Shown here: one piece after another, positions 1 through 64,000 of the stretch
How positions within the stretch are numbered: the first letter of the stretch is position 1
Layout: each line of letters opens with the position of its first letter
Assembly: GCF_040253635.1 (NCBI RefSeq)
Contig: NZ_JBEJGX010000003.1
Coordinates: forward strand, 682,001 to 746,000
Reading direction: 5' to 3'
Length of the DNA: 64,000 nucleotides
DNA from: Streptomyces sp. Edi2
GTDB lineage: Bacteria > Actinomycetota > Actinomycetes > Streptomycetales > Streptomycetaceae
Position numbers and translations under genes: made by a program
Notes under the pieces: model-generated
Databases searched by the model: none
What the model was told of the DNA's origin: nothing
What the model saw: the letters and a program-made list of their open reading frames with translations, nothing else

Positions 1-1152
1 GAGACCACGATCAATCTCCCGTACCTGAGCGCATCGGCCGACGGGCCCCTACACCTGGACGAGAAGCTCACCCGCTCACAGTTCGAGCAGCTCACCGCCG
101 ATCTTCTGGAGCGGTGCAAGACCCCGTTCCACAATGCGGTGAAGGACGCCGGGATCAAGGTCTCCGACATCAATCATGTGATCCTGGTCGGCGGCTCGAC
201 CCGTATGCCCGCGGTGACCGAGCTGGTCAAGGAGCTGACCGGCAAGGATCCGCACAAGGGCGTCAACCCTGACGAGGTCGTCGCCATCGGCGCGGCCCTT
301 CAGGCCGGCGTGCTCAAGGGCGAGGTCAAGGACGTCCTCCTCCTGGACGTCACCCCGCTGTCCCTCGGTATCGAGACCAAGGGCGGCATCATGACCAAGC
401 TGCTCGAACGCAACACCACGATCCCGACCAAGCGGTCCGAGATCTTCACGACGGCCGAGGACAACCAGCCGTCCGTGCAGATCCAGGTCTACCAGGGCGA
501 GCGCGAGATCGCGGCGTACAACAAGAAGCTCGGGATGTTCCAGCTGACCGGTCTGCCGCCGGCCCCCCGCGGGGTCCCGCAGATCGAGGTCTCCTTCGAC
601 ATCGACGCCAACGGCATCATGCACGTCACGGCCAAGGACCTGGGCACCGGCAAGGAGCAGAAGATGACCGTCACCGGCGGCTCCTCGCTGCCGAAGGACG
701 ACATCGACCGGATGGTCCGCGACGCCGAGCACCACGCCGAGGAGGACCGCCGCCGCCGGGAGACCGCGGAGACGCGCAACCAGGCCGAGCAACTGGTCTA
801 CCAGACCGAGAAGTTCCTCAAGGACAACGAGGAGAAGGTCCCCGGCGAGGTCAAGACCGAGGTCGAGACCGCGATCGGTGAGGTCAAGGAGAAGCTGAAG
901 GCCGCCGAGTCCCCCGACGGCGACAACACCGCGGAGCTGCGTACCGCCTCCGAGAAGCTGGCGACCGTCTCCCAGAAGCTGGGGCAGGCCATGTACGCCG
1001 AGTCGCAGGCCCAGGCTCAGGGATCCGCCCAGGGATCCGAGGGAGCAGGCGGCTCCGACGAGAGCGGGTCGGGCGCAGCCTCCGGCGACCAGGACGATGT
1101 CGTCGACGCGGAGATCGTCGATGACGACAAGCAGGAGGGGAGCACACGATGA
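1..1152 (+). CDS. dnaK: DnaK (Hsp70) chaperone, 5' end outside window
   Basis: Hsp70 uses ATP to bind and release unfolded segments of client proteins in the cytoplasm. The window opens inside the reading frame, so the N-terminal nucleotide-binding lobes are mostly missing. Visible are the end of the ATPase domain with GGSTRMP near codon 65, the interdomain linker [13 protein letters not shown], the full beta-sandwich substrate-binding domain, the helical lid, and an acidic tail ([12 protein letters not shown]) before TGA. The tail is interrupted by a short Gly/Ser/Gln-rich spacer. The stop overlaps the grpE start as ATGA, so the two are translationally coupled. No dnaJ or hspR follows. Gas-vesicle genes do follow, so this may be a second, locus-specific dnaK rather than the main heat-shock copy; that is inference. 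Confidence 0.95.
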
Positions 1153-1799
1153 ACCGTCCGACCCACGTCCGTGACCTCCCTCACCCGCCGCTGGCCCTCG
1201 TGGGGCACAGGCAGGGGGAAACCCCCGGACCGGTCCCGCCCCCCACCTCCCAGGCCGGGGAGCGGACCGCGCAGGACGACACGGCGAAGCCGTCCGGGGA
1301 AGGCCGGGACCCCGGCCGCCCATCCCGCCAGGACGAGGCCGTCGCACAGCCGGCGTCGCAGGACGCCGCGCTGCGCGCCGAGCTCCAGGAGCGTACGGCC
1401 GATCTGCAGCGGCTGAAGGCTGAGTACGACAACTACCGCAAGCGGGTCCACCGCGACCGCCTGGCGGTCGGCGAGATCGCCGTGGCCAATGTGCTCAGCC
1501 GGCTGCTGTCCGTACTCGACGCCCTTGCCGAGGCCGGGGAGCAGGGCGAGGTGACCGGTGGTTTCCAGCGCGTCGCCGAGGCGCTGCACACCGAACTGGG
1601 GGCGCTGGGCCTCCAGCCCTTCGGTACGGTGGGCGCCCCCTTCGACCCGACGATCCACGAGGCTGTCACGTACACCCCCGACGACCAGCTGGAAGAGCCC
1701 GTCTGCACCGCGGTCCTCCGCCAGGGCTACCGGGTGGGCGACCGCCTGCTGCGTCCCGCGCAGGTGACGGTGGCCGGCAAACCGGCCGCGGGGGCGTAG
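1149..1799 (+). CDS. grpE: GrpE nucleotide exchange factor
   Basis: GrpE releases ADP from DnaK and so resets its cycle. The protein has 216 residues. Roughly the first 75 are Pro/Gly/Glu-rich and look disordered. Then come the long coiled-coil helix ([19 protein letters not shown]), the dimer helices, and the C-terminal beta domain with [18 protein letters not shown] and [17 protein letters not shown], which are typical GrpE signatures. The ATG overlaps the dnaK stop by four bases. It is the last gene of the chaperone operon: a 17-bp-stem terminator lies about 140 bp downstream, so the gvp genes should have their own promoter. Confidence 0.93.
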
Positions 1800-1851
1800 C
1801 GCTCCCCTAGACCGGGCCGGGTCAGGCCGGGCGAGGCCGGGCCGCGCCCTT

Positions 1852-1909
1852 GGACCGGGCCACCAGGCCCGGGCCGGGCCACCAGGCCCGGGCCGGGCCA
1901 CCAGGCCGG
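1852..1909 (+). repeat. 19-bp tandem repeat
   Basis: Three near-identical copies with a period of 19 bp, each containing CCACCAGG followed by CCCGGGCCGGG. The CCACCAGG blocks start at 1860, 1879 and 1898. They lie between the grpE stop and the terminator hairpin. Probably replication-slippage repeats without coding function. Confidence 0.75.
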
Positions 1910-1936
1910 ACCACGGAAAGAAACCGGACCAACTCA

Positions 1937-1974
1937 CCGGCCTTTCCGCCGTGGCACCACGGCGGAAAGGCCGG
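1937..1974 (+). terminator. Strong hairpin terminator after grpE
   Basis: A perfect inverted repeat with 17-bp arms (1937-1953 and 1958-1974) and a 4-base loop, CCGGCCTTTCCGCCGTG against its complement. A short TTCTTG follows rather than a long T run, as is common in Streptomyces. It separates dnaK-grpE from the gas-vesicle genes. Confidence 0.85.
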
Positions 1975-2394
1975 TTCTTGCGTCATGGTGTCCTCGCGCA
2001 TCTGTCTATGGCGCACCTCGGCCCGCCGCACGGCCCGTGACGGGCACCCGCGCCCCTGAATTTCCGTTCCGCATCAGTTCCGCACCAGGGGAACTCGCGC
2101 GGCGGTCCACCCCCGGCTCCCCTCTCCTCCGCAGGCCAGAGCGGGCGACAGGAACGGGAACCAGAAGCGGAACCCGGAACCGGATCAGACATCAGCGGAT
2201 TCCGGTCCGGTCGCATCGGGTTCCGTGGAGCGAGCGACGAGTTGATCGGCGGAGCTCGCCTTCCCCATGACGGAATTCCGCCCTCTGTCGGCGGCTACGC
2301 ATATGTTCGAGTGCCGGGGGCACCCGGTCCTCCATCGCCACAGACAGCCACCGTTCTTCGACCAAAAACCCTACGACGCACGACAGGCGGGATC
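1975..2394. other. Intergenic region upstream of gvpO
   Basis: About 420 bp with no convincing gene. Reading frames cross it, but their composition is poor and none has a ribosome-binding site. It should hold the gas-vesicle promoter; I could not pick out a convincing -35/-10 pair. Several CGGAACCGGAAC-like short repeats occur around 2150-2190. Confidence 0.5.
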
Positions 2395-2724
2395 ATGGCG
2401 ACCGAGGAAAAAACGGACCGCAAGCAAACGGACCGCGAGAAGGAAGAAGCACACAACGGCGGACCAGAGCGGATCGCCGCCCCCACAGCAATGCGCCGCG
2501 CTTCGGGGCAACTTGCCCAGATGCTGCAATGCGAGCCCGGCTCGGTGACGGCTCTCAAGGCCACCGATGACGGCTGGTCGGCGGATGTGGAAGTGGTGGA
2601 GATCGAAAGGGTCCCGGACACCGCAAGCGTCATGGCTTCCTACCGCGTTCACCTCGACGCGCAGGGCCAACTCCTGGGATACGAGCGCACTCGCCGATAT
2701 GGGCGCGGCCAGATCGACCGATGA
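2395..2724 (+). CDS. gvpO: Gas vesicle protein GvpO
   Basis: GvpO is an accessory protein of actinobacterial and haloarchaeal gas-vesicle clusters and is needed for vesicle production. I chose the ATG of MATEEKTDRK, giving 109 residues; the longer upstream frame lacks gvp-like sequence. The first 35 residues are charged and Lys/Glu-rich. The conserved domain follows, with a 'GW.ADVEVVEIERVPDTASVMASYRVHLDAQGQLLGYERTRRYGR'-type pattern of alternating strands near residues 58-108. It is first in the cluster, as in other Streptomyces, with gvpA 84 bp downstream. Confidence 0.9.
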   Translation: MATEEKTDRKQTDREKEEAHNGGPERIAAPTAMRRASGQLAQMLQCEPGSVTALKATDDGWSADVEVVEIERVPDTASVMASYRVHLDAQGQLLGYERTRRYGRGQIDR

Positions 2725-2808
2725 TTCGGCGATAGCGGCCACTGCTCGGCTCTGCCATGACGTGACGGCCCCATGACCCGCTCCAGTCAACTGGAAGGGA
2801 GCTCGACC

Positions 2809-3255
2809 GTGACAGCCATTCAGCAATCCAACGCATCGACCAGCAGCGGGGGAGGTTCAGGAAATCTCTACGATGTCCTTGAACTGATTCTCGACCGAGG
2901 GCTTGTCATTGACGCCTTTGTGCGGGTTTCCCTCGTCGGCATCGAAATTCTCAAGATCGACGTACGCGTCGTCGTCGCAAGCGTGGACACCTATCTGCGC
3001 TTTGCCGAGGCGTGCAACCGTCTGGACCTGGAATCGGGGCGTAAGGCGCCGAGCCAGCTCACCGATCTGGTCGGTGAGGCCACCGAGAGCGGCGCCAAAG
3101 GGAAGTCGAAGGGCGCACTGACCGGCGCTGTCGAGGCATTCACCGACTCCCTGCACAAGGGCCAGGAGGGGGCCGAGGAAGAGGCGGAAGAGCGCCCGGC
3201 GCGTAAATCCTCCAGCTCCACCAGCCGTCGCACGGCCCGCCGTCGGGAGGACTGA
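2809..3255 (+). CDS. gvpA: Gas vesicle structural protein GvpA
   Basis: GvpA-type proteins polymerise into the ribbed shell of the gas vesicle. I chose GTG at 2809 because GGAAGGGAG precedes it at a good distance; this gives 148 residues. The conserved core is residues 19-70: [13 protein letters not shown], then [31 protein letters not shown] split over two beta strands and an amphipathic helix. A long hydrophilic tail, rich in Lys/Arg/Ser at the end, extends beyond the core, so the protein is about twice the length of the classical cyanobacterial GvpA of roughly 70 residues. The stop is two bases from gvpF. Confidence 0.92.
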
Positions 3256-3257
3256 CC

Positions 3258-3971
3258 ATGGCGACCTACCTCTACGCCATCACCGGCGCGGAGCACCCCC
3301 TGCAGCTGTCCGACGTCAACGGTGTCGGTGAGCCCGCGGCACGGCTGCGCACCGTCAGGACGAAGCACCTGTGCGCGGTGGTCAGCGACGCGCCGGACGG
3401 GCTGCGGGCCAAGCGCCGCGATGTGGCGGCCCACCAGAGCGTCCAGGACCGTCTGCTGGCCGACGGTGCCGCCCTCCCGATGCGCTTCGGGCTGGTCGGC
3501 CCCGACGACGCGCAGGTGGTCTCCGCCCTGGAGGAACACCGCGACACCTACACACAGCGCCTCAAGGAGATCGACGGCTGCCGCGAGTACCACCTCAAGG
3601 TCGCACGCGACGAGGACGATCTGCTGCGGGAGATCGTGCGGGAGTCCGCCGAGGTACAGCAGCTCAACGACCGTACGCGGCAGAACCCGGACGCCTACGA
3701 CGCCAAGGTGGCCCTGGGCGAGCTGATTTCACAGGAGGTCGAGGCCCGCCACGACCGCGCCCGTACGGACATCGTGGCCCGGCTCGCTCCGGCTGCGGTG
3801 CGCACCGCGAACGTCGAGCCGACGAAGCGCCACTTCCTCAATGTGTCGTTCCTCGTCCGACAGGAGCAGGCAGCGGCGTTCTCCGAGGCGGTCCACGCGG
3901 AAGCCGGGCAGCGCGGAGACGCCTACGCCTTCAGTCTGCACGGCCCGTTGCCGCCGTACAGCTTCGTCTGA
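3258..3971 (+). CDS. gvpF: Gas vesicle protein GvpF
   Basis: A GvpF/GvpL-family protein of 237 residues, implicated in early assembly of the vesicle shell. It shows the family features: start MATYLYAITGAEH, the block LPMRFGLVGPDDAQVVSALEEH near residues 75-97, and a C-terminal domain ending in a ferredoxin-like strand with LHGPLPPYSFV; the P(Y/W)SFV ending is typical. GGAGG lies 7-8 bases upstream of the ATG and the gene follows gvpA by two bases, so the two are clearly cotranscribed. GvpL in this window is the paralogue. Confidence 0.92.
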   Translation: MATYLYAITGAEHPLQLSDVNGVGEPAARLRTVRTKHLCAVVSDAPDGLRAKRRDVAAHQSVQDRLLADGAALPMRFGLVGPDDAQVVSALEEHRDTYTQRLKEIDGCREYHLKVARDEDDLLREIVRESAEVQQLNDRTRQNPDAYDAKVALGELISQEVEARHDRARTDIVARLAPAAVRTANVEPTKRHFLNVSFLVRQEQAAAFSEAVHAEAGQRGDAYAFSLHGPLPPYSFV

Positions 3972-3991
3972 CGGCCGGGCGGAGATCCGTC

Positions 3992-4249
3992 ATGGGCCTC
4001 ATCACGCAGATCCTGACGCTGCCGGTCGCCCCGGTGCGGGGCACGGTCTGGGTCCTGGACCAGGTGCTGCTCACCGCGGAGCGCGAGTACTACGACCCGG
4101 AGCCGGTGCGGGAGGAACTTGCCGCGCTGGAGCAGCAGTTGCTCGACGGAAGCATCACGACCGATGAGTTCGACTCCCGCGAGGACGAGCTCTTGGACCG
4201 GCTGGAGTGGCTGGAGGCCAACCAGCAACGACTACGTACCGACTCCTGA
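3992..4249 (+). CDS. gvpG: Gas vesicle protein GvpG
   Basis: A small protein of 85 residues starting MGLITQILTLPVAPVRG, the standard GvpG opening: a short hydrophobic segment leading into an amphipathic helix. The rest is acidic and strongly helical (VREELAALEQQLLDGSITTDEFDSREDELLDRLEWLE), consistent with a coiled coil. GvpG is a minor assembly protein thought to work with GvpF/L. It sits 20 bp after gvpF and 27 bp before gvpY. A longer upstream frame overlaps gvpF out of frame and is not real. Confidence 0.9.
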   Translation: MGLITQILTLPVAPVRGTVWVLDQVLLTAEREYYDPEPVREELAALEQQLLDGSITTDEFDSREDELLDRLEWLEANQQRLRTDS

Positions 4250-4276
4250 TCACGGGGAGAACGAGGTGTACGAGAG

Positions 4277-5053
4277 ATGATGAGCACCGCCAAGATAGGT
4301 GTGGCCCTCGTAGGGGGCTATCTCCTGGGGCGCACGAAGAAAGCCAAGATGGCCATCGGCCTGGGCATGTTCCTGGCCGGCAAGAAACTGAATCTGGACC
4401 CGCGGCAGCTGGGCGCCCTGGTGGCCAACTCACCGGTCCTCGGCCCCCTCAACGACCAGGTGCGCAAGGAGCTGGTGGACGCCACGAAGTCGGCCGCCGG
4501 CGCCGCGCTCAACCAGCGGATGAACGGCCTCGCCGATTCGCTGCACGAGCGCACCCTGGCCCTCGAGGAGGGCGGCACGGACGGTGCCGGGCGCGCGGAG
4601 GACGGCGCGGAGCCGGAGCGGGAGCCGGAGGACGAGCCACGGGGCGAGGCCGGGGATGTCGACGACGTGGCGGACGCCGGGGACGCCGCCGACGCGGAGA
4701 GCGAGAAGTCCGCCCCGCGCCGTAAGACCTCCGCCAGGTCGTCCGCTGACTCGGCCGCGAACTCGTCCACGAAGTCAGTCACGAGGACGTCTACGAAGGC
4801 GTCCGCGAAAACGGCTACGAAGACGGCTGCGAAATCGGCATCGGCCAAGAGGTCGGCCGCCGCCGACCGGTCCTCCACGGCGCGGCGCTCGGCGTCGAGC
4901 GCGGCCAAGACTTCGGGAAAGGCCGCGTCCTCCCGCGGACGCACCTCCACCGCCCCCGGGCGGAAGGCCGCCTCCGGTGCCCGTAACAAGGCCTCGAACA
5001 AGGCTTCCGGCGCGGCGCGCACGGGTGCCGACCGTGGGGGCAGCAATGGCTGA
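4277..5053 (+). CDS. gvpY: Gas vesicle cluster protein GvpY
   Basis: 258 residues. The first ~90 form the conserved part, with MMSTAKIGVALVGGYLLGR (a short hydrophobic helix) followed by KKAKMAIGLGMFLAGKKL. A second start at 4280 is equally possible. Then comes an acidic stretch (residues ~95-145), and finally about 115 residues made of Lys/Arg with Ala/Ser/Thr, which resembles histone H1-like tails. Streptomyces gvp clusters have a gene of this layout between gvpG and gvpZ; related proteins are often mis-annotated as DNA primases. The role in vesicle formation is unknown. It overlaps gvpZ by 8 bp, so the two are translationally coupled. Confidence 0.8.
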   Translation: MMSTAKIGVALVGGYLLGRTKKAKMAIGLGMFLAGKKLNLDPRQLGALVANSPVLGPLNDQVRKELVDATKSAAGAALNQRMNGLADSLHERTLALEEGGTDGAGRAEDGAEPEREPEDEPRGEAGDVDDVADAGDAADAESEKSAPRRKTSARSSADSAANSSTKSVTRTSTKASAKTATKTAAKSASAKRSAAADRSSTARRSASSAAKTSGKAASSRGRTSTAPGRKAASGARNKASNKASGAARTGADRGGSNG

Positions 5054-6347
5054 GTCAACCTTCAGCAAGATCAAGGACGAGGTGACCAAGAGCCCGGCGG
5101 CCGACCAGCTCAAGGAGGAGCTGCAGCACTACCTCCAGGCACGGGCGGAACACGCGGTCACCAGTCTCGGCCACAAGCTGGGCGAGAGCGTCGGCAAACT
5201 CGCCGAACCCGGCCAGGGCGCCAGTGGCCTGGTGAGCAGTCTGGCGAAGGGCGGCAAGGCACTCGGTGAGGGCAAGTCGCCGCAGCAGGCGGCGCTGACC
5301 GCGGGCGCCTCCCACCTCAAGGACACCGTCAAGGACAAGGTGAAGAGCCTGTTCGGCAAGGGCCGCAAGGGCGGTGGCGGCAAGTCCAAGAGTGTGACGA
5401 TCGTCGAGGACATCGATGTGGGTGTTCCCGTACGCGAGGCATACGACCAGTGGACGCAGTTCCAGGAGTTCAGCACCTTCGCCAAGGGCGTCGTCAGTGT
5501 CGAGAAATCCGACGACACCAGCAGCAACTGGAAGGTGAAGGTCGCCAAGTCCACCCGCAGTTGGCGGGCCAATGTCACCGAGCAGGTGCCCGACGAGCGG
5601 ATCAGCTGGACGACGGAAGGCGCGAAGGGCACGGTCAAGGGTGTGGTGACCTTCCACCGCCTCACCGACAACCTGACGCGGGTGCTGCTGGTTCTCGAGT
5701 ACTTTCCCAAGGGGCTGTTCGAGAAGACCGGCAACATCTGGCGCGCCCAGGGCCGCCGGGCCCGGCTGGACCTCAAGCTCTACCGCAAATTCATCATGCT
5801 GCGCGGCGAGGCCACGGATGGCTGGCGCGGTGAGATCCAGGACGGCGAGGTCGTGGTCGAGCACGATGACGCCGTCGCGGCGGAGGAGGAGGACCGGGAG
5901 AGGGAACGGGAGGAGGACGGAGAGGACGCCGAACACGGCTCCGGCGATCTGCGCCCCGGAGACGATGAGGCCGACGGGGATGCCGACGCTGAGGACGAGG
6001 ATGCCGAGGACGCCGAGGACCGGGAAGACGCCGATGACGCCTATGACGGCGAGGACGGCGATGAGTACCACGACGTAGCAGACGACGACGTGGACGACCA
6101 CGACGATCTCGCAGCGGGCGCCGAAGACGAAGACGACCATGACGACGATGGCGACGATGGCGACGATGGCGATCTCGAAGAGCCCGTCGATGAGCACGAC
6201 GACCGCGGAGAACCGCTCGACGAGGACGACGACCACGCGGAACCGCTCGACGAGGACGACGACCCGGCGGACGAACGGGACCCGTACGACGAGGACGAGC
6301 CGCGGGCACCCCGCCGGGGCGGCCGCCGTGCCGCCGTTGCCCGCTGA
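5046..6347 (+). CDS. gvpZ: Gas vesicle cluster SRPBCC protein GvpZ
   Basis: 433 residues, starting at the ATG that overlaps the gvpY end (MAESTFSKIKDEVTKSP). Residues 1-110 are Lys/Gly-rich helices. Residues ~115-265 form a START/SRPBCC-like (polyketide cyclase type) domain with VTIVEDIDVGVPVREAYDQW, WRANVTEQVPDERISW, and GVVTFHRLTDNLTRVLL. The last ~150 residues are almost entirely Asp/Glu with Ala and Arg. The domain normally forms a hydrophobic cavity; no ligand can be deduced. The acidic tail contrasts with the basic tail of the adjacent GvpY. Upstream in-frame codons overlap gvpY and were not used. Confidence 0.85.
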   Translation: MAESTFSKIKDEVTKSPAADQLKEELQHYLQARAEHAVTSLGHKLGESVGKLAEPGQGASGLVSSLAKGGKALGEGKSPQQAALTAGASHLKDTVKDKVKSLFGKGRKGGGGKSKSVTIVEDIDVGVPVREAYDQWTQFQEFSTFAKGVVSVEKSDDTSSNWKVKVAKSTRSWRANVTEQVPDERISWTTEGAKGTVKGVVTFHRLTDNLTRVLLVLEYFPKGLFEKTGNIWRAQGRRARLDLKLYRKFIMLRGEATDGWRGEIQDGEVVVEHDDAVAAEEEDREREREEDGEDAEHGSGDLRPGDDEADGDADAEDEDAEDAEDREDADDAYDGEDGDEYHDVADDDVDDHDDLAAGAEDEDDHDDDGDDGDDGDLEEPVDEHDDRGEPLDEDDDHAEPLDEDDDPADERDPYDEDEPRAPRRGGRRAAVAR

Positions 6348-6401
6348 CCCGTCCCGACCGCATCCGCGACCGCGACCGCGACCGCACAGACGAGGCTGAT
6401 C

Positions 6402-6827
6402 ATGTCCGATTCACTGGCCGGCCGTATGGGGCCTTCCTCCGGTCCGTCCCCGTACGGCCGGCAGGGGGCTTCCGCCAACCTGGCCGACATCCTGGAGCGC
6501 GTCCTCGACAAGGGCGTCGTCATCGCGGGTGACATCCAGATCAACCTGCTCGACATCGAGCTGCTGACCATCAAGCTCCGGCTGCTCGTCGCCTCCGTCG
6601 ACAAGGCCAAGGAGATGGGCATCGACTGGTGGGAACACGACCCCTCCCTTTCGTCCCGCGCCCGCGCACCGCAGCAGATCCCGGACGGGCGACGGCCGGC
6701 CGTCGCCGGTGACTCACTGGCCGAGGAGAACCAGCAGCTGCGCGCCGAACTGGCCGAACTGCGCGCGGCCATCGGCTCCCCCCAGGGCTCCGGCGCGCAG
6801 CAGGCAGATCGTAAGGAGGAGCAGTGA
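6402..6827 (+). CDS. gvpJ: Gas vesicle protein GvpJ
   Basis: A GvpA-family minor structural protein of 141 residues. The GvpA-like core is residues 27-82: LADILERVLDKGVVIAGDI, then INLLDIELLTIKLRLLVAS, then KAKEMGIDWWEHDP. The WWEHDP ending is typical of GvpJ/GvpM and absent from GvpA. Residues ~107-131 (LAEENQQLRAELAELRAAIG) form a short coiled coil. GvpJ-type proteins are thought to shape the vesicle tips. GAGG lies upstream of the ATG, and the stop overlaps the gvpL start. Confidence 0.9.
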   Translation: MSDSLAGRMGPSSGPSPYGRQGASANLADILERVLDKGVVIAGDIQINLLDIELLTIKLRLLVASVDKAKEMGIDWWEHDPSLSSRARAPQQIPDGRRPAVAGDSLAEENQQLRAELAELRAAIGSPQGSGAQQADRKEEQ

Positions 6828-7810
6828 ACCGCCCCACGCAACAAGCCGAGGAGACCGCTGCCTCGCCACTCCCCCTCGATCGGCCCGCTGATCGGCCCTC
6901 TGGTCGATCCACGGAACGATCAGCGGAACGATCCGCGGAACGATCCGCGGAACGGCCCACTGGGCGTCCCTTTGATCGGCCTGCTGATCAGCAAGAATCC
7001 GACCGCTCCCGGATCTCGTACGTCTACGCCATCGGACGGGCCGGCACCGCCCTCGAAGCGTCGGCTCCTCAGCTGACCGGGCTGCGGGACGGCCCCGTGC
7101 GCACGGTCACCGCCGGCAGCCTGACCGCCCTCGTCTCCTCCGTCCCGGCCGACGCCTTCAGCGCGGAAGGTATGAAGGCGCAGCTGGAAGACCTGACGGA
7201 GCTGGAGACGATCGCGCGGACACACCACGCCGTCGTCGAGGCCGCCTGGGCCGGCACCATGGTGCTGCCCATGCGCCTGGCCACGGTGTATCTGGACGAT
7301 GCCCGGGTGCGGGCGATGCTGGACGAGCGCGGCACCGAGCTCGATGCGCTGCTCTCCCGGCTCGAAGGCCATGCCGAACTGGGGGTGAAGGTGTACGCGG
7401 ACGCACGCGCAGCGGCCGCGGCCGGATCTCCCGCGCCGGCCCACAGGCCGGACGCCGCTGCGTCCGAAGTGAGCCCCGGCCGGGCTTACTTGCAGCAGCG
7501 GCGGGCCCAGCGCCGTACGCATCGTGATGCCTACCGCGCGGCGGGAGTCGTCGCCACCGACGTGCGGGTCCGGGTGGCCGACATGGCTCAGGACATGGTT
7601 GCGCACCGGCCGCAGCAGGGTGAACTGGCCTCCGGTGCAGGCGAGAACATCGCCAACGAGGCCTACCTGGTCCCCACGGACCGCGTCGGGGAATTCCATC
7701 GGGCCCTCAAGGGTCTGGCCGATGGCGTCCCCGGCGTACGCGTCGAGATCACCGGTCCGTGGGCCCCGTACTCCTTCGCGACACCGCCCACGGAAAGCAC
7801 AAATCCGTGA
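6824..7810 (+). CDS. gvpL: Gas vesicle protein GvpL
   Basis: A GvpF/GvpL-family protein of 328 residues. The start is GTG at 6824, overlapping the gvpJ stop (GTGA), with AAGGAGGA just upstream. The first ~62 residues are an unusual charged low-complexity region of repeated DRPA/ERSA units encoded by short DNA repeats. The conserved domain begins at ISYVYAIGRAG and includes VLPMRLATVYLDDARVRAML and the ending ITGPWAPYSFA. It is the partner of GvpF in assembly. GvpS overlaps its end by GTGA. Confidence 0.88.
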   Translation: MNRPTQQAEETAASPLPLDRPADRPSGRSTERSAERSAERSAERPTGRPFDRPADQQESDRSRISYVYAIGRAGTALEASAPQLTGLRDGPVRTVTAGSLTALVSSVPADAFSAEGMKAQLEDLTELETIARTHHAVVEAAWAGTMVLPMRLATVYLDDARVRAMLDERGTELDALLSRLEGHAELGVKVYADARAAAAAGSPAPAHRPDAAASEVSPGRAYLQQRRAQRRTHRDAYRAAGVVATDVRVRVADMAQDMVAHRPQQGELASGAGENIANEAYLVPTDRVGEFHRALKGLADGVPGVRVEITGPWAPYSFATPPTESTNP

Positions 7811-8124
7811 AGGGAAACGACCTTCAGGGGGCCGCATTCACGGATTCCTCGCACGCGGATGTCTCGCACACGGATGCCTGGCACGCGGCTGACTCACATA
7901 CGGATGTCTCGCACTCGGCTGACTCTCTTGTGACGGACCGCTCCGACGAAGAATCTCTGGCCGGGCGGCAGATTGCTCTGATCGATCTCCTGGACCGTCT
8001 CCTGAACGGCGGCGCGGTCCTTACCGGAGATGTGGTGCTGTCCATTGCCGACGTGGATCTGGTCCATATCAACCTGCGAGCGGTGATTCGCTCGATCACG
8101 CCCGACAGTCCGGCACCGTGGTGA
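7807..8124 (+). CDS. gvpS: Gas vesicle protein GvpS (GvpA-like)
   Basis: 105 residues if translated from GTG at 7807, which overlaps the gvpL stop. A second GTG at 7930 would give a shorter protein of 64 residues that keeps the whole conserved part. The core is IALIDLLDRLLNGGAVLTGDVVLSIADVDLVHINLRAVI, a GvpA-like strand-loop-strand segment. The first ~40 residues are a His/Asp/Ser-rich repeat (SHADVSHTD type) with no counterpart in the core family, which is why the later start deserves weight. It is the third GvpA-like protein of the cluster. Confidence 0.82.
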   Translation: MKGNDLQGAAFTDSSHADVSHTDAWHAADSHTDVSHSADSLVTDRSDEESLAGRQIALIDLLDRLLNGGAVLTGDVVLSIADVDLVHINLRAVIRSITPDSPAPW

Positions 8125-8231
8125 AGATCTGCATTGCGTTGCGAAGATCCGCGTTGCCGAAGACCCCGTGAACCCGCTGCCCGGCCACTCAGCTCGCTTC
8201 CTTCCCGCACCGCCCCGAGGAGAATTCCCAC

Positions 8232-8669
8232 GTGACGAGGGATACGTACGCCATGACCGATGAACCGGTGGATCCGGCCGCGCCCGTGAAGCCCGCCTTC
8301 GCGGAGGTGGCGCAGGCGGCGGCACGGGCGTTCGACCTGGTGCCGGCCGGGCCCGGGGAACACCGCCAGGGGCAGGACAGCAGCATCGCCCAACGGCTGA
8401 AGACCGACCCGGAAACGGTCGAACGCGATCTCATCAAATTGGTGCTGACCATCGTGGAGCTCTTGCGGCAGCTCATGGAGCGCACCGCACTGCACCGTGT
8501 CGACCAAGGCGATCTGAGCGAGGAGCAGGAAGAGAAAGTCGGGATGACGCTCATGATTCTCCAGGACCGTATGACGGAACTCTGCGAGCGCTACGGCCTC
8601 ACGATGGCCGACCTCAATCTCGACCTCGGCCCCCTGGGTTCCCTGCTGCCTCCTCACGACGCCGCCTGA
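8232..8669 (+). CDS. gvpK: Gas vesicle protein GvpK
   Basis: 145 residues. The conserved GvpK domain spans residues ~45-140: RLKTDPETVERDLIKLVLTIVELLRQLMERTALHRV, then LSEEQEEKVGMTLMILQDRMTELCERYGLTMADLNLDLGPLG. It is mostly helical, consistent with an assembly role. GTG at 8232 has GAGGAGA ten bases upstream; an ATG seven codons later is an alternative. It is the last gvp gene, 107 bp after gvpS. This intervening stretch carries short GCGAAGATC(T/C)GC repeats. No gvpN-type AAA ATPase occurs in the cluster. Confidence 0.9.
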   Translation: MTRDTYAMTDEPVDPAAPVKPAFAEVAQAAARAFDLVPAGPGEHRQGQDSSIAQRLKTDPETVERDLIKLVLTIVELLRQLMERTALHRVDQGDLSEEQEEKVGMTLMILQDRMTELCERYGLTMADLNLDLGPLGSLLPPHDAA

Positions 8670-8902
8670 AGTCCCCTGGCGTCCCTGACTTCGCCCGACA
8701 TCGCCTGCCGTCACATCAACAATTCCGTGAGCACCACCGACATCCCGAGCCTCTTCATCTCTCACAGGTATCACGCCATGTTTCGACACGCTTTGAGCGG
8801 CAAGACGGCATAAAAGGGCCGCAGAGCGCACCAGTTTTCCTCTCGTTCCCATGGTTTCTCCATACGCGCTCTCGCTTCGTACCGATTCGGAGGTGCAGGG
8901 AA

Positions 8903-9073
8903 ATGGTTCCGCTGCTTCTGGTTCTGCTGCTCGCGTTGCTGCTCTTCGGCGCGGGATTCGCGTTGAAGGCACTGTGGATCGTCGCCGTGGTGGTGCTGGC
9001 GTTCTGGCTGCTCGGCTTCCTGATGCGGTCGGCCGGCGCCGGCGGCCAACGCGGCCGCTGGTACCGCTGGTAG
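8903..9073 (+). CDS. Small hydrophobic membrane protein
   Basis: 56 residues, starting MVPLLLVLLLALLLFGAGFA. It has two predicted membrane helices joined by ALKALW, and a short basic, Gly- and Trp-rich tail ending RWYRW. Proteins of this size and pattern recur in Streptomyces as 'hydrophobic protein' of unknown function. GGAGG at 8889-8893 is well placed for the ATG at 8903. A 15-bp-stem terminator follows 100 bp downstream. It may be read with the gvp cluster or alone; the 233 bp between gvpK and this gene leave room for its own promoter. Confidence 0.75.
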   Translation: MVPLLLVLLLALLLFGAGFALKALWIVAVVVLAFWLLGFLMRSAGAGGQRGRWYRW

Positions 9074-9172
9074 AGCCGGCACCGCCTGGCAGGGCTGGTA
9101 CAGGCCGAGTAGAGCTGGTACCGCCGGGCAGAACGGGTACCACTGGTAGACCCGGGCCCCGCTCCCTCAACG

Positions 9173-9208
9173 TCCCCGGCGGGCCGATCCCCTTCGGCCC
9201 GCCGGGGA
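9173..9208 (+). terminator. Hairpin terminator
   Basis: A perfect inverted repeat with 15-bp arms (9173-9187, 9194-9208) and a six-base loop, TCCCCGGCGGGCCGA against its complement. It lies downstream of the small hydrophobic gene and upstream of the oxidase gene. Confidence 0.8.
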
Positions 9209-9358
9209 ACGGTATTTCCTGACGGGCATTGCAACTGATGGCCCGTCACCTTACTCTTCCGGCACATCCCCACCGCACCGGGGCGCTCGTACGGTCTCAC
9301 CCCTACGATCCGTGCGCGGTGCAGCGGGGCCGGCGCGCCGCGCGCCGGAGGGACAGCC

Positions 9359-11062
9359 ATGTCCGACGACAGCGCTCGAAGAGCTTCCTTCACCCGCCGC
9401 ACGCTGCTGACCGGGGCCGCCGCCGCGGGACTCACCGCAGCAACCGGGCTGCAGCCCGCGCATCGCATCCCCGTGGGCAGCGCCGCGGCCACCCTCGACC
9501 CTCCACCCGACTTCCCTGCGGACATCCCGCTCTCCCAGCAGGCCTTCCGGAACTGGTCGTTGGAGATCGTCGTCGAGGGCGTATGGACGGCCTCGGCCCG
9601 TACCCCCGACGATGTGGTCACCCTCGCCAACTGGGCTCATCAACACGGCTACCGGCTACGGGCCCGGGGCAAGGGCCACACCTGGTCGCCGCTGGTGGTG
9701 CCATCCGGGGCCGACACCAACCGGACGGTCATCGTCGACACCACCTCCCACCTCACCGCGGTCAGTGTGCGCGGCGGCGGCCCGGGGAGTGTCACCACGC
9801 AGACGGGGGCGACACTCGACACCATCCTCGCCCGCCTGGAGGAAGCAGGGCTCGGACTCGCCACCACTACCGCGCCCGGCGACCTCACCATCGGCGGGGT
9901 GCTCGCCATCGGCGGCCACGGCACGGGTCTGCCCACCGCTACCGAACGCCCGCCCGCGGGCTCCGGCTTCGGCACGCTGAGCTCCCTGGTCACCTCCCTC
10001 ACCGCCGTGGTGTGGAGCGCGGCCGAGAGCCGCTATGTGCTCAAGACCTTCACCCGTTCCGACCCGGACATCCGCGCCTTCCTCGTCCACCTGGGCCGCG
10101 CCTTCCTTACCGAGGTGACGATGACCGCGGCCGCCAACACGCGGCTGCGCTGCCAGAACTGGTTCGATGTGAACGTGGGCACCGTCTTCGGCCCGCCCGG
10201 CACGGGCGGCCGCACCCTCGGCTCCTACCTGGACCGCACCGGACGCATCGAGGCGATCTGGTTCCCGTTCACCGATGTGCCGTGGCTGAAGGTGTGGAGC
10301 CTGGCGCCCAGCAAGCCGCTGCTCGCCAAGCAGATCGACGCCCCGTACGCGTACACCTTCGCCAACCGGGTCACCGAGGAGATGTCGGGGCTGCTCGGGG
10401 AGATCGCCGCGGGCGGGGGCGACAAGACGCCTGCCTTCACCAAGCTCGCCATGTCCATCGTCGGATCCGGGCTGATCGTCACCGGTACATGGGACGTCTG
10501 GGGCTGGTCGAAGAACAGCCTGCTGTACGTCGAACCGACGACGCTGCGGATCGTCGAAGCGGGGTGGGCGGTGCTGACCTCCCGGGCGAATGTGCAGCGG
10601 GTGGTAGGGGACTTCTACGCCCGCTACCAAAGCGTGCTGACGGCACATCAAAACCGTGGCTCCTACCCGGTCAACGGTCCGATCGAGCTGCGTATCACCG
10701 GCACGGACCCCCTGGACGGCCCCCTTCTGTCCCCGGCGCGAGCGCGTGCGGACCACCCCGAGTGGGACACCGTGGTGTGGCTCGACTTCGCCACCTATCC
10801 CGGCACGCCCGGCGCGGGGCCCTTCTTCCGCGAGCTGGAGCAGTGGATCTGGCAGACCTACACCGGTTCGTACGCGTCCGTACGTCCCGAGTGGTCCAAG
10901 GGTTGGGCCTATACGGACAGCGGGCCGTGGACGGACCCGGCCGCAGTGGGCGGCACCGTCCCGGCCGCATTCGAGGACTGGCGCACCGCCCGGGACATCC
11001 TGAACTCCTACGATCCGGCACGGGTGTTCTCGAACGCCTTCCTCGACACGCTGCTGCCCTGA
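9359..11062 (+). CDS. Tat-exported FAD oxidase, cholesterol-oxidase (VAO) type
   Basis: 567 residues. The N-terminus carries a twin-arginine signal (FTRRTLLTGAAAAGLTAATG) and a likely cleavage region near residue 45, so the folded flavoprotein should be exported. Residues ~60-250 form the PCMH-type FAD-binding domain, with LRARGKGHTWSPLVVPSG, GGVLAIGGHGTGLP and a beta-rich core. The remainder resembles the substrate-binding domain of the covalent-FAD cholesterol oxidase (BCO2) of the vanillyl-alcohol oxidase family. The family oxidises 3-beta-hydroxysterols to 3-keto products with release of hydrogen peroxide. The exact substrate cannot be read from sequence. Possible His attachment of FAD lies in the GHG region. 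The gene stands alone, converging on capA. Confidence 0.85.
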   Translation: MSDDSARRASFTRRTLLTGAAAAGLTAATGLQPAHRIPVGSAAATLDPPPDFPADIPLSQQAFRNWSLEIVVEGVWTASARTPDDVVTLANWAHQHGYRLRARGKGHTWSPLVVPSGADTNRTVIVDTTSHLTAVSVRGGGPGSVTTQTGATLDTILARLEEAGLGLATTTAPGDLTIGGVLAIGGHGTGLPTATERPPAGSGFGTLSSLVTSLTAVVWSAAESRYVLKTFTRSDPDIRAFLVHLGRAFLTEVTMTAAANTRLRCQNWFDVNVGTVFGPPGTGGRTLGSYLDRTGRIEAIWFPFTDVPWLKVWSLAPSKPLLAKQIDAPYAYTFANRVTEEMSGLLGEIAAGGGDKTPAFTKLAMSIVGSGLIVTGTWDVWGWSKNSLLYVEPTTLRIVEAGWAVLTSRANVQRVVGDFYARYQSVLTAHQNRGSYPVNGPIELRITGTDPLDGPLLSPARARADHPEWDTVVWLDFATYPGTPGAGPFFRELEQWIWQTYTGSYASVRPEWSKGWAYTDSGPWTDPAAVGGTVPAAFEDWRTARDILNSYDPARVFSNAFLDTLLP

Positions 11063-11205
11063 GCGGCGTCCCTCTCCCCTGGGTGGCACCCCTCTTCCTT
11101 GGGCGCGCCACGCCACCTCGCGCCCGTGGTCCGGCTCCGCTTACCGTCACGGCTCTACGGGCCTCCGGGCCCATGGGCCTCTTCTGGTCCTCCGGGCCTC
11201 TGGGC

Positions 11206-12360
11206 CTATGTCTGTGGACGGTCGGCGGAGCCGCGGCCGCCGCTCCCCTGTGCGGGACGGAGCGTTAGCGTTCCTTCCGGGGCGGAGGCGACGCAGGGGT
11301 GGAAGCCGGAACTGATCCGGTCGAGCACCTGACGCAGCCACCGGGAGTCCTGCTGCGAGGCGTGCTGCAGCCGCATACGCCAGGCCTGCAGCGGGGTGAT
11401 CCGCACGTCGTGGAGTCCACCGGTGTCCGGGTCCACCGAGACGAGGTAGAGCAGCCGCAGGTCGTCCCGGTACTGCTCGTAGCCGGTGATGCCCTCGTAG
11501 TCGTCGATGAAGTCGCCACACCCGTGGATCACCAGCTTTCCCCGGTACACCTCCAGGGCGCGGGGGTGGTGCGAGGAGTGCCCGTGGACGAGATCCACGC
11601 CGCCGTCGATCAGGGTGCGCGCGAACGCGACCTCGTCGCGGGGCACGTGGTAGCCCCAGTTGGCACCCCAGTGGACGGAAACCACGGCGATGTCGCCCGG
11701 CCGCTTCCTCTGTCGTACCCGCTCGGTGACCGCGTTCGCGGCGGCGGACGAGGGCCTGGCCACGAAGGCGACCCCGGCGTGGTCCCGGGCCGCGGCCCAT
11801 GCCCAGGGGATGCCGCTGGACGGCATCCCGAAGGAGAAGACCAGGAGCCGGCGGCCGCCTTCGAGAGGGACGCTCGCCGGCCGGTCCGCCGCGTCGGCGT
11901 CCGCTCCCGCCCCCGCCGTCCGCAGCCCCGCCCCCGTCAGAGCGTCGAGGGTGTCCGAGAGTCCTTGGTGACCGAAGTCCAGGACGTGATTGTTGGCCAG
12001 TACACAGACATCGGGGCGGGCGGCGGTGAGGCACGGAAGGTTCGCTGGGCTCATCCGGTAGTGGATTTCCTTGCCGCGGGCGAAGTCGGCGCTCTGGGTG
12101 ATGCTGGTTTCCAAGTTGAGCACCCTGGCGGCGGGCGCGGCGTCATCGAGCGCCCTCAGAGCCTCCCCCCATGGCCAGGAGAACCCGACCGGACGCTCAA
12201 TGGGGCCGTTCGCCGCCTCCGCCAGCTCGACATAGTCGCGGGCGTCCCGCACGTAGCCCTCCCGCAGCACCGGGTCCCCTGGGTGCGGAAGGATCTGGTC
12301 GACGCCACGGCCGAGCATGACATCGCCGCAGAAAAACAGTGTGAGCAAGTCACCGCTCAT
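11206..12360 (-). CDS. CapA-family metallophosphatase-like protein
   Basis: 384 residues of the CapA/PgsA fold, a calcineurin-like metallophosphatase relative found in poly-gamma-glutamate and capsule synthesis loci. Seen are TLFFCGDVMLGRGVDQ at the start (first metal motif), RVLNLETSIT (~residue 108), VCVLANNHVLDFGHQGL (~residues 135-151), VVSVHWGANWGYH, and HGHSSHHPRALEVY, all standard for the family. There is no signal peptide or lipobox, so this version should be cytoplasmic, unlike many CapA proteins. No other capsule genes are nearby, so the substrate is unknown. The C-terminal ~15 residues are Gly/Ser-rich and variable. Confidence 0.88.
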   Translation of the reverse strand: MSGDLLTLFFCGDVMLGRGVDQILPHPGDPVLREGYVRDARDYVELAEAANGPIERPVGFSWPWGEALRALDDAAPAARVLNLETSITQSADFARGKEIHYRMSPANLPCLTAARPDVCVLANNHVLDFGHQGLSDTLDALTGAGLRTAGAGADADAADRPASVPLEGGRRLLVFSFGMPSSGIPWAWAAARDHAGVAFVARPSSAAANAVTERVRQRKRPGDIAVVSVHWGANWGYHVPRDEVAFARTLIDGGVDLVHGHSSHHPRALEVYRGKLVIHGCGDFIDDYEGITGYEQYRDDLRLLYLVSVDPDTGGLHDVRITPLQAWRMRLQHASQQDSRWLRQVLDRISSGFHPCVASAPEGTLTLRPAQGSGGRGSADRPQT

Positions 12361-12733
12361 TCCCCCAGGTTAGAACCAGTCGACAAGGGTTTCCCATCGC
12401 AGCGGCCGACGCTCTGCGCCGCGCCCCCGGGGGCGGGCGAATCAGGGCTCTTACGGCGCCTGGCGCCCTCCTGACCAGCAAAGATGCCACGGGTGGGGGT
12501 GTGGCTGGGAGATGGTGGATGGGGGGCGGCCGGCTGCCAGCTCCGGCCGGCGTCGAGGCGAGGCGAGGCGAGGCGAGGCGATCAAGGTGAGCCTGAGCGC
12601 TCCGCACGGCGGGAACCGCACGCAGTGGGGACCACGCCCGGCGAAACCCGTGCCCAGCGGGATCCGCCCCTTCAAACACTCCCTTCCGAGGCTCCGGCCT
12701 GCCTGATGCGCCCACGGGGGCAGCCACTGCCAC
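12361..12733. other. Intergenic region with GAGGC repeat
   Basis: About 370 bp between two leftward genes. Reading frames cross it on both strands but none has a ribosome-binding site or recognisable domain. Five tandem copies of the pentamer GAGGC occupy 12555-12579. It may contain the capA promoter near 12361-12420. Confidence 0.5.
12555..12579 (+). repeat. Pentamer tandem repeat (GAGGC x5)
   Basis: Five perfect head-to-tail copies of GAGGC in non-coding DNA, a slippage-prone simple repeat. Confidence 0.9.
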
Positions 12734-13393
<660 letters not shown>

Positions 13394-13555
13394 GGTGAGG
13401 CTCCGATCCGGGCTTCAGGATGACTGACACGTCGATCGTCGCCAACTCCCCTGCGTACGGGCGTCCTTCGAAGGTCGCCACCGCCTCCGCCGCACGGGTG
13501 AGGCGCCCCTCTCGGCGTCCTCTTGATGCCCCTCCGACGGTGTGGCGCCGATGCT

Positions 13556-13959
13556 TCACACGGACAGGAGGCCAAGGGCTTGCAGGGGCACGTACAACAC
13601 CACATCCGCCCGTTCCGCCGGGTCGTACATGTGGCCCCAGGCCGCCGCGGCACCGCGGCTTCCGGCAGCCATGGCGGCACGCAGATCGAGTGGCGAATCG
13701 CCGACATAGGCCACGTCCACGGGATCGATGCCAAGTTCCCCGGCAGCCAGGAGGATTCCGTCCGGCGCCGGCTTGGGGCGCGACACCCGGTCGCCGCCGA
13801 TCTGCACCCCGGCAGGCAGGCCCGCGGACTTCAGCAGCATCCTGGCTGCCCGGGAACTGGCGCCGGTGAACACCGCCCGTGCCCGGCCGTGCCCGGCCGT
13901 GCCCGGCCGTGGGCTCGTAGGGCAGCGAAGACGTCAACCACCCCAGGATATGGAGTCAC
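13556..13959 (-). pseudogene. Decayed HAD-family phosphatase
   Basis: The intact part, from codon VFTGA at 13873 leftward, contains HAD motif II (VFTGAS), motif III (RPKPAPDG) and motif IV (YVGDSPLDL), as in phosphoglycolate-phosphatase-like enzymes. Upstream on the same strand, TPYPGVVDVFAALRAHGRAR continues the family sequence but in another frame. The shift is explained by three copies of a 10-bp unit at 13881-13910: with one copy the frame reads straight through as AHGRARAVFTGA. The N-terminal DxD nucleophile motif is absent, because the fragment stops at about 13960 where the neighbouring membrane-protein gene ends. It is therefore both truncated and frameshifted. Confidence 0.8.
13881..13910 (+). 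repeat. 10-bp tandem repeat x3 causing a frameshift
   Basis: Three perfect copies of GCCCGGCCGT. The two extra copies add 20 bp and break the HAD reading frame. Confidence 0.88.
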
Positions 13960-13965
13960 CCGGGA

Positions 13966-14538
13966 TCAGGAGCTACTTTCCGCATGAGGTGAGACATCCC
14001 GCTGCCGGACGTACGGGCGGGAGTCGGGCTGCTCGGCCCCGCCAGGCCGGCGCAGGGCGGCGGCCCGGCCGCGCACCAGGAGGTTCTGCGTGCCCAGGCC
14101 GATCGCCAGGTAGGCGTACAGCGACACAGCCCCGAGTACCCCGGCCCCGGCCGTGTGGTCGATCCACAGGCCCAGCCCGAAATGCACGCCCGCTGAGGTC
14201 AGCCACAGCCCGGTAGTGACCGCCGTCCCCTTGCGCAGCACCTCGCCCCGGAGGCCGCGCCAGACTCGTACGGTCCGTGCTCTGGCCGCGCCGAATCCCG
14301 CCGCGACGGCCAGGCTCACCACCAGGAGGACGACAGGCAGCGCGGTCAGCGGATGGTGCTCCACGACTGAGGCGACGCCGAAGGCGATCCCCGCGATGCC
14401 CAGGGCGGCGAAGACCGCCGGGGTCAGCAGCGAGCCGATCGGCCGTACCCGGCGGGTGCGCAGCTGCTGTAACACCACCAGCCCGACGACCGGCAAGGCT
14501 GTGGCAAGGGCGGCGGCTCCGCCGTTCGTACTCTGCAT
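13966..14538 (-). CDS. Membrane protein of unknown function
   Basis: 190 residues from the ATG of MQSTNGG, chosen because GGGGAG lies 7 bases upstream; a longer frame starts seven codons earlier. Four to five hydrophobic helices are visible: LATALPVVGLVVL, LLTPAVFAALGIAGIAFGV, LTALPVVLLVVSLAVAAGFG, TAVTTGLWLTSAGVHFGLGLWI and GVLGAVSLYAYLAIGLGTQNLLV. The layout resembles DUF1453/CcdC-like small membrane proteins found beside ABC-2 exporters. It is the last gene of a leftward set with the ABC exporter and two-component system, 175 bp after the response regulator. Confidence 0.75.
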   Translation of the reverse strand: MQSTNGGAAALATALPVVGLVVLQQLRTRRVRPIGSLLTPAVFAALGIAGIAFGVASVVEHHPLTALPVVLLVVSLAVAAGFGAARARTVRVWRGLRGEVLRKGTAVTTGLWLTSAGVHFGLGLWIDHTAGAGVLGAVSLYAYLAIGLGTQNLLVRGRAAALRRPGGAEQPDSRPYVRQRDVSPHAESSS

Positions 14539-14712
14539 GTCAACTCCCCGTGGTAGCACTGCATTCGGGCGGTATCGCCGTATGCCGTACTCCCAATTGT
14601 CCGCGGACGGCCACGGGCGAGGGACGCACCCCCGAGGTCCGGCGGGGACCTGGCGCCGGCGGCGGCCTGTGGCACGGTGGGGGCCGGGCTCCCGCTCCGC
14701 CGGGGTCCGCGC

Positions 14713-15318
14713 CTATAGCCAGCCGCGCTCGCGTGCCGTGTGGGCCGCTTCGAAACGGTTGGCGGTGTCCGTCTTCTGGATCGCCGAGGAGAGGTAATTG
14801 CGCACCGTCTTCTCGGAGAGATGCACCCGCGCCGCGATGGCGGGGATCGACGCCCCGTCGATCGCCGTTGCCAGCACCTCCTGTTCGCGGCGGGTGAGCG
14901 GGTTGGGTCCGGCCCGCAGCGCCGCGGCGGCCAGGGCGGGGTCCATCACCGTCTCCCCGGCCATCACCTGACGGATCGCCACCGCAAGCTCGTCCACCGG
15001 CCTGTTCTTCCCGATGAAACCGCTGGCACCGGCCGCGAGTGCGCGCTGCAGATGGCCCGGCCGGTCGAAGACCGTGAAGATGAGGATCTTCGTTTCGGGC
15101 AGCTCGGCGTGCAGGGCCACAGCGGCGTCCAGTCCGCTGCCCCCGGGCATCTCGATGTCGAGCAGGCACAGGTCCGGGCGCAGCCGCCGGGCGGCGGACA
15201 CGGCAGCCGGCCCGTCATCCACCTGGCCGACCACCGTGATGTCAGGCTCCAGGCCGAGCAGGGTCGCGATGGCGCCGCGCACCATGGCCTGGTCCTCGGC
15301 GAGGAGCACCCGGATCAT
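14713..15318 (-). CDS. NarL/LuxR-family response regulator
   Basis: 201 residues. The receiver domain spans residues 1-118, with the acidic pair E8/D9, the phospho-acceptor D54 in LCLLDIEMPG, T in FTVFD, and K in IGKNRPVDEL. The LuxR-type helix-turn-helix spans ~residues 138-195 (NPLTRREQEVL, ISEKTVRNYL-like LSEKTVRNYLSSAIQKT). It should bind DNA as a dimer when phosphorylated by the adjacent kinase. The start overlaps the kinase stop by ATGA. By family precedent (DesK/DesR, LiaS/LiaR types beside ABC-2 exporters) it likely controls the neighbouring exporter. Confidence 0.93.
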   Translation of the reverse strand: MIRVLLAEDQAMVRGAIATLLGLEPDITVVGQVDDGPAAVSAARRLRPDLCLLDIEMPGGSGLDAAVALHAELPETKILIFTVFDRPGHLQRALAAGASGFIGKNRPVDELAVAIRQVMAGETVMDPALAAAALRAGPNPLTRREQEVLATAIDGASIPAIAARVHLSEKTVRNYLSSAIQKTDTANRFEAAHTARERGWL

Positions 15319-16490
15319 GTCGTCTCCCGGACGCGGCCGGCCGCCGCGAGGGGGATGGTGGCCTGCAGGCGGAAGCCGCCACCCGGAGCGGAGCCGATGC
15401 GCAGGCGGCCGTCCAGGGCGGTGACCCGCTCGGCGAGCCCGGCCAGCCCGTTGCCGCCCGGGCCCGGGCGAGAGTGCCGGACGGACCGGGCGGGCCCAAT
15501 GCCGTCGTCGAGCACCTGAAGGAGGGCGCGGCCGTCCTCGCTACGGAGTACGACGCGGCAGTTGGCGGCCCGGGAGTGCCGGGCAACGTTGGTGAGGGCC
15601 TCGCGGGCGACCCAGCTCAGCGCCGTCTCCACCACCTCGGGCAGCCGGCCGGCAGTGGCCTCCACCGTGACCGAGACGCCGGCGTCGGCCAGTGTCGGCC
15701 GGGCCTCCTCGATGACCACGGGCAGGCTGAGCGTCCGGTAGCCGGTGACGGCCTCCCGCACCTGCTCGAGGCACTGCCGGCCCATGTCCTCGATCTGCTG
15801 GAGCTCTGCCGCCACGTCCGTCTCGCCCGCCCGGTAGAGCCGCCGTGTGACTTCCGCGCGCAGGGTGAGCTGGAGGAGGCTGTGGCCCAGTGTGTCGTGC
15901 ATGTCCCGGGAGAAGCGCAGCCGCTCCTCGGTCACCGCGGCCCGCGCCAAGGCCCGCCGGGTACTGCGGAGTTCGGCGTTGAGGTCGAGGATACGGCGGT
16001 AGGTCGTCATGGCCAGGCCGACGGCGGTGGTCATCACCACCAGCGAGGTGGCGTCCGATCCGGTCCGGCCCGCCACGAAGAAGGCCAGCGATACCGAGGC
16101 CGCGAGCGCAGGGAGGGTCAGCCTGGCGGGCACCGCGACCGCGCCGGTCGCTGACAGGTACGGCAGCAGGATGGTCCAGTCTTTGCCGAGCCACAGTGGG
16201 AGTGCCACGGAGAGCGCCGTGAGCGGAACCAGCAAGGCGAACCGTAATCGCTGGTCGAGCCGGCCGGAGTGGTAGGACCAGGCAAGGATCACCTGGGAGG
16301 CCGCGAAGAGGCCCAGGGCACAGACGGCCGCCAGTACGGTGCTGAGCGGACTGTCCGATGCGGAGAGCGAGGGGACCAGGCCGAACAGGGGAATGAGTCC
16401 GACCGTGGAGCCGACCACGGCGCCCCGGGAGGAGGCGGGCTCCCCCGAACCGCCTGCGGCCTTCGCCCCCGGGCCGAAGCGCCGGCTCAT
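15315..16490 (-). CDS. Sensor histidine kinase (HisKA_3 type)
   Basis: 391 residues. Five or six membrane helices lie between residues ~28 and 165, with almost no extracellular domain, so it is an intramembrane-sensing type. The HisKA_3 dimerisation helix holds RFSRDMHDTLGHSLLQL with phospho-acceptor H198. The HATPase domain is at the C-terminus, with VAREALTNVARHS (N box) and LQVLDDGIGPA, GNGLAGLAERV (G boxes). The likely signal is a membrane or envelope change, perhaps the substrate of the adjacent exporter; this is inference. It is coupled by overlap to the response regulator. Confidence 0.92.
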   Translation of the reverse strand: MSRRFGPGAKAAGGSGEPASSRGAVVGSTVGLIPLFGLVPSLSASDSPLSTVLAAVCALGLFAASQVILAWSYHSGRLDQRLRFALLVPLTALSVALPLWLGKDWTILLPYLSATGAVAVPARLTLPALAASVSLAFFVAGRTGSDATSLVVMTTAVGLAMTTYRRILDLNAELRSTRRALARAAVTEERLRFSRDMHDTLGHSLLQLTLRAEVTRRLYRAGETDVAAELQQIEDMGRQCLEQVREAVTGYRTLSLPVVIEEARPTLADAGVSVTVEATAGRLPEVVETALSWVAREALTNVARHSRAANCRVVLRSEDGRALLQVLDDGIGPARSVRHSRPGPGGNGLAGLAERVTALDGRLRIGSAPGGGFRLQATIPLAAAGRVRETT

Positions 16491-16710
16491 GAACGTCCCC
16501 TCCCGCTGTGCCGCGCTCGGACGGCGTCATGCAGCACTTTCAGTCTATTCTCCGGCCCGTCAGGGCCGGGCTGCCTACGGCGGCGGGCAGCGGGCTGTGG
16601 AGCAGGTCCCATGCTCCGGCCTGCCGTGGCCGCACTGCCCACGGCGAGCGCCGGCCCGGTGCCCGTGCCGGTGCTCCTGCCTCTCACGCCGTCCCTGCCC
16701 CCGCCGCCGC

Positions 16711-17448
16711 TCAACGCGCCACCTCCCGCCGGAAGGCGAAGCCGGCCAACAGCGCGAAGCCGGCCGTCCAGCCGCCCAGCACGGCAAGGTCCGACAGGGG
16801 GGATGCCCCGCCCTCCAGGAGAGCCTGGCTGAGGTGGACCCAGTGGTTGGTGGGCAGCGCCTTGGACACCTGCTGGAGGGAGTCGGGGAACAGTCGTACC
16901 GGAATCCACAGCCCGCCCAGCGCGGACATGCCGATGACGCAGGCCATGACGGCGGGACCGCTGGTGGTGGGCGAGACAAGGAAGCCCAGGGCCATGCCCA
17001 GCAGGGCGAACGGCAGACTGCCCAGCCAGGTGATCGCGCCGATCTCCAGCCACTGGGTGCCGCTGAGTTGGATGCCGTGTACCTGGCCGCCGATCAGGAA
17101 GACGGCAAACAGCGAGAGCAGAGAGAGCAGCAAGCCGCTGGCCCCCTTGCCGATGACGATCTGCGTCGCGCGCAGCGGAGTGGTACGAAGCTGGGCGAGC
17201 CAGCCGATGTTCCGGTCGAGTGCGACGTTGACCCCGTTGGTGATGGTCACCATCAGCACTCCGTGGCAGGCCATACCGGTCATGACGACGGCGTCCGGTG
17301 CGTACCCGGCCCCCGGAGCGCCCGGGCCCCCGCCGATCGTGGAGAACATCAGGTACAGCAGCGCGGGCATGGCCACGGTGAGAACCACGAACTTCGGATC
17401 GCGGCGCAACCGCCGGAGCTCGAAACGGAGGTAATGGCGCGTCAGCAT
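16711..17448 (-). CDS. ABC-2 type transporter permease
   Basis: 245 residues, six membrane segments, opening MLTRHYLRFELRRLRRDPKF, a common start of ABC-2 exporter permeases. Segments include FVVLTVAMPALLYLMF, ASGLLLSLLSLFAVFLIGG, ITWLGSLPFALLGMALGFLV and GPAVMACVIGMSALGGLWIPV, followed by the family loop LFPDSLQQVSKALPTNHWV. It pairs with the ATPase encoded immediately upstream (one-base overlap). Such pairs export antibiotics, lipids or peptides. The 220 bp before the kinase gene are not coding. Confidence 0.9.
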   Translation of the reverse strand: MLTRHYLRFELRRLRRDPKFVVLTVAMPALLYLMFSTIGGGPGAPGAGYAPDAVVMTGMACHGVLMVTITNGVNVALDRNIGWLAQLRTTPLRATQIVIGKGASGLLLSLLSLFAVFLIGGQVHGIQLSGTQWLEIGAITWLGSLPFALLGMALGFLVSPTTSGPAVMACVIGMSALGGLWIPVRLFPDSLQQVSKALPTNHWVHLSQALLEGGASPLSDLAVLGGWTAGFALLAGFAFRREVAR

Positions 17449-18377
17449 CAGTGCTTCACCTCCGGTGCGGCCTGGTGAGCGGGCCCGGTGGTGAGCGCGC
17501 GGAAGGCCTCTTCGAGGCTGCTCCCGGACAGTTCGAGTTCCCGGGCCGCGAAGCCGCCGGACAGCACGGCGTGGAGGGTGGCGTCGGAGTCGGTGGTGTG
17601 CAGCCGCACCCTGTCGTGCTGCCGCTGCACGCCGCAGACACCGGGCAGTAGCTCCAGTCCGGCCGGCGCGGGACCGTCCGTGCGGAAGGTGACCGTGCGT
17701 CTGCCTACCGTCCGCTTGATCTCCTCGCTGGTTCCTTCCGTCAGGACCCTTCCTCGGTTCATCACGACGATCCGGTCGGCCGCGGTATCGGCCTCCTCCA
17801 GGTAGTGGGTGGAGAACAGCACGCTACGGCCGCGCTCGGCATAGCCGCTGATGCTTTCCCAGAACCTGGCCCGGGCCTCGACGTCCATCGCAACCGTCGG
17901 CTCGTCGAGCACGAGCAGGCCGGGCGCGCCCGCGGCCGCGCAGGCGAAGCGCACTCGCTGCAGCTCACCACCCGACAGCCTGTCGACGCGGCGGCTCAGC
18001 AGGCCGCCGATGTCGGCTACTTCGGCGAGCTCGCTCAGTAACGCGGGCTGCGGATAGAGCCGTCGAGCCAGCTCCAGAACCTCACGGACCTTGGCACTGG
18101 CGGGGAAGGCACCGTCCTGCCGCATCGCTCCGACCAGCCCGGCCCGTACGGCCGCGTCGGGTGTCCCGCCGAACACCTCGACCCGCCCGCGGTCCGGACG
18201 CAGCAGGCCCAGAAGCATGTCGATCAACGTGGACTTGCCCGACCCGTTGGGGCCGAGCAGCGCGGTGACCCTGCCCCGGCCGATCGACAGCTCCAGCCTG
18301 TCGACTGCTTTCACCTGGAGGAAACTCTTGGATACGTCGGAGAACTCCGCCGCGTGATCTGTGATCGTCTGTGACAT
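17448..18377 (-). CDS. ABC transporter ATP-binding protein
   Basis: 309 residues. Walker A is LLGPNGSGKST (residues 41-51), the signature is LSGGELQRVRFA, Walker B is LLVLDEPTVAMD, and the H loop is FSTHYLEEAD. The C-terminal ~90 residues (EEIKRTVGRRTVTFRTDG onward) form the extra domain typical of the DrrA/CcmA drug-exporter class. It is the first gene of a five-gene leftward set: ATPase, permease, kinase, regulator, membrane protein. An unusual Gln replaces the more common residue in LVGAMRQDGAFP; this Q-loop is still intact. Confidence 0.93.
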   Translation of the reverse strand: MSQTITDHAAEFSDVSKSFLQVKAVDRLELSIGRGRVTALLGPNGSGKSTLIDMLLGLLRPDRGRVEVFGGTPDAAVRAGLVGAMRQDGAFPASAKVREVLELARRLYPQPALLSELAEVADIGGLLSRRVDRLSGGELQRVRFACAAAGAPGLLVLDEPTVAMDVEARARFWESISGYAERGRSVLFSTHYLEEADTAADRIVVMNRGRVLTEGTSEEIKRTVGRRTVTFRTDGPAPAGLELLPGVCGVQRQHDRVRLHTTDSDATLHAVLSGGFAARELELSGSSLEEAFRALTTGPAHQAAPEVKH

Positions 18378-18553
18378 ACCTGCACGCTAGGTTCCCGGCG
18401 CATCGCGGCGGCAGAGGCACCGGCCCCGCTTTCTTTGGGACATTTGTCCTGGTGAAGGTATGCGGCCAGAGGAGGATGCGGCCGTCAATGCGACCGCCTA
18501 CGCGCTGCAGGTGCAGGGTATGGCGATGGGGCGGCACCCCGCTGTGCATCCGA

Positions 18554-20295
18554 TCACCGAGGTTCCCTGAGTGCCGATTGCAGCCGATCACGAAACAGCG
18601 GTAGATGTTCTCCGACCGAAGGAACCAAGATCCGCAAATTCTCAATATCCACCAGTAGTTCGGAAATCTGTCCGGGTGCCGGACTGCGACTCAGAAAGTC
18701 AGCCAGGTATCCTTCTGCTTTCCCCCAATCCGGCACGAAGCAGTGCACGAGAAAAAGGATGGCCACGTCTGTGGCCGCTTCTGCCGTCGATTCACTGGAC
18801 GCAGGGGTACACACCTCGACGGTGTGCGCAAACTGCACTTCACATGCAGGGTCTTGTGCGGCATACAGCGCAACTGCCTTCTCATAGTGAGCCCAGCCGG
18901 AGTCGGCATCAAGTTCGATGGCGCGGTTGAAGTCGGCCAGCGCCTCCTCGTAACGGCCCGCAAGGCGATAGGCGAATCCCCGACTGGGTAATGGCTCCGG
19001 CCGGCACGGTCGATGACGAAGGGCATGGACCGGAGCCAGCTGAACTGTTCGCTGGCCTCCTCGTCATCCACGACGGCGCGGTAAATGTCCTCGTCGAGCT
19101 CCTGCGGGAGAGCACAGGCCAGGGCAGCAGCCCGGCGGGCAGGGCTGGTTTCCCACTTGAGGAACCGCTCGACGGCAGTGCCGCTGGGGTCTCCTACATC
19201 CGCAACACTGGCGGGACGGGCTTCGGCGAGAGTCGAAACCAACACCGGGAGCCGACCCGATAGCTCCAGGATCACTTCGGTGATCTTTTCATCGGTGATC
19301 CCTTTGGCTGCCAGGAGTTGGCGCGCCTCCGCATCGGTGAACACCTCCAGCGGCAGATCGGTGACCAGGTCGAGCCAATCCCCCCAGCATCGGGCATCGA
19401 GCCGAGGCTGTCCTGCCAGGACCACTAATACGTTGGCCGGCAGGTGTCCGTATCGTTCGGTGACCAACATGTCCCGCAGCCACACGTTCAAGAGCGGCCC
19501 GGTGCGCTCATAGGTGTCGAAGAACAACACCACCCAAGGCCGGCACGCCGCAGCCTCTGTCAGGCCCTGGAGAAACACCGGAGTGAGGGTCTGCAGAGGG
19601 GACAGGACGAGCTGGACGTCGTCATGGTTCCGCAACCGGGCACTGAGCAGCGCCTTGGCCCGGTCGGCTCCGGCCGCGACCTGGCCGTGGTCGACTGTGC
19701 TGGTGAACGCTCCGATGCCGGGGATCATGCCCAACCCCGCGAGGCCGAGTTGCGACACGATCACGCTGGAGGGTGACGGACCCTGCTGCTCCCGCCCTTG
19801 GCCTGTCCCTGCCGCCTCGCTGGATGCACCGGCGGTGGCTCCGCTCGCATCTGCCTCGTGCCGACGCTGCCTGTAGGTGGTCAGCAGCTTGTTGAAGCCC
19901 TTGAGATCGACACCCTGTTGAGCGAGCTGCGAACTGACCGCCTCCATCGTCTCCACCAGGTCCGCTGCGGACTCGTCCATGTAGGCAGTGAGGGCTTGCG
20001 CCTCGCGGGCAACGGACTCCATCTGCCGTAACAGGGTTGACTTGCCCACACCGGCTGGGCCACGGATATGGAAGAGAAACTGGGTGGCCTCTTCCGGCGG
20101 CTGTTGCAGAGCATCCTTGAATGCAGCTTGCTCTCCCTGGCGTCCGACCAATCCGCTACGACGCCGTCGCCGGATCAGCTCCTGCCGTGAAGGACCCCGC
20201 CTCGCCAACTGAAACCCCCACCGAGATGGCCGACAGATCGCTTGGTCATAGTGCCGTACACAAGCGTCCGCCGTCCCTGGGCAGCCCACATCCAA
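18554..20295 (-). pseudogene. NTPase with TPR repeats, broken by one frameshift
   Basis: The 5' frame encodes a P-loop NTPase: GLVGRQGEQAAFKDAL, Walker A RGPAGVGKST, and Walker B WVVLFFDTYER, with a regulatory helical part after it. It loses sense after RSHYP at about 18986. In the next frame the sequence continues as SRGFAYRLAGRYEEALADFN, then a full TPR (RAIELDADSGWAHYEKAVAL) and on to a stop at 18554. Restoring one base in the CCC/GGG run at 18986-18988 gives RSHYPSRGFAYRLAGRYEE. The break is therefore a recent single-base deletion or a sequencing error. The true start is uncertain; a TTG near 20211 giving LARRGPSRQEL is plausible. Such NTPase-TPR proteins are common in Streptomyces and sometimes linked to signalling or defence. 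Confidence 0.75.
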
Positions 20296-20472
20296 CCGTC
20301 GGTGAAATCTTCCTCGTCAGGCAACGAACACGGATGACCGCACCGGCCGCCTCCGACGGAGGACGCTGTCGCCGGAGTGGGTTCGGCCGGTGCCCTGTCC
20401 GCCGCGCCTCTTCCGCAACGTGATCGGACGATCTGAGGCTGGAGGAGCGAACACCGGCTTCTGATAGGGATG

Positions 20473-20511
20473 TTGACCGTGACGGCATAACTCAGTTAAC
20501 TACTTAGTTAT
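20473..20511 (+). promoter_or_regulatory. Leaderless promoter with overlapping inverted repeats
   Basis: TTGACC (20473-20478) and TTAACT (20496-20501) are separated by exactly 17 bp, a textbook -35/-10 pair rare in this G+C-rich window. Transcription should begin at about 20508-20510, at the ATG at 20510, so the mRNA would be leaderless. The -10 lies inside the palindrome AGTTAACT (20494-20501), flanked by ATAACT (20487-20492) and AGTTAT (20506-20511), which are inverted copies. The arrangement looks like an operator covering the promoter. Confidence 0.6.
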
Positions 20512-20848
20512 GGACTTCACTATTGTGGCCCACGCCGTAGAGGTGGATCACGGCATCAAGCGTCTTTCGATGCGGTTCATCAAGCGCTACGCGGCGCCGG
20601 ACCGGGTGCGACTCAGCGCCGAACTCTGCGAACAGATCGCACGGGCCCTGGATGAGCTCGGGCTGATGACCCTGCCGCGACGGCTTCCTACGTCTGAGAA
20701 CGAGTACATCTTCGTTATCCAGAAGGGCAGCGCGCTTGGCGAGGCCGTGGCCATCGCATCCTCGGTTGCGATGATGGAAAAAATGGGGACTCCTGTACTA
20801 CCCAGCCTTTTCGAAAGGTTCCCGGAAGCGAGGCGCCAATTGACATAA
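20510..20848 (+). CDS. Small protein of unknown function
   Basis: 112 residues, no recognised domain. It opens MDFTIVAHAVEVDHGIKRLS, with alternating hydrophobic residues suggesting strands, then a helix (AELCEQIARALDELGLMTLP) and a C-terminal helix (GEAVAIASSVAMMEKMGTPV). There is no ribosome-binding site, which fits the leaderless promoter. Codon use is less G+C-biased than in neighbours (several ATT, CGA and TCG codons), suggesting recent transfer. It is the first rightward gene of an accessory stretch with the DUF3800 and 764-residue genes. Confidence 0.6.
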   Translation: MDFTIVAHAVEVDHGIKRLSMRFIKRYAAPDRVRLSAELCEQIARALDELGLMTLPRRLPTSENEYIFVIQKGSALGEAVAIASSVAMMEKMGTPVLPSLFERFPEARRQLT

Positions 20849-21034
20849 GACGTCTGAACGTTTTCGATCGAATCTCATCAAAACTCCTCTTTCCAGGCAT
20901 ACTTGTCGCATCGGCGAGTCAAAAAGCTCTACGGTCCAAGAGTGCAACGCGGTTCACCGGCGATGCGCTGGTCCCGACGTTTCACCAGGGGCTCCTCTCC
21001 ATCTAAGAGTCCCTGGCGCAACGGAGTTCCGCAC

Positions 21035-21814
21035 ATGGTCCACGATGAACAATGCTTCACGCCCCGCTCTGTCCGGATCGTCACCCCGAGCCTCCAGGAG
21101 AACGCCTCTCACAGCTCACCTTCGCTGACCCGCCGGACCTTGCCGGACAGCATCTATTTTCTGGATGATTCGGGAAACTCCGACGTTTCACTGTTCGGAT
21201 TTATTCGGGTGCCGTGGATCGAAGGATGGCGCGAGGCTGACGCCGCATGGGCCACCTTCCTGAAAAATCTGCAGGTCAGCCCGCATTTCAGCTACACGCA
21301 CGGCTATCCGCTTCATGCCGTTGACCTGGTCGCCGGGAGGGGAAGGCTGCTACACCCGGAGGCCGGAACTGCTCCCACCGTGCTGCAGAAGAGCGCGGCT
21401 GCGAGCATCGTGCTCCAGGGGCTGAAGGTGCTGAGCCAGGTACCCAGGCTCGCCGTCGGGTCTGTCTACCGTCGCGGGGCGAGCCGCGAGGACTTGTACG
21501 CGGACCTGGTGGAGATGGTCAATAGCCGCCATGCGGAAGCAGGCAGTTGGTGCCAATTCATCGTGGACGGAAACGGCACGGAACGGGCGCTGCGGGCCGC
21601 TCATCGTCAGCTTCCCGCCGACCGACGGCATGTTCTTGGCGATCCTTTGCTCGTCCCGGCCGACCGGATCCCGCTGCTACAGGCGGCCGATTTCGTCGCG
21701 CACGCTGCCTACCAGTCCCTGGTCCGGCATCCCCGTCGGGCATTCATGTGGGACTGGTACCCGCGCTTCTTCCCCGAGGCCGGTGCGCTGATGAATCTCG
21801 GGCGGCTTCACTGA
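21035..21814 (+). CDS. DUF3800 domain protein
   Basis: 259 residues from ATG at 21035, chosen for CGGAG ten bases upstream; the frame is open for another 44 codons but that part is unlike the family. The hallmark FLDDSGN (in YFLDDSGNSDVSLFGF) comes at about residue 42, and the second conserved block LLQAADFVAHAAYQS near residue 225. DUF3800 has an RNase H-like fold with acidic residues in these two blocks, and its members are common in accessory islands beside restriction, toxin-antitoxin or phage genes. Biochemical function is not established. A hairpin terminator follows the stop immediately, which argues that the next gene has its own promoter or depends on readthrough. Confidence 0.8.
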   Translation: MVHDEQCFTPRSVRIVTPSLQENASHSSPSLTRRTLPDSIYFLDDSGNSDVSLFGFIRVPWIEGWREADAAWATFLKNLQVSPHFSYTHGYPLHAVDLVAGRGRLLHPEAGTAPTVLQKSAAASIVLQGLKVLSQVPRLAVGSVYRRGASREDLYADLVEMVNSRHAEAGSWCQFIVDGNGTERALRAAHRQLPADRRHVLGDPLLVPADRIPLLQAADFVAHAAYQSLVRHPRRAFMWDWYPRFFPEAGALMNLGRLH

Positions 21815-21820
21815 AAAGAT

Positions 21821-21850
21821 CCGGGCCCCTGCGGTGAAGCCGGGGCCCGG
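21821..21850 (+). terminator. Hairpin terminator after DUF3800 gene
   Basis: Arms CCGGGCCCC (21821-21829) and GGGGCCCGG (21842-21850) enclose a 12-base loop, seven bases after the stop codon. Confidence 0.65.
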
Positions 21851-21933
21851 GTCGGACCTGGTGCTCCGGGAACCCGGGCCAGGACCGCAAGTCAATTCTT
21901 CCACACAATCCACAGCTCATGCCCGGAGGATGC

Positions 21934-24228
21934 ATGTCCCGTCCCGCTTCCCAGTCCGTAATGCTCGTCTGGAAAGGCGAGAGTGTCGCGGTTTCCAGTG
22001 TTGAACGCGCCCTGCCCTCACAGCCCGATGAGTCTGTCCGGGCCAAGGTTGCTACCGCCGGCGTTGCCAACCCACTCGCCTCGCTTCCTCTCGGTGCCTG
22101 GCAAGCCGTGGCCCGGGCATCGGCCGTTCCCGAAGGTGTAGCAGTCATGCTGCAGCCCACCGCACAGGAGCCCGGCGGCCTCCTGCTGGAGGAGAACGTC
22201 GAAGGCGCCACTCTCCGGACCTTCAACACCCGTGTCTGGCTCAGCGAACTGCTGCCCGGTATTCAGCCCCGCACGGGGATGGAGGTGATGGACGTCCCCG
22301 ACCCGCAGGTGGTGGGCACGACCCAAGGCGGCGAGCCGTGCGCCGTCGTGCGCTATCGGTACAAAGACCTACAGCACCTGAAGGATCACATCCGGCAGAC
22401 CGTACACGGCACCCTGGCTCTCAACAGCTACGCGGTCTCCATCCTGGGCCGGAAGGTCACCCGCCCCCTGATCACACATCCGGTGGAGTTCACCTTCGAG
22501 GACGGCACAGAGTCCTTCCACGCTCTTGTCGTGCGGGACGGCATCACACGTTTGGCCAGCGCTTGGAGCCTACTCGCCGGTCCGGACGCCGAGGCCGAGG
22601 ACGCAGCCGATCTCATGGTGGAGTCGCTTTTCGGGAAGACTTCGGGCGCTCCCGCTGCAGACGGCCGGCCCTTCGTCGAGCGGCTGGCAGCGACCCGTGA
22701 GAACTGGCGGAGGGCCCTCGCCCACGAGTTCCACGGGGCCATGGCAGGAGAACAGCCGGGCGACCGCGGAGTCCACATCGCGCAGACCTACATGGTCCCC
22801 GCCCAGGTAGCAGTCGGCGCCGAGGGGCACCCGGGCCACCTGCTGGCGCCCGAGGACGTCTTCGACGACGCCATGCGCTCGATCCTGGCCAGCGTGCACG
22901 TCGAGTTCAAGGCGTGGGACTCCGCGGCCCAGAACGTGGAGGTGGCCACCCGGGCCCTCAAGCGCATCATCCAGCTCGGTGACGTGCCGGTGGCCAAGGA
23001 GAGCCTCCAGGTCGTCTACGGCTTGGCCGTGGGCCGGACCGCACCGGAGGATCTGCCCCGGGAGTACGGCGACGACCGCCTCCCGGGCACCGCCCTGTGG
23101 CGCGGTATCCAGCTGATCCACGCCCTGACCCGGCCCGAGCTGTACGAGCGGCTCAAGGAGCAGGCCAAAACCATCAAGGGCGGCTCGCGGATGAGCGCCA
23201 AAGGCTTCGCCGAGCTTCTGGGCCCGATCATCGATCTGCCGTGGCGCAGCGCCAAGAAGGCCGTTTCCAAGCAGGCCCGCAACGCATGGAGCAACGGCGG
23301 TGTCCTCACCCGAGAGGTGCTCAAGGAGTGGGAGCCGGTTTTCACTGACGACTTCACCAGCCTGGTGCAACCAGCCTTGGCGGGCGACGCCGGTGCCCGG
23401 TGCACGCTGGCGGTGGCCGGCGGCATCGCGCTGATCGCCGACAAACTCCTCACCCGGAACGTCGGCTCGTCCCTGATGGCCCCCAAGGAGAAGGGCGGCG
23501 TACCCTTCCGGTCCGACGTCCACCTGGTCGTCGAGGATCTGTCGGCCCAGGACAATGAGCTGGGCCTGTGGACCCTGGCACTGACCGCCAACCGGTTCCG
23601 CGCCGGCGCGCTGCCGGAGAACGTGCAGTCCGTACGGCAGTTCGTCCGCCGGGACCGGAAGGACGACGAAGGCCCGGCCTACGTGCACACCAAGGTGGAC
23701 CTGGAACAGCCGGACAAAGTTGCCCGGGATGAGAACGGCGTCCCCCTGCCGTTGTGTGAATGGGACGTGGTGTGGGCCGCCGACCAGGAGCGCGCCCGCG
23801 TGGCCTACGCGGAGCACTTGGCCCGCCAGTCGCCCGCCCCTGCCCCGCCCCCGACCCCGGCTTCCAAGGAGGACTCGGCGGGCGGTGTGGGCGGGGAGTC
23901 TCTCGACGGCGAGGGCACCTTGACCGTACCTAAGCCGTGGGGCCCCTCTTCCAGCGATCCCGGCGACGCTGCCCCGAGCGGCAGGCGGGCCGCCGACTAC
24001 CGACGCACTCTGCGGGGAAGCTTGTCGAGTGCCAGGATCGCCCTGGATGGTCTGACGGCGATTGATGGCACGGCCGGGAGCTGGCCACCCGTCGTCGAGC
24101 TCGCCGAGTTCGGTGACCTGCGTCAGTCGCTGCTCGAGCTACAGACCGACCTGGAAAACCTACGGCGCAACGTCCACGGCGAGGCTGCGACCGCTGACGC
24201 GGATGCAGAGGGCGACGACGAGGGCTGA
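21934..24228 (+). CDS. Large protein of unknown function, possible ParB-like N-terminus
   Basis: 764 residues from ATG at 21934, with GGAGG four bases before; ATG at 21919 is an alternative. No family is recognised. Residues ~125-215 have the order of a ParB/sulfiredoxin-type domain: HLKDHIRQTVHGTLALNSYA, then a 'PLITHPVEF' strand, then FEDGTESFHALVVRDGITR with LASAWSLL. The VVRDGITRLASA segment resembles the DGxxRxxAA turn of ParB-like proteins. The middle (~250-600) is helical with basic patches (WRSAKKAVSKQARNAW). Residues ~645-700 are a Pro/Ser/Gly linker, and the last ~60 form helices ending in an acidic tail. It follows the DUF3800 gene by 120 bp. The ParB comparison is inference from pattern only. 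Confidence 0.65.
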   Translation: MSRPASQSVMLVWKGESVAVSSVERALPSQPDESVRAKVATAGVANPLASLPLGAWQAVARASAVPEGVAVMLQPTAQEPGGLLLEENVEGATLRTFNTRVWLSELLPGIQPRTGMEVMDVPDPQVVGTTQGGEPCAVVRYRYKDLQHLKDHIRQTVHGTLALNSYAVSILGRKVTRPLITHPVEFTFEDGTESFHALVVRDGITRLASAWSLLAGPDAEAEDAADLMVESLFGKTSGAPAADGRPFVERLAATRENWRRALAHEFHGAMAGEQPGDRGVHIAQTYMVPAQVAVGAEGHPGHLLAPEDVFDDAMRSILASVHVEFKAWDSAAQNVEVATRALKRIIQLGDVPVAKESLQVVYGLAVGRTAPEDLPREYGDDRLPGTALWRGIQLIHALTRPELYERLKEQAKTIKGGSRMSAKGFAELLGPIIDLPWRSAKKAVSKQARNAWSNGGVLTREVLKEWEPVFTDDFTSLVQPALAGDAGARCTLAVAGGIALIADKLLTRNVGSSLMAPKEKGGVPFRSDVHLVVEDLSAQDNELGLWTLALTANRFRAGALPENVQSVRQFVRRDRKDDEGPAYVHTKVDLEQPDKVARDENGVPLPLCEWDVVWAADQERARVAYAEHLARQSPAPAPPPTPASKEDSAGGVGGESLDGEGTLTVPKPWGPSSSDPGDAAPSGRRAADYRRTLRGSLSSARIALDGLTAIDGTAGSWPPVVELAEFGDLRQSLLELQTDLENLRRNVHGEAATADADAEGDDEG

Positions 24229-24301
24229 CGTGGAAGCTTCGTCCGTTCCAAGGTCCAGCGGATGACCGGGCTCAGGTCCGCGACCTCGGCCTCGACCCTC
24301 T

Positions 24302-24390
24302 CAAGCAGGACGGGAATCGAACCCGTGCTCCGGACTGGGAAACTCCGCCCCTACCGGGCGGCGGACTGCGGTCCGCGTCTCTGAGCTGCG
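24302..24390 (-). other. Degenerate tRNA-like sequence
   Basis: On the minus strand, 24326-24310 reads ACGGG-TTCGATT-CCCGT, a perfect T arm with 5-bp stem and consensus loop. Further 5' there is GCGCAGCTCAG, like a tRNA D arm, and hairpins between. But no 7-bp acceptor stem matches CCTGCTT, and the anticodon arm does not form a 7-base loop. It is best seen as a tRNA remnant, possibly an old attachment site at the edge of the accessory stretch. Confidence 0.35.
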
Positions 24391-24488
24391 CAGATGCGTG
24401 GCTGTCTGGCCGTGTGGCTGCATTGACCGTGTGGCCGCTGAATCGACCGTGTGGACGGGAAGACGTGGAAGGGGTACGAGCGCGCCGC

Positions 24489-25571
24489 TCAGCAGAGTTC
24501 ACGGCACGGGATCGATCCGGTCTGGTGGCCGTGCGTCGATCCGGTCTGGCGGCCGTGCGCCGTGGTGAGGGCGGACTCGGCTGTGCGGGCATCCGTCGGG
24601 GTGGGGTCAACCGGCGTCGTGGGGTCGAGTGCCACGGCCGAGGAGACGGTACGGCGGCCGCCGGACGGAACCGCAGCGCGGGAGCCGCCGCCCAGGATGC
24701 TGACGGTGTTGGCCGCCACGATGGCCGCGATGGCCAGCCAGTCGATTCCTTGCAGGGTCTGGTCCAGGACGACGAGGCCGACCAGAGCCGCGAGGACGGG
24801 GTTGACGCTCATGAAAACCCCGAAGAAGCGGGCGGGGACCCGGCGCAGTGCGCGCAGGTCGGCGAGGAACGGGACGGCCGAGGAGAGGAGGCCTGCGGCA
24901 GCCGCGTACCCGATGGCGCTCGCGCTGGGGTGGTGGTGGGCGAGCACGGCGATTCCGATGGGGAGGTACAGCAGGGCCGAGACACCGGCAGCCGCGGCCG
25001 AGCCCTCGGCGCCCGGCAGCCGGGCGCCGACGAGCCGGTTGAGCAGGATGTAGGACGCCCAGCACACGGCAGCGAGCAGGCCCAGCGCGAGGCCCACGTA
25101 GTCGGTGGCCGGCTGCGGGCGGGTCAGCAGGACGACCGCGGCCCCGGCGACGAGGGCACACAGCAGATCCGCCAGCCGGCGGGAGGCGGCGAGTGCCACG
25201 GCCAGCGGCCCGAGGAATTCCAGGGTCACCGCGAGGCCCAGACCGATGCGGTCGATCGCCGTGTAGAGGGACAGGTTCATGGTGGCGAACACCGCCGCCA
25301 GGCACAGCACCGGCCACCACTGCCGCCAGGTGAACGTCCGCAGCCGCGGCCGCCCCACCGCCAGCAGGACGAGGCCCGCCACCCACTGCCGCACGGCCAC
25401 CACGCCCGCCGGCCCGATCACCGGAAACGCCAGTGCTCCGGTCGCGGCACCGATCTGGTTGGACAGCCCGCTGCCGAACATCATCGCGACCCCCGCCGCA
25501 CGGCCCGGGTGCGCCGCCGGTCCCCCACGATCTGCCTCGGGTTGCCACCGGCCTTGAGTGCTCTTTCCCAT
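24489..25571 (-). CDS. EamA/RhtA-type drug/metabolite exporter
   Basis: 360 residues from ATG at 25571 (MGKSTQGRWQ); an upstream frame extends into the regulatory region and is not used. Ten membrane helices form two EamA halves, with the family segments FPVIGPAGVVAVRQWVAGLVLL, NLSLYTAIDRIGLGLAVTLEFLGPLAVAL, and ARFFGVFMSVNPVLAALVGLVVLDQTL. It is closest in pattern to RhtA-like threonine/homoserine exporters. The last ~45 residues (DPTTPVDPTPTDARTAES onward) are a hydrophilic, repeat-encoded tail with HGRQTGS/HGHQTGS copies. It is divergent from a LysR gene, a common arrangement in which the regulator controls the exporter. Confidence 0.85.
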   Translation of the reverse strand: MGKSTQGRWQPEADRGGPAAHPGRAAGVAMMFGSGLSNQIGAATGALAFPVIGPAGVVAVRQWVAGLVLLAVGRPRLRTFTWRQWWPVLCLAAVFATMNLSLYTAIDRIGLGLAVTLEFLGPLAVALAASRRLADLLCALVAGAAVVLLTRPQPATDYVGLALGLLAAVCWASYILLNRLVGARLPGAEGSAAAAGVSALLYLPIGIAVLAHHHPSASAIGYAAAAGLLSSAVPFLADLRALRRVPARFFGVFMSVNPVLAALVGLVVLDQTLQGIDWLAIAAIVAANTVSILGGGSRAAVPSGGRRTVSSAVALDPTTPVDPTPTDARTAESALTTAHGRQTGSTHGHQTGSIPCRELC

Positions 25572-25660
25572 GCACCGAGCATCCGGCCGGAGACACCCAT
25601 ACGTAAAATGCATGCACGTACGCATCAATGCGCCCTGGTTATGGATCTGGACACTGGACA
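25572..25660. promoter_or_regulatory. Divergent promoter region, exporter/lysR
   Basis: The 89-bp intergenic region contains ATGC-N10-GCAT (ATGCATGCACGTACGCAT, within 25605-25630), an interrupted dyad of the size LysR proteins bind. It is the only short A+T-richer patch here. Binding by the adjacent LysR is inferred from position. Confidence 0.45.
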
Positions 25661-26512
25661 ATGGAACTGCGACACCTGCGCTGTCTGGTGGCGATCGTCG
25701 ACGCCGGCGGCTTCACCGATGCCGCCATCGATCTGGGCATCTCCCAGGCGGCGGTGTCCCGCACGCTCAGTTCGCTCGAAGACGCGCTGGGAGTAAGGCT
25801 GTTGCACCGCACCAGCAGGAACGTCATCCCCACCACCGCCGGCGTCCAGGTGCTGGCGCGCGCCCGCAAGGTGCTGGCCGAGGCCGACAACCTCATCCGC
25901 GAAGCCACCACCGGCCACACCCGCCTGCGCATCGGCCATGCCTGGTCGGCCATGGGCCGGCACACCGCCGAGTACCAGCGTCGTTGGGCGGCCCGCTACC
26001 CCGACGTCGAACTGCATCTTATCCGTACCAACTCGTCCACCGGCGGCCTGGCAGAGGGCCTGTGCGACCTGGCCGTGGTGCGTACCGCCTTCGACGACGC
26101 GCGCTTCGCCAGCGCCGTCGTCGGCCGGGAACGCCGCTACTGCGCCATGGCCGACGACGACCCCTGGGTCACCCGCCGCTCCATCGCCCTGGCCGACATC
26201 CGCGAACGCACCCTCCTCATCGACCGGCGCACCGGCACCACCACGGCCGACCTGTGGCCGGAGTCAGCGCGTCCCGTCGTGGAATACACCCAGGACATCG
26301 ATGACTGGCTCGCCCTGATCGCCACCGGCCGCAGCGTCGGCATCACCCCCGAGAGCACCGTCAACCAGTACCGGCGCGACGGGATCGTCTTCCGGCGGCT
26401 GCGCGATGCCACGCCCATCGCGGTCCACCTCATCTGGCGCCGCCACGACCCGCATCCGGCGACCCATGCCGCCGTCGCGCTGCTGACCGACCTCTACCAC
26501 CGGGGGAAGTGA
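25661..26512 (+). CDS. LysR-family transcriptional regulator
   Basis: 283 residues from ATG at 25661 (MELRHLRCLVAIVDAGGFTDAA). The winged helix-turn-helix is residues 1-60, with the LysR signature DLGISQAAVSRTLSSLEDALG and RLLHRTSRNVIPTTAG. The effector domain follows with two periplasmic-binding-like lobes (LRIGHAWSAMG, LPDLAVVRTAF-like CDLAVVRTAFDDARF, SVGITPES). It is divergently oriented from the EamA exporter and so is probably its regulator. The upstream in-frame codons are inside the promoter. Confidence 0.9.
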   Translation: MELRHLRCLVAIVDAGGFTDAAIDLGISQAAVSRTLSSLEDALGVRLLHRTSRNVIPTTAGVQVLARARKVLAEADNLIREATTGHTRLRIGHAWSAMGRHTAEYQRRWAARYPDVELHLIRTNSSTGGLAEGLCDLAVVRTAFDDARFASAVVGRERRYCAMADDDPWVTRRSIALADIRERTLLIDRRTGTTTADLWPESARPVVEYTQDIDDWLALIATGRSVGITPESTVNQYRRDGIVFRRLRDATPIAVHLIWRRHDPHPATHAAVALLTDLYHRGK

Positions 26513-26621
26513 AGGGCTGTGCGCTGCCGCCCTGGCAGCGCTCCGCCCCGGCAACGGCCCCATGCTGCGCAACCGGCGCCTCCCTGCCCTCCCCGCCACC
26601 TCGAACCCAGACAAGGTAGCC

Positions 26622-27386
26622 ATGACGGAACCCACTGCCGCCTGGCAGGAACAGGTCGCGGCCCTCGGACCCTTCTTCGCCTTCGAGACGCACCCCGCGG
26701 CGTCGGAGATCGCCTCCCCCTGGCGCAGGTTGAGCGAGGTGGCGCGGGAGGAGAGCGGCGTCCTGCGGGAGCGCGTCACCGCGGTGCGTGCCTCGCTTGC
26801 CGCCCGCGGCGGCAGACCGGCCGAGGCCGTCGAACAGCGTGTGGCCGCTTCCGTGGCACATCTGGGTCTGGTGGCACGGGTCATCTCGCCGTTGCTCGGC
26901 CTGGCCGCTGTGCGCGGCCTGCCGTCACCACCACCCACCCTGGACGATCTGAGGTGGCACTCCGGCCTCGGCGGCGCGTTCGCCCTGTCGCTGCCGTGGG
27001 AGACGGTAGCGGCCTCGGTCGCCGCCGGTAACGCCGACAACAACGCCGATGCTGATGCCGACGCCGTAGAGAAGTTGCTCGACGGGCCGATCCGCGAACT
27101 GGGCGACGCCGCAGCATCCTTCTCCGTCTCCCCGCGCATTCTGTGGGGCAATGTGGCATCGGCCGTCAACGGCGCGGCGGCGGGCATGGTGTCCGCGGCA
27201 CCGGACCTCGCACGCCCGGCGCGCACAGCGGCCCTGCTGTTCCTGAGCCGGCCGCTGCTTCAGGACACCCACACCCTGGACGCGGGCAACGGGCGCTTCC
27301 GGCGGAGGAGTTGCTGTCTGATCTACCGGGCCGCTCCGGGTGCCTCGGGAGCGATCTGCGGCGATTGCGTCCTTGCGCGCCCCTGA
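26622..27386 (+). CDS. FhuF-like (2Fe-2S) iron-reductase family protein
   Basis: 254 residues from the ATG of MTEPTAAWQEQ; an ATG 20 codons earlier is possible. The protein is mostly helical. Its C-terminus carries CC-x10-C-x2-C in RRRSCCLIYRAAPGASGAICGDC, the signature of FhuF-type ferric-siderophore reductases, where the four cysteines hold a 2Fe-2S cluster. The preceding LWGNVASAVNGAA motif is also typical of the family. A NADNNADADADA stretch near residue 145 is low complexity. No siderophore genes are nearby, so the iron source is unknown. Confidence 0.8.
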   Translation: MTEPTAAWQEQVAALGPFFAFETHPAASEIASPWRRLSEVAREESGVLRERVTAVRASLAARGGRPAEAVEQRVAASVAHLGLVARVISPLLGLAAVRGLPSPPPTLDDLRWHSGLGGAFALSLPWETVAASVAAGNADNNADADADAVEKLLDGPIRELGDAAASFSVSPRILWGNVASAVNGAAAGMVSAAPDLARPARTAALLFLSRPLLQDTHTLDAGNGRFRRRSCCLIYRAAPGASGAICGDCVLARP

Positions 27387-27641
27387 GAGAGCCTGAGAGT
27401 CCCTGAGACCCCAGGCGAACCCCTGCGGACCCCTGCGCATCTCTTACCGAATGGTCTCTGTCGCTGGTCTCTTTCCTGACCGCCTGCCGGAAGCCTGAGA
27501 CAGGAACCGGATCGAACCCCCACTGCTGGTCCGGGGGCGGGGTGGCCTCCGGGGGCATGCAGCCGTATGCCCAAATGCGCCTGGTTTTCCGGGGTTCTGT
27601 GCCTATCATGATCGTGCTGTACGACGGAAAGGCGGCGGTCG

Positions 27642-29051
27642 ATGGGCGAGCACGAGATCTGTTACCGGGACGCGACCGACCTGGCAGAACTCATCAGCCG
27701 GCGGCAGGTCTCCGCGACCGAGGTGATGCAGGCCCACGTGGACCGCATCGAGGCGGTCAACCCGAAGGTCAACGCCGTCGTGACGGTGGTCGCCGAACAG
27801 GCCCTCGCCGCGGCGCGCGCCGCCGATCGAGCGGTCGGGACAGGCACCGCCGTGGGTCCGCTGCACGGTGTCCCGTTCACCGTCAAGGACTCGTTGGATG
27901 TGGCGGGGACTGTGACCACACGCGGCTCGTCACTGTTCCGGGACCGGGTTCCCGAGAGGGACGCGACCGCGGTGGCCCGGTTCCGGGCAGCCGGTGGGAT
28001 TCCCCTGGCCAAGACGAACTTGCCGGAGTTCTCCTACTGGACCGAAACCGACAACTTGATCACCGGCAGGTCCCTCAATCCCTGGGACGGCGCGCGCACT
28101 CCAGGCGGTTCGAGCGGCGGGGAGTCGGCCGCGATCGCCGCCGGAATGTCGCCGCTCGGGCTCGGCAGCGACGTCGCCATCTCGGTGCGGGGGCCGGCCC
28201 ACGACACCGGCATCGTCGCGCTGAAGGCGACCCGCGGACGGATACCGATCACCGGACACTGGCCCGAGGTGCCCCGCCGTTTTTGGCACGTCGGTCCGAT
28301 GGCCCGCAGTGTGCGGGACATCATGACCGCCTTGAAGATCCTCTCGGGCCCCGACGGGGCCGACGGCTACGTACGGCACGCGCCGCGGATCACCGACCGG
28401 CCGGGCCACGTGGCGGGGCTGCGGGTGGGCTGGGCGGCCGAGCCCACCTTCGGCCCGGTGGACCGCGAGGTGACGGACACCGTCATGGCCGCGGCCGACG
28501 CGTTGCGGACGCTGGGCTGCACCGTCGAGCCGGCCCCGCTGGAAGAGTTGGAGACCCTGGACGCGACCGCGCTGAGCGCAGCGTTGTTCACCGCCGAGGT
28601 CGTGCCGTACTTCCGGCAGGCCGTCGACGGCCGCGAGTCCGAGCTGCACGGCGTCATCCAGCGGGCGCTCACCGCCCCGGACGTGCCGGCGGCCGACTAT
28701 GTCGCAGCGCAGCAGCAGGTCGAGGTGCTCGGCTCCCTGTTCGCCGGATACTTCGAGCGTTACGACGTGCTGCTGTGCCCCGTGTGCCCCATCCCCGCGC
28801 CACCGCATGCCCGGTCGAAGTTCACCGTCGGAGACGTCACCGTCCCGGCACGCGGCATCATGCGCGCGACCGTTCCCTTCAACCTCACCGGTCTGCCCGC
28901 GCTCTCGCTGCCCTTCGGGGCCACATGCGAGAAACTGCCGATCGGCGTCCAGCTCGTCTCCCGCTGGTACGACGAAGCCACCCTCCTGCGCCTCGGTGCC
29001 GCACTGGAGTCGGTCAGCCCCGTGCGAGACCGGCGCCCTGAGCTGACCTGA
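27642..29051 (+). CDS. Amidase-signature family hydrolase
   Basis: 469 residues. The Ser-cisSer-Lys triad can be read directly: K82 in PFTVKDS, S157 in [10 protein letters not shown], and nucleophile S181 in [11 protein letters not shown]; the 24-residue spacing from cis-Ser to Ser matches the family. The usual GSDTGGSIRxPA is changed to [12 protein letters not shown], which may affect substrate choice. The family hydrolyses amides (including indole-acetamide, fatty amides and peptide amides). GGAAAGGCGG precedes the ATG. No partner gene such as gatB is nearby, so it is not a glutamyl-tRNA amidotransferase. Confidence 0.88.
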
Positions 29052-29131
29052 TGTGCGGGTGAACGGCGCTACTGCTCCACTGTCGTGGCCGTAGCCGCGG
29101 TCGCCGAGCACCACCCCACCCCACTCTCGCG

Positions 29132-29313
29132 TTACCGCGGTTGAAGGAACTCCCGTGCCCCACGCAACCGTGTGTGTACGCGCCTCTGTGTGGCACTGCT
29201 GTCGAGGCGGACGTCGAGCGCCCCGGGCACCGGGCTGTCGGCTCGACGCCCGGCAGGCAGCCGGGTTGCGTCGAGTCCGTCGCGCCGAGCGATGAGAACG
29301 CCGAGTTCATAGC
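29132..29313 (-). pseudogene. RmlD-like sugar-nucleotide reductase, 3' fragment
   Basis: Read leftward from the CATAGC repeat, the frame gives Tyr-Glu-Leu-Gly then VLIARRDGLDATRLPAG, then ADSPVPGALDVRLDSSATQ, and ends REFLQPR and TAA at 29132. This is the C-terminus of the RmlD/NAD-epimerase-like reductase whose N-terminus is at 37117-37765. The two parts join at Ser-Arg-Tyr/Glu-Leu-Gly with no lost or gained base when the 7.8-kb element is removed along with one CATAGC. As it stands this part has no start and is not expressed as a useful protein. Confidence 0.88.
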
Positions 29314-29338
29314 TTCCCTGATGCTTGAGCGTGTTCAA
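29308..29338 (+). repeat. Left end of transposon: CATAGC plus terminal repeat
   Basis: CATAGC (29308-29313) is followed by TTCCCTG, 11 bases, and TGTTCA. The right end, read on the other strand, has the same pattern with the same spacing. Confidence 0.85.
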
Positions 29339-29357
29339 GCGTCAGTGGAGGTAGCAG

Positions 29358-30376
29358 TTGAGTACGTGGCAAGTGGTGCGGGTACCGGATCCGGGCCGGT
29401 GGGGGACGCTCCCCGCTGAGGGGGTTATGGGGGTGCGGGATCTGCCCGAGGCGGTTACCCGGATCGGTCTCAAACCGGGTGATCCGGTGTTCGTTCGGCC
29501 GGAGGACCGGGAGGCGGCGGCGTTCACGAAGCTGTTCCGGTGGGGCGATGTACGCCCGCTGCCGGTGGACGTGTCGCGGCAGGAGGACCGGGCGGCGGAC
29601 TCGGTCAGTTCGCGGGTGTCGTGGCTGACGCCGCGAACCCGGGGCCTGTGGTCCGACGTCGGTCTGCGCGGCCACACCCGTGCTGGTTTGCCAGCGCCAG
29701 GGGGGATTCCCGGACGGAGATGCGGAACACGAGCTTTGTTCAGCTGCTGCTGTCCTCGGCCCTGAGGCGGCAGGAGGGCGGGTCGTTGCTGACGTTCGAG
29801 CTGCCGACCCAACGTCTTCGGCACGGGCGATATTGCCATGGCCGAACAGCCGGTGCCGTGAGGCGGTCGAAGAACAGCCGCGTGTTCTACGCCACGGTGG
29901 ACGCGGTCGGGCAGGTCGAGGTCTACATCCAGTCCGAGCGGGCTTGGGCAATCCAGCGAGCACAGGCAGCGGGCCGTTACGAGCGGCTGCCGGTGATGCG
30001 GCTTATCACTCGGGTGACGAATGGGCGGCACCCGACGGTGGAGTGGGTGGACCGGAACGGTGTCGCCGGTGCTCGGGAGCTGAGCCGTCTGGGCTGGATG
30101 GACCGGCAGTCACTGTTTCTGGAGGGGGCAGAGGGGCCGGAGCCTGCTTATCTGTGGCTGACGGAGCAGGGTCTGCCGATGGCACCTGAGCGGTGGAACG
30201 GGGTGTTCATGACCGCGAACCTGCGCTGCGAGGAAACGTTGCTCACCGAGGAGGAGCGGAAGATCACCCGGGACTTCCGGCTTGCGGAGGTGCTGGGGAA
30301 GTCTCCGTAGGCGACGCCGCATTCTGCTCGGCACTCGGCGGCGCTCTATTTGCTGATCGTGCTGAATGGGCGGGCA
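29358..30376 (+). pseudogene. Tyrosine site-specific recombinase, multiply mutated
   Basis: Starts with TTG at 29358 and GGAGG eight bases upstream (MSTWQVVRVPDPGRW). After VRPEDREAAAFTKLFRW a core-binding segment of about 50 residues appears to be deleted compared with the family as I know it. At 29700-29705 a run of six G shifts the frame, and the family sequence continues in the next frame (DSRTEMRNTSFVQLLLSS, FYATVDAVGQVE, GRYERLPVMRLITRV). At 30308-30310 a TAG replaces the expected Tyr codon, and directly after it the catalytic box ATPHSARHS still reads in frame up to about 30376. So it carries three separate lesions: deletion, frameshift and nonsense. Confidence 0.82.
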
Positions 30377-30410
30377 ATCCCCATAGCCCGAACGTCTCTG
30401 CCATCCGACG

Positions 30411-30848
30411 CCCGAGCACCTCAAGTTCGACAACAAGCACGCCCACCTGGTCCTGGGCCGCCACCCCGTCCTGCTGCCGCCAAGGCTCGCCGAACTCCTC
30501 CGTCAACTTGCCGAACAGCCTCAGCTGCGGCCGCTGCTCTCGCGAGTTCACCCAGGGCCTCGGTGGCTCTTCCCGGGCATGGTCCCGGGCAAGCCGATCT
30601 CGACGCACGGCATGACCCAGAAGCTGGGCCGCCATGGCATCCCGGTTCGCACCGCGCGTAACGCGGCGCTGGCTGCTCTCGCTGCTGATCTCCCCAGCCC
30701 GATCCTCGCCGACGTGACCGGGATGCACCGCCACACCGCACTCCGCTGGGTCGCCTACGCCCGACGCGACTGGGCCGAGTACCTCGCCGCACGAGCTGAG
30801 GACGAGGCGAACAAGCGGAAGAAGAGAGGCACCGACGAAAGTCGCTGA
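30411..30848 (+). pseudogene. Second recombinase, 3' fragment
   Basis: The frame is open from about 30411 (HLKFDNKHAHLVLGRHPVLL) and has no start or N-terminal half. It contains WLFPGMVPGKPIS, then GRHGIPVRTARNAAL, and LADVTGMHRHTALRWV with ARRDWAEYLA, matching the C-terminal part of the second type of integrase often paired with the first in actinobacterial elements. The catalytic Arg region (RTARNAAL) is degenerate, as is usual for this type. It ends in a Lys/Arg-rich tail at 30848. A small in-frame ATG at 30579 is not a credible start. Confidence 0.7.
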
Positions 30849-30990
30849 CCTTGGGCTGCGCAGGACTTCAGAGAGATCGTTTCCCGCGGTGCCCGGCCAT
30901 TCTCCCGCAGCCGAGGGGAACAGGTTGGATGGCGGTCGACAGCGCGGGCCTGGGAGAAGCCGGCTGGCTTCGGGTGTGCGCTCCCGTTCG

Positions 30991-31690
30991 TCAGGCGGAT
31001 ACGGCACCGACCAGGCCGCCGTCGATGACGAGGTCCTGGCCGTTGACGTAGGAGGCGTCGGACGAGGCGAGGAATGCCACCGCTGCTGCGATCTCCTCCG
31101 GCTGTCCGAAGCGGCCTGCGGCGATCCGGTCGGTCAGCGCCTTCGTCTCCGCCGCGCTCAGTGCGGCGGACGGGTACATGGGGGTGTCGATGTACCCGGG
31201 GCTGATGGAGTTGACGCGCATGCCGCGCGGGGCGAGTGCGGCGGCGAGGGTCCGGGCCAGGTTGTGCACGGCGGCTTTGGTCGCCGAGTACAGGGTGAGG
31301 ACGCTGTTGCCCCGGTGGATGGTCCACGATGCGTTGATGACGATCGAGCCTCCGTCCGCCAGCAGTGGCAGTGCCTTTGGGGCGGTGAAGAACACCCCCT
31401 TGAAGTTGATACGCCGTGGTCGAAGTCAGGCTCGGCGATCTTGTCGAACGGCAGGAACGTGCCGGTGCCCGCGTTCGCGAAGAGGCTGTCGAGACGGCCG
31501 TGACGGTCGCGGACCGTCTCCATCAGCGCGTCCACCGCGGCGAGGTCGGCGGCGTCGGCCACGACTCCCGAGGCGTTGGGGCCGAGCTGCTGGACGACGG
31601 TGTCCACTCGTGCGCGGGTGCGGCCGGTGACGATGACGTGAGCGCCTTCGGTGATGAGGCGGTGTGCGGTCGCCAGGCCCATGCCGCTAG
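30991..31690 (-). pseudogene. Short-chain dehydrogenase (SDR-A), main part, interrupted
   Basis: Leftward from the CTAG at 31687-31690: SGMGLATAHRLITEGAHVIV, then LDSLFANAGTGTFLPF, then a frameshift near 31410, then FKGVFFTAPKALPLLADGG, the catalytic LYSATKAAVH (Tyr-x3-Lys), SPGYIDTPMY, and GQDLVIDGGLVGAVSA to the stop. The missing N-terminus, MNRFTGKTVLITGG, lies at 33905-33951. Joining them at CTAG gives ITGGTSGMGLATAH without any change. The gene was therefore an ordinary NAD(P)-dependent dehydrogenase of about 240 residues, third in an operon with the hydrolase and oxidoreductase. It now has both an insertion and a frameshift. Confidence 0.87.
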
Positions 31691-32005
31691 GGTCTGTTGC
31701 GAAAGTGCTGGTTACATCCACTCGTTGAGGATTGCGAGCAGCACGGTCGCCCTGTAGAGGACTGCGAGCTTGTCGTACCTCGTGGCTGGAGCCCGGAGGC
31801 GCTTGAGGCGGTTGATCCCGCACTCGACCGCGTGCCGCTGCTTGTAGTCGTCCTGGTCGAACTTGGGCGGCCGTCCACCTCGCCATCCGCGCTTGAGGCG
31901 GTTGCGGACGCGGTTCGTCGGGACCTTGATCCGCTTGCTTGGAGTGCACTCCACGGCCATAGCGTTGAGACATCGGAACCGAAACCCCACGCGTCGACGC
32001 ATCAT
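31691..32005 (-). mobile_element. IS5-family fragment with transposase C-terminus
   Basis: The end GGGTCTGTTGCGAAAGTG begins directly next to CTAG, and looks like the terminus of IS5-type elements. The minus-strand frame gives [20 protein letters not shown], then [19 protein letters not shown] and ends at 31712, the C-terminal part of an IS5-family transposase (the ExxxxRR/K region). The catalytic N-terminal half and the other IS end are missing. CTAG fits the YTAR-like target preference reported for part of the IS5 family. Confidence 0.72.
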
Positions 32006-32033
32006 CCCGCACGATCAACTGAAAAGACGGCAA

Positions 32034-32828
32034 GTGGTAGACAACCAATTCACAACGCATGCAGAACTTTTCGATCTGCGTGGAAAGCGCGCGCTCGTCA
32101 CCGGTGGCACCCGAGGCATCGGAATGATGATCGCGCGTGGCCTTCTCCAGGCGGGCGTCCGCGTGGTCATCAGCTCACGCAACGCAGAAGCGTGCGCTCA
32201 GGCGCAGGAACAGCTTTCCACATTTGGTGAGGTGTGGGCCATCCCCGCCGACCTGTCCCGCCACGACGAGTGTCGGCGACTGTCCGACCTCGTCACCGCC
32301 GACTCGGAGCGTCTCGATATCCTCGTCAACAACGCGGGCGCCATGTGGGACGAGCCGCTGGCGACGTTCCCAGACGCGGCCTGGGACACGGTCGTCGACC
32401 TCAACCTGAAGTCGCCGTTCTGGCTGGTCCAGGCGCTGCTGCCCGCACTTCGCAGGGCGGGTACCGCCGACGATCCCGCGCGGATCATCAACATCGGTAG
32501 CATCGCCGCCATCCACGTCCCCCAGCGGCCCAACTACTCGTACTCCAGCAGCAAGGCCGCACTGCATCAACTCACCAGAGTGCTCGCCAGGGAACTAGGA
32601 CCGCAGCACGTCACCGTGAACGCCGTGGCGCCGGGGGCGTTCCCGTCGGCGATGATGGCTGCAACCCTCGATGAGTTCGGCGAGGCGATCGCGGCGTCGG
32701 CCCCGCTACGCCGGATCGGCCGTGACGACGACATGGCGGGTGTCGCCGTGTTCCTCGCCAGCCGGGCAGGCGCATACCTAACGGGCGCCGTGATCCCCGT
32801 CGACGGCGGCATCGCCACAACCGCGTAG
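32034..32828 (+). CDS. Short-chain dehydrogenase/reductase (SDR-B)
   Basis: 264 residues if started at GTG 32034 (VVDNQFTTHAELF); the ribosome-binding site is weak, so the start is uncertain. All classical SDR motifs are present: ALVTGGTRGIG (cofactor loop), ILVNNAGAMWDEP, active Ser region IINIGSIAAIH, Tyr-x3-Lys in NYSYSSSKAALHQ, and C-terminal TGAVIPVDGGIA. It is an intact gene inside the 2.2-kb insertion, oriented opposite to SDR-A and only distantly similar to it. It lies between an IS5 fragment and an IS481-type element, so it was probably brought in from elsewhere. Substrate unknown. Confidence 0.85.
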   Translation: MVDNQFTTHAELFDLRGKRALVTGGTRGIGMMIARGLLQAGVRVVISSRNAEACAQAQEQLSTFGEVWAIPADLSRHDECRRLSDLVTADSERLDILVNNAGAMWDEPLATFPDAAWDTVVDLNLKSPFWLVQALLPALRRAGTADDPARIINIGSIAAIHVPQRPNYSYSSSKAALHQLTRVLARELGPQHVTVNAVAPGAFPSAMMAATLDEFGEAIAASAPLRRIGRDDDMAGVAVFLASRAGAYLTGAVIPVDGGIATTA

Positions 32829-32833
32829 GCCGC

Positions 32834-33787
32834 CTAGGTGTGTTGTCCGGAGAGGTTGGTGACGCGGCTGGCTGGGGTGTGGCCGCTGATTCCGGTGTGG
32901 GGTCGGTGGTAGTTGTACCAGTCGAGCCAGTCGGGAAATGCGGCTTGGCGTTCGGCGTCTGAGGTGTAGGGCTGGTGGTAGGCCCATTCGTCGAGCAGGG
33001 TGCGGTGGAAGCGTTCGACCTTGCCGTTGGTCTGTGGGCGCCAGGGTCGTGTCCAGCGCGGTTGTATGCCCAGGTCGCGGCAGGTCTGGCGCCAGGTGTT
33101 CTTGCTGTAGGCCCAGGCGTTGTCGGTCAGCACACGCTCGACGGTGATCCCCCGGGCGGCGAACCAGGCCATGGCCCGCGTGAGGAAGCTCGCGCAGGTG
33201 GCCGCCTTCTCGTCGGGGAGGTCTTCGGTGTAGGCGAGTCGGGTGTGGTCGTCCAGAGCGGTATGGAGGTAGGCGAGTCCGGCGCCGGTGCGGTTCTTGC
33301 GGCCGGCGGCCCGGCCGAGGGCTTTGTGGCCGCCGCCGTCGGGGATGCGGCCGAGTTTCTTGACGTCGATGTGGACCAGTTCGCCGGGGCGGGCGCGTTC
33401 GTAGCGGCGGACGGGTTCACCGGTGGCCCGGTCGGTGGCGGCCAGCGGCGGCAGGCCGTGGCGCCTGAGGATGCGGTGGGCGGTGGAAGCTGCGACACCG
33501 GCACGGACGGCCAGCCGCAGCGGGCCGATCCGGTGCTCGCGTCGCATGCGGACGACCTCGTCCTCCACCGCTGCGGACGTGCGGTGAGGCTGGTGGTGGG
33601 GCCTGCTGGAGCGGTCCTTCATCCCCGCATGACCATGACGTTGGTAGCGGCCGGCCCAGCGTGCCGCTGTCGTGTGGCTGACCTGGAACCGTTCCGCGGC
33701 CCGGCGCAACGGCCAGCCGTCATCGACGACGCACCGGGCCAGACGCAGCCTGCCGGTCGGCGTCAGCGGGGCGTTACGGTGGATCAC
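32834..33787 (-). CDS. IS481-family transposase
   Basis: 317 residues from GTG at 33787, chosen because AGGAGG lies just upstream and it starts with the family-typical VIHRNAPLTPTGRLRLARCV. An N-terminal helix-turn-helix (WPLRRAAERFQVSHTTAARW) is followed by the DDE integrase core: D in VHIDVKKLGRIPD, D in LTDNAWAYS, and E in NGKVERFHRTL. It ends RVTNLSGQHT. The stop codon TAG lies in the flanking CTAG, outside the element proper, so the element takes its stop from the target site. It appears intact and could be active. Confidence 0.9.
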   Translation of the reverse strand: MIHRNAPLTPTGRLRLARCVVDDGWPLRRAAERFQVSHTTAARWAGRYQRHGHAGMKDRSSRPHHQPHRTSAAVEDEVVRMRREHRIGPLRLAVRAGVAASTAHRILRRHGLPPLAATDRATGEPVRRYERARPGELVHIDVKKLGRIPDGGGHKALGRAAGRKNRTGAGLAYLHTALDDHTRLAYTEDLPDEKAATCASFLTRAMAWFAARGITVERVLTDNAWAYSKNTWRQTCRDLGIQPRWTRPWRPQTNGKVERFHRTLLDEWAYHQPYTSDAERQAAFPDWLDWYNYHRPHTGISGHTPASRVTNLSGQHT

Positions 33788-33904
33788 GAGGGCCTCCTGG
33801 CATCGGTGCAGACTTCGCAATCCACACCGAAACCAGAAGGCCCTCCCTCTTTCAAGCACCCTGAGAGGCATGTCGCCTGTCACCAACGTCCCGGGACAAC
33901 ACAC
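32838..33904. mobile_element. IS481-family insertion sequence
   Basis: 1067 bp. Ends are inverted: GTGTGTTGTCC at 32838 and its complement GGACAACACAC ending at 33904, with a further matching GTTGGTGAC inside each end. It is flanked by CTAG on both sides (32834-32837 and 33905-33908), a 4-bp target duplication. It contains a single intact transposase gene. Both ends and the gene look functional. Confidence 0.9.
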
Positions 33905-33951
33905 CTAGTGCCGCCGGTGATGAGGACGGTCTTCCCGGTGAAGCGGTTCAT
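33905..33951 (-). pseudogene. SDR-A, 5' fragment
   Basis: Only 47 bp: ATG at 33951 then NRFTGKTVLITGG and Thr-Ser across CTAG. The ATG overlaps the stop of the hydrolase gene (ATGA), showing it was the next gene in that operon. It is the start of the dehydrogenase whose remainder is at 30991-31690. Confidence 0.85.
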
Positions 33952-34940
33952 GCCGATGCTCCCGTCAGGGTGCGCGTGATGTGGTCGGTGAGGTGGGGCA
34001 GCCAGTCGGCCCGTGCGTCGCCGAGGAGGTGGTCGCCGTGCGGTACGGACAGATAGGTGCCGTGCGGTGCCAGACGGGCCAGCGGCTCGCCGTTCGTCAC
34101 GCCGGGTATGACGTCCTGACCCCCGTCCACGACCAGCAGCGGGGCCGCGATACGGGGTGCCAGGGCAGAGAGGTCCACCTGGCGGACGAACGCGTGTGCA
34201 GCGTCGGGGCCGCCGGTGCGTCGGGCCATGATGTCCCGTACCGGCGGGGGCAGTTCCTCCCAGTCGAGGCGGAAGGGGCCGCTGACGGTTGCGGCCGCGG
34301 CCACGCGCGGCTCAAGCGCCGCGGTCCGGGCCGCGAAATAGCCGCCCAGACTCAGGCCGACGAGCCCGATGCGTGCGACGCCGAGGGCATCGATGACCCG
34401 GCCCACGACCTGCTCGTAGTCCGGACTGAAGGTTGTCGTGGCCGCGAGCACGCCCTGCCCGGGCCCGTCCATCGCGAACACCGCAAGCCCTCTGGCCAGC
34501 AGTGCGGAGGCCAGATCGAGGAACTCTTCCTTGGCCGAGTCCAGGCCGGGGACGACGACCACGGTGCCGGGAGCGTCGGCGGGGCCGCGCAGCCAGCCGG
34601 TGAATCCTTCACCGCTCACACGTCGGGCGCCGGGCTCCAGCGCAGTGAGTGCTCTGCTCAAGGCGTGGTCGGCCTCGACGGCGGCACGGCTTGCCTGCGC
34701 GTACGGCGTGAGCGTGGCGAGGTGGAACCACCGGGCCGCCATCAGCAGATGTTCCCCCGCGGAGACGGACGATCCCGCCTTCTCCGCGCGCTCCAGATAG
34801 GCGTGTCCGGTGCGCAAGAAGGACGCCTCCCAGTCGGCGACGGAGGTGAGGCCGTCGGTCACGCGCCGGTACTCGTGGGGGTCGACGCCCGCGCCGGTGG
34901 CGCGTGTCCACTGGGCGGCGGCGAACTCGGCGATGCTCAT
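33948..34940 (-). CDS. Alpha/beta hydrolase
   Basis: 330 residues. The nucleophile S197 is in the elbow GLSLGGYFA; the acid lies in VVDGGQDVIPG and the His in PHGDHLL. A helical N-terminal part of ~115 residues precedes the fold (WFHLATLTPYAQASRAAVEA), and VVVPGLDSAKEEFLDLA and AMDGPGQG follow. This layout matches the family of 2,6-dihydroxy-pseudooxynicotine hydrolase and FrsA-like enzymes, some of which cut C-C bonds. It overlaps the oxidoreductase gene upstream and SDR-A downstream (both ATGA), so the three were one coupled catabolic or detoxifying operon. Substrate unknown. Confidence 0.88.
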   Translation of the reverse strand: MSIAEFAAAQWTRATGAGVDPHEYRRVTDGLTSVADWEASFLRTGHAYLERAEKAGSSVSAGEHLLMAARWFHLATLTPYAQASRAAVEADHALSRALTALEPGARRVSGEGFTGWLRGPADAPGTVVVVPGLDSAKEEFLDLASALLARGLAVFAMDGPGQGVLAATTTFSPDYEQVVGRVIDALGVARIGLVGLSLGGYFAARTAALEPRVAAAATVSGPFRLDWEELPPPVRDIMARRTGGPDAAHAFVRQVDLSALAPRIAAPLLVVDGGQDVIPGVTNGEPLARLAPHGTYLSVPHGDHLLGDARADWLPHLTDHITRTLTGASA

Positions 34941-35857
34941 CGTGTTGCTCCTGTTGTCAGTACGGCCCTGCCGCGTATCCGGCGCTCCCGCAAGTCGACC
35001 AGCGTGTCGGCGGTCTCCGCCCAGGCGGCGATCCGGCCGATCTCCGGGTGCAGCCGCTCCTGCTCCACGAGACGTACCAGGGCTGCGAGGTCGGAGCCGT
35101 AGGGGGCACCGGCGTAGTGGAAGTGCTGGATCGTGACGCGCTCGGGCCCGCTCAGCAGTTGGAAGAAGTCGAGGGTCACCGGCGTGCGGCTTGCCTGGCC
35201 GAACCAGACGAGCAGCCCGCCGGGGCGCACCTTGGCCAGGGCGACCGGCAGATCCGGCCCGCCCGCAGACTCCAGCACGACGTCGAATGGTCCTTGAGCC
35301 GCCGCGACGTCGTGCACCACCTGCGCGCCCAGCTCCGCGAGCCGCTCGCCGCGAACCGGCGTGGCCGTGACCGCGGTCAGCTCGGCCCCAGCACCGACGG
35401 CCAGTTCGGTGACGTAGTGGCCAACCCCGCCCGCGGCGCCGGTCAGGAGCACCCGCCTGCCTGCCAGGGAACCGGCCGTACGCAGCAGGCGCAGGGCGGT
35501 GATCCCGGCCAGGGGCAGGGCTGCCGCCCGTACGCTGTCGATACTGTCCGGGAGCACCGCGAGCGAGTGCGTAGGCACGGCGGCGTACTCGGCCCAGCCG
35601 CCATGCGGCGGATGTCCGACCACACGGGTGCCGATGCCGGGCCCCGAGCCGTCGGCCGCCGCCTGCACGACGAGCCCCGCGATGTCCTTGCCGGGCAGCA
35701 TCCCCGGCCGGGGGTTTTCGAGGAGGAACGTCTCGCCCCTGTTCGGTGCGAACGCCTCGACCTTGACCAGTGCCTCACCGGGCTCCGGGACGGGCTGGGG
35801 AACCTCGGCGAAGGCGACGGGACGCGCCGCTTCCCCTGTAGGGATCAGTCTTTGCAT
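34937..35857 (-). CDS. Zinc-independent quinone/NADP oxidoreductase (MDR family)
   Basis: 306 residues from ATG at 35857 (MQRLIPTGEAARP). GGAGG is present but about 13 bases away, so the start is moderately sure. N-terminal GroES-like domain with PEPGEALVKVEAFAPNRGE and PGKDIAGLVV; Rossmann domain with VLLTGAAGGVGHYVTELAVGAG. The zinc ligands of alcohol dehydrogenases are absent, as in quinone oxidoreductases. First gene of the operon with hydrolase and SDR-A; divergent from the lysR gene, with a palindrome in the 89-bp space between. Confidence 0.9.
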   Translation of the reverse strand: MQRLIPTGEAARPVAFAEVPQPVPEPGEALVKVEAFAPNRGETFLLENPRPGMLPGKDIAGLVVQAAADGSGPGIGTRVVGHPPHGGWAEYAAVPTHSLAVLPDSIDSVRAAALPLAGITALRLLRTAGSLAGRRVLLTGAAGGVGHYVTELAVGAGAELTAVTATPVRGERLAELGAQVVHDVAAAQGPFDVVLESAGGPDLPVALAKVRPGGLLVWFGQASRTPVTLDFFQLLSGPERVTIQHFHYAGAPYGSDLAALVRLVEQERLHPEIGRIAAWAETADTLVDLRERRIRGRAVLTTGATR

Positions 35858-35913
35858 GCCGAGAATGCAACCTCCACGGCAGCCCGGTGATCCAACAACG
35901 CACACGCACAGCC

Positions 35914-35930
35914 GACAACTCTTAGTTGTC
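35914..35930. promoter_or_regulatory. Palindromic operator between oxidoreductase and lysR
   Basis: GACAACT-CTT-AGTTGTC, a perfect inverted repeat with 7-bp arms and 3-bp spacer, 17 bp before the lysR start and 57 bp before the oxidoreductase start. Likely the binding site of the adjacent LysR protein. Confidence 0.6.
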
Positions 35931-35946
35931 ACCTATGGTGGGAGCC

Positions 35947-36891
35947 ATGGATCTCGACGTGCCACAGGTACGCGCCTTCGTGCGAGCCGCCGAGGAACTG
36001 CACTTCGGTCGGGCAGCAGGGACGCTCGTCATCTCCCAGCAGGCGCTGTCCAAGAGGATCGCGAGGCTGGAATCCCTGCTCGGCACCGAGCTGTTCCAGC
36101 GCGGCGGCAACGGGGTACGCCTCACCGAGGCCGGACAGCGTTTCCTCCCGCCGGCCCGGCAGACCCTGGCCGCCGCCGACGCCGCGGTCGCGGCGGCGGT
36201 CGGCAAGCACCGTCCACTGCGCGTCGATGTCTGGGGGCACCTCTACGCACCGATGCGGACACTGGCCCAGGTCGCCGGACAAGCCGGGGACCTGGCGCTG
36301 GGGCACGGGCGCGACCTGCCGTCGGTGATGACGGCACTGCTGCACGGCGACATCGACGCGGCCTTCGGCCGGGTCCACCCCCCGCTGCGCTCCGGCCTTG
36401 CACACCGCCTCGTGCGCCTCGAGCCGGTGGACGCCGTACTGAGTACGGACCATCCGCTCGCAGCCGAACCAGCACTGCGACCTGACCAGCTGAGCGACAG
36501 CGTGCTGTGGGCACCCGGTGAACTGGACCGGCTCGACTTCCTGCACCGGTTCGCCGACCGATTCGACATCCGAGACACAGCCACGAGCGTCAACCTGGGC
36601 CTCGCCCACTTCCTCGCCGAGGTGGCGCAAGACCCACGACGCTTCTCGCTGCTGCCCGCCGACGCGCCACTGCCGGAGATCCCGGGGCTGCGCTCCGTCC
36701 CGCTGGTCAACCCCACGCCGCTGTATGCCTGGTCGCTGCTGTGGCGCGCCGGCAACGGACACCCGGGACTGAGCGACCTCACCGCCGTCTGCGCCACCGA
36801 AGCAGGGCAACGCCGTTGGTTGGAGTACGACCCGGCTCGCGACTGGCTGCCCGAACCGCCCGCGAACCGCGCCTCCTGCAAGGAGCATTGA
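35947..36891 (+). CDS. LysR-family transcriptional regulator
   Basis: 314 residues from ATG at 35947, with GGGAG just upstream. The helix-turn-helix occupies residues 1-60: VRAFVRAAEELHFGRAAGTL, then ISQQALSKRIARLESLLG and LFQRGGNGVRLTEAG. The effector-binding domain is less conserved, with VDVWGHLYAPM, LLHGDIDAAFGRVH and LSDSVLWAPGELD. It is divergent from the oxidoreductase-hydrolase-SDR operon and shares a palindromic site with it, so it should regulate those genes, with an unknown ligand. It is the last intact gene before the right end of the transposon. Confidence 0.9.
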   Translation: MDLDVPQVRAFVRAAEELHFGRAAGTLVISQQALSKRIARLESLLGTELFQRGGNGVRLTEAGQRFLPPARQTLAAADAAVAAAVGKHRPLRVDVWGHLYAPMRTLAQVAGQAGDLALGHGRDLPSVMTALLHGDIDAAFGRVHPPLRSGLAHRLVRLEPVDAVLSTDHPLAAEPALRPDQLSDSVLWAPGELDRLDFLHRFADRFDIRDTATSVNLGLAHFLAEVAQDPRRFSLLPADAPLPEIPGLRSVPLVNPTPLYAWSLLWRAGNGHPGLSDLTAVCATEAGQRRWLEYDPARDWLPEPPANRASCKEH

Positions 36892-37019
36892 GCAGTGCTG
36901 CCCCAAGTGCGTCGTCTCCCACCGTGCGCAAACTTGGCCCGGACACCTTTCGTTGGTGTCCCCGTCGCGGACAACGTCGTCCCATTTCGACCGCCGAACC
37001 GCTGACTGCTCCACCTACA

Positions 37020-37055
37020 GAGCCGCCCCGGCCACCTTCACCACCGGGGCGGCTC
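37020..37055 (+). terminator. Hairpin terminator after lysR
   Basis: Arms GAGCCGCCCCGG (37020-37031) and CCGGGGCGGCTC (37044-37055) with a 12-base loop. It lies just inside the right end of the element and would stop transcription leaving it. Confidence 0.75.
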
Positions 37056-37090
37056 CTCTGCGTCTCGGGCCCCCAGAGCACCCCACAGAA

Positions 37091-37122
37091 TCTGAACAGA
37101 TGAACTTGACAGGGAACATAGC
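37091..37122 (-). repeat. Right end of transposon: CATAGC plus terminal repeat
   Basis: Read on the minus strand from CATAGC (37117-37122) inward: TTCCCTG, 11 bases, TGTTCA, the same pattern and spacing as the left end. Confidence 0.85.
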
Positions 37123-37765
37123 GGCTGAGGGCGTCCGCTCCGGCGAGGTGGAATATCCCGGCCTGGTCGGAGCAGGCGAGTTGCCGCAGAGCGGAGGCCA
37201 GATCTTCGACGTGCTCTGGGCAACGGATGTCGTCGGTGAACAGGACACCGTCGTGTGCCTCGGCAGCCAGGGCATGGACCATACGCTCGTGTACGGATGT
37301 GCCCTGCCCGAGGATCAATGAAATGCGTGCGACTGCGGCGGTCGGCGCGAAGAGGCGAACAGCCGTCTCGGCGGTGGCCTTTGCCGCGCCATACGGGGTG
37401 ATCGGGTCAGGTGAACAGGTCTCGTCGTAGTGAATCCGCGCACCGGAGAACACGGCGTCGCTGGAGACATGGACCAGGCGGCAATCGCGTGGCGTCGTGG
37501 CCATCGCCACACGGATCGAACCCTCGGCGGTGACCGCCCAGTCGCTCCCCCCGCTCGTTGCGTTGATGACGGCACCGGGGGCAACCGCGGCCAGCACCTC
37601 GTCGACCTGCCCGGTGGCGCGGAGGTCGAGTGGGTACCAGGAGGCTCCGGGGATGGTTCCGGGGCGGGAGCAGTACGTTGCGGCTGTCTCCCAGCCCGCA
37701 GCCGTGGCCTGGCGCACCAGTTCCGTCCCCAGGAACCCGCTGCCGCCGATGATCAGGACCTTCAT
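37117..37765 (-). pseudogene. RmlD-like sugar-nucleotide reductase, 5' fragment
   Basis: ATG at 37765: MKVLIIGGSGFLGTELVRQA (Rossmann cofactor loop), INATSGGSDWAVTAEG, LVHVSSDAVFSGARIHYDE, the catalytic TPYGAAKATAE (Tyr-x3-Lys), and CPEHVEDLASAL. It is in frame up to HLAGADALSRY, then enters the transposon, where the frame continues with unrelated sequence. The 3' part is at 29132-29313. The family includes dTDP-4-dehydrorhamnose reductase and related epimerases. The catalytic residues lie in this half, but loss of about 60 C-terminal residues should inactivate it. Confidence 0.88.
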
Positions 37766-38147
37766 GGCGCCCTACGGTAGGGCAGCTTGAGCAGTCCACG
37801 CCGTTCACCCGGTCCATGCAGTCCGCCCGGTGGCCCGAACGCACCCGCCCGGGTGGGCCGTTGCGATCGCTCACCGCACAGAACCTCTGCGCATGACCAC
37901 TGCGCATGAGCGACACGGGTAACCGTCCCGGCGCACGTATTCCTGGATCATGCAGCGGTCGGAGGGCGTGCGGAGGCGCGGGAGGGCGCGGTTCGCGTCG
38001 TTCCGGGGATTGTGGCTTCTGAATGCGAGGCCGCCCCCTTTCACGCTGTACCGAGATGATCTCCGGTCTGTTTGGCTTGGTGACGCACGGCCACTTTGTT
38101 CACCACTGGCCGCATTGCTCACTTCTGTTCACGTCCCGGGAGGGAAT
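37766..38147. other. Intergenic region upstream of the encapsulin operon
   Basis: 382 bp between the divergent reductase fragment and encapsulin. No gene supported. Two copies of CTGCGCATGA (about 37887 and 37901), and TTGTTCACC/CTGTTCACG near 38097 and 38126, are candidate regulatory repeats. The second pair is 25-50 bp before the encapsulin start. Confidence 0.45.
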
Positions 38148-39590
38148 GTGTCCGTACCGGACAGCGTCACCGGATCCGCTGCCGAGGAGCCCGCTCTCGA
38201 ACCACCCGCAGACAGCACACTCACCAGCCTCAGTACCCGGGCCGCGCGCCAACTGGCGACCACCACCAAGTCCGAGCCCCAGATGCAGGCCATCACCTCA
38301 CGGTGGCTGCTGAAGATGCTGCCGTGGGTGGACGTCAAGGGCGGCACCTACCGGGTCAACCGGCGTCTGCAACTCCGTGTCGGCCGGGGGCGTGTCCAGT
38401 TCGAGCAGAACGGCGCGGACGACATCAAGGTGATCCCCCAGACGCTCACGGAGCTGCCCGCCCTGCGCGGTTACGACGATGCCGAGGTGCTGAAGGAGCT
38501 CGCGGGCCGCTTCCGTGTCCGTGAAGTCCGGGCCGGCCAGGTGCTCTTCGAGGCAGGGCAGCCTGCCACCGAGGCGTATCTCGTCGTCCACGGCCGGTTC
38601 GCCCGCTACACGGTCGGCAAGTACGGCGAGGAGGAGGTCATCGGCGTCGTCACGGACGGCGACCAGATGGGGGACGAGGCGATCGGGCGGCCCGACCCGC
38701 TGTGGTTGAGCTCGGTGCGGGCCGAGACGGCCGGCGTGCTGATGGTGCTGCCCTGGGACGTGATCCGGGAGTTCACCGACCGGGTGCCGTCGCTGGCCGC
38801 ACACCTGGCGGCGTTCGCGGAGCGCCAGCAGCGTCCCGCGAACCGCAGGGGCGAGGCGGAGGTGCCGGTGGCTGCGGGGCACGTCGGCGAGCCGACGCTG
38901 TCCGGTGGCTTCGTCGACTACGACCTCGCCCCGCGCGAGTACGAACTCTCCCTGACCCAGACCGTGCTCCGGGTGCACAGCCGGGTCGCCGATCTCTACA
39001 ACGAGCCCATGGACCAGACCCAGCAGCAACTCCGGCTCACCGTCGAGGAGATCCGCGAGCGCCAGGAATGGGAGATGGTCAACAACCGGGAGTTCGGGCT
39101 GCTGCACAACGCCGACTACGGCCAGCGCATCAGCACCTACACGGGCCCACCCACCCCCGACGACATGGACGAGCTGTTGTCCATGCGCCGCAAGACCCGG
39201 CTGTTCCTGGCCCACCCGAAGGCGATCGCCGCCTTCTTCCGGCAGTGCAACAAACGCGGTCTGGTGCCGGGCACGGCGAACGTCGACGGGCATGAGGTCC
39301 CCGCCTGGCGCGGTGTCCCGATCTTCCCGTGCGGCAAGATCCCGATCAGCGACGCGAACACCAGCAGCATCATTGCGCTGCGTACCGGCGAGGCGGACCA
39401 GGGGGTCGTCGGCCTGCACCAGACCGGTATCCCGGAGGAGTTCCAGCCCGGTCTGAACGTCCGCTTCATGGGCGTCGACGACGCCGCGATCATCAAATAC
39501 CTGGTCACCGCCTACTACTCGATGGCCATCCTCGTGCCCGACGCGGCCGGAGTCCTGGAGAACGTCCAGATCGGCCGGAGCACCGACTGA
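38148..39590 (+). CDS. Family 2B encapsulin shell protein
   Basis: 480 residues from GTG at 38148, with GGGAGGGA ideally placed; a longer upstream frame is non-coding. Residues 1-45 are probably flexible. Residues ~45-105 begin the HK97-type shell fold ([25 protein letters not shown]), which is interrupted by a cyclic-nucleotide-binding domain (~108-225, [21 protein letters not shown] and QMGDEAIG). The shell fold resumes to the end ([21 protein letters not shown], then [15 protein letters not shown] and GVVGLHQTG). Such proteins used to be called Crp/Fnr regulators. They assemble into icosahedral shells that package terpene cyclases such as 2-methylisoborneol synthase, encoded next. Confidence 0.9.
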
Positions 39591-39608
39591 CCAGGTGGAG
39601 TACGCACC

Positions 39609-40667
39609 ATGAGCACGCCTCCCGACACCACCGCCGGGTTCTCGTTGCCCGGCCCGCCGAACCTCGCCCGCACCGTACGGGCCCGACGCGGCGGGGCCGT
39701 CCCCGGACTGAGGTACCGGCCCGCCGCCCCCGCCGACCCGGAGAAGGCCGCGGAGATCGACCGCAGGCTGGAGGCCTGGGCCCGCCGGCTGGATCTCTTT
39801 CCCGCCCGGTGGACCGGGGACTTCGCACAGTTCCAGGTCGGCCGCGCCGTCGTCCTGCAGCATCCCGGGGCGGCCGATCTCGAACGCCTCACCGTCGCGG
39901 GTGAGCTGCTGCTGGCGGAGAACATCGTCGACAGCTGCTACTGCGAGGAGGACGAAGGCCGCGGAGCCGCGCGCCGCGGCCTGGGCGGCCGGCTGATCAT
40001 CGCCCAGTCGGCCCTCGACCCCTTCCACGGCACCCCCGGACTGGAGGAGGAGTGGCGCTGCGGCGTGCAGGCCGACGGGCCCCTGCGCTCCTATCACTGG
40101 GCCCTGACCGACTACGCGGCCTTCGCCACCCCCAGCCAGACGGACCGGTTCGTCCATGACGTCGCCCGGCTGCACCTCGGCTATCTGGCCGAGGCCTCCT
40201 GGGCGGAGACCCGGCACGTACCGCAGGTCTGGGAGTACCTGGTGATGCGGCAGTTCAACAACTTCCGCCCCTGCCTGTCCCTCGTCGACGCCGTGGACGG
40301 CTATGAACTGCCCGAAGCGCTCTACGCCCGTCCCGAGGTCCAGCGGGTCACGGCGCTGGCCTGCAACGCCACGACCATCGTCAACGACCTGTACTCCTTC
40401 ACCAAGGAGCTGGCGAGTGACCCGACCCACCTGAACCTGCCGCAGGTGGTGGCCGCCCACGACAAACGCGGGCTGAAGGCCGCCTACCTGAAGAGCGTCG
40501 AGATCCACAACCAGATCATGGAGGCGTTCGAGACGGAGTCGGCCCCGCTGGCCGCCCTCTCGCCCCTCCTGGAGAGGTATGCCCGGGGCCTGGCCGCCTG
40601 GGTCTCCGGCAACCACGAGTGGCATGCCACCAACACCGACCGCTATCAGCTGCCCAACTACTGGTAG
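39609..40667 (+). CDS. 2-methylisoborneol-synthase-like terpene cyclase
   Basis: 352 residues, class I terpene cyclase. The NSE metal triad is intact: N259-D-L-Y-S263-F-T-K266-E267. The Asp-rich motif reads D108-S-C-Y-C-E-E-D; characterised Streptomyces 2-methylisoborneol synthases, as I recall, have DDCYCED, so the second Asp is Ser here. The N-terminal extension is only about 50 residues (with FSLPGPPNLA), compared with about 120 in the S. coelicolor enzyme; this disordered extension is thought to guide packing into the shell. Substrate should be 2-methyl-GPP made by the next gene. RBS is AGGTGGAG, 18 bp after encapsulin. Product 2-methylisoborneol or a close relative. Confidence 0.87.
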   Translation: MSTPPDTTAGFSLPGPPNLARTVRARRGGAVPGLRYRPAAPADPEKAAEIDRRLEAWARRLDLFPARWTGDFAQFQVGRAVVLQHPGAADLERLTVAGELLLAENIVDSCYCEEDEGRGAARRGLGGRLIIAQSALDPFHGTPGLEEEWRCGVQADGPLRSYHWALTDYAAFATPSQTDRFVHDVARLHLGYLAEASWAETRHVPQVWEYLVMRQFNNFRPCLSLVDAVDGYELPEALYARPEVQRVTALACNATTIVNDLYSFTKELASDPTHLNLPQVVAAHDKRGLKAAYLKSVEIHNQIMEAFETESAPLAALSPLLERYARGLAAWVSGNHEWHATNTDRYQLPNYW

Positions 40668-40704
40668 ACCGACCGATCCCGCGCACCCTTGCAAGGAGTC
40701 ACCG

Positions 40705-41580
40705 TTGACCATCGCTCATGCCGACACCGCCCGTACACCGGTGCCGACCCAGTCCACGTACCAGTCCCGCGTCGCGGACTACTGGAACGCCGAGGAAAAC
40801 CCGGTCAACCTCGAACTCGGTAAGATCGACGACCTGTACCACCACCACTACGGCATCGGGGAAGCCGACTGGTCGGTGCTGGACGAGCCGGACCAGGACC
40901 TCCGCCGCGAACGGGTCACCGGCGAACTGCACCGGCTGGAGCACGCCCAGGCCGAACTCCTCGCCTCCCGCCTCGGCGACCTCTCCCCCACCGACCGGGT
41001 CTTCGACGCCGGGTGCGGACGCGGCGGCGGCAGCGTGGTGGCGCATCTGCGCCACGGCTGCCACGCCGACGGGGCCACCATCTCCGCCAAGCAGGCCGAC
41101 TTCGCCAACGCGCAGGCCCGCAAGCGCGGCATCGACGACAAGGTGCGCTACCACCACCGCAACATGCTCGACACCGGCTTCACCTCGGGTGCGTACGCGG
41201 CGTCCTGGAACAACGAGTCGACCATGTACGTCGAGCTGGACCTGTTGTTCGCGGAGCACGCACGGCTGCTGCGGCGCGGGGGCCGGTATGTCACGATCAC
41301 CGGCTGCTACAACGACGCCTATGGGCGCGCCTCGCGCGAGGTGTCCCTCATCAACGCCCACTACATCTGTGACATCCACCCCCGTTCGGCGTACTTCAGC
41401 GCCATGGCCCGCAACAGGCTCGTCCCCGTGCACGTCCAGGACCTGACCGCGGCCGCGCTGCCGTACTGGGAACTGCGCCGGAAGGCCGACCACTTGGTCA
41501 CGGGCATCGAGGAGACCTTCCTGAACGCCTACCGCAACGGCAGCTTCCAGTACCTGCTGATCGCGGCCGACCGCGTCTGA
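40705..41580 (+). CDS. Geranyl diphosphate 2-C-methyltransferase
   Basis: 291 residues from TTG at 40705, with AAGGAG 6-7 bases before. SAM-binding motif I is VFDAGCGRGGGSV, followed by GATISAKQADFANAQ. Matches to the family include YWNAEENPVNLELGKIDDLY and HHHYGIGEADW at the N-terminus, and the substrate region WNNESTMYVELDLLFAEHARLL, with ITGCYNDAYGRAS. The enzyme adds a methyl group to C2 of geranyl diphosphate, giving the C11 substrate of the upstream cyclase. It completes the three-gene operon shell-cyclase-methyltransferase. Confidence 0.94.
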   Translation: MTIAHADTARTPVPTQSTYQSRVADYWNAEENPVNLELGKIDDLYHHHYGIGEADWSVLDEPDQDLRRERVTGELHRLEHAQAELLASRLGDLSPTDRVFDAGCGRGGGSVVAHLRHGCHADGATISAKQADFANAQARKRGIDDKVRYHHRNMLDTGFTSGAYAASWNNESTMYVELDLLFAEHARLLRRGGRYVTITGCYNDAYGRASREVSLINAHYICDIHPRSAYFSAMARNRLVPVHVQDLTAAALPYWELRRKADHLVTGIEETFLNAYRNGSFQYLLIAADRV

Positions 41581-41622
41581 GTCCCGGGGCCACGCCCCTG
41601 CGTACGCTGCGGCCGGACTCGT

Positions 41623-43584
41623 TCAGCCGACGTGGACGCGGGGGCGCCGGTCGCGGTCGGGTTCGGCCTCGCGCAGGACCTCACGGGTGACGGGGGCGAC
41701 CTCCCCCTGGCCGAAGAGGAAGAAGCGGAGGAACTGGGCGAAGGGGTTGCCCTCGGTCCACTCGAAGTAGATGTGCGGCCGCGCTCCGGTGGCGTCGCGT
41801 ACGTGCAGCAGCAGCGCGGCCAGCGCGTTGGAGATGGTGGAGCTTTCGAGGGCGAGCACCCGGAAGCGGCCGTGCATGACCTCGCCGCGTACCCGTAGTT
41901 CGCTCTCGAACTCGGACGGGTCGCCGACGGTGACCTCGACGAAGATGAAGTCGTCGTCGACCGGCAGGTCGTTGTCGGTGCGGATCTGCTGGAGCTTGTC
42001 GCGGTATTCGGACAGGTCGCGCTGGTCGGGTTCGTTGGCGATGAAACGGATCTTGCGGTGGGCGACGTCTCGGATGAACCGTTCGGCCTTCTCGTCGAGC
42101 ACGACGCTGGTCACCCGCAGCTCGAAGGCGCGGGCGAGACGGGAGAGGAACGACAGCAGGATGATCCCGGCGATGAAGCAGGCGCCGATCTTCACCCCGT
42201 CGGGGCGCTCGATGACGTTCGCGATGGTCGTGTAGAGGAAGACCAGTGAGATGACGGCGAAGCCGATTGTCCAGCCCCGCTCGCGGGCACGCCGTGCGGT
42301 GATGGTCACCGCGATCGCGGCGGAGCTGATCAGGACCAGGACACCGGTGGCGTAGGCGCCGCCCTGGGCGTCCACATCGGCGTCGAAGAGCCAGGTCACC
42401 AGGAAGGCGACCAGGGTGAAGACCAGCACCATCGGGCGGACCGCGCGTGCCCAGTGGGGCGCCATGCCGTAGCGCGGCAGGTACTGCGGCATGAGGTTCA
42501 GCAGGCCGGCCATCGCCGAGGCGCCGGCGAACCAGAGGATCGCGATGGTGGAGGCGTCGTAGACGGTGCCGAAGGCCGAGCCCAGATACTCGTGGGCCAG
42601 GTAGGCCAGGGCGCGTCCGTTGGCCGGACCGCCGGGCCGGAATGCGTCCGCGGGGATGAGCAGGGTCGTGATGAAGCTGGTGATGATGAGGAAGACGCTC
42701 ATGATCACGGCGGCGGTGGTGAGCAGCTTCTTTGCGCCCCGGATGCGCCCCGTGGGGCGCTCCTCGGTGTCGTCGGGGTCGCCCTCGATATGGGGCATGA
42801 CGGCCACGCCGGTCTCGAACCCGGACAGGCCCAGTGCCAGCCTCGGGAAGACCAGCAGGGCCACGCCGACCATGGCCAGGGCGCTGCCGTGCTCGGTGGT
42901 CAGGGCATGGGACCAGTCGGTGACGACATGCGCCGCGGTGGCCACATGCCACACTCCGGCGGCGACCACGACCACATTGAGCCCCAGGTAGAGACCCACG
43001 AGGACGATGGCCACCCCGATGGCCTCCAGGAAGCCCTTGAGGAACACCGCGCCCAGCAGCGCGACCAGGATCAGCGTGATGACCAGCTGGCCGTTGTGCA
43101 GGGCGCTGGTGAGGTGCGGGTTCTCCACCAGGTGGGTGGCGGCGTCGGCCGCCGAGAGGGTGATGGTGATCAGGAAGTCGGTGGCGGCGAACCCCAGCAG
43201 GGTCAGCACGAACAGCTTGCCCTGCCAGAAGGACAGCAGCCGCTCCAGCATCGCGATCGAGCCCTGGCCGTGCGGGCTCTCCCTGGCCACCCGCCGGTAC
43301 ACCGGCAGCGCGCCGGCCAGCGTCACCAGGACCAGGACGAGGGTGGCGACCGGCGACAGCACGCCCGCCGCCAGGGCGGCGATGCCCGGCTGATAGCCGA
43401 GGGTCGAGAAGTAGTCGACTCCGGTCAGGCACATCACCCGCCACCACCGCTGTCCGCGGTGGGCGCTCTGGGCCCCCGCGTGCGGCCCGGGGTGGTGCTT
43501 GGCCATGTCGGCCAGGCCCTCCAGCATCCATGCGCGCAGGCGATGCCGTGCTGCGGCCCGGGGAGAACCGGCGGAGGCGGCCAT
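41623..43584 (-). CDS. APC-superfamily amino-acid permease
   Basis: 653 residues from ATG at 43584 ([15 protein letters not shown]), chosen because GGAG lies about 10 bases upstream. Twelve membrane helices with APC features ([71 protein letters not shown]). The C-terminal ~170 residues are soluble ([44 protein letters not shown]), resembling KUP-like or regulatory tails. Substrate cannot be deduced. Convergent with the terpene operon; the 42-bp gap leaves little room for a terminator. Confidence 0.87.
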
Positions 43585-43726
43585 CGTGTGCTCCTGTCGT
43601 ACCGCGAACGGGGCCGGCCATCGGCGGGACGGCCACGTCAGCGTATGTAAGCGGGACATCGTCGCCGTGGTGTTCGGCGGCGTGGCGCGTTCGTGTCCCC
43701 GGAGGCCGGGGGCGGCAGGCGGGTGT

Positions 43727-44503
43727 TCAGGCGGGAAGTCCGGCTCCGTCGCGGACCGGCTTTCCGGTGAGGTGGTGCACGTACTCGTGCGCCAGGCGGA
43801 AACCCGCGGTCCAGGCGAGGAGCCGACTGGGACGGTGGTCGCGGGAGCAGGTCCAGCTCGGGGTGTGGCCGCGGGCGGCGATGTCCCGGCACAGGGCGGT
43901 CACACAGGCCAGGGCCAGGTGCTGACGACGGTGCTCCGGAGCGGTGAAACAGGCGATGTCCTCGTACCGGGTGCCGTGGAAGTACGTACAGGCAACGGCG
44001 AGGACGTCCTCCTTCCGGAAGGCGGCCCAGCCGAGCCCGGAGACGGTGAGCGGGGCCGGGCCGCCCCAGCCGGCATGGAGCCACGCAGCGTCCGGGGTGA
44101 GGGCGGCCAGCGCCGGGGCGTCCCCGGGGGCCAGCCGGCGCACCGTCACTCCGTCCGGGGTGCGCGGCACCGGTACGGGCACCTGGTGCAGGTACAGCAT
44201 CCGCTCCCACGGCACGACCAGGTCGAAGGCGCTGCCCAGAGCGGGCAGGAAGCGGGCGGGGGCCTGCGCATAGTGCGCGCCGAAGACGGCGAGGTCGCCG
44301 GGGGTCAGGGCGTCCGGGTCGCCGCGGAGCAGGACGTGGTTCGCGCAGGCCACCGCCAGGGCGCGCGGAGCGGTGGCCCGGTCGGCCCACCAGCGGCCGG
44401 TGCCGAAGGCCCGTACGTGTTCGGGCAGCGCGCCCGCTCCGGGGGAGCCGGCAGTGAACCAGCCGGTGAGCGCGGGGAGTTGGTCCGGGGCGAGTTCGAT
44501 CAC
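43727..44503 (-). CDS. GNAT-family N-acetyltransferase
   Basis: 258 residues. The N-terminal half is an FR47/GNAT_2-like domain ([39 protein letters not shown]), and the C-terminal half an acetyltransferase core with [47 protein letters not shown] (acetyl-CoA loop RRQHLA) and [18 protein letters not shown]. The RxxGxG/A acetyl-CoA motif is RRQHLA here. The substrate is unknown. It stands alone, leftward, upstream of the permease. Confidence 0.85.
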
Positions 44504-44875
44504 GGGGTTCCTCGGGTGGTCGCGGCCTGCGCCGGTGCGGCCGTGCGCCGAGACATGGGTGCCGCACTCGGCGCGGTGCCGGGCGGCCGGGGGTCGGAGG
44601 TCGGGGCGGCTGAGGCGATACCGGCCATCAGGACCATAGGGGAGGAAAGGTGCATGCCGGGTGCGATCGCTCCCGGGGAGGGGGACGCGTACGCCGAATG
44701 GCCCCGTCAGGCCCCCGGCCGCGCGGCAGCGGAGGAAGGGCGAAGAGTTCAGCGAGTCGCCGAGCGGATCCGCTCGGTGACCCCTCCCGGCCGCGGCCTG
44801 GAATCCGCGGAGCGGTGTGCCAGAGTGGAGGTGGACGGGCGCCGCGGTCGATACGTGGGAGAGAGGCGGCCTGTC
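44504..44875. other. Divergent intergenic region
   Basis: 372 bp between the leftward acetyltransferase and the rightward phosphatase. The phosphatase frame stays open through it, but there is no start with a good ribosome-binding site and no family sequence, so I treat it as promoter DNA for both genes. Confidence 0.45.
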
Positions 44876-47056
44876 ATGTCCCTACAGCCGGATCGCCTCG
44901 GCGCGGTCACCACTCCTCCCCGGTTCCCGTCCTGGCGGACCGAGGAGTACGAGGACCTGTTCGATCAGGCTCCGGTGATCTTCGTTGCGCTGGGCGGCGC
45001 CTCTCACCTGCTGGAGGCGGCGAATCCGGCGTTCTTCGCGGCGTTCGGCGGCGACCGTACGCATGCCGGCCTGCCGATCGGCGACCTGATTCCGGAGCTG
45101 GCGCCGCAGGGCGTCCTCGACCGGCTCGATGCCGTGTACCGCACGGGCACCCCCCTCCGCGCCCGCGGCGCGCGGCTGCTGCTCGGCGTGCCGGGGAAGG
45201 AACGGGAGGGATTCTTCGACGTCACCTACGAGCCGCGCCGGGACGCGGTGGGCGCGGTCGACGGGGTGGTGGTGATCGCGGTGGAAACCACCGGGCACCA
45301 CCACGCCCAGCTCCTCGCGGCCGAACAGCGCATCCTGCTGGAGCAGATCGCGCGCGACGCCCCGCTGGGCGACATCCTGACCGGCATGGCCAAGGCGATC
45401 GAGGAGTTGTCGCCGGAGCTGATCGTCTCGGTGCTGCTGGCCGATTCCGACGGCCGGCATCTACGGCACGGCACGGGGCCGGGCCTGCCGGCCTTCTACA
45501 ACGAGGCGATCGACGGGATCGCCATCGGCGCGAACGTGGGCTCGTGCGGCACGGCCGCGCACCTGCGGGTGCCGGTGATCGTCACCGATATCGCCACCGA
45601 TCACCGGTGGGAGGGCTATCAGGAGCTGGCGGCCCGGGCCGGGCTCGCGGCGTGCTGGTCCACCCCGATCATCGGGACGGACGACCGGCTGCTGGGCACC
45701 TTCGCCATGTACCACCGGGCCCCCAAGGCCCCCGAGGAGAAGGACCTGGCCCTCAGCGCCGCGTTCGCCCGTATCGCCGCGCTGGCCATCGAACGCCACC
45801 AGGCCATGGAGGCGAGCCGCGCTGCCCAGGAACGGGAGCAGGAGGCCCGGGAGGACCTGGCCTTCGTCCTGGAGGCCAGCACGGCCATCACCCGCGAGCC
45901 GCACTTCTCCGACTGCCTGCAGTGCCTGGCCCGGCTGGTCGTGCCGACCTTGGCACTGCTGTGCAGCGTCCATGTGCGGGAGCACGGCCGGACCCGGCAG
46001 ATCGCCATGGCCGCCGCCACCCCTGCCGAGGAAGACCTCCTCGCCTCTCCCGTCCTGCGCGAGCAGGTCGAGCGGGCGGTGGCCCGGGTGCTGGCCTCGG
46101 GCACCACGGAGACGGACCACGCCGACGCCCTCGGCAGCCACACCGTCCTGCCCGGCGTCACCGGTTACCTCTGCGTCCCACTGAGCGTCCGCGGCCGCAC
46201 CTTCGGCGTACTGACCCTGCTGGCCACCGACGGGCCCCTGGACGGCCATGTCATCTCCCTTGCCAAAGAGCTGGCGCGCCGGGCCGCTTCCAGTGCCGAC
46301 AACGCCCACCAGTTCAGCGACCGCGTCCAGCTGGCCCGCGACCTGCAGGCCGGGCTGCTGCCTCCGGAGCTGCCCAGCGTTCCGGGCGCCGATCTGGCGG
46401 CGTCCTACTCCCCCGCCGGGGAGGGGATCGAGGTCGGCGGCGACTTCTACGACGTCTTCCCGCTGCCCGACGACCACTGGGCGTTCATGATCGGCGATGT
46501 CTGCGGGCGCGGCGCACTGGCCGCCACCATCACCGGCATGGTCCGCCACACCGCCCGCGCCGCCGCGCGTCTGCTGCACGATCCGGCGGACGTGGTTTCC
46601 GCCATCAACGACGCGCTGACCGGGAGCCCGCTCGACGAGGACCACTTCGTCTCCCTCGTCTACGGCGAACTGCGGCACACCGGATCGCACCTCGCACTGG
46701 AGCTGATCCGGGCCGGTCATGTGCCGCCGCTCGTGCGCCGCACCGACGGCACGGTCGAACAACTCGTCCAGCCGGGCCTGCTCCTGGGGATCAGCCCGGA
46801 ATTCCATGGCGCCACCTGCCGGCTCGACCTCGCGCCGGGCGACAGCCTGGTGCTGGTCACCGACGGCATCACCGAGGCACGCTCCGCCACCGGCGAGTTC
46901 TTCGACGAACACCGTCTGGCCGATGCCCTTCTCACCCTCACCGGCACCACGTCCGGCGCCGCCGGTCTCATCGAGGCCGTCCATGCCGCGGTGACCGCCT
47001 TCGCGGGCCGGTCCACCCCCGATGACCAGGCCGCTCTGGTGCTCACCGCCACCTGA
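44876..47056 (+). CDS. SpoIIE/PP2C phosphatase with PAS and GAF sensors (1)
   Basis: 726 residues from ATG at 44876. Domain order: PAS (~residues 20-135, [28 protein letters not shown]), GAF 1 (~155-300, [44 protein letters not shown]), GAF 2 (~330-475), and a C-terminal PP2C/SpoIIE domain (~500-726) with [44 protein letters not shown] and the metal Asp at DDQAALVL. Such enzymes dephosphorylate anti-anti-sigma factors in partner-switching stress control. No anti-sigma gene is next to it. It lacks the HATPase domain found in the third copy of this window. Confidence 0.88.
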
Positions 47057-47177
47057 CGCCGGGCCTGTACGCCGGCCGGCCGGTGCGGGTCCGGGCTCGG
47101 TGTGCCAGGGCCCCGGTCGAGAGCGAGGACCGCTCGCCCTCTGCCTTTTCGCCGGGCAACGTGCCTATTTTGGCTCC

Positions 47178-48356
47178 ATGAATCCCGTGCCGCATGCCAC
47201 CCCCGACGACCCCAACCCGCTGCGCCGGCTCTCCCTCGACGCCCTGCGACGGCGTACCAGCATGAAGTGGCGTACCTATCCGGACGATGTGCTGCCGCTG
47301 TGGGTGGCGGAGATGGATGTGCCGCTGGCGGAACCGGTCGCCGCGGCGATCACGGAGGCGGTCGCGCTCGGCGACACCGGCTACCCGGCGGGCACGGCGT
47401 ACGCCCGGGCGCTGGCAGACTTCGCGCGGACGCGATGGGGCTGGGACGGGCTCGAGGTGGAACGTACGGCGATCGTGCCCGATGTGATGCTGGGCATCGT
47501 CGAAGTGCTGAAGCTGCTCACCGGGCCGGGAGACCCGGTGGTCGTCAACTGCCCCGTCTATCCGCCGTTCTACCAGTTCGTGACGCATATGGACCGGCGC
47601 GTGGTGGAAGCGCCGCTGGGTGCGGACCTGCGGATCGATTTCGCCGCGCTGGAGGGGGCGTTCCGGCACGCCGTCGCGGACGGGGGCCGCGCCGCCTACC
47701 TGTTGTGCAGCCCGCACAATCCCACCGGCACCGTGCACGCCGCCGAGGAACTGTCCGCCGTCGCCGCGCTCGCCGACAGGTACGGCGTAAGGGTCGTCGC
47801 CGACGAGATCCACGCCCCGGTGGTGGCCCCGGACGCCGGGTTCGTGCCCTACCTGAGCGTGCCAGGGGCGGAGAGCGGTCTGTCGCTGATGTCGGCGTCC
47901 AAGGCCTGGAACCTGGCCGGCCTCAAGGCCGCGCTCGCCCTCGCCGGGCCCGCCGCTGCCGACGATCTGGCCCGTATGCCGGAAGAGGTCAGTCACGGTC
48001 CCAGCCACCTCGGCATCATCGCCCACACGGCCGCCCTGCGGGACGGCGGCGACTGGCTCGACGCGGTGCTCCGCGGCCTCGACGACAACCGCCGGCTGCT
48101 CGACGGCCTGCTGACCGAACAGCTCCCCGCGGTCCGCTACCGCCCCGCCGCCGGGACCTACCTCGCCTGGCTCGACTGCCGCCCGCTCGGTCTCGGTGAC
48201 GATCCCGCCGCGGTCTTCCTCGCCCGCGGCAGGGTCGCGCTCAGCCCCGGTGCCGGCTTCGGCACCGGCGGCGCCGGTCACGTCCGGCTCAACCTGGCGA
48301 CCTCGCCGGAGCTGCTGACGGAGGCCGTACGGCGGATGGCGGCCGCGCTGGCCTGA
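47178..48356 (+). CDS. PatB/MalY-type PLP aminotransferase or C-S lyase
   Basis: 392 residues from ATG at 47178, 121 bp after the phosphatase. Fold-type I PLP enzyme: [22 protein letters not shown] (the MalY/PatB opening), [38 protein letters not shown], and the PLP lysine in [13 protein letters not shown]. The PatB/MalY group cleaves cystathionine and related C-S bonds; assignment to C-S lyase rather than aminotransferase is from the family pattern. It may be cotranscribed with the phosphatase. Confidence 0.9.
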
Positions 48357-48513
48357 GCACGGCAGCGGGCGGCGCTCCGTACCCCCCCTCGCCGCCGCCG
48401 TACGGGGAACGGACGCCGGTCCGCGCGGCGGCCACCGCGCCACCACCCCTTCTGCGCACCGCATTTGAGGGGTCGTTTTTGGAATGCGGAGACTTTCTCC
48501 ATACGATCCGGCG

Positions 48514-49782
48514 ATGATCACAAGAAAACGGCTGGCGGCCGGGGTGTGCGGCCTGCTGGCCGCGATGACCCTCGCGCTCGCCCCCACACCTGCCGGCGCC
48601 GATGAACCGGACGCCAAGCCTTCCCCCAAAGTCGAGTTGACGCTCGATGTCAGCGGCTCGATGCGGGCACGTGACATCGACGGCCAGAGCCGGATGGCCG
48701 CGGCGAAGCAGGCGTTCAACGAGGTGCTGGACGCCGTGCCGGACGAGGTCCAGCTCGGCATACGCACCCTCGGCGCCAACTACCACGGCGAGGACCGGAA
48801 AGTCGGCTGCAAGGACACCCGGCAGCTCTACCCGGTCGGACCGCTGAACCGGACCGAGGCGAAGACCGCGGTGGCCACGCTCAGCCCCACCGGCTGGACA
48901 CCCATCGGGCCGGCTCTGCTGGGCGCGGCCGACGACCTCAAGGGCGGCGACGGCTCCCGCCGGATCGTCCTGATCACCGACGGCGAGGACACCTGCGCCC
49001 CGCTCGACCCCTGCCAGGTGGCGCGGGACATCGCCGCCAAGGGCATCCATCTCACCGTCGACACCCTCGGTCTGCTGCCGGACGCCAAGACGCGCAACCA
49101 GCTGAGCTGTATCGCCGAGGCGACCGGCGGCACCTACACCTCGGTACAGCACACCAAGGAACTCCGGGACCGGGTGCACCAGTTGGTGGACCGTGCCGCC
49201 CGTCCGGTGGTCACTCCGGTGGCGACCGAGGGGGGCCGGCAGTGCACCGGCGCCCCGCAGCTCAAGCCCGGTCTCTACACCGACCGCGAGAAGTTCGCCG
49301 AGCACCGCTGGTACCGGGTGGACGTGCGGCCCGGCCAGGAGCTGCGGGCCTCGGTGAGCCTCGCCGCCGACCGTGCGGTCAACAACGATTACGGGGTCCT
49401 GCTGCGGGCCTCGACCGTGCACGGCAGGGAGATCGTCCGCGGCGCGGAGGCCGGCGACGGCCGTACCGATGTGATCTCCTCCGGGCTGCGCTACCCGAAG
49501 GCACCCGCCTCCTCGGATGACGACGCATCCGCGACGGAGACCGTCTGTCTGCAGGTCAGCAACTCCTTCTCGGCGCCCGCCTCGGTCAAGACCGACCCGG
49601 GCCTGCCCGTCGAGCTGACCGTGGACCTGGTGGACGGGCCCGATGGCGCCTCCGACGCGGCCTTCTTCGGCCTCGGACACGGCTGGTGGCTGCTGATCTC
49701 GCTGGCTCTCACCGGGCTGATCGCCGGCCTGGTGTGGGGCTGGATCTCCCGTTGGCGCGTGACCGTCTGGAGGACCAACTGA
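48514..49782 (+). CDS. Secreted membrane-anchored von Willebrand A protein
   Basis: 422 residues from ATG at 48514. Signal peptide MITRKRLAAGVCGLLAAMTL with cleavage near GAD. VWA domain ~40-235, with the metal site DVSGSM (D45, S47, S49), TPIG at the Thr position and ITDGEDTCAPLDPCQVA. Cys pairs suggest disulfides outside the cell. A second domain (~245-375) and a C-terminal membrane helix (WWLLISLALTGLIAGLVWGW) followed by RWRVTVWRTN place the C-terminus inside. The stop overlaps the next start (TGATG), so the two should act together. Confidence 0.87.
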   Translation: MITRKRLAAGVCGLLAAMTLALAPTPAGADEPDAKPSPKVELTLDVSGSMRARDIDGQSRMAAAKQAFNEVLDAVPDEVQLGIRTLGANYHGEDRKVGCKDTRQLYPVGPLNRTEAKTAVATLSPTGWTPIGPALLGAADDLKGGDGSRRIVLITDGEDTCAPLDPCQVARDIAAKGIHLTVDTLGLLPDAKTRNQLSCIAEATGGTYTSVQHTKELRDRVHQLVDRAARPVVTPVATEGGRQCTGAPQLKPGLYTDREKFAEHRWYRVDVRPGQELRASVSLAADRAVNNDYGVLLRASTVHGREIVRGAEAGDGRTDVISSGLRYPKAPASSDDDASATETVCLQVSNSFSAPASVKTDPGLPVELTVDLVDGPDGASDAAFFGLGHGWWLLISLALTGLIAGLVWGWISRWRVTVWRTN

Positions 49783-50624
49783 TGCGCACCCTACGCACCC
49801 TGACGGCCGCTGTGCTGACGACCGCTGCGCTGGCGGGCGCCGCCCTCTTCGGCACGGCGGGAACGGCCTTCGCCGACAGCCCCTCCCCCAGCACGAGCGC
49901 CGGCACGGACGGGGAGGCGCCGGCCCCGACCGAGGCCGGTACCTCGTTCCGTACGGCGACGGCCATCACACCGGACCAGCGGGCCACGGCCGATGCCTCC
50001 ACGGGTGACTACCTCTACTGGGTGCTGCCCGTGGACGCGGGGCAGCGCGCCACCGTCAAGGCCAAGGTGACCCTCCCGCAGAGCGCCCGGCACGGCTCGG
50101 CCACCTGGCAGCTCGATGTCTATGACGGGCTGCGCCGCCGCCAGGCGTGCCAGTACGGCGCCCAGACCAGGGCGGTGGCCCGGGATGCGGGTTCCGTCGA
50201 GCTGTCCTGCACGCTGCGCACGGTCCGCGCCTGGGCCGAACCGTGGGCGAACGATCCGCTGCCGGGCAGCTATTACCTTCGCCTGACTGTGGTCGACCTG
50301 CCCAAGGACGACCTCGGTCTGCCGGTGCACGCGGAGGTCGACGCCGCCCTCGCCGACCAGGGCGGCGCCCACGACGTGGACGGCGCACTCGCCGCTCCCC
50401 TGGTGCCCGGCGCCTCCACCGCCTCCCCCGAGGCCCAGGAGAGCACCGCGCCGGGGAAGCCCGCCGCCCTGGGCGAGCCGGACGGCGGCTGGTCGTCCGG
50501 CGGGTGGTCCGACCGCTGGATCTGGACCGCGGCGGGCGGACTGCTCGCCGCCCTGGGTGGTATCGCCGGCTACCGCTTCACCGGGGGCTCAGGACGCCCG
50601 TCGCGGATGCCACCGGGCGCCTGA
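49782..50624 (+). CDS. Secreted membrane-anchored partner of the VWA protein
   Basis: 280 residues. ATG overlaps the stop of the VWA gene by one base; AGGACC precedes. Signal peptide MRTLRTLTAAVLTTAALAGA with cleavage near AFA-DS; then a beta-rich domain (~45-200, YLYWVLPVDAGQRATVKAKV, SATWQLDVYDGLRRRQACQYG, GSYYLRLTVVDLP), Pro/Ala linker, and a C-terminal helix (WIWTAAGGLLAALGGIAGYRF). The domain resembles the second half of the preceding protein. One Cys pair is likely. I do not know the function; an extracellular sensing or adhesion complex with the VWA protein is a reasonable inference. Confidence 0.75.
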   Translation: MRTLRTLTAAVLTTAALAGAALFGTAGTAFADSPSPSTSAGTDGEAPAPTEAGTSFRTATAITPDQRATADASTGDYLYWVLPVDAGQRATVKAKVTLPQSARHGSATWQLDVYDGLRRRQACQYGAQTRAVARDAGSVELSCTLRTVRAWAEPWANDPLPGSYYLRLTVVDLPKDDLGLPVHAEVDAALADQGGAHDVDGALAAPLVPGASTASPEAQESTAPGKPAALGEPDGGWSSGGWSDRWIWTAAGGLLAALGGIAGYRFTGGSGRPSRMPPGA

Positions 50625-50690
50625 CCGGCCCGGGGGCGGTCATGGCACGGGCCGTGGCCGCCCCCGGCGGGTGTCCGGAACCGTCAGGTT

Positions 50691-52043
50691 TCAGCAGCTG
50701 CCGCAGCTGAGACATTCACAGCATTCGCAGCACTCAAAGCACTCACAGCAGCTGCAGCCGTCACAGCAATCGCAGTTCTGGCAGCACCCCTCGCGCTTCT
50801 TGCGCGACCACGGTCCCTCGTACTCCTCCGCGCAGCAGAGCTTGCAGGTGCAGCACAGTCCGATGGCGACCGCACAGCCGGCGAAGAAACCGCGGGGCTT
50901 CTTCGGCTGCTGCGGGACGTGCGGCATCCCGCCGCCCTCGCCCCCGCCGGAGCCCCCGCCGTAGCCGCCGTGGCCGCCGCCCGGACCGCCGGGGCCCACC
51001 GGGCCGCCGCCGTAGGGGTTCTGAGGTCCGTTCAGCGGCTGCTGCCCGTGGGCGTACGGGCCGCCTACGGCCGGTGCCTGGCCGTACTGGGGAGGCTGTC
51101 CGTACGGGGAGGGTCCGCCGTTTCGGTACGGGTTCCCGCCCTGGCCGTCGTACGGCCCCGGCGCTCCGTGCCCCTGGTGGGAGCAGGTGGACGTGCCGAA
51201 GGCCCGGTCCACCGAGCGGCGCAGTTCGTGGACCAGCAGCACATGCACCAGGGCGGAGTCGGCGAACTCGACGTCGCGCAGTGCGAGACGGATGCCGTGC
51301 AGCGCGTCGTCACACAGCCGGCGGGCCTGGGCGAGGGTGGCGCCCGTGGCGGCGAGCGGGTTCCAGGCGCCCTCGGCGGCGTCCGCCGCACGGTCCTCCA
51401 CGGCATCGAGGAGGTGGGCCAGCCGCCCGAAGAACCGGCCGGCCTCGGCCAGCGGCGCGGCGTTGCCCGGCCGGCCCGCGAGCACCGCGGTGTGGGCGAA
51501 GGCCGCGGCGGTCGCCGTCTCGGTCGGTTCGGTGATGAACGTCAGCGGAGTGCCGGGCCCTGCCAGCTCCTCGATGCCCAGCTGCCGGTCGACGGCGTCG
51601 ACGAGTACGGCGGTGTCAAAGCCGAGGGTGGCGCCGGTGCGCGCCCCGGCCCGGTCCCATCCCGCGGCGACCTTGCGCGCGGCGGCGGCCACCGGCCGGC
51701 GGCGCAACGCGCCGTTCCCGTCGGCGACATGGTCGCGTATCTTCGCCGAGGCGAGCACGAGGGACACCGACGCCGCGAGGCGCGCGCCCTCCCCCTGCGC
51801 CACCGATGCGGTACGCATACCCCGCAGCGGGCAGGGTCCCGCCGTGCGGCGGCGGGTCTGCGCAGGGCCGGACTGAGCGTCCGTCAGCACGGAGATGATC
51901 AGTCCGTCGTAGTTCGTGACGACCCGGGCGAACTGCCCGTGGTCGCCGCGCAGCGCGAGACAGAGGCCGCACAGATGGGCCATCCACTCCGCCTTGAGTC
52001 CTTGTGACAGGCGATGGGTGCAGGGCCTGACGATTCCGAACAT
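50691..52043 (-). CDS. DUF5685-family protein with cysteine-rich tail
   Basis: 450 residues from ATG at 52043 (MFGIVRPCTHRLSQGL), the usual start of DUF5685; the longer upstream frame is not coding. The conserved N-terminal region has cysteines in PCTHRL, HLCGLCLALRGDHG and GPCPLRGM. Residues ~60-300 are helical. Then a Gly/Pro/Tyr/Gln-rich linker of about 100 residues with many PYG/GQ units, and a final segment of ~60 residues with about 21 cysteines in CC and CxxC patterns (CCDGCSCCECFECCECCEC). The tail could bind metal such as zinc or copper. Function of DUF5685 is unknown. Convergent with the secreted-protein pair. Confidence 0.78.
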   Translation of the reverse strand: MFGIVRPCTHRLSQGLKAEWMAHLCGLCLALRGDHGQFARVVTNYDGLIISVLTDAQSGPAQTRRRTAGPCPLRGMRTASVAQGEGARLAASVSLVLASAKIRDHVADGNGALRRRPVAAAARKVAAGWDRAGARTGATLGFDTAVLVDAVDRQLGIEELAGPGTPLTFITEPTETATAAAFAHTAVLAGRPGNAAPLAEAGRFFGRLAHLLDAVEDRAADAAEGAWNPLAATGATLAQARRLCDDALHGIRLALRDVEFADSALVHVLLVHELRRSVDRAFGTSTCSHQGHGAPGPYDGQGGNPYRNGGPSPYGQPPQYGQAPAVGGPYAHGQQPLNGPQNPYGGGPVGPGGPGGGHGGYGGGSGGGEGGGMPHVPQQPKKPRGFFAGCAVAIGLCCTCKLCCAEEYEGPWSRKKREGCCQNCDCCDGCSCCECFECCECCECLSCGSC

Positions 52044-52521
52044 GTGGAAGAAACCCCCGTAAGACGTCGGCATGGACCGGCCTCGGTCGACGCGGGCCGG
52101 CAGCGGCAGGAATCGTACCGAGTGTGCCGTTGACCTGGACACACACCCCATGGGGAGGCCGTGGAGTCCGGATGAAATCTGATGGTTCGTCATGTCGGTG
52201 CTGGGGCGGCACGGACGTCGAACCGGCCCGCCGCCGCCCGCGCGGCGGTGAAAGGCGGCCGCTCCGCGGTGCCAGGGGAAACACCGGCGGAGCGGCCGCG
52301 GGGCCCGGGTCCACAGGAAGGCCGGGCCGGGCCGGGAATCGGGGAAAATCCCGCGGCACACCCCTATGTACGGACTGCGTCCCGGGAGCGTTCAACCGGT
52401 TTGGGGATGCGTCGGGACGGACCGGGGTGCCGGTGTCAGGGAGCCGGCGCGAGGTGTGGTGGTGGCAGGTGTGGTGGCGCCGGATGTGCGGCTTCGGGTG
52501 TGCGGCTTCGGGTGTGCGGCG
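52044..52521. other. Intergenic region between two leftward genes
   Basis: 478 bp. No supported gene. It carries GTGCGGCTTCGGGT in tandem (52493-52520, three copies, the last incomplete), and should hold the promoter of the DUF5685 gene near 52060-52180. Confidence 0.5.
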
Positions 52522-53808
52522 TCAGAGCGCCGGCGGCGCGGCGGCCCCCGCCCCGGGGTGGTGGCGCAGCCGGGCGGCGAGGACGGCGACATCGTCCTCG
52601 GCATGCAGGCCGTCGAGGTGGAGCAGCACCTCGTCGAGCACCTGCGTCACCCCCGCTCCGGCGGGCAGCCGTATCCGGGCCAGCCGGGACAGCGAGACGT
52701 CGATGTCCTCCCCGCGCCGCTCGACGAGACCGTCGGTGAACATCAGCAGCGTCTCCTCGGACGTAAGGGTGCGGGTGACGAGTTCGTAGCCCCCGGCACC
52801 GGTGCCCAGGGGCGGGCCGACGGGCACCTCGACGAGGCAGGCCACGCCCTCGCGGCTGAACACCACCGGAGGCAGATGGCCCGCGCTGGCGAACGCGGCG
52901 ATACCGCGCGCCGGATCGACCCGGGCCAGCAGACAGGTCGCCGGACGGCGCGCCTCGTCCCCGGCCACGGCGGTGTCGAGCTGACGCAGGACGCGATGGG
53001 GCGGCAGATCGGTCGAGGCGACGTAGCGCAGGTGGGAGCGGTAGGCGTTCATGTCGACCGCCGCATCGAGTCCGTGTCCCATGACGTCGCCCATGACGAG
53101 CAGGGTGCGTCCGTAGTGGAGCCGTACCGTCTCGAACCAGTCGCCGCCGACCAGGGCGCTGCTGCCGGAGGGCAGATAGCGGGTGGCGAGTTCGAGGTTG
53201 GGGTGCGGCCTGCCGGGCTCCGCGAGGAGCGCCCGCTGCAGGTCCATCGCCGTGCGCTGCACCGCGGCATACCGGCGGGCGTGCGCGAGCCGGCCGGCCG
53301 TGAGACGTGCCAGGAAGTGCACCGTGTCGGTCTCGTCCGCGGTGAAACTGCCGCCTGCGCGCAGGGCCAGCAGTGCGCCGTAGCGGCGGCCGTCCGCGCG
53401 GAGCGGCACCGACAGCGCCCCGGCCGAGCGGCCGCCGGGCAGGGTGGCCGTCGCGGTGACGGGATGTCCCTCGGTCAGCGCCCGGACCGGGAGTGACCCA
53501 CTGTCAGGCCGCTCCGGGTCCTCGTCGGGGAACCGTGCTTCCAGCACCTTGACCAGGCCTGCCGTCGCCACGCGGCGCAGCGCTGCCGGGGAGCGGGAGC
53601 GCGCCCCGGTGCCCTCCTCGTCGAGCAGGTCCACCGCGGCGGCGTCGCACAGGTGCCGGCACAGGATCCGGGACAGCTCGGCGCAGGTGGTCTGCTCGTC
53701 CAGGGTGGTGCCGATGCGTTCGGCGGCTTCTTCCACCGTGCGCAGACGGGCGGTCAGGTGCGCGGGGCCGGCGTCCCGGTTCCGGTCCGGGCCATCCTCG
53801 TTCGACAA
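52522..53808 (-). CDS. GAF-SpoIIE/PP2C phosphatase (2)
   Basis: 428 residues from TTG at 53808, chosen since GGAGG stands directly upstream and the more upstream codons run into tandem repeats. Short N-terminal helix, GAF domain (~25-190, AERIGTTLDEQTTCAELSRIL, GALSVPLRADGRRYGALLAL), and PP2C domain (~200-428) with DLQRALLAEPGRPHPNLEL, LVGGDWFETVRL, VMGDVMGHGLDAA, MFTDGLVERRGEDID and DDVAVLAARL. Metal aspartates are present. It is the smallest of the three phosphatases in the window, without PAS or HATPase. Confidence 0.87.
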   Translation of the reverse strand: MSNEDGPDRNRDAGPAHLTARLRTVEEAAERIGTTLDEQTTCAELSRILCRHLCDAAAVDLLDEEGTGARSRSPAALRRVATAGLVKVLEARFPDEDPERPDSGSLPVRALTEGHPVTATATLPGGRSAGALSVPLRADGRRYGALLALRAGGSFTADETDTVHFLARLTAGRLAHARRYAAVQRTAMDLQRALLAEPGRPHPNLELATRYLPSGSSALVGGDWFETVRLHYGRTLLVMGDVMGHGLDAAVDMNAYRSHLRYVASTDLPPHRVLRQLDTAVAGDEARRPATCLLARVDPARGIAAFASAGHLPPVVFSREGVACLVEVPVGPPLGTGAGGYELVTRTLTSEETLLMFTDGLVERRGEDIDVSLSRLARIRLPAGAGVTQVLDEVLLHLDGLHAEDDVAVLAARLRHHPGAGAAAPPAL

Positions 53809-53970
53809 GGCACCTCCAGAGCGCCGCGGCCCGCCCGCTGCGCGCCCCGGCCATGATCTGCCGGGCCGGCCCGGGGCGGCCGCACGGCCCGCCGCGGCCA
53901 CGGTGCCGGTCCTCCGTGCGGCCGAGGCTCCCCGCGGCTCGCCGGGCACCGGGAGCCACGGCGGCACCGC

Positions 53971-54066
53971 GGCGGTCGTCGGACCACGGCGGTCGTCGGA
54001 CACGGCGGTCGTCGGACACGGCGGTCGTCGGACCACGCCAGTCGTCGGACCGCGCCAGTCGTCAGG
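53971..54066 (+). repeat. 16-17-bp tandem repeat, six copies
   Basis: Units of the type GGCGGTCGTCGGACCAC, with the last two changed to GCCAGTCGTC. They begin in non-coding DNA and run into the last codons of the uppP gene (stop at 54062). Length varies by one base, so not a CRISPR array. Confidence 0.8.
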
Positions 54067-54895
54067 AAAGGACGCCCATGCCCAGCAGGCCGAAGAGGAG
54101 CGCGCCGACGAGGATCCGGTAGATCACGAAGGAGTTGAAGGAGTGCTTGGCCACGAACTTCAGCAGCCAGGAGATGGAGGCATAGGCCACGGCGAAGGAG
54201 ACGACGGTGCCGATGGCCAGCGGCGCGACGGCGGCGCCGGTGCCGATGGCGTCCTTCAGCTCGTAGATGCCGGCTCCGGTGAGGGCCGGGATGCCGAGGA
54301 AGAAGGAGAGACGGGTGGCCGCCACCCGCTCCAGGTCGAGGATGAGGGCGGTGGACATCGTCGCGCCGGAGCGGGAGAAGCCCGGGAAGAGGAGGGCGAG
54401 GATCTGGGAGCAGCCGACCCACATGGCGTCCTTGAGCGAGGTGTCGTCCTCACCGCGCTTGTGGCGGCCCATCTGGTCCGCCGCCCACATCACCCCGCTG
54501 CCGAGGATCAGCGACCCGGCCACCACCCACAGGGAGGCGAGCGGGCCTTCGATCAGGGGCTTGGCGGCCAGGCCGACGACGACGATGGGGATGGTGGCGT
54601 AGATCACCCACCAGGCGAACTTGTAGTCGTGGTGGTAGCGCTCCTCCTTATTGCGCAGCCCGCGGAACCACGCACCCACGATACGCACGATGTCCTTGAA
54701 GAAGTAGACGAGCGCCGCGGCGATCGCGCCGACCTGGATGACCGCGGAGAAGGCGACGACGGCCTTGTCGTTGACGGGGATGCCCATCAGACCTTCGGTG
54801 ATCTTGAGGTGGCCGGTGGAGGAGACCGGAAGGAATTCCGTCACCCCCTCGACGGCTCCGAGGACGACGGCTTGGCCGATGCTGATCGCGCTCAT
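54062..54895 (-). CDS. uppP: Undecaprenyl-diphosphatase UppP (BacA)
   Basis: 277 residues from ATG at 54895. UppP removes a phosphate from undecaprenyl diphosphate to recycle the lipid carrier of cell-wall synthesis, and can give bacitracin resistance. Seen are QAVVLGAVEGVTEFLPVSSTGHL (first active-site region with E-x3-E and the PVSSTGH motif) and LFPGFSRSGATMSTAL (second). Eight membrane segments. No strong ribosome-binding site upstream. The gene stands alone; the tandem repeats run into its 3' end. Confidence 0.95.
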   Translation of the reverse strand: MSAISIGQAVVLGAVEGVTEFLPVSSTGHLKITEGLMGIPVNDKAVVAFSAVIQVGAIAAALVYFFKDIVRIVGAWFRGLRNKEERYHHDYKFAWWVIYATIPIVVVGLAAKPLIEGPLASLWVVAGSLILGSGVMWAADQMGRHKRGEDDTSLKDAMWVGCSQILALLFPGFSRSGATMSTALILDLERVAATRLSFFLGIPALTGAGIYELKDAIGTGAAVAPLAIGTVVSFAVAYASISWLLKFVAKHSFNSFVIYRILVGALLFGLLGMGVLS

Positions 54896-55492
54896 GGGAT
54901 CCAATTCTGGAGAGGGGGGACGGGGCGGGCATGCGGCGCGGGTGCGCCGTGGTGCGGTGGGCGTGGGGTCGTGCGGCCGGGCGCGCGGCGGGGACGAGGG
55001 GGCATCGGCACCCTCGCCGGTGCGCTCGGTTCGGCCCGGGCGGGTCCCGCGGATACCTCCGGTGTCACCGCGACACACGTATGCCGCGGCGCACCGGTCG
55101 GTGAGGCGACTGTACTGGGGGTCGTGCCCTCGGGCCGAAGCGAAGGGCGCGGCGGGCCGGCTCGGGAGCGGCCCGGCAGGCGGGCGGGGCGGTGCGGGCG
55201 GCCGGCGAACGGGGCCGGTGCGGGCCGGGCCGGCTCGAAGAGGGCCGGTGCGAACGGGACCGGCGCAGAGAAGGCTGGTGCGGGCGGGCCGGTGGGAACG
55301 GGAGCAGGAGAGCAACCGCCGTGGTGACGGGCCCGGGTGGCGGATGGCCGCCGGGATTCGGTACGGATGAACGGTGCCCCTGACCGGCGACGTACAGAAG
55401 GGCGGGCACCCGGACACCGTGCCATGTCGTCAGCCCCTCCCGTGATGGGTCGGGATGCGTCCCCCGCGCCCCGGTGTCTAGAGTGCCAGATG
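54896..55492. other. Low-complexity intergenic region
   Basis: About 600 bp between divergent genes. It is rich in imperfect GGCCGGTGCG(A/G) repeats (~55190-55300) on the rightward strand. Long open frames occur in both directions, but have no ribosome-binding site or known domain. It should include the uppP promoter. Confidence 0.5.
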
Positions 55493-55510
55493 GTCTACAA
55501 CACTGTAGAC
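55493..55510. promoter_or_regulatory. Palindromic operator, BlaI/MecI-like
   Basis: GTCTACA-ACAC-TGTAGAC, perfect 7-bp arms with a 4-bp spacer. TACA-N4-TGTA cores are typical of BlaI/MecI-family repressors. It lies just upstream of a strong AGGAGGGGGG ribosome-binding site at 55515-55525. No blaI gene is in the window. Confidence 0.55.
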
Positions 55511-55533
55511 GACCAGGAGGGGGGAACCGCCCC

Positions 55534-55761
55534 ATGGCCGATGCGCAGGCGCAGGCACAGGCGCAGGCACACCGTCGCCCTGCGGGCACGCTTCCCGGCC
55601 CGTGGGCGCACCGGGAGGCGAAGGTTCCCACAGCATTGTGGGCCACCGGCCCCCGCCGGCTCACACCAGGAGCGCCACCCGGCACCGGTAGGGTCCTCCA
55701 CCCGTCCCGCGCCAGCACACATGAGGAGCCAGGATGCCGCTTACCACGATCGTCACAGTGA
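55534..55761 (+). CDS. Possible small ORF downstream of the operator
   Basis: 75 codons, ATG at 55534 with AGGAGGGGGG nine or more bases upstream. It begins with MADAQAQAQAQAH, encoded by a GCGCAGGCACAG-type repeat, and continues as a Pro/Arg/Gly-rich sequence without a known domain. The good ribosome-binding site next to the palindrome supports translation; the composition speaks against a conserved protein. It overlaps the leader ORF at 55734. Confidence 0.25.
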   Translation: MADAQAQAQAQAHRRPAGTLPGPWAHREAKVPTALWATGPRRLTPGAPPGTGRVLHPSRASTHEEPGCRLPRSSQ

Positions 55762-55826
55762 TCGCCCCCACCACCACGGCGAGAAGGGCCCGACGGCCGA
55801 CCGACCGCTGGGAGGCCGTGTCGTGA
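55734..55826 (+). CDS. Possible 30-residue leader peptide
   Basis: ATG at 55734 with GAGGAG about 8 bases before; it reads MPLTTIVTVIAPTTTARRAR and on to TGA at 55824-55826. The stop overlaps the GTG start of the acyltransferase (GTGA), a coupling seen in true operons. Thr/Ile/Val richness recalls amino-acid leader peptides, but I see no terminator/antiterminator pair. It may instead be a translational coupling cistron. Confidence 0.4.
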   Translation: MPLTTIVTVIAPTTTARRARRPTDRWEAVS

Positions 55827-57016
55827 CCCCTCCCTCCCACTCCTCCGCCGCCTCCGCCTCCACCCTGCAGGACGACGATCAGCCGGCCTCCGCCGAGCGG
55901 ACCGCCGTCCCCACCCGCTCTCCCGCCCGCCCCCGTGCCGGCGCCCCGGGCATCACCCCGGACGAGTCGGCGCCACCACCCCCGGCCAAGCACCGCGACG
56001 CGTTCTTCGACAACGCCAAATACCTGGCGATCGTGCTGGTGGCACTGGGCCACGCCTGGGAACCGCTGTATGCGGGCAGCCGGAGCGCGGCCGCGCTCTA
56101 TATCTTCGTCTACGCGTTCCACATGCCCGCCTTCACTGTCATATCCGGGTACTTCTCCCGCAGTTTCGAGATGCGGCGGAACCAGCTGCAGCGGCTGGTC
56201 ACCGGCGTCGCCGTCCCGTACATCGTTTTCCAGACGGCCTACTCGGCGTTCCGGTACTGGGCCGGCGACGTGCCGAGCTTCTCGGTCGACCTGACGGACC
56301 CCTGGTTCCTCACCTGGTTCCTGGTCGCCCTGTTCCTCTGGCGGCTCACCGCCCCGCTGTGGCGGATCGTCCGGTGGCCGGTGCCCCTGGCCCTGGCGAT
56401 CGCCCTGGCAGCCTCGGTTTCCCCGGATCTCGGCAGCGGCCTGGACCTGCAGCGGGTCCTGCAGTTCCTGCCGTTCTTCGTCCTGGGCATGTGCCTGAAG
56501 CCGGAACACTTCCAGCTCGTGCGCCGCCGGGCGGCGCGGAGGGCCGCCGTGCCCGTTCTCGTGGCCGCACTGGCCTTCGCCTACTGGGCCGTGCCGCGCA
56601 TGAACGACGCATGGTTCTACCACACCGACAGCGCACAGCATCTGGGCGTGCCGTGGTGGTGCGGGGTCCTGATGCAACTGGCCATGTTCGGCTGCTCAAT
56701 GGTCCTCACGGCCTGCTTCCTGGCCTGGGTGCCCGGCCGCCGGATGTGGTGCACCGTACTGGGCGCCGGCACGCTCTACGGCTACCTGCTGCACGGCTTC
56801 CTGGCCAAGGCCTCCCGCTGGTGGGACTGGTACGACGCCGACTGGGTCCACACCCCGTGGGGCGCCATCACCATCACACTCCTCGCCGGGGTGATCGTGA
56901 CGCTGCTGTGCACCCCGCCGGTCCAGCGCGCCCTGCGCTTCGTCATGGAGCCGAAGATGACGTGGGCCTTCAGGAAGGAGCCCCCGCTCGGCGCCCGGCA
57001 GGGCCGTACGACCTGA
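55823..57016 (+). CDS. Membrane acyltransferase (acyltransferase-3 family)
   Basis: 397 residues from GTG at 55823, with GGAGG 7 bases upstream. About 55 hydrophilic residues, then the acyltransferase-3 core: RDAFFDNAKYLAIVLVALGHAWEPL, AFHMPAFTVISGYFSRSF, and about ten membrane helices, ending with a basic tail. The His in LGHAW and the Arg in FSRSF are the usual conserved positions. Fucose-4-O-acetylase-like members modify sugars of cell-surface polymers or natural products; substrate unknown. May be coupled to the leader ORF. Confidence 0.87.
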   Translation: MTPPSHSSAASASTLQDDDQPASAERTAVPTRSPARPRAGAPGITPDESAPPPPAKHRDAFFDNAKYLAIVLVALGHAWEPLYAGSRSAAALYIFVYAFHMPAFTVISGYFSRSFEMRRNQLQRLVTGVAVPYIVFQTAYSAFRYWAGDVPSFSVDLTDPWFLTWFLVALFLWRLTAPLWRIVRWPVPLALAIALAASVSPDLGSGLDLQRVLQFLPFFVLGMCLKPEHFQLVRRRAARRAAVPVLVAALAFAYWAVPRMNDAWFYHTDSAQHLGVPWWCGVLMQLAMFGCSMVLTACFLAWVPGRRMWCTVLGAGTLYGYLLHGFLAKASRWWDWYDADWVHTPWGAITITLLAGVIVTLLCTPPVQRALRFVMEPKMTWAFRKEPPLGARQGRTT

Positions 57017-57312
57017 CGGGGGCCGTACAACCTGACGGGGGATGAGGGGCGGGGCGGCGCTCAGCTGGGCTTACGAGCGGTGGACGCCTCCTGCCGGTTC
57101 ACCTCAGGCCCCCGGCGCACCCGTAGTGGCGGTGGCCGGGGGCGTGGGCCGGGGGCGGCAGAAGTGGCCGGGGCTCCAGTGCCCCCCACGGCCCCCGACC
57201 GCCCCCGTGGCCCCGATGGCCCCCATGGCCCCGGCGGATAGCATCAGTACTGTTGGCGTAGCTCATACGTGCGGTGGTGGCTCACCTCGGGCCGACCGAA
57301 TGCTGATGTGAC

Positions 57313-59019
57313 GTGATCGGAAGTGCCTGCCAGATGGCCAGCAGCCCCATGAGCCCAGGCCACCCGGATCCAGCAGAGGCGCCGGCCATGGAACCAGCCG
57401 CGGCGGCATCGCCACCCCCGACCGGGATCAGCCTGCGCCAGCTGCTGATGTCGCTGGGTGAGCCCCTGGTGGAGCTGCAGGCCGCGCCCGCCGGGCTGGA
57501 CGTCGAAATCCGCAGCGTCGCGCTGCTGGACCCCGAGGATCCGCCGATCACCCACCCCGGCGAGCTGGTGCTCGCCATAGGCGCCCGCGGCCGCGCCGCC
57601 TTCCCCGCGCTGCGGGCCGGCGGGCGTGACGGCGCCGCTGCCGTCGCGGTCAAGCTGGACACTCCCGGACAGGCCGCGGCGCTCAGCGCGACCGCCGTCG
57701 AGGCGGGCATCGCGCTGCTGTCCGTCCGGAGTGAGGCGCGCTGGGAGCAGGTGGACGCGCTGGCCCGCGCGGCATTGGAGAGTGTGCCGCAGGGACGCCC
57801 CGGCGAGGGCCCCGAGGAAGGCGACCTCTTCTCGCTCGCCCAGACCACCGCCGTCCTGACCGGCGGCATCGTCAGCATCGAGGACACCGCCAACCGCGTG
57901 CTGGCCTACTCCCGCTCCACCGACTCCGACGAGGTCGACGACCTGCGGCGGCTGTCCATCCTGGGCTGGCAGGGTCCGGAGGCGTATCTGGCGCGGCTGC
58001 GGAAGTGGGGCGTCTTCCAGCGGCTGCGCGCCTCCGACGAGGTGATCTGCATCGACAGCCACCCCGAGCTGGGGATTCGCCGGCGACTCGCGGTGGCCAT
58101 CCGGTCCGGGGAGCGGCAGCTGGGCACCATCTGGGTGCAGGAGGGCTCGGTGCCGCTGACCGAGCACTCGGACCAGGCGCTGCTGGGTGCGGCCCGGGTC
58201 GCCGCGCTCCACCTCGTACGCCGCCGCCGGGAGCTCTCCGCGGACCTGACGCTGACCCGGACACTGGCGGCCGGGCTGCTGGAGGGCAGCACCGGGCCCC
58301 AGCCGCTGGCGAGCCACCTGGCCCTGGACGCGGCCCGCCCGGCCGCCGTCCTGGGCTTCTCGTACGGGACCGCCGAGGCCGCCCCGCCGGAGCTGACCCG
58401 CTCCGAGGTCAGCAACCTGATCTCGGTACACACCGCGGCCCGGCACCGCAGCGCCCTGGTCACCCAGGTCGATGGGCGGATTTATGTGCTGCTGCCGCAG
58501 CTGCCGCGCAGCATCGACACCGGCACGCTGCGCGGCTGGGGGCAGGCGATCACCGAGGCCGCAGGCCGGCATCTGGGCATACCGCTGCGCGGTTCCATCG
58601 GCTGCATCGTGCCGGGGCTCGGCGAGGTTCCCGAATCACGGCGGGAGGCGGACCGGATCCTCGACGCCATGGTGAGCGCCGGCGTCGCCACCACGGTCGC
58701 CGCGCTGCCGGACATCCAGGCCGAGGTGCTGGTCAGCGAGGTGCTGACGCTGCTCTCCGTGCACCCGGAGATGCGCGACCCCCGGCTGACCGCCCTGGTC
58801 ACTCACGACAGCCGGAGCCAGGGGCAGTTGGCCGAGTCGGTCCTCGCTTTTCTGAACGCCTTCGGTGACGTACGGGCCGCCGCCACCGAGCTGCATGTGC
58901 ACCCCAACACGTTGCGCTACCGGATCCGCCGCGCCGAGGAGTTGACCGGCCTCGACCTCAGCCGTCCGGATCAGCGACTGCTGGCGATGCTCCAGCTGCG
59001 ACTGCCGCCCGCTCCCTGA
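57313..59019 (+). CDS. PucR-family transcriptional regulator
   Basis: 568 residues. The N-terminal purine-catabolism PucR domain (~40-170, LRQLLMSLGEPLVELQAAPAG, HPGELVLAIGARG), a central GGDEF-like/CdaR region (~310-460, ALSHVLPLGC-like VLGFSYGTAEA, GSIGCIVPGLGEVPESRREADRIL), and the C-terminal PucR helix-turn-helix (RAAATELHVHPNTLRYRIRRAEELTGLDL). Regulators of this type act on purine, amino-acid or carbon metabolism. Start uncertain: an internal ATG at 57388 (MEPAAAASP) is equally plausible. The 296 bp before it are G+C-rich with repeated ATGGCCCC, no gene seen. Confidence 0.92.
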   Translation: MIGSACQMASSPMSPGHPDPAEAPAMEPAAAASPPPTGISLRQLLMSLGEPLVELQAAPAGLDVEIRSVALLDPEDPPITHPGELVLAIGARGRAAFPALRAGGRDGAAAVAVKLDTPGQAAALSATAVEAGIALLSVRSEARWEQVDALARAALESVPQGRPGEGPEEGDLFSLAQTTAVLTGGIVSIEDTANRVLAYSRSTDSDEVDDLRRLSILGWQGPEAYLARLRKWGVFQRLRASDEVICIDSHPELGIRRRLAVAIRSGERQLGTIWVQEGSVPLTEHSDQALLGAARVAALHLVRRRRELSADLTLTRTLAAGLLEGSTGPQPLASHLALDAARPAAVLGFSYGTAEAAPPELTRSEVSNLISVHTAARHRSALVTQVDGRIYVLLPQLPRSIDTGTLRGWGQAITEAAGRHLGIPLRGSIGCIVPGLGEVPESRREADRILDAMVSAGVATTVAALPDIQAEVLVSEVLTLLSVHPEMRDPRLTALVTHDSRSQGQLAESVLAFLNAFGDVRAAATELHVHPNTLRYRIRRAEELTGLDLSRPDQRLLAMLQLRLPPAP

Positions 59020-59205
59020 GCGCGAGCAGGACGGCAGAGTCGCGGTCGGCCCGCCCCTCTCCCCGCCGGGGCCCGCTGTGCCCGCTCGCCACCCTCACCG
59101 CCTGCGAGGTAAGCGCCCCGCCCGCCCCCAGATCGCACAGACCGCCCTTAGTCCACAATTCTCCTAAACTGGGCGATATTGCTCCATTGAGCTGACAGGC
59201 TGGCG

Positions 59206-61683
59206 ATGATGACCTCGGAGAATGCCGTGCCGGGCGGGTCGGGCCGCGCGTGGGACATGGCGAAGGCGGCCACGGCCGAACTGGACCGACAGGGGCGGGT
59301 CATCGCGTGGACCCGGGCGGCGGAGCGGCTGCTCGGCTATCCCTCCGAGGAGATCCTGCACCGTCCCGCGGCGGAGCTGCTGGCGATACCCGGCGACGAG
59401 GCGCGGGTGGCCGCCGTGGCCCGGTGGTGCCGTTCGGGGGACGGCTGGGGCGGGTCGGTCGCGGCCCGTCACCGGGACGGCCGGGATCTGCAGCTGGCAG
59501 TGCAGGTCACACCGCTTCTCGACCGCACCGGCCAGGAACGGTGGTCCGTTCTCGCACTGGAGGAGTGGCGGGTGCCGGGCGGCGGTGTGAACCAGTTGAT
59601 GCTCGAACCGTTCCTGGCGCATGCGCCGGTCGGCATGGCGGTGCTGGACACCGGTCTGCGGTACGTCTGGGTCAACGAGGTGCTGGAGCGCCTGATCCCG
59701 CTCGACCGGCGGCTGGGAAAACGGGTGGCGGAGGTGCTGCCGAAGCTGGAGGCCGAGGCGTTCGAGGAGCGGATGCGACGGGTCCTGAAGACCGGGGCGC
59801 CGGTGATGGACTATGAATTCCGCAGCCCCACGTACGCGGACCCCCACCAGGAGCGCGCCTACTCGGCGTCGTTCTTCGGGCTGGAGGATCCCCAGGGCCG
59901 GCGCATCGGCCTGTGGTACATGGTCATCGACGTCACCGAACGCTGGCGGGCGCAGGAACGCCTGGCGCTGCTGAACGACGCCAGTGTGCGGATCGGCAGC
60001 ACGCTGGATGTCACCCGGACCGCACAGGAACTGGCCGATGTCGCCGTGCCGGCGCTCGCCGATTTCGTCGCCGTCGACCTGCTGGATTCGGTCCTGCGGG
60101 GTGCCGAGCCGGTTCCCGGGCCGGTCGACAACACCCCCACCATGCGCCGCTCCGGCCAGCAGTCGGTGCACGAGGGCTGCCCGGAGGCCGGGCTGGCCGT
60201 GGGGGAAGCCGTCCAGCGTTCCCCCACGTCGCCCATCGCCCGCTGTCTGCTCAAGGGCGAATCCCTCGTGGAGCCGGTACTGGACTTCGCCACCAGCTCC
60301 TGGGTCACCGAGGACCCGGTACGGGCCGCGGTGATCCGCGCCTTCGGATTCCGCTCGGTGATGGTGGCGCCGGTCCAGGCCCGGGGCATCACCCTGGGCG
60401 CGGCGACGTTCTTCCGCTCCCGCCGTCTGGGTCCCTTCGTGGCGGACGACGTCCGGCTCGCCGAAGAGTTGGTGGCCCGGGCTGCGGTGTGTGTCGACAA
60501 TGCCCGCCGCTTCACCCGCGAGCGCGCCGCGGCCCGGGTGATGCAGCAGAATCTGCTGCCGCACGAACTGACCGGCGGATCCGCCCTGGAGGTGGCGTCG
60601 TGGTACTTCCCCGCGGACGCGCCGAGCGGAGTGGGGGGCGACTGGTTCGATGTGATTCCGCTGTCCGGGGCGCGGGTCGCCCTGGTGGTCGGGGATGTGG
60701 TCGGGCACGGCATCAACGCCGCGGCCACGATGGGGCGGCTGCGTACCGCCGTACGCACCCTGGCCAACCTGGACCTGCCGCCCGATGAACTGCTGGCCCG
60801 GCTGGACGACCTGGTCATCGGCCTGGTGAAGACGCAGGGCACCGACCCGGCGGCGGACGCCGGGAACCCGAGCGTGGCCTCGACGTTCATGGGGGCCACC
60901 TGTCTGTACGCCGTGTACGACCCGGTCAGCAGGCGGTGCAGCATGGCGCGCGCCAGCCATCTACCGCCGTTGTTCGTCGGCCCTGACGGCGCTGTGGACT
61001 GCCCCGAACTGCCCGCGGGACCGCCGCTCGGCCTCGGGACGCTGCCCTTCGAGTCCGTCGACCTGGAGCTGGCCGAGGGCAGTCTGATCGCGCTCTACAC
61101 CAACGGACTGATCGAGACCTGCGACCGGGACATCGGCGTCGGGCTGTCCCGGCTGAGCAACGCCCTCGCGGTGCCCGGGCGGACGCTGAAGGACATCGGC
61201 GGACATGTCATCAAGGCGCTGATGACCGGACCGCCGTCCGATGACGCCGCGCTGCTGCTCGCCCGGACCCACGCCCTCGACGCGCACCAGGTCGCCTCCT
61301 GGGACCTGCCCACCGACCCGGCCGTGGTCGGCACCGCCCGTGTGCTCGCCGGGCGGCAGCTGTCCGAGTGGGGCATGGACGAGTTGCAGTTCACCACGGA
61401 GCTGATCGTCAGCGAACTGGTCACCAACGCCATCCGCCACGGCACCGGACCGATCACGCTGCGCCTGATCCGGCAGGACGCCCTGATCTGCGAGGTCTCC
61501 GACGCCAGCAGCACCTCGCCGCGGCTGCGCCATGCCCGGACCACCGACGAGGGCGGGCGCGGGCTGTTCATCGTCGCGCAGGTCACCCGGCGCTGGGGCA
61601 CCCGCTACACCCCCACCGGCAAGATCATCTGGACCGAGCAGAGCATGCCGTCCGAGGCCGGATCCCCCGCCGGGGAAGACTGA
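59206..61683 (+). CDS. PAS-GAF-SpoIIE phosphatase with anti-sigma kinase domain (3)
   Basis: 825 residues. Two PAS domains (~15-120 and ~130-255, AELDRQGRVIAWTRAAERLLGYPSEEI; LAHAPVGMAVLDTGLRYVWVN), a GAF (~265-435, FRSVMVAPVQARGITLGAATFFRS), SpoIIE/PP2C (~445-690, QQNLLPHELTGG, GVGGDWFDVIPL, VVGDVVGHGINAAATMG, DDAALLLAR) and a C-terminal HATPase like RsbW (~700-815, TTELIVSELVTNAIRHGTG, GGRGLFIVAQVTRRWG). It thus joins phosphatase and anti-sigma kinase in one chain, as in several streptomycete sensors. The start could be ATG 59206 or 59209. Confidence 0.9.
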   Translation: MMTSENAVPGGSGRAWDMAKAATAELDRQGRVIAWTRAAERLLGYPSEEILHRPAAELLAIPGDEARVAAVARWCRSGDGWGGSVAARHRDGRDLQLAVQVTPLLDRTGQERWSVLALEEWRVPGGGVNQLMLEPFLAHAPVGMAVLDTGLRYVWVNEVLERLIPLDRRLGKRVAEVLPKLEAEAFEERMRRVLKTGAPVMDYEFRSPTYADPHQERAYSASFFGLEDPQGRRIGLWYMVIDVTERWRAQERLALLNDASVRIGSTLDVTRTAQELADVAVPALADFVAVDLLDSVLRGAEPVPGPVDNTPTMRRSGQQSVHEGCPEAGLAVGEAVQRSPTSPIARCLLKGESLVEPVLDFATSSWVTEDPVRAAVIRAFGFRSVMVAPVQARGITLGAATFFRSRRLGPFVADDVRLAEELVARAAVCVDNARRFTRERAAARVMQQNLLPHELTGGSALEVASWYFPADAPSGVGGDWFDVIPLSGARVALVVGDVVGHGINAAATMGRLRTAVRTLANLDLPPDELLARLDDLVIGLVKTQGTDPAADAGNPSVASTFMGATCLYAVYDPVSRRCSMARASHLPPLFVGPDGAVDCPELPAGPPLGLGTLPFESVDLELAEGSLIALYTNGLIETCDRDIGVGLSRLSNALAVPGRTLKDIGGHVIKALMTGPPSDDAALLLARTHALDAHQVASWDLPTDPAVVGTARVLAGRQLSEWGMDELQFTTELIVSELVTNAIRHGTGPITLRLIRQDALICEVSDASSTSPRLRHARTTDEGGRGLFIVAQVTRRWGTRYTPTGKIIWTEQSMPSEAGSPAGED

Positions 61684-61872
61684 GCCCGGATCACCGGATC
61701 ACCGGGTCACCGGAGGACCGGGCCGGGCTCAGCGTCAGTGGCGAGCCGGGCCGGGCTCAGTGGCGGGCCGGGCGGGCGCCTCAGGTACGCGAACGGGCCG
61801 GGCGTTCAGGAGCGCGACGGGGTCCGGAGCCTCAGGACACGACCGGACGGAGCGCGGCCGGGGTGCCGCGCC

Positions 61873-63504
61873 TCACCCCGGGCCCGGCACGCTGCGGGCC
61901 GGGACTCGTTCGCCCTCGCCGGAGACATGTCCGCAGTCGTCCCCGGCCGCGACGGGCCGGCCGACGAGACCGCGCCCCGGCAGGTCGACGTAGTCGCAGT
62001 CGGCATCGGCCACGACGCGTCGGGGCGCGGCGCCGGACGGGCAGGCCGTGAGATGGGCGGACACGAAAGCCGCGCTGGTCCTGGTGATATCGCGGGTCAG
62101 CCCGAGGGGCAGCAGCGAGCGGGTCTCCGCGATCGCCTCGTCCTCCCCGGCCCGCAGCACCACCCGGACCTCCGGTGCCACACCGTGGGCGGCGACCGCG
62201 ACGGCGATGTTGTCGAGCTCATGGGAGCCGACGGCGGCAAGCGCCCGTGCCCGCGCCAGTCCGAGCCGCGCCAGCACCGCACGGTCCTCGCCGTGCGCCA
62301 GCACCACGGGTATCCCCATCGACCGGGCGAGACGCAGGTTCGGGGCGGTGGGCTCGCGCTCGACACCGATGACGGGCACCCCCAGCTGCCGCAGTGTCTG
62401 GCACAGCCGCAGCCCCACCTGCCCAAGCCCCACCACGATGACGTGACCGGCACGGGGCAGCACCCGCGGCCCCAGGACGCCGACCAGCCGGGGCCCGAAC
62501 AGCCGGTCGACGATGCCCGCGGTCAGCAGCGCGGTGAACCCCACCGTCACCAGCATCGCCACGGCGGAGATCACCTCGTACACGGGATGGCCGGGATGCG
62601 GCGCCGCAGGCCCCACCCCGGCGACGACCCGGGCGGCCTCCAGGAAGGCGGTGCTGGCCGGCTGGTGGAACACGCCGACCAGCCACATCCAGTCCGCGGC
62701 CAGTACGGCGACGATCCCCAGCAGCCCGATGAGCAGCAGGCGGGCGTCCGCGTCATGGGGCTGCAACTGCCCCCTCAGCCGCCCGAGCAGCGCGCGCCGC
62801 CGGGCGCCCGTGCTCGCCCGCCACGCCGTCTCCACCAGCTGTTCCCCGGGCCGCCTGACCTCCACCGCACGCCGGACCGCCACCGCACCGTGCCCGTCGT
62901 CCCATACGGCCAGGGCGTCGGGGTCCACACACAGTCCGGCCAGCGTCGGCGCCAGGAGGTCGGCGGGCGAGACCGGCACACAGTCGCGCAGCAGCAACCT
63001 GAGCTGCTGTGCCACGGTGCGGTCGAAAACGGTGACGACGATCCGGACGGTGTCGCAGACGTGGCGTACCGCGAGCGCGTAGCGCAGTGCGGACAGGTCG
63101 TCGCCCACGAGGACGGCCACCCCGGCCGGCCGTGCGGCGAGCGCCCGGCGCAAGTCCTGGTCGTCCGGTGCGGCGAGGTGGTCGACCGGGTGTCCGCTCT
63201 CCTCCAGGGAGGCGCAGACCCGGCGCGCCAGCGTCGTGGCCCCGATCACCACGGTCCCGGGGGCCCGGCCCGCCGGGCCGGTGGCCGGATTCATCCCGGG
63301 CGCTTCGGCCTCGTCTTCGGCCCCGCGCCCCGGACGTTCCGGTGCCGCCCCGTGCTCCGGCGGCTCCCCCGCGGGAGCGTCACCGCGGGGTTCACCTGGC
63401 GTTACGTCCCCGGACCCGCTGCCGTCGTCCCCCACTGATGGAGTGGCGGGCACAGCGTGCGGCGGGGCGGTACGGGTCTGTCGGGCGGAGGGAAGGGTGG
63501 CCAT
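61873..63504 (-). CDS. TrkA/K-channel-like NAD-binding membrane protein
   Basis: 543 residues, ATG at 63504 with AGGGGA upstream. About 80 disordered residues; Rossmann domain 1 (~82-215, GTVVIGATTLARRVCASLEESG); two membrane helices (LLLIGLLGIVAVLAADWMWLV and ISAVAMLVTVGFTALLTAGIVD); then a second RCK domain (~345-500, HVIVVGLGQVGLRLCQTLRQLGVPVIGVERE). The order is that of RCK-regulated K+ channels, but the segment between the helices has AGVGPA rather than TVGYGD, so ion selectivity is doubtful. It converges on phosphatase 3. Confidence 0.82.
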   Translation of the reverse strand: MATLPSARQTRTAPPHAVPATPSVGDDGSGSGDVTPGEPRGDAPAGEPPEHGAAPERPGRGAEDEAEAPGMNPATGPAGRAPGTVVIGATTLARRVCASLEESGHPVDHLAAPDDQDLRRALAARPAGVAVLVGDDLSALRYALAVRHVCDTVRIVVTVFDRTVAQQLRLLLRDCVPVSPADLLAPTLAGLCVDPDALAVWDDGHGAVAVRRAVEVRRPGEQLVETAWRASTGARRRALLGRLRGQLQPHDADARLLLIGLLGIVAVLAADWMWLVGVFHQPASTAFLEAARVVAGVGPAAPHPGHPVYEVISAVAMLVTVGFTALLTAGIVDRLFGPRLVGVLGPRVLPRAGHVIVVGLGQVGLRLCQTLRQLGVPVIGVEREPTAPNLRLARSMGIPVVLAHGEDRAVLARLGLARARALAAVGSHELDNIAVAVAAHGVAPEVRVVLRAGEDEAIAETRSLLPLGLTRDITRTSAAFVSAHLTACPSGAAPRRVVADADCDYVDLPGRGLVGRPVAAGDDCGHVSGEGERVPARSVPGPG

Positions 63505-64000
63505 GGAGTCCCCTTGCTCGTCGGCCGTCGGAAGGTGGCCGAACTCACGCTAGGGCGCCCGCGTCCCGAGGCATCTGTCCTGCTGACCAAGGGTTCACGG
63601 GGGACGTTGTCCGGCGGCACCAGCGGTCGCCCCGGCGGCCCGCGCCAGGGCCGGGGAGAGCGGCCGGTGAAGGCCACTCACCACCCATAGCCCCGGAGCG
63701 CGCGCCCCTTTTCCGCCAATCTTCATTGGCCTGACGTACAGCTCTCGCAGGGGAATTTGTCCCCTCTCACAAATACGCCGCCGCGCACCGCCACATACGC
63801 TTACGCAAATCCCAATCCGGACGTGATGCGGCTCACCTCCCACAAGGAGGGGCCGCGGCGCGGAGGGGCGATCAGCGCTCCCCCACCCGTGCAGGGCATC
63901 CGAAGGCAACGGCCCGCTCGTCGCGCCTTCGCTCTACGTCAGGGCCATGATCGCCGCCTGAGGGCACCCCGGCCTTGTCGTACGTCCGGCCACCGAGGCG
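63505..64000. other. Intergenic region at the right edge
   Basis: About 500 bp. No complete gene is supported. An A+T-richer part (63710-63800) probably holds the promoter of a rightward gene beyond the window and of the TrkA-like gene. AAGGAGGGG occurs at 63844 without a good start after it. Confidence 0.4.

Follow-up and report, generated by a model that had tools for sequence, protein, structure and literature searches.

What divides an rmlD-like gene of Streptomyces sp. Edi2 into two distant parts, and how would the DNA between them have been transposed? In the window (the whole stretch of DNA analysed, 64,000 nucleotides), the gene is interrupted by an element of 7,803 bp, at 29314-37116, with CATAGC on both sides. 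The initial annotation had placed CATAGC at both junctions and an inverted TTCCCTG-N11-TGTTCA motif at each end, and these coordinates were confirmed. The junctions are laid out as follows.

29132..29313, minus strand: C-terminal part of the rmlD-like target gene, completing the joined frame
29308..29313, no strand: 6-bp crossover segment CATAGC at the left (operon-side) end, with an identical copy at 37117-37122
29314..29337, plus strand: left end, TTCCCTGATGCTTGAGCGTGTTCA
37093..37116, minus strand, starting at 37116: right end, TTCCCTGTCAAGTTCATCTGTTCA, the same motif inverted
37117..37122, no strand: 6-bp crossover segment CATAGC at the right end, read from the sequence
37123..37765, minus strand: N-terminal part of the rmlD-like target gene (RmlD_sub_bind, PF04321, E 8.9e-33)

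The 9.8-Mb genome was scanned for TTCCCTG-N11-TGTTCA. The result showed that the only exact matches are the two element ends; when up to one mismatch was allowed, six sites (the two exact ones and four others) were found versus four for a reversed control pattern. In the window flanks, the direct repeat is exactly 6 bp and the adjoining bases differ. Removal of the element together with one CATAGC yielded a gapless frame of 274 aa, in agreement with the proposal that the gene had been split by insertion with no base lost. The joined protein was matched in 55 of 199 genomes of the genus (E<=1e-40), and in all 11 loci read base by base, taken from 11 of these 55 genomes, uninterrupted codons run through the site; the annotation had named a split gene shared by relatives as grounds for refutation. 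The natural 6-mers at this site in the 11 loci are CGTGGC, CATGGC, CATGAC, CGTGAC and CGTAGC. In addition, the same right end recurs in another genome (G025), where it lies in an rmlD-like gene 60% identical to this one, at exactly the corresponding codon and beside the 6-mer CGTGAC; the left end of that insertion was not found within about 60 kb.

The interior of the window element contains the following features.

29358..30367, plus strand: recombinase A pseudogene (tblastn with intact A)
30386..30848, plus strand: remnant similar to the C-terminal end of a long tyrosine recombinase of Tn554-like type, which belongs to a different element (protein comparison)
30991..31395, minus strand: C-terminal piece of a short-chain dehydrogenase, broken cargo (PF13561, 3e-36, profile positions 109-235 of 236)
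31712..32005, minus strand: DDE transposase-like fragment adjoining the broken dehydrogenase (PF01609, E 0.016, below the cut-off)
31863..32828, plus strand: second short-chain dehydrogenase ORF, with the domain from about residue 75 (PF13561, 4.4e-54)
32834..33904, minus strand: IS481-type transposase, regarded as having entered the cargo later (PF13683, PF00665, PF13011)
33948..34940, minus strand: alpha/beta hydrolase, cargo (PF12146, PF00561)
34937..35932, minus strand: zinc-type alcohol dehydrogenase/quinone reductase, cargo (PF00107, PF08240)
35926..36891, plus strand: LysR-type regulator, cargo (PF00126, 2e-19; PF03466, 2.7e-10)

The initial annotation had described tyrosine-recombinase genes at one end. 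The link to such recombinases holds, but A is broken and the second piece matches a different, Tn554-like element. Overlapping tblastn matches connect the pseudogene to residues 1-75, 125-190 and 192-412 of about 510 in A, and its damage comprises an internal deletion, a frameshift and a 3' truncation. The remnant at 30386-30848 shares 39% identity with the C-terminal end of an 814-aa protein that lies nested in one relative (L054) and 87% with a sequence in another (L034); as it matches the Tn554-like recombinase of a different element, it was ruled out as a gene of the window element. When the genes of intact relatives were used in tblastn, A alone was represented in the window, by pieces, and no pieces of genes B, C or D were found. 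In the rest of the host genome, no intact copy was found: the A query had no further match at E<=0.001, the match to C was one remote piece of 103 residues, and the NCBIfam VPA1267 family had no match, the controls being equally silent. The window copy is a relic with a broken recombinase gene and, since it lacks working A-D genes, would be immobile unless helped in trans.

In intact relatives, an A-B-C-D operon lies just inside the left end and is followed by variable cargo. The proteins measure 510-533 aa (A), about 577 aa (B), about 715 aa (C) and about 136 aa (D); one intact member, in L162/L039, is 7.25 kb long. Member alignments showed that A and C are tyrosine recombinases with complete catalytic motifs; in C, the third protein, R364 is invariant and the remaining recombinase motif is present. 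Against PDB sequences, A matched XerD (E 0.0045) and two others above 0.1, and C had no match. B has an invariant Asn268 at the inferred position of the first arginine; it seems to have the recombinase fold but a degenerate active site, from which this arginine is apparently absent. With Foldseek alone the fold of B was not significant (best E 0.11, Cre); it was recovered with VIA-align 2, which only re-aligns Foldseek's list, and R399 and Y421 fall in a low-confidence predicted stretch, 398-422. B matched no PDB sequence and, at E<=0.01, no Pfam family in any of 44 members. For D, the best PDB match in Foldseek had an E of 1.0, and Pfam gave scattered coiled-coil families, with DUF6262 in two of 42 members; D is a small helical protein that may bind DNA.

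The distribution of the family was surveyed at several levels. In the genus, the A fragment was matched in 48 of 199 genomes at E<=0.001, of which 21, the window's own included, reached E<=1e-40. In a survey of the phylum, at least two of 396 genomes matched at E<=1e-20, with two candidates per genome scored among the results shown. Two peptide patterns from C retrieved 215 loci from one genome per species of 84,980 species, and every title among the 80 loci kept is actinobacterial. Their genera are Streptomyces, Kitasatospora, Lentzea, Actinoplanes, Nocardia, Nonomuraea, Streptosporangium, Mycobacterium, Amycolatopsis and others, and all four genes were matched in 70 of the 80 within the stretch retrieved. 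The search with B returned 604 proteins among 7,994 candidates scored; in the 120 listed, the named ones are mostly 'hypothetical protein' and a few 'Integrase'. As B matched no Pfam family and its relatives mostly bear that label, annotation likely misses these elements. The family is widespread in Actinomycetota yet unnamed, the SE-type layout itself being already known from Gammaproteobacteria.

The end motifs alone were then sought in 102 loci (20 plus 80, the window and L069). Both ends were present in 39 loci, representing 32 distinct elements, with the consensus TTCCCTgaTGatT.agcGtGTTcAaGC at the left and TTCCCTGTCAAGTtcttcTgtTcag at the right. In the relatives too, both motifs adjoin intact recombinase operons, and related elements end at these motifs; ends elsewhere would have counted against the initial annotation by its own terms. 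The two 6-mers of one element are identical in 18 of the 32, differ by 1-3 bases in 11 and by 4-6 bases in three; the 14 unequal cases include L113, counted in the last group, whose left end is probably false and whose gene A was unmatched. By comparison, identity occurred in 1.4% of unlike pairs and in none of the 32 after an outward shift. The 6-mers vary between elements (CATAGC, CGCCAC, CAGCGC, CACCAC, CGCTCC, GGCGGC and others), implying that they derive from the targets. Recurrent targets are genes for rmlD-like, PNKP-like kinase, VanX-like dipeptidase, GFA, yifB/comM, comEC and SNF2 helicase proteins, among others, as named from our reading of translations, RmlD alone being Pfam-tested. 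In tblastx comparisons of cargo with the disrupted target, most of the signal was noise, and the likeness was convincing only in L051 and L115. The 6-bp sequences represent a crossover segment rather than a plain target duplication, which bears out the earlier description of a discrete element with a 6-bp crossover region.

The two 6-mers of the window element are equal and give no information on polarity. For elements with unequal 6-mers, the 6 bp were masked and the flanks were aligned to uninterrupted orthologues, whose native 6-mers were sampled from 17 yifB, 13 SNF2 and 20 PNKP loci and from 20 comEC loci, the last drawn from a longer list. Of the 13 informative elements, 12 carry the host's own 6 bp on the operon-distal side and the foreign 6 bp on the operon side (our own calculation gives about 0.003 in a two-sided sign test that treats elements as independent; L037 and L109 were judged on the same yifB loci, and L053 and L160 on the same comEC loci). 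Scored as orthologues with the right 6-mer closer, tied or the left closer, the counts were 16/1/0 of 17 for both L037 and L109, 10/3/0 of 13 for L163, 20/0/0 of 20 for both L053 and L160, 18/0/0 of 18 for L179, 4/0/0 of 4 for L144, 6/0/0 of 6 for L055, 2/0/0 of 2 for L051 and 1/0/0 of 1 for L146. L177 gave 5/0/3 of 8, the three being gap-shifted. In L054, which lies in a short tandem repeat, the other repeat copies show, by eye, that the right 6-mer is native. The opposite lean came from L166 (0/0/1 of 1), on a single short orthologue matching 5 versus 4 of 6 bases. L039 (8/0/12 of 20) was set aside as uninformative because both 6-mers are natural, 12 orthologues matching the left and eight the right. 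The entries for L037 and L053 were filled in once the trend was visible, by fetching extra DNA and taking the right-end motif there. L045, L102, L142 and L161 were left out of the count, as no orthologous site that spans their junctions was found.

Two observations bear on where the foreign 6 bp originate. At one yifB site the left 6-mers differ (CTCAAC in L037, CTCCAC in L110, CGTTAC in L114 and GGTGAC in L117); the right ends of L110, L114 and L117 were not found. This diversity suggests that the transferred 6 bp are acquired on the right side of the donor, not inherited at the left. Furthermore, three of 18 elements, against 0.27 expected, have a left 6-mer identical to the one native to a different known site (the kinase site for L054, the SNF2 site for L055 and the PNKP site for L045), which lends weak support to the idea that the foreign 6 bp come from another site.

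Could the same pattern arise in a more ordinary way? A cut-and-paste DDE transposon making a plain 6-bp target duplication, with the recombinase genes as cargo, would account for the identical 6-mers in 18 of 32 elements, and an IS481-type transposase does lie within the window element. However, the unequal 6-mers in 14 of 32 elements (the left end of L113 being probably false), beside intact target sequence, rule out plain duplication; moreover, relatives share the A-D operon beside the end, and a reading of the ORFs of ten listed elements revealed no transposase ORF common to them. This explanation is hardly credible. Two-strand integration, as in ICEs and the published GInt model, would leave both 6-mers as heteroduplex at first, with either fixed at either end. 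It is compatible with unequal 6-mers and site preference, and attI variants of both kinds were reported for GInt circles (PMC5385486). Nevertheless, it predicts an even split and not the 12 of 13 found with the host 6 bp operon-distal, and we regard it as unlikely. A third alternative, that the family is an actinobacterial branch of the SE elements proper with all four genes truly homologous, deserves more credit, and we hold it possible, with rather less than an even chance. Gene order and roles, the 6-bp spacer and site preference are the same as in the available text of PMC10214605 and PMC9345347, and in L051 and L115 the cargo resembles the gene that was disrupted. Against it, the foreign 6 bp lie on the opposite side from the SE rule (as given in the portion of PMC9345347 at hand), the SE authors' PSI-BLAST found no Tfp or Srap homologues outside Gammaproteobacteria (in the accessible text of PMC10214605), and one intact A had no match to NCBIfam GmtY at E<=1, GmtY being the SE recombinase only by our guess.

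At the level of sequence, the comparison shows that the ends are conserved, that a 6-bp crossover segment adjoins them, that uninterrupted targets exist and that the host's own 6 bp remain on the operon-distal side, the operon-side 6 bp being foreign. The window very probably holds a defective member of a cargo-carrying, site-selective tyrosine-recombinase transposon family of Actinomycetota with one-sided transfer of 6 bp. The best reading is an actinobacterial SE/GInt/Tn554-like family in which this transfer is one-sided and mirror-image. The A-D proteins would assemble on both element ends, and the element would be excised or copied out as a circle with 6 bp of the previous site between its ends. 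The circle would enter a matching site with one strand exchanged across a 6-nt stagger, and replication would then leave the circle's 6 bp fixed next to the operon and those of the host on the far side. Such a single-strand bias would match the proposal for SEs, with the sides reversed with respect to the operon. We think it rather probable that this is a distinct actinobacterial four-protein lineage with one-strand polarity opposite to that of SEs, in which the operon-distal host 6 bp pass into the circle and from there to the operon side of the next site, each copy thereby recording its last address.

How Tn554, SE and GInt elements transpose is not settled. With its clean ends, about ten targets with uninterrupted orthologues and a reversed one-sided transfer of 6 bp, the large actinobacterial family offers an independent system in which to test whether tyrosine recombinases move DNA by a single-strand, copy-out/copy-in route. 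The operon-side 6 bp could reveal a copy's origin, and genomes may thus be readable backwards.

Among known systems, SE elements (SE-6283, SE-6945) carry the operon intA-tfp-intB-srap and are reported only from Gammaproteobacteria in the accessible text of PMC10214605. The present family resembles them in its operon at one end (a catalytic tyrosine recombinase, a non-catalytic protein of that fold, a larger catalytic recombinase and a small protein), its 6-bp spacer (deduced here from insertions alone), few preferred sites and cargo that is sometimes a copy of the target gene. It differs in belonging to Actinomycetota and having TTCCCTG... ends, the likeness being one of gene layout and description. 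In SE-6945, the intA-proximal attL carries the 6 bp of attB and attR carries those of the donor (available portions of PMC9345347 and PMC10214605), whereas here the foreign 6 bp are on the operon side (attL) in 12 of 13 informative elements; the SE authors, in the text available, give Tn554 the same polarity as SEs. GInts (ginABCD) likewise have three recombinase-type proteins plus a small protein, variable cargo, a 6-nt stagger and site preference, but the protein without the first arginine is third there (GinC) and second here (B), the third here having the full motif. GInts are described as flanked by imperfect direct repeats of 10-17 nt, and neither Actinobacteria nor Streptomyces appears in the main text of that paper (PMC5385486). 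RIT elements share three adjacent recombinase-like genes and inverted ends; their archetype has three genes for proteins of 315-410 aa, all with the catalytic tyrosine, and 34-bp terminal repeats (from the accessible text of PMC10214605), and proteins of about 510, 577 and 715 aa plus a fourth gene, D, rule out membership. Searches of an open-access library turned up no account of a four-gene SE/GInt-like family from actinobacteria. Tn554, as described in the available part of PMC10214605, resembles the family in having a long and a shorter recombinase, a small TnpC-like protein and a 6-bp footprint, and its 6 bp are foreign to the target at one end, as found here too. It differs in that TnpA/TnpB/TnpC have no counterpart of B or Tfp, while here B stands between A and C. 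A Tn554-related element is nested inside gene A of L054, separate from its host element. In the actinobacterial Tn554-related elements the two recombinases measure about 350 and 611-828 aa, with no B-like gene mentioned in the accessible text of PMC3414803, and this class, as presented there, comes nearest to the family among the published descriptions found.

In G025, a genome of the same genus as the window, the rmlD gene contains the same right (operon-distal) end at the same codon as the window insertion (L069 position 1139); the left end of this insertion was not found within about 60 kb. The rmlD-like target gene of the window element adjoins the following feature, whose product resembles a cyclic-nucleotide-binding encapsulin shell protein.

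Window 37950-39590: ORF, putative encapsulin shell protein

By our own reading of gene identity, the target hit repeatedly at one codon in L037, L109, L150, L110, L114 and L117 is yifB/comM. In Acinetobacter, comM is also an island site, for unrelated Tn7-like elements. The ends at L050 1788 and L280 7767, with 6-mers CTGTGT/GTGTGT, are possibly the two ends of a 45-kb element.

Other recombinase elements seem to use recombinase genes as targets. Gene A, encoding a tyrosine recombinase, is interrupted at two loci.

L046 about 2860-9823: second, divergent four-gene element, within gene A of the first element
L054 3368-8251: two-gene Tn554-like element, within gene A

The inner element of L046, with listed ORFs of 505, 571, 788 and 218 aa (gene starts uncertain), is inserted in the codons of the HxxRH motif and, judged by eye, is flanked on both sides by GGCATT. 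The Tn554-like element, encoding proteins of 375 and 814 aa, lies close to the active-site tyrosine codon.

Two elements carry a homologue of the gene that they interrupt, a GFA gene in L051 and an MFS-like transporter gene in L115. SE-6283, a strand-biased circularizing integrative element of Gammaproteobacteria, is reported to have a homologue of its disrupted gene, bcp, on board (PMC9345347), a feature that the L051 and L115 elements share.
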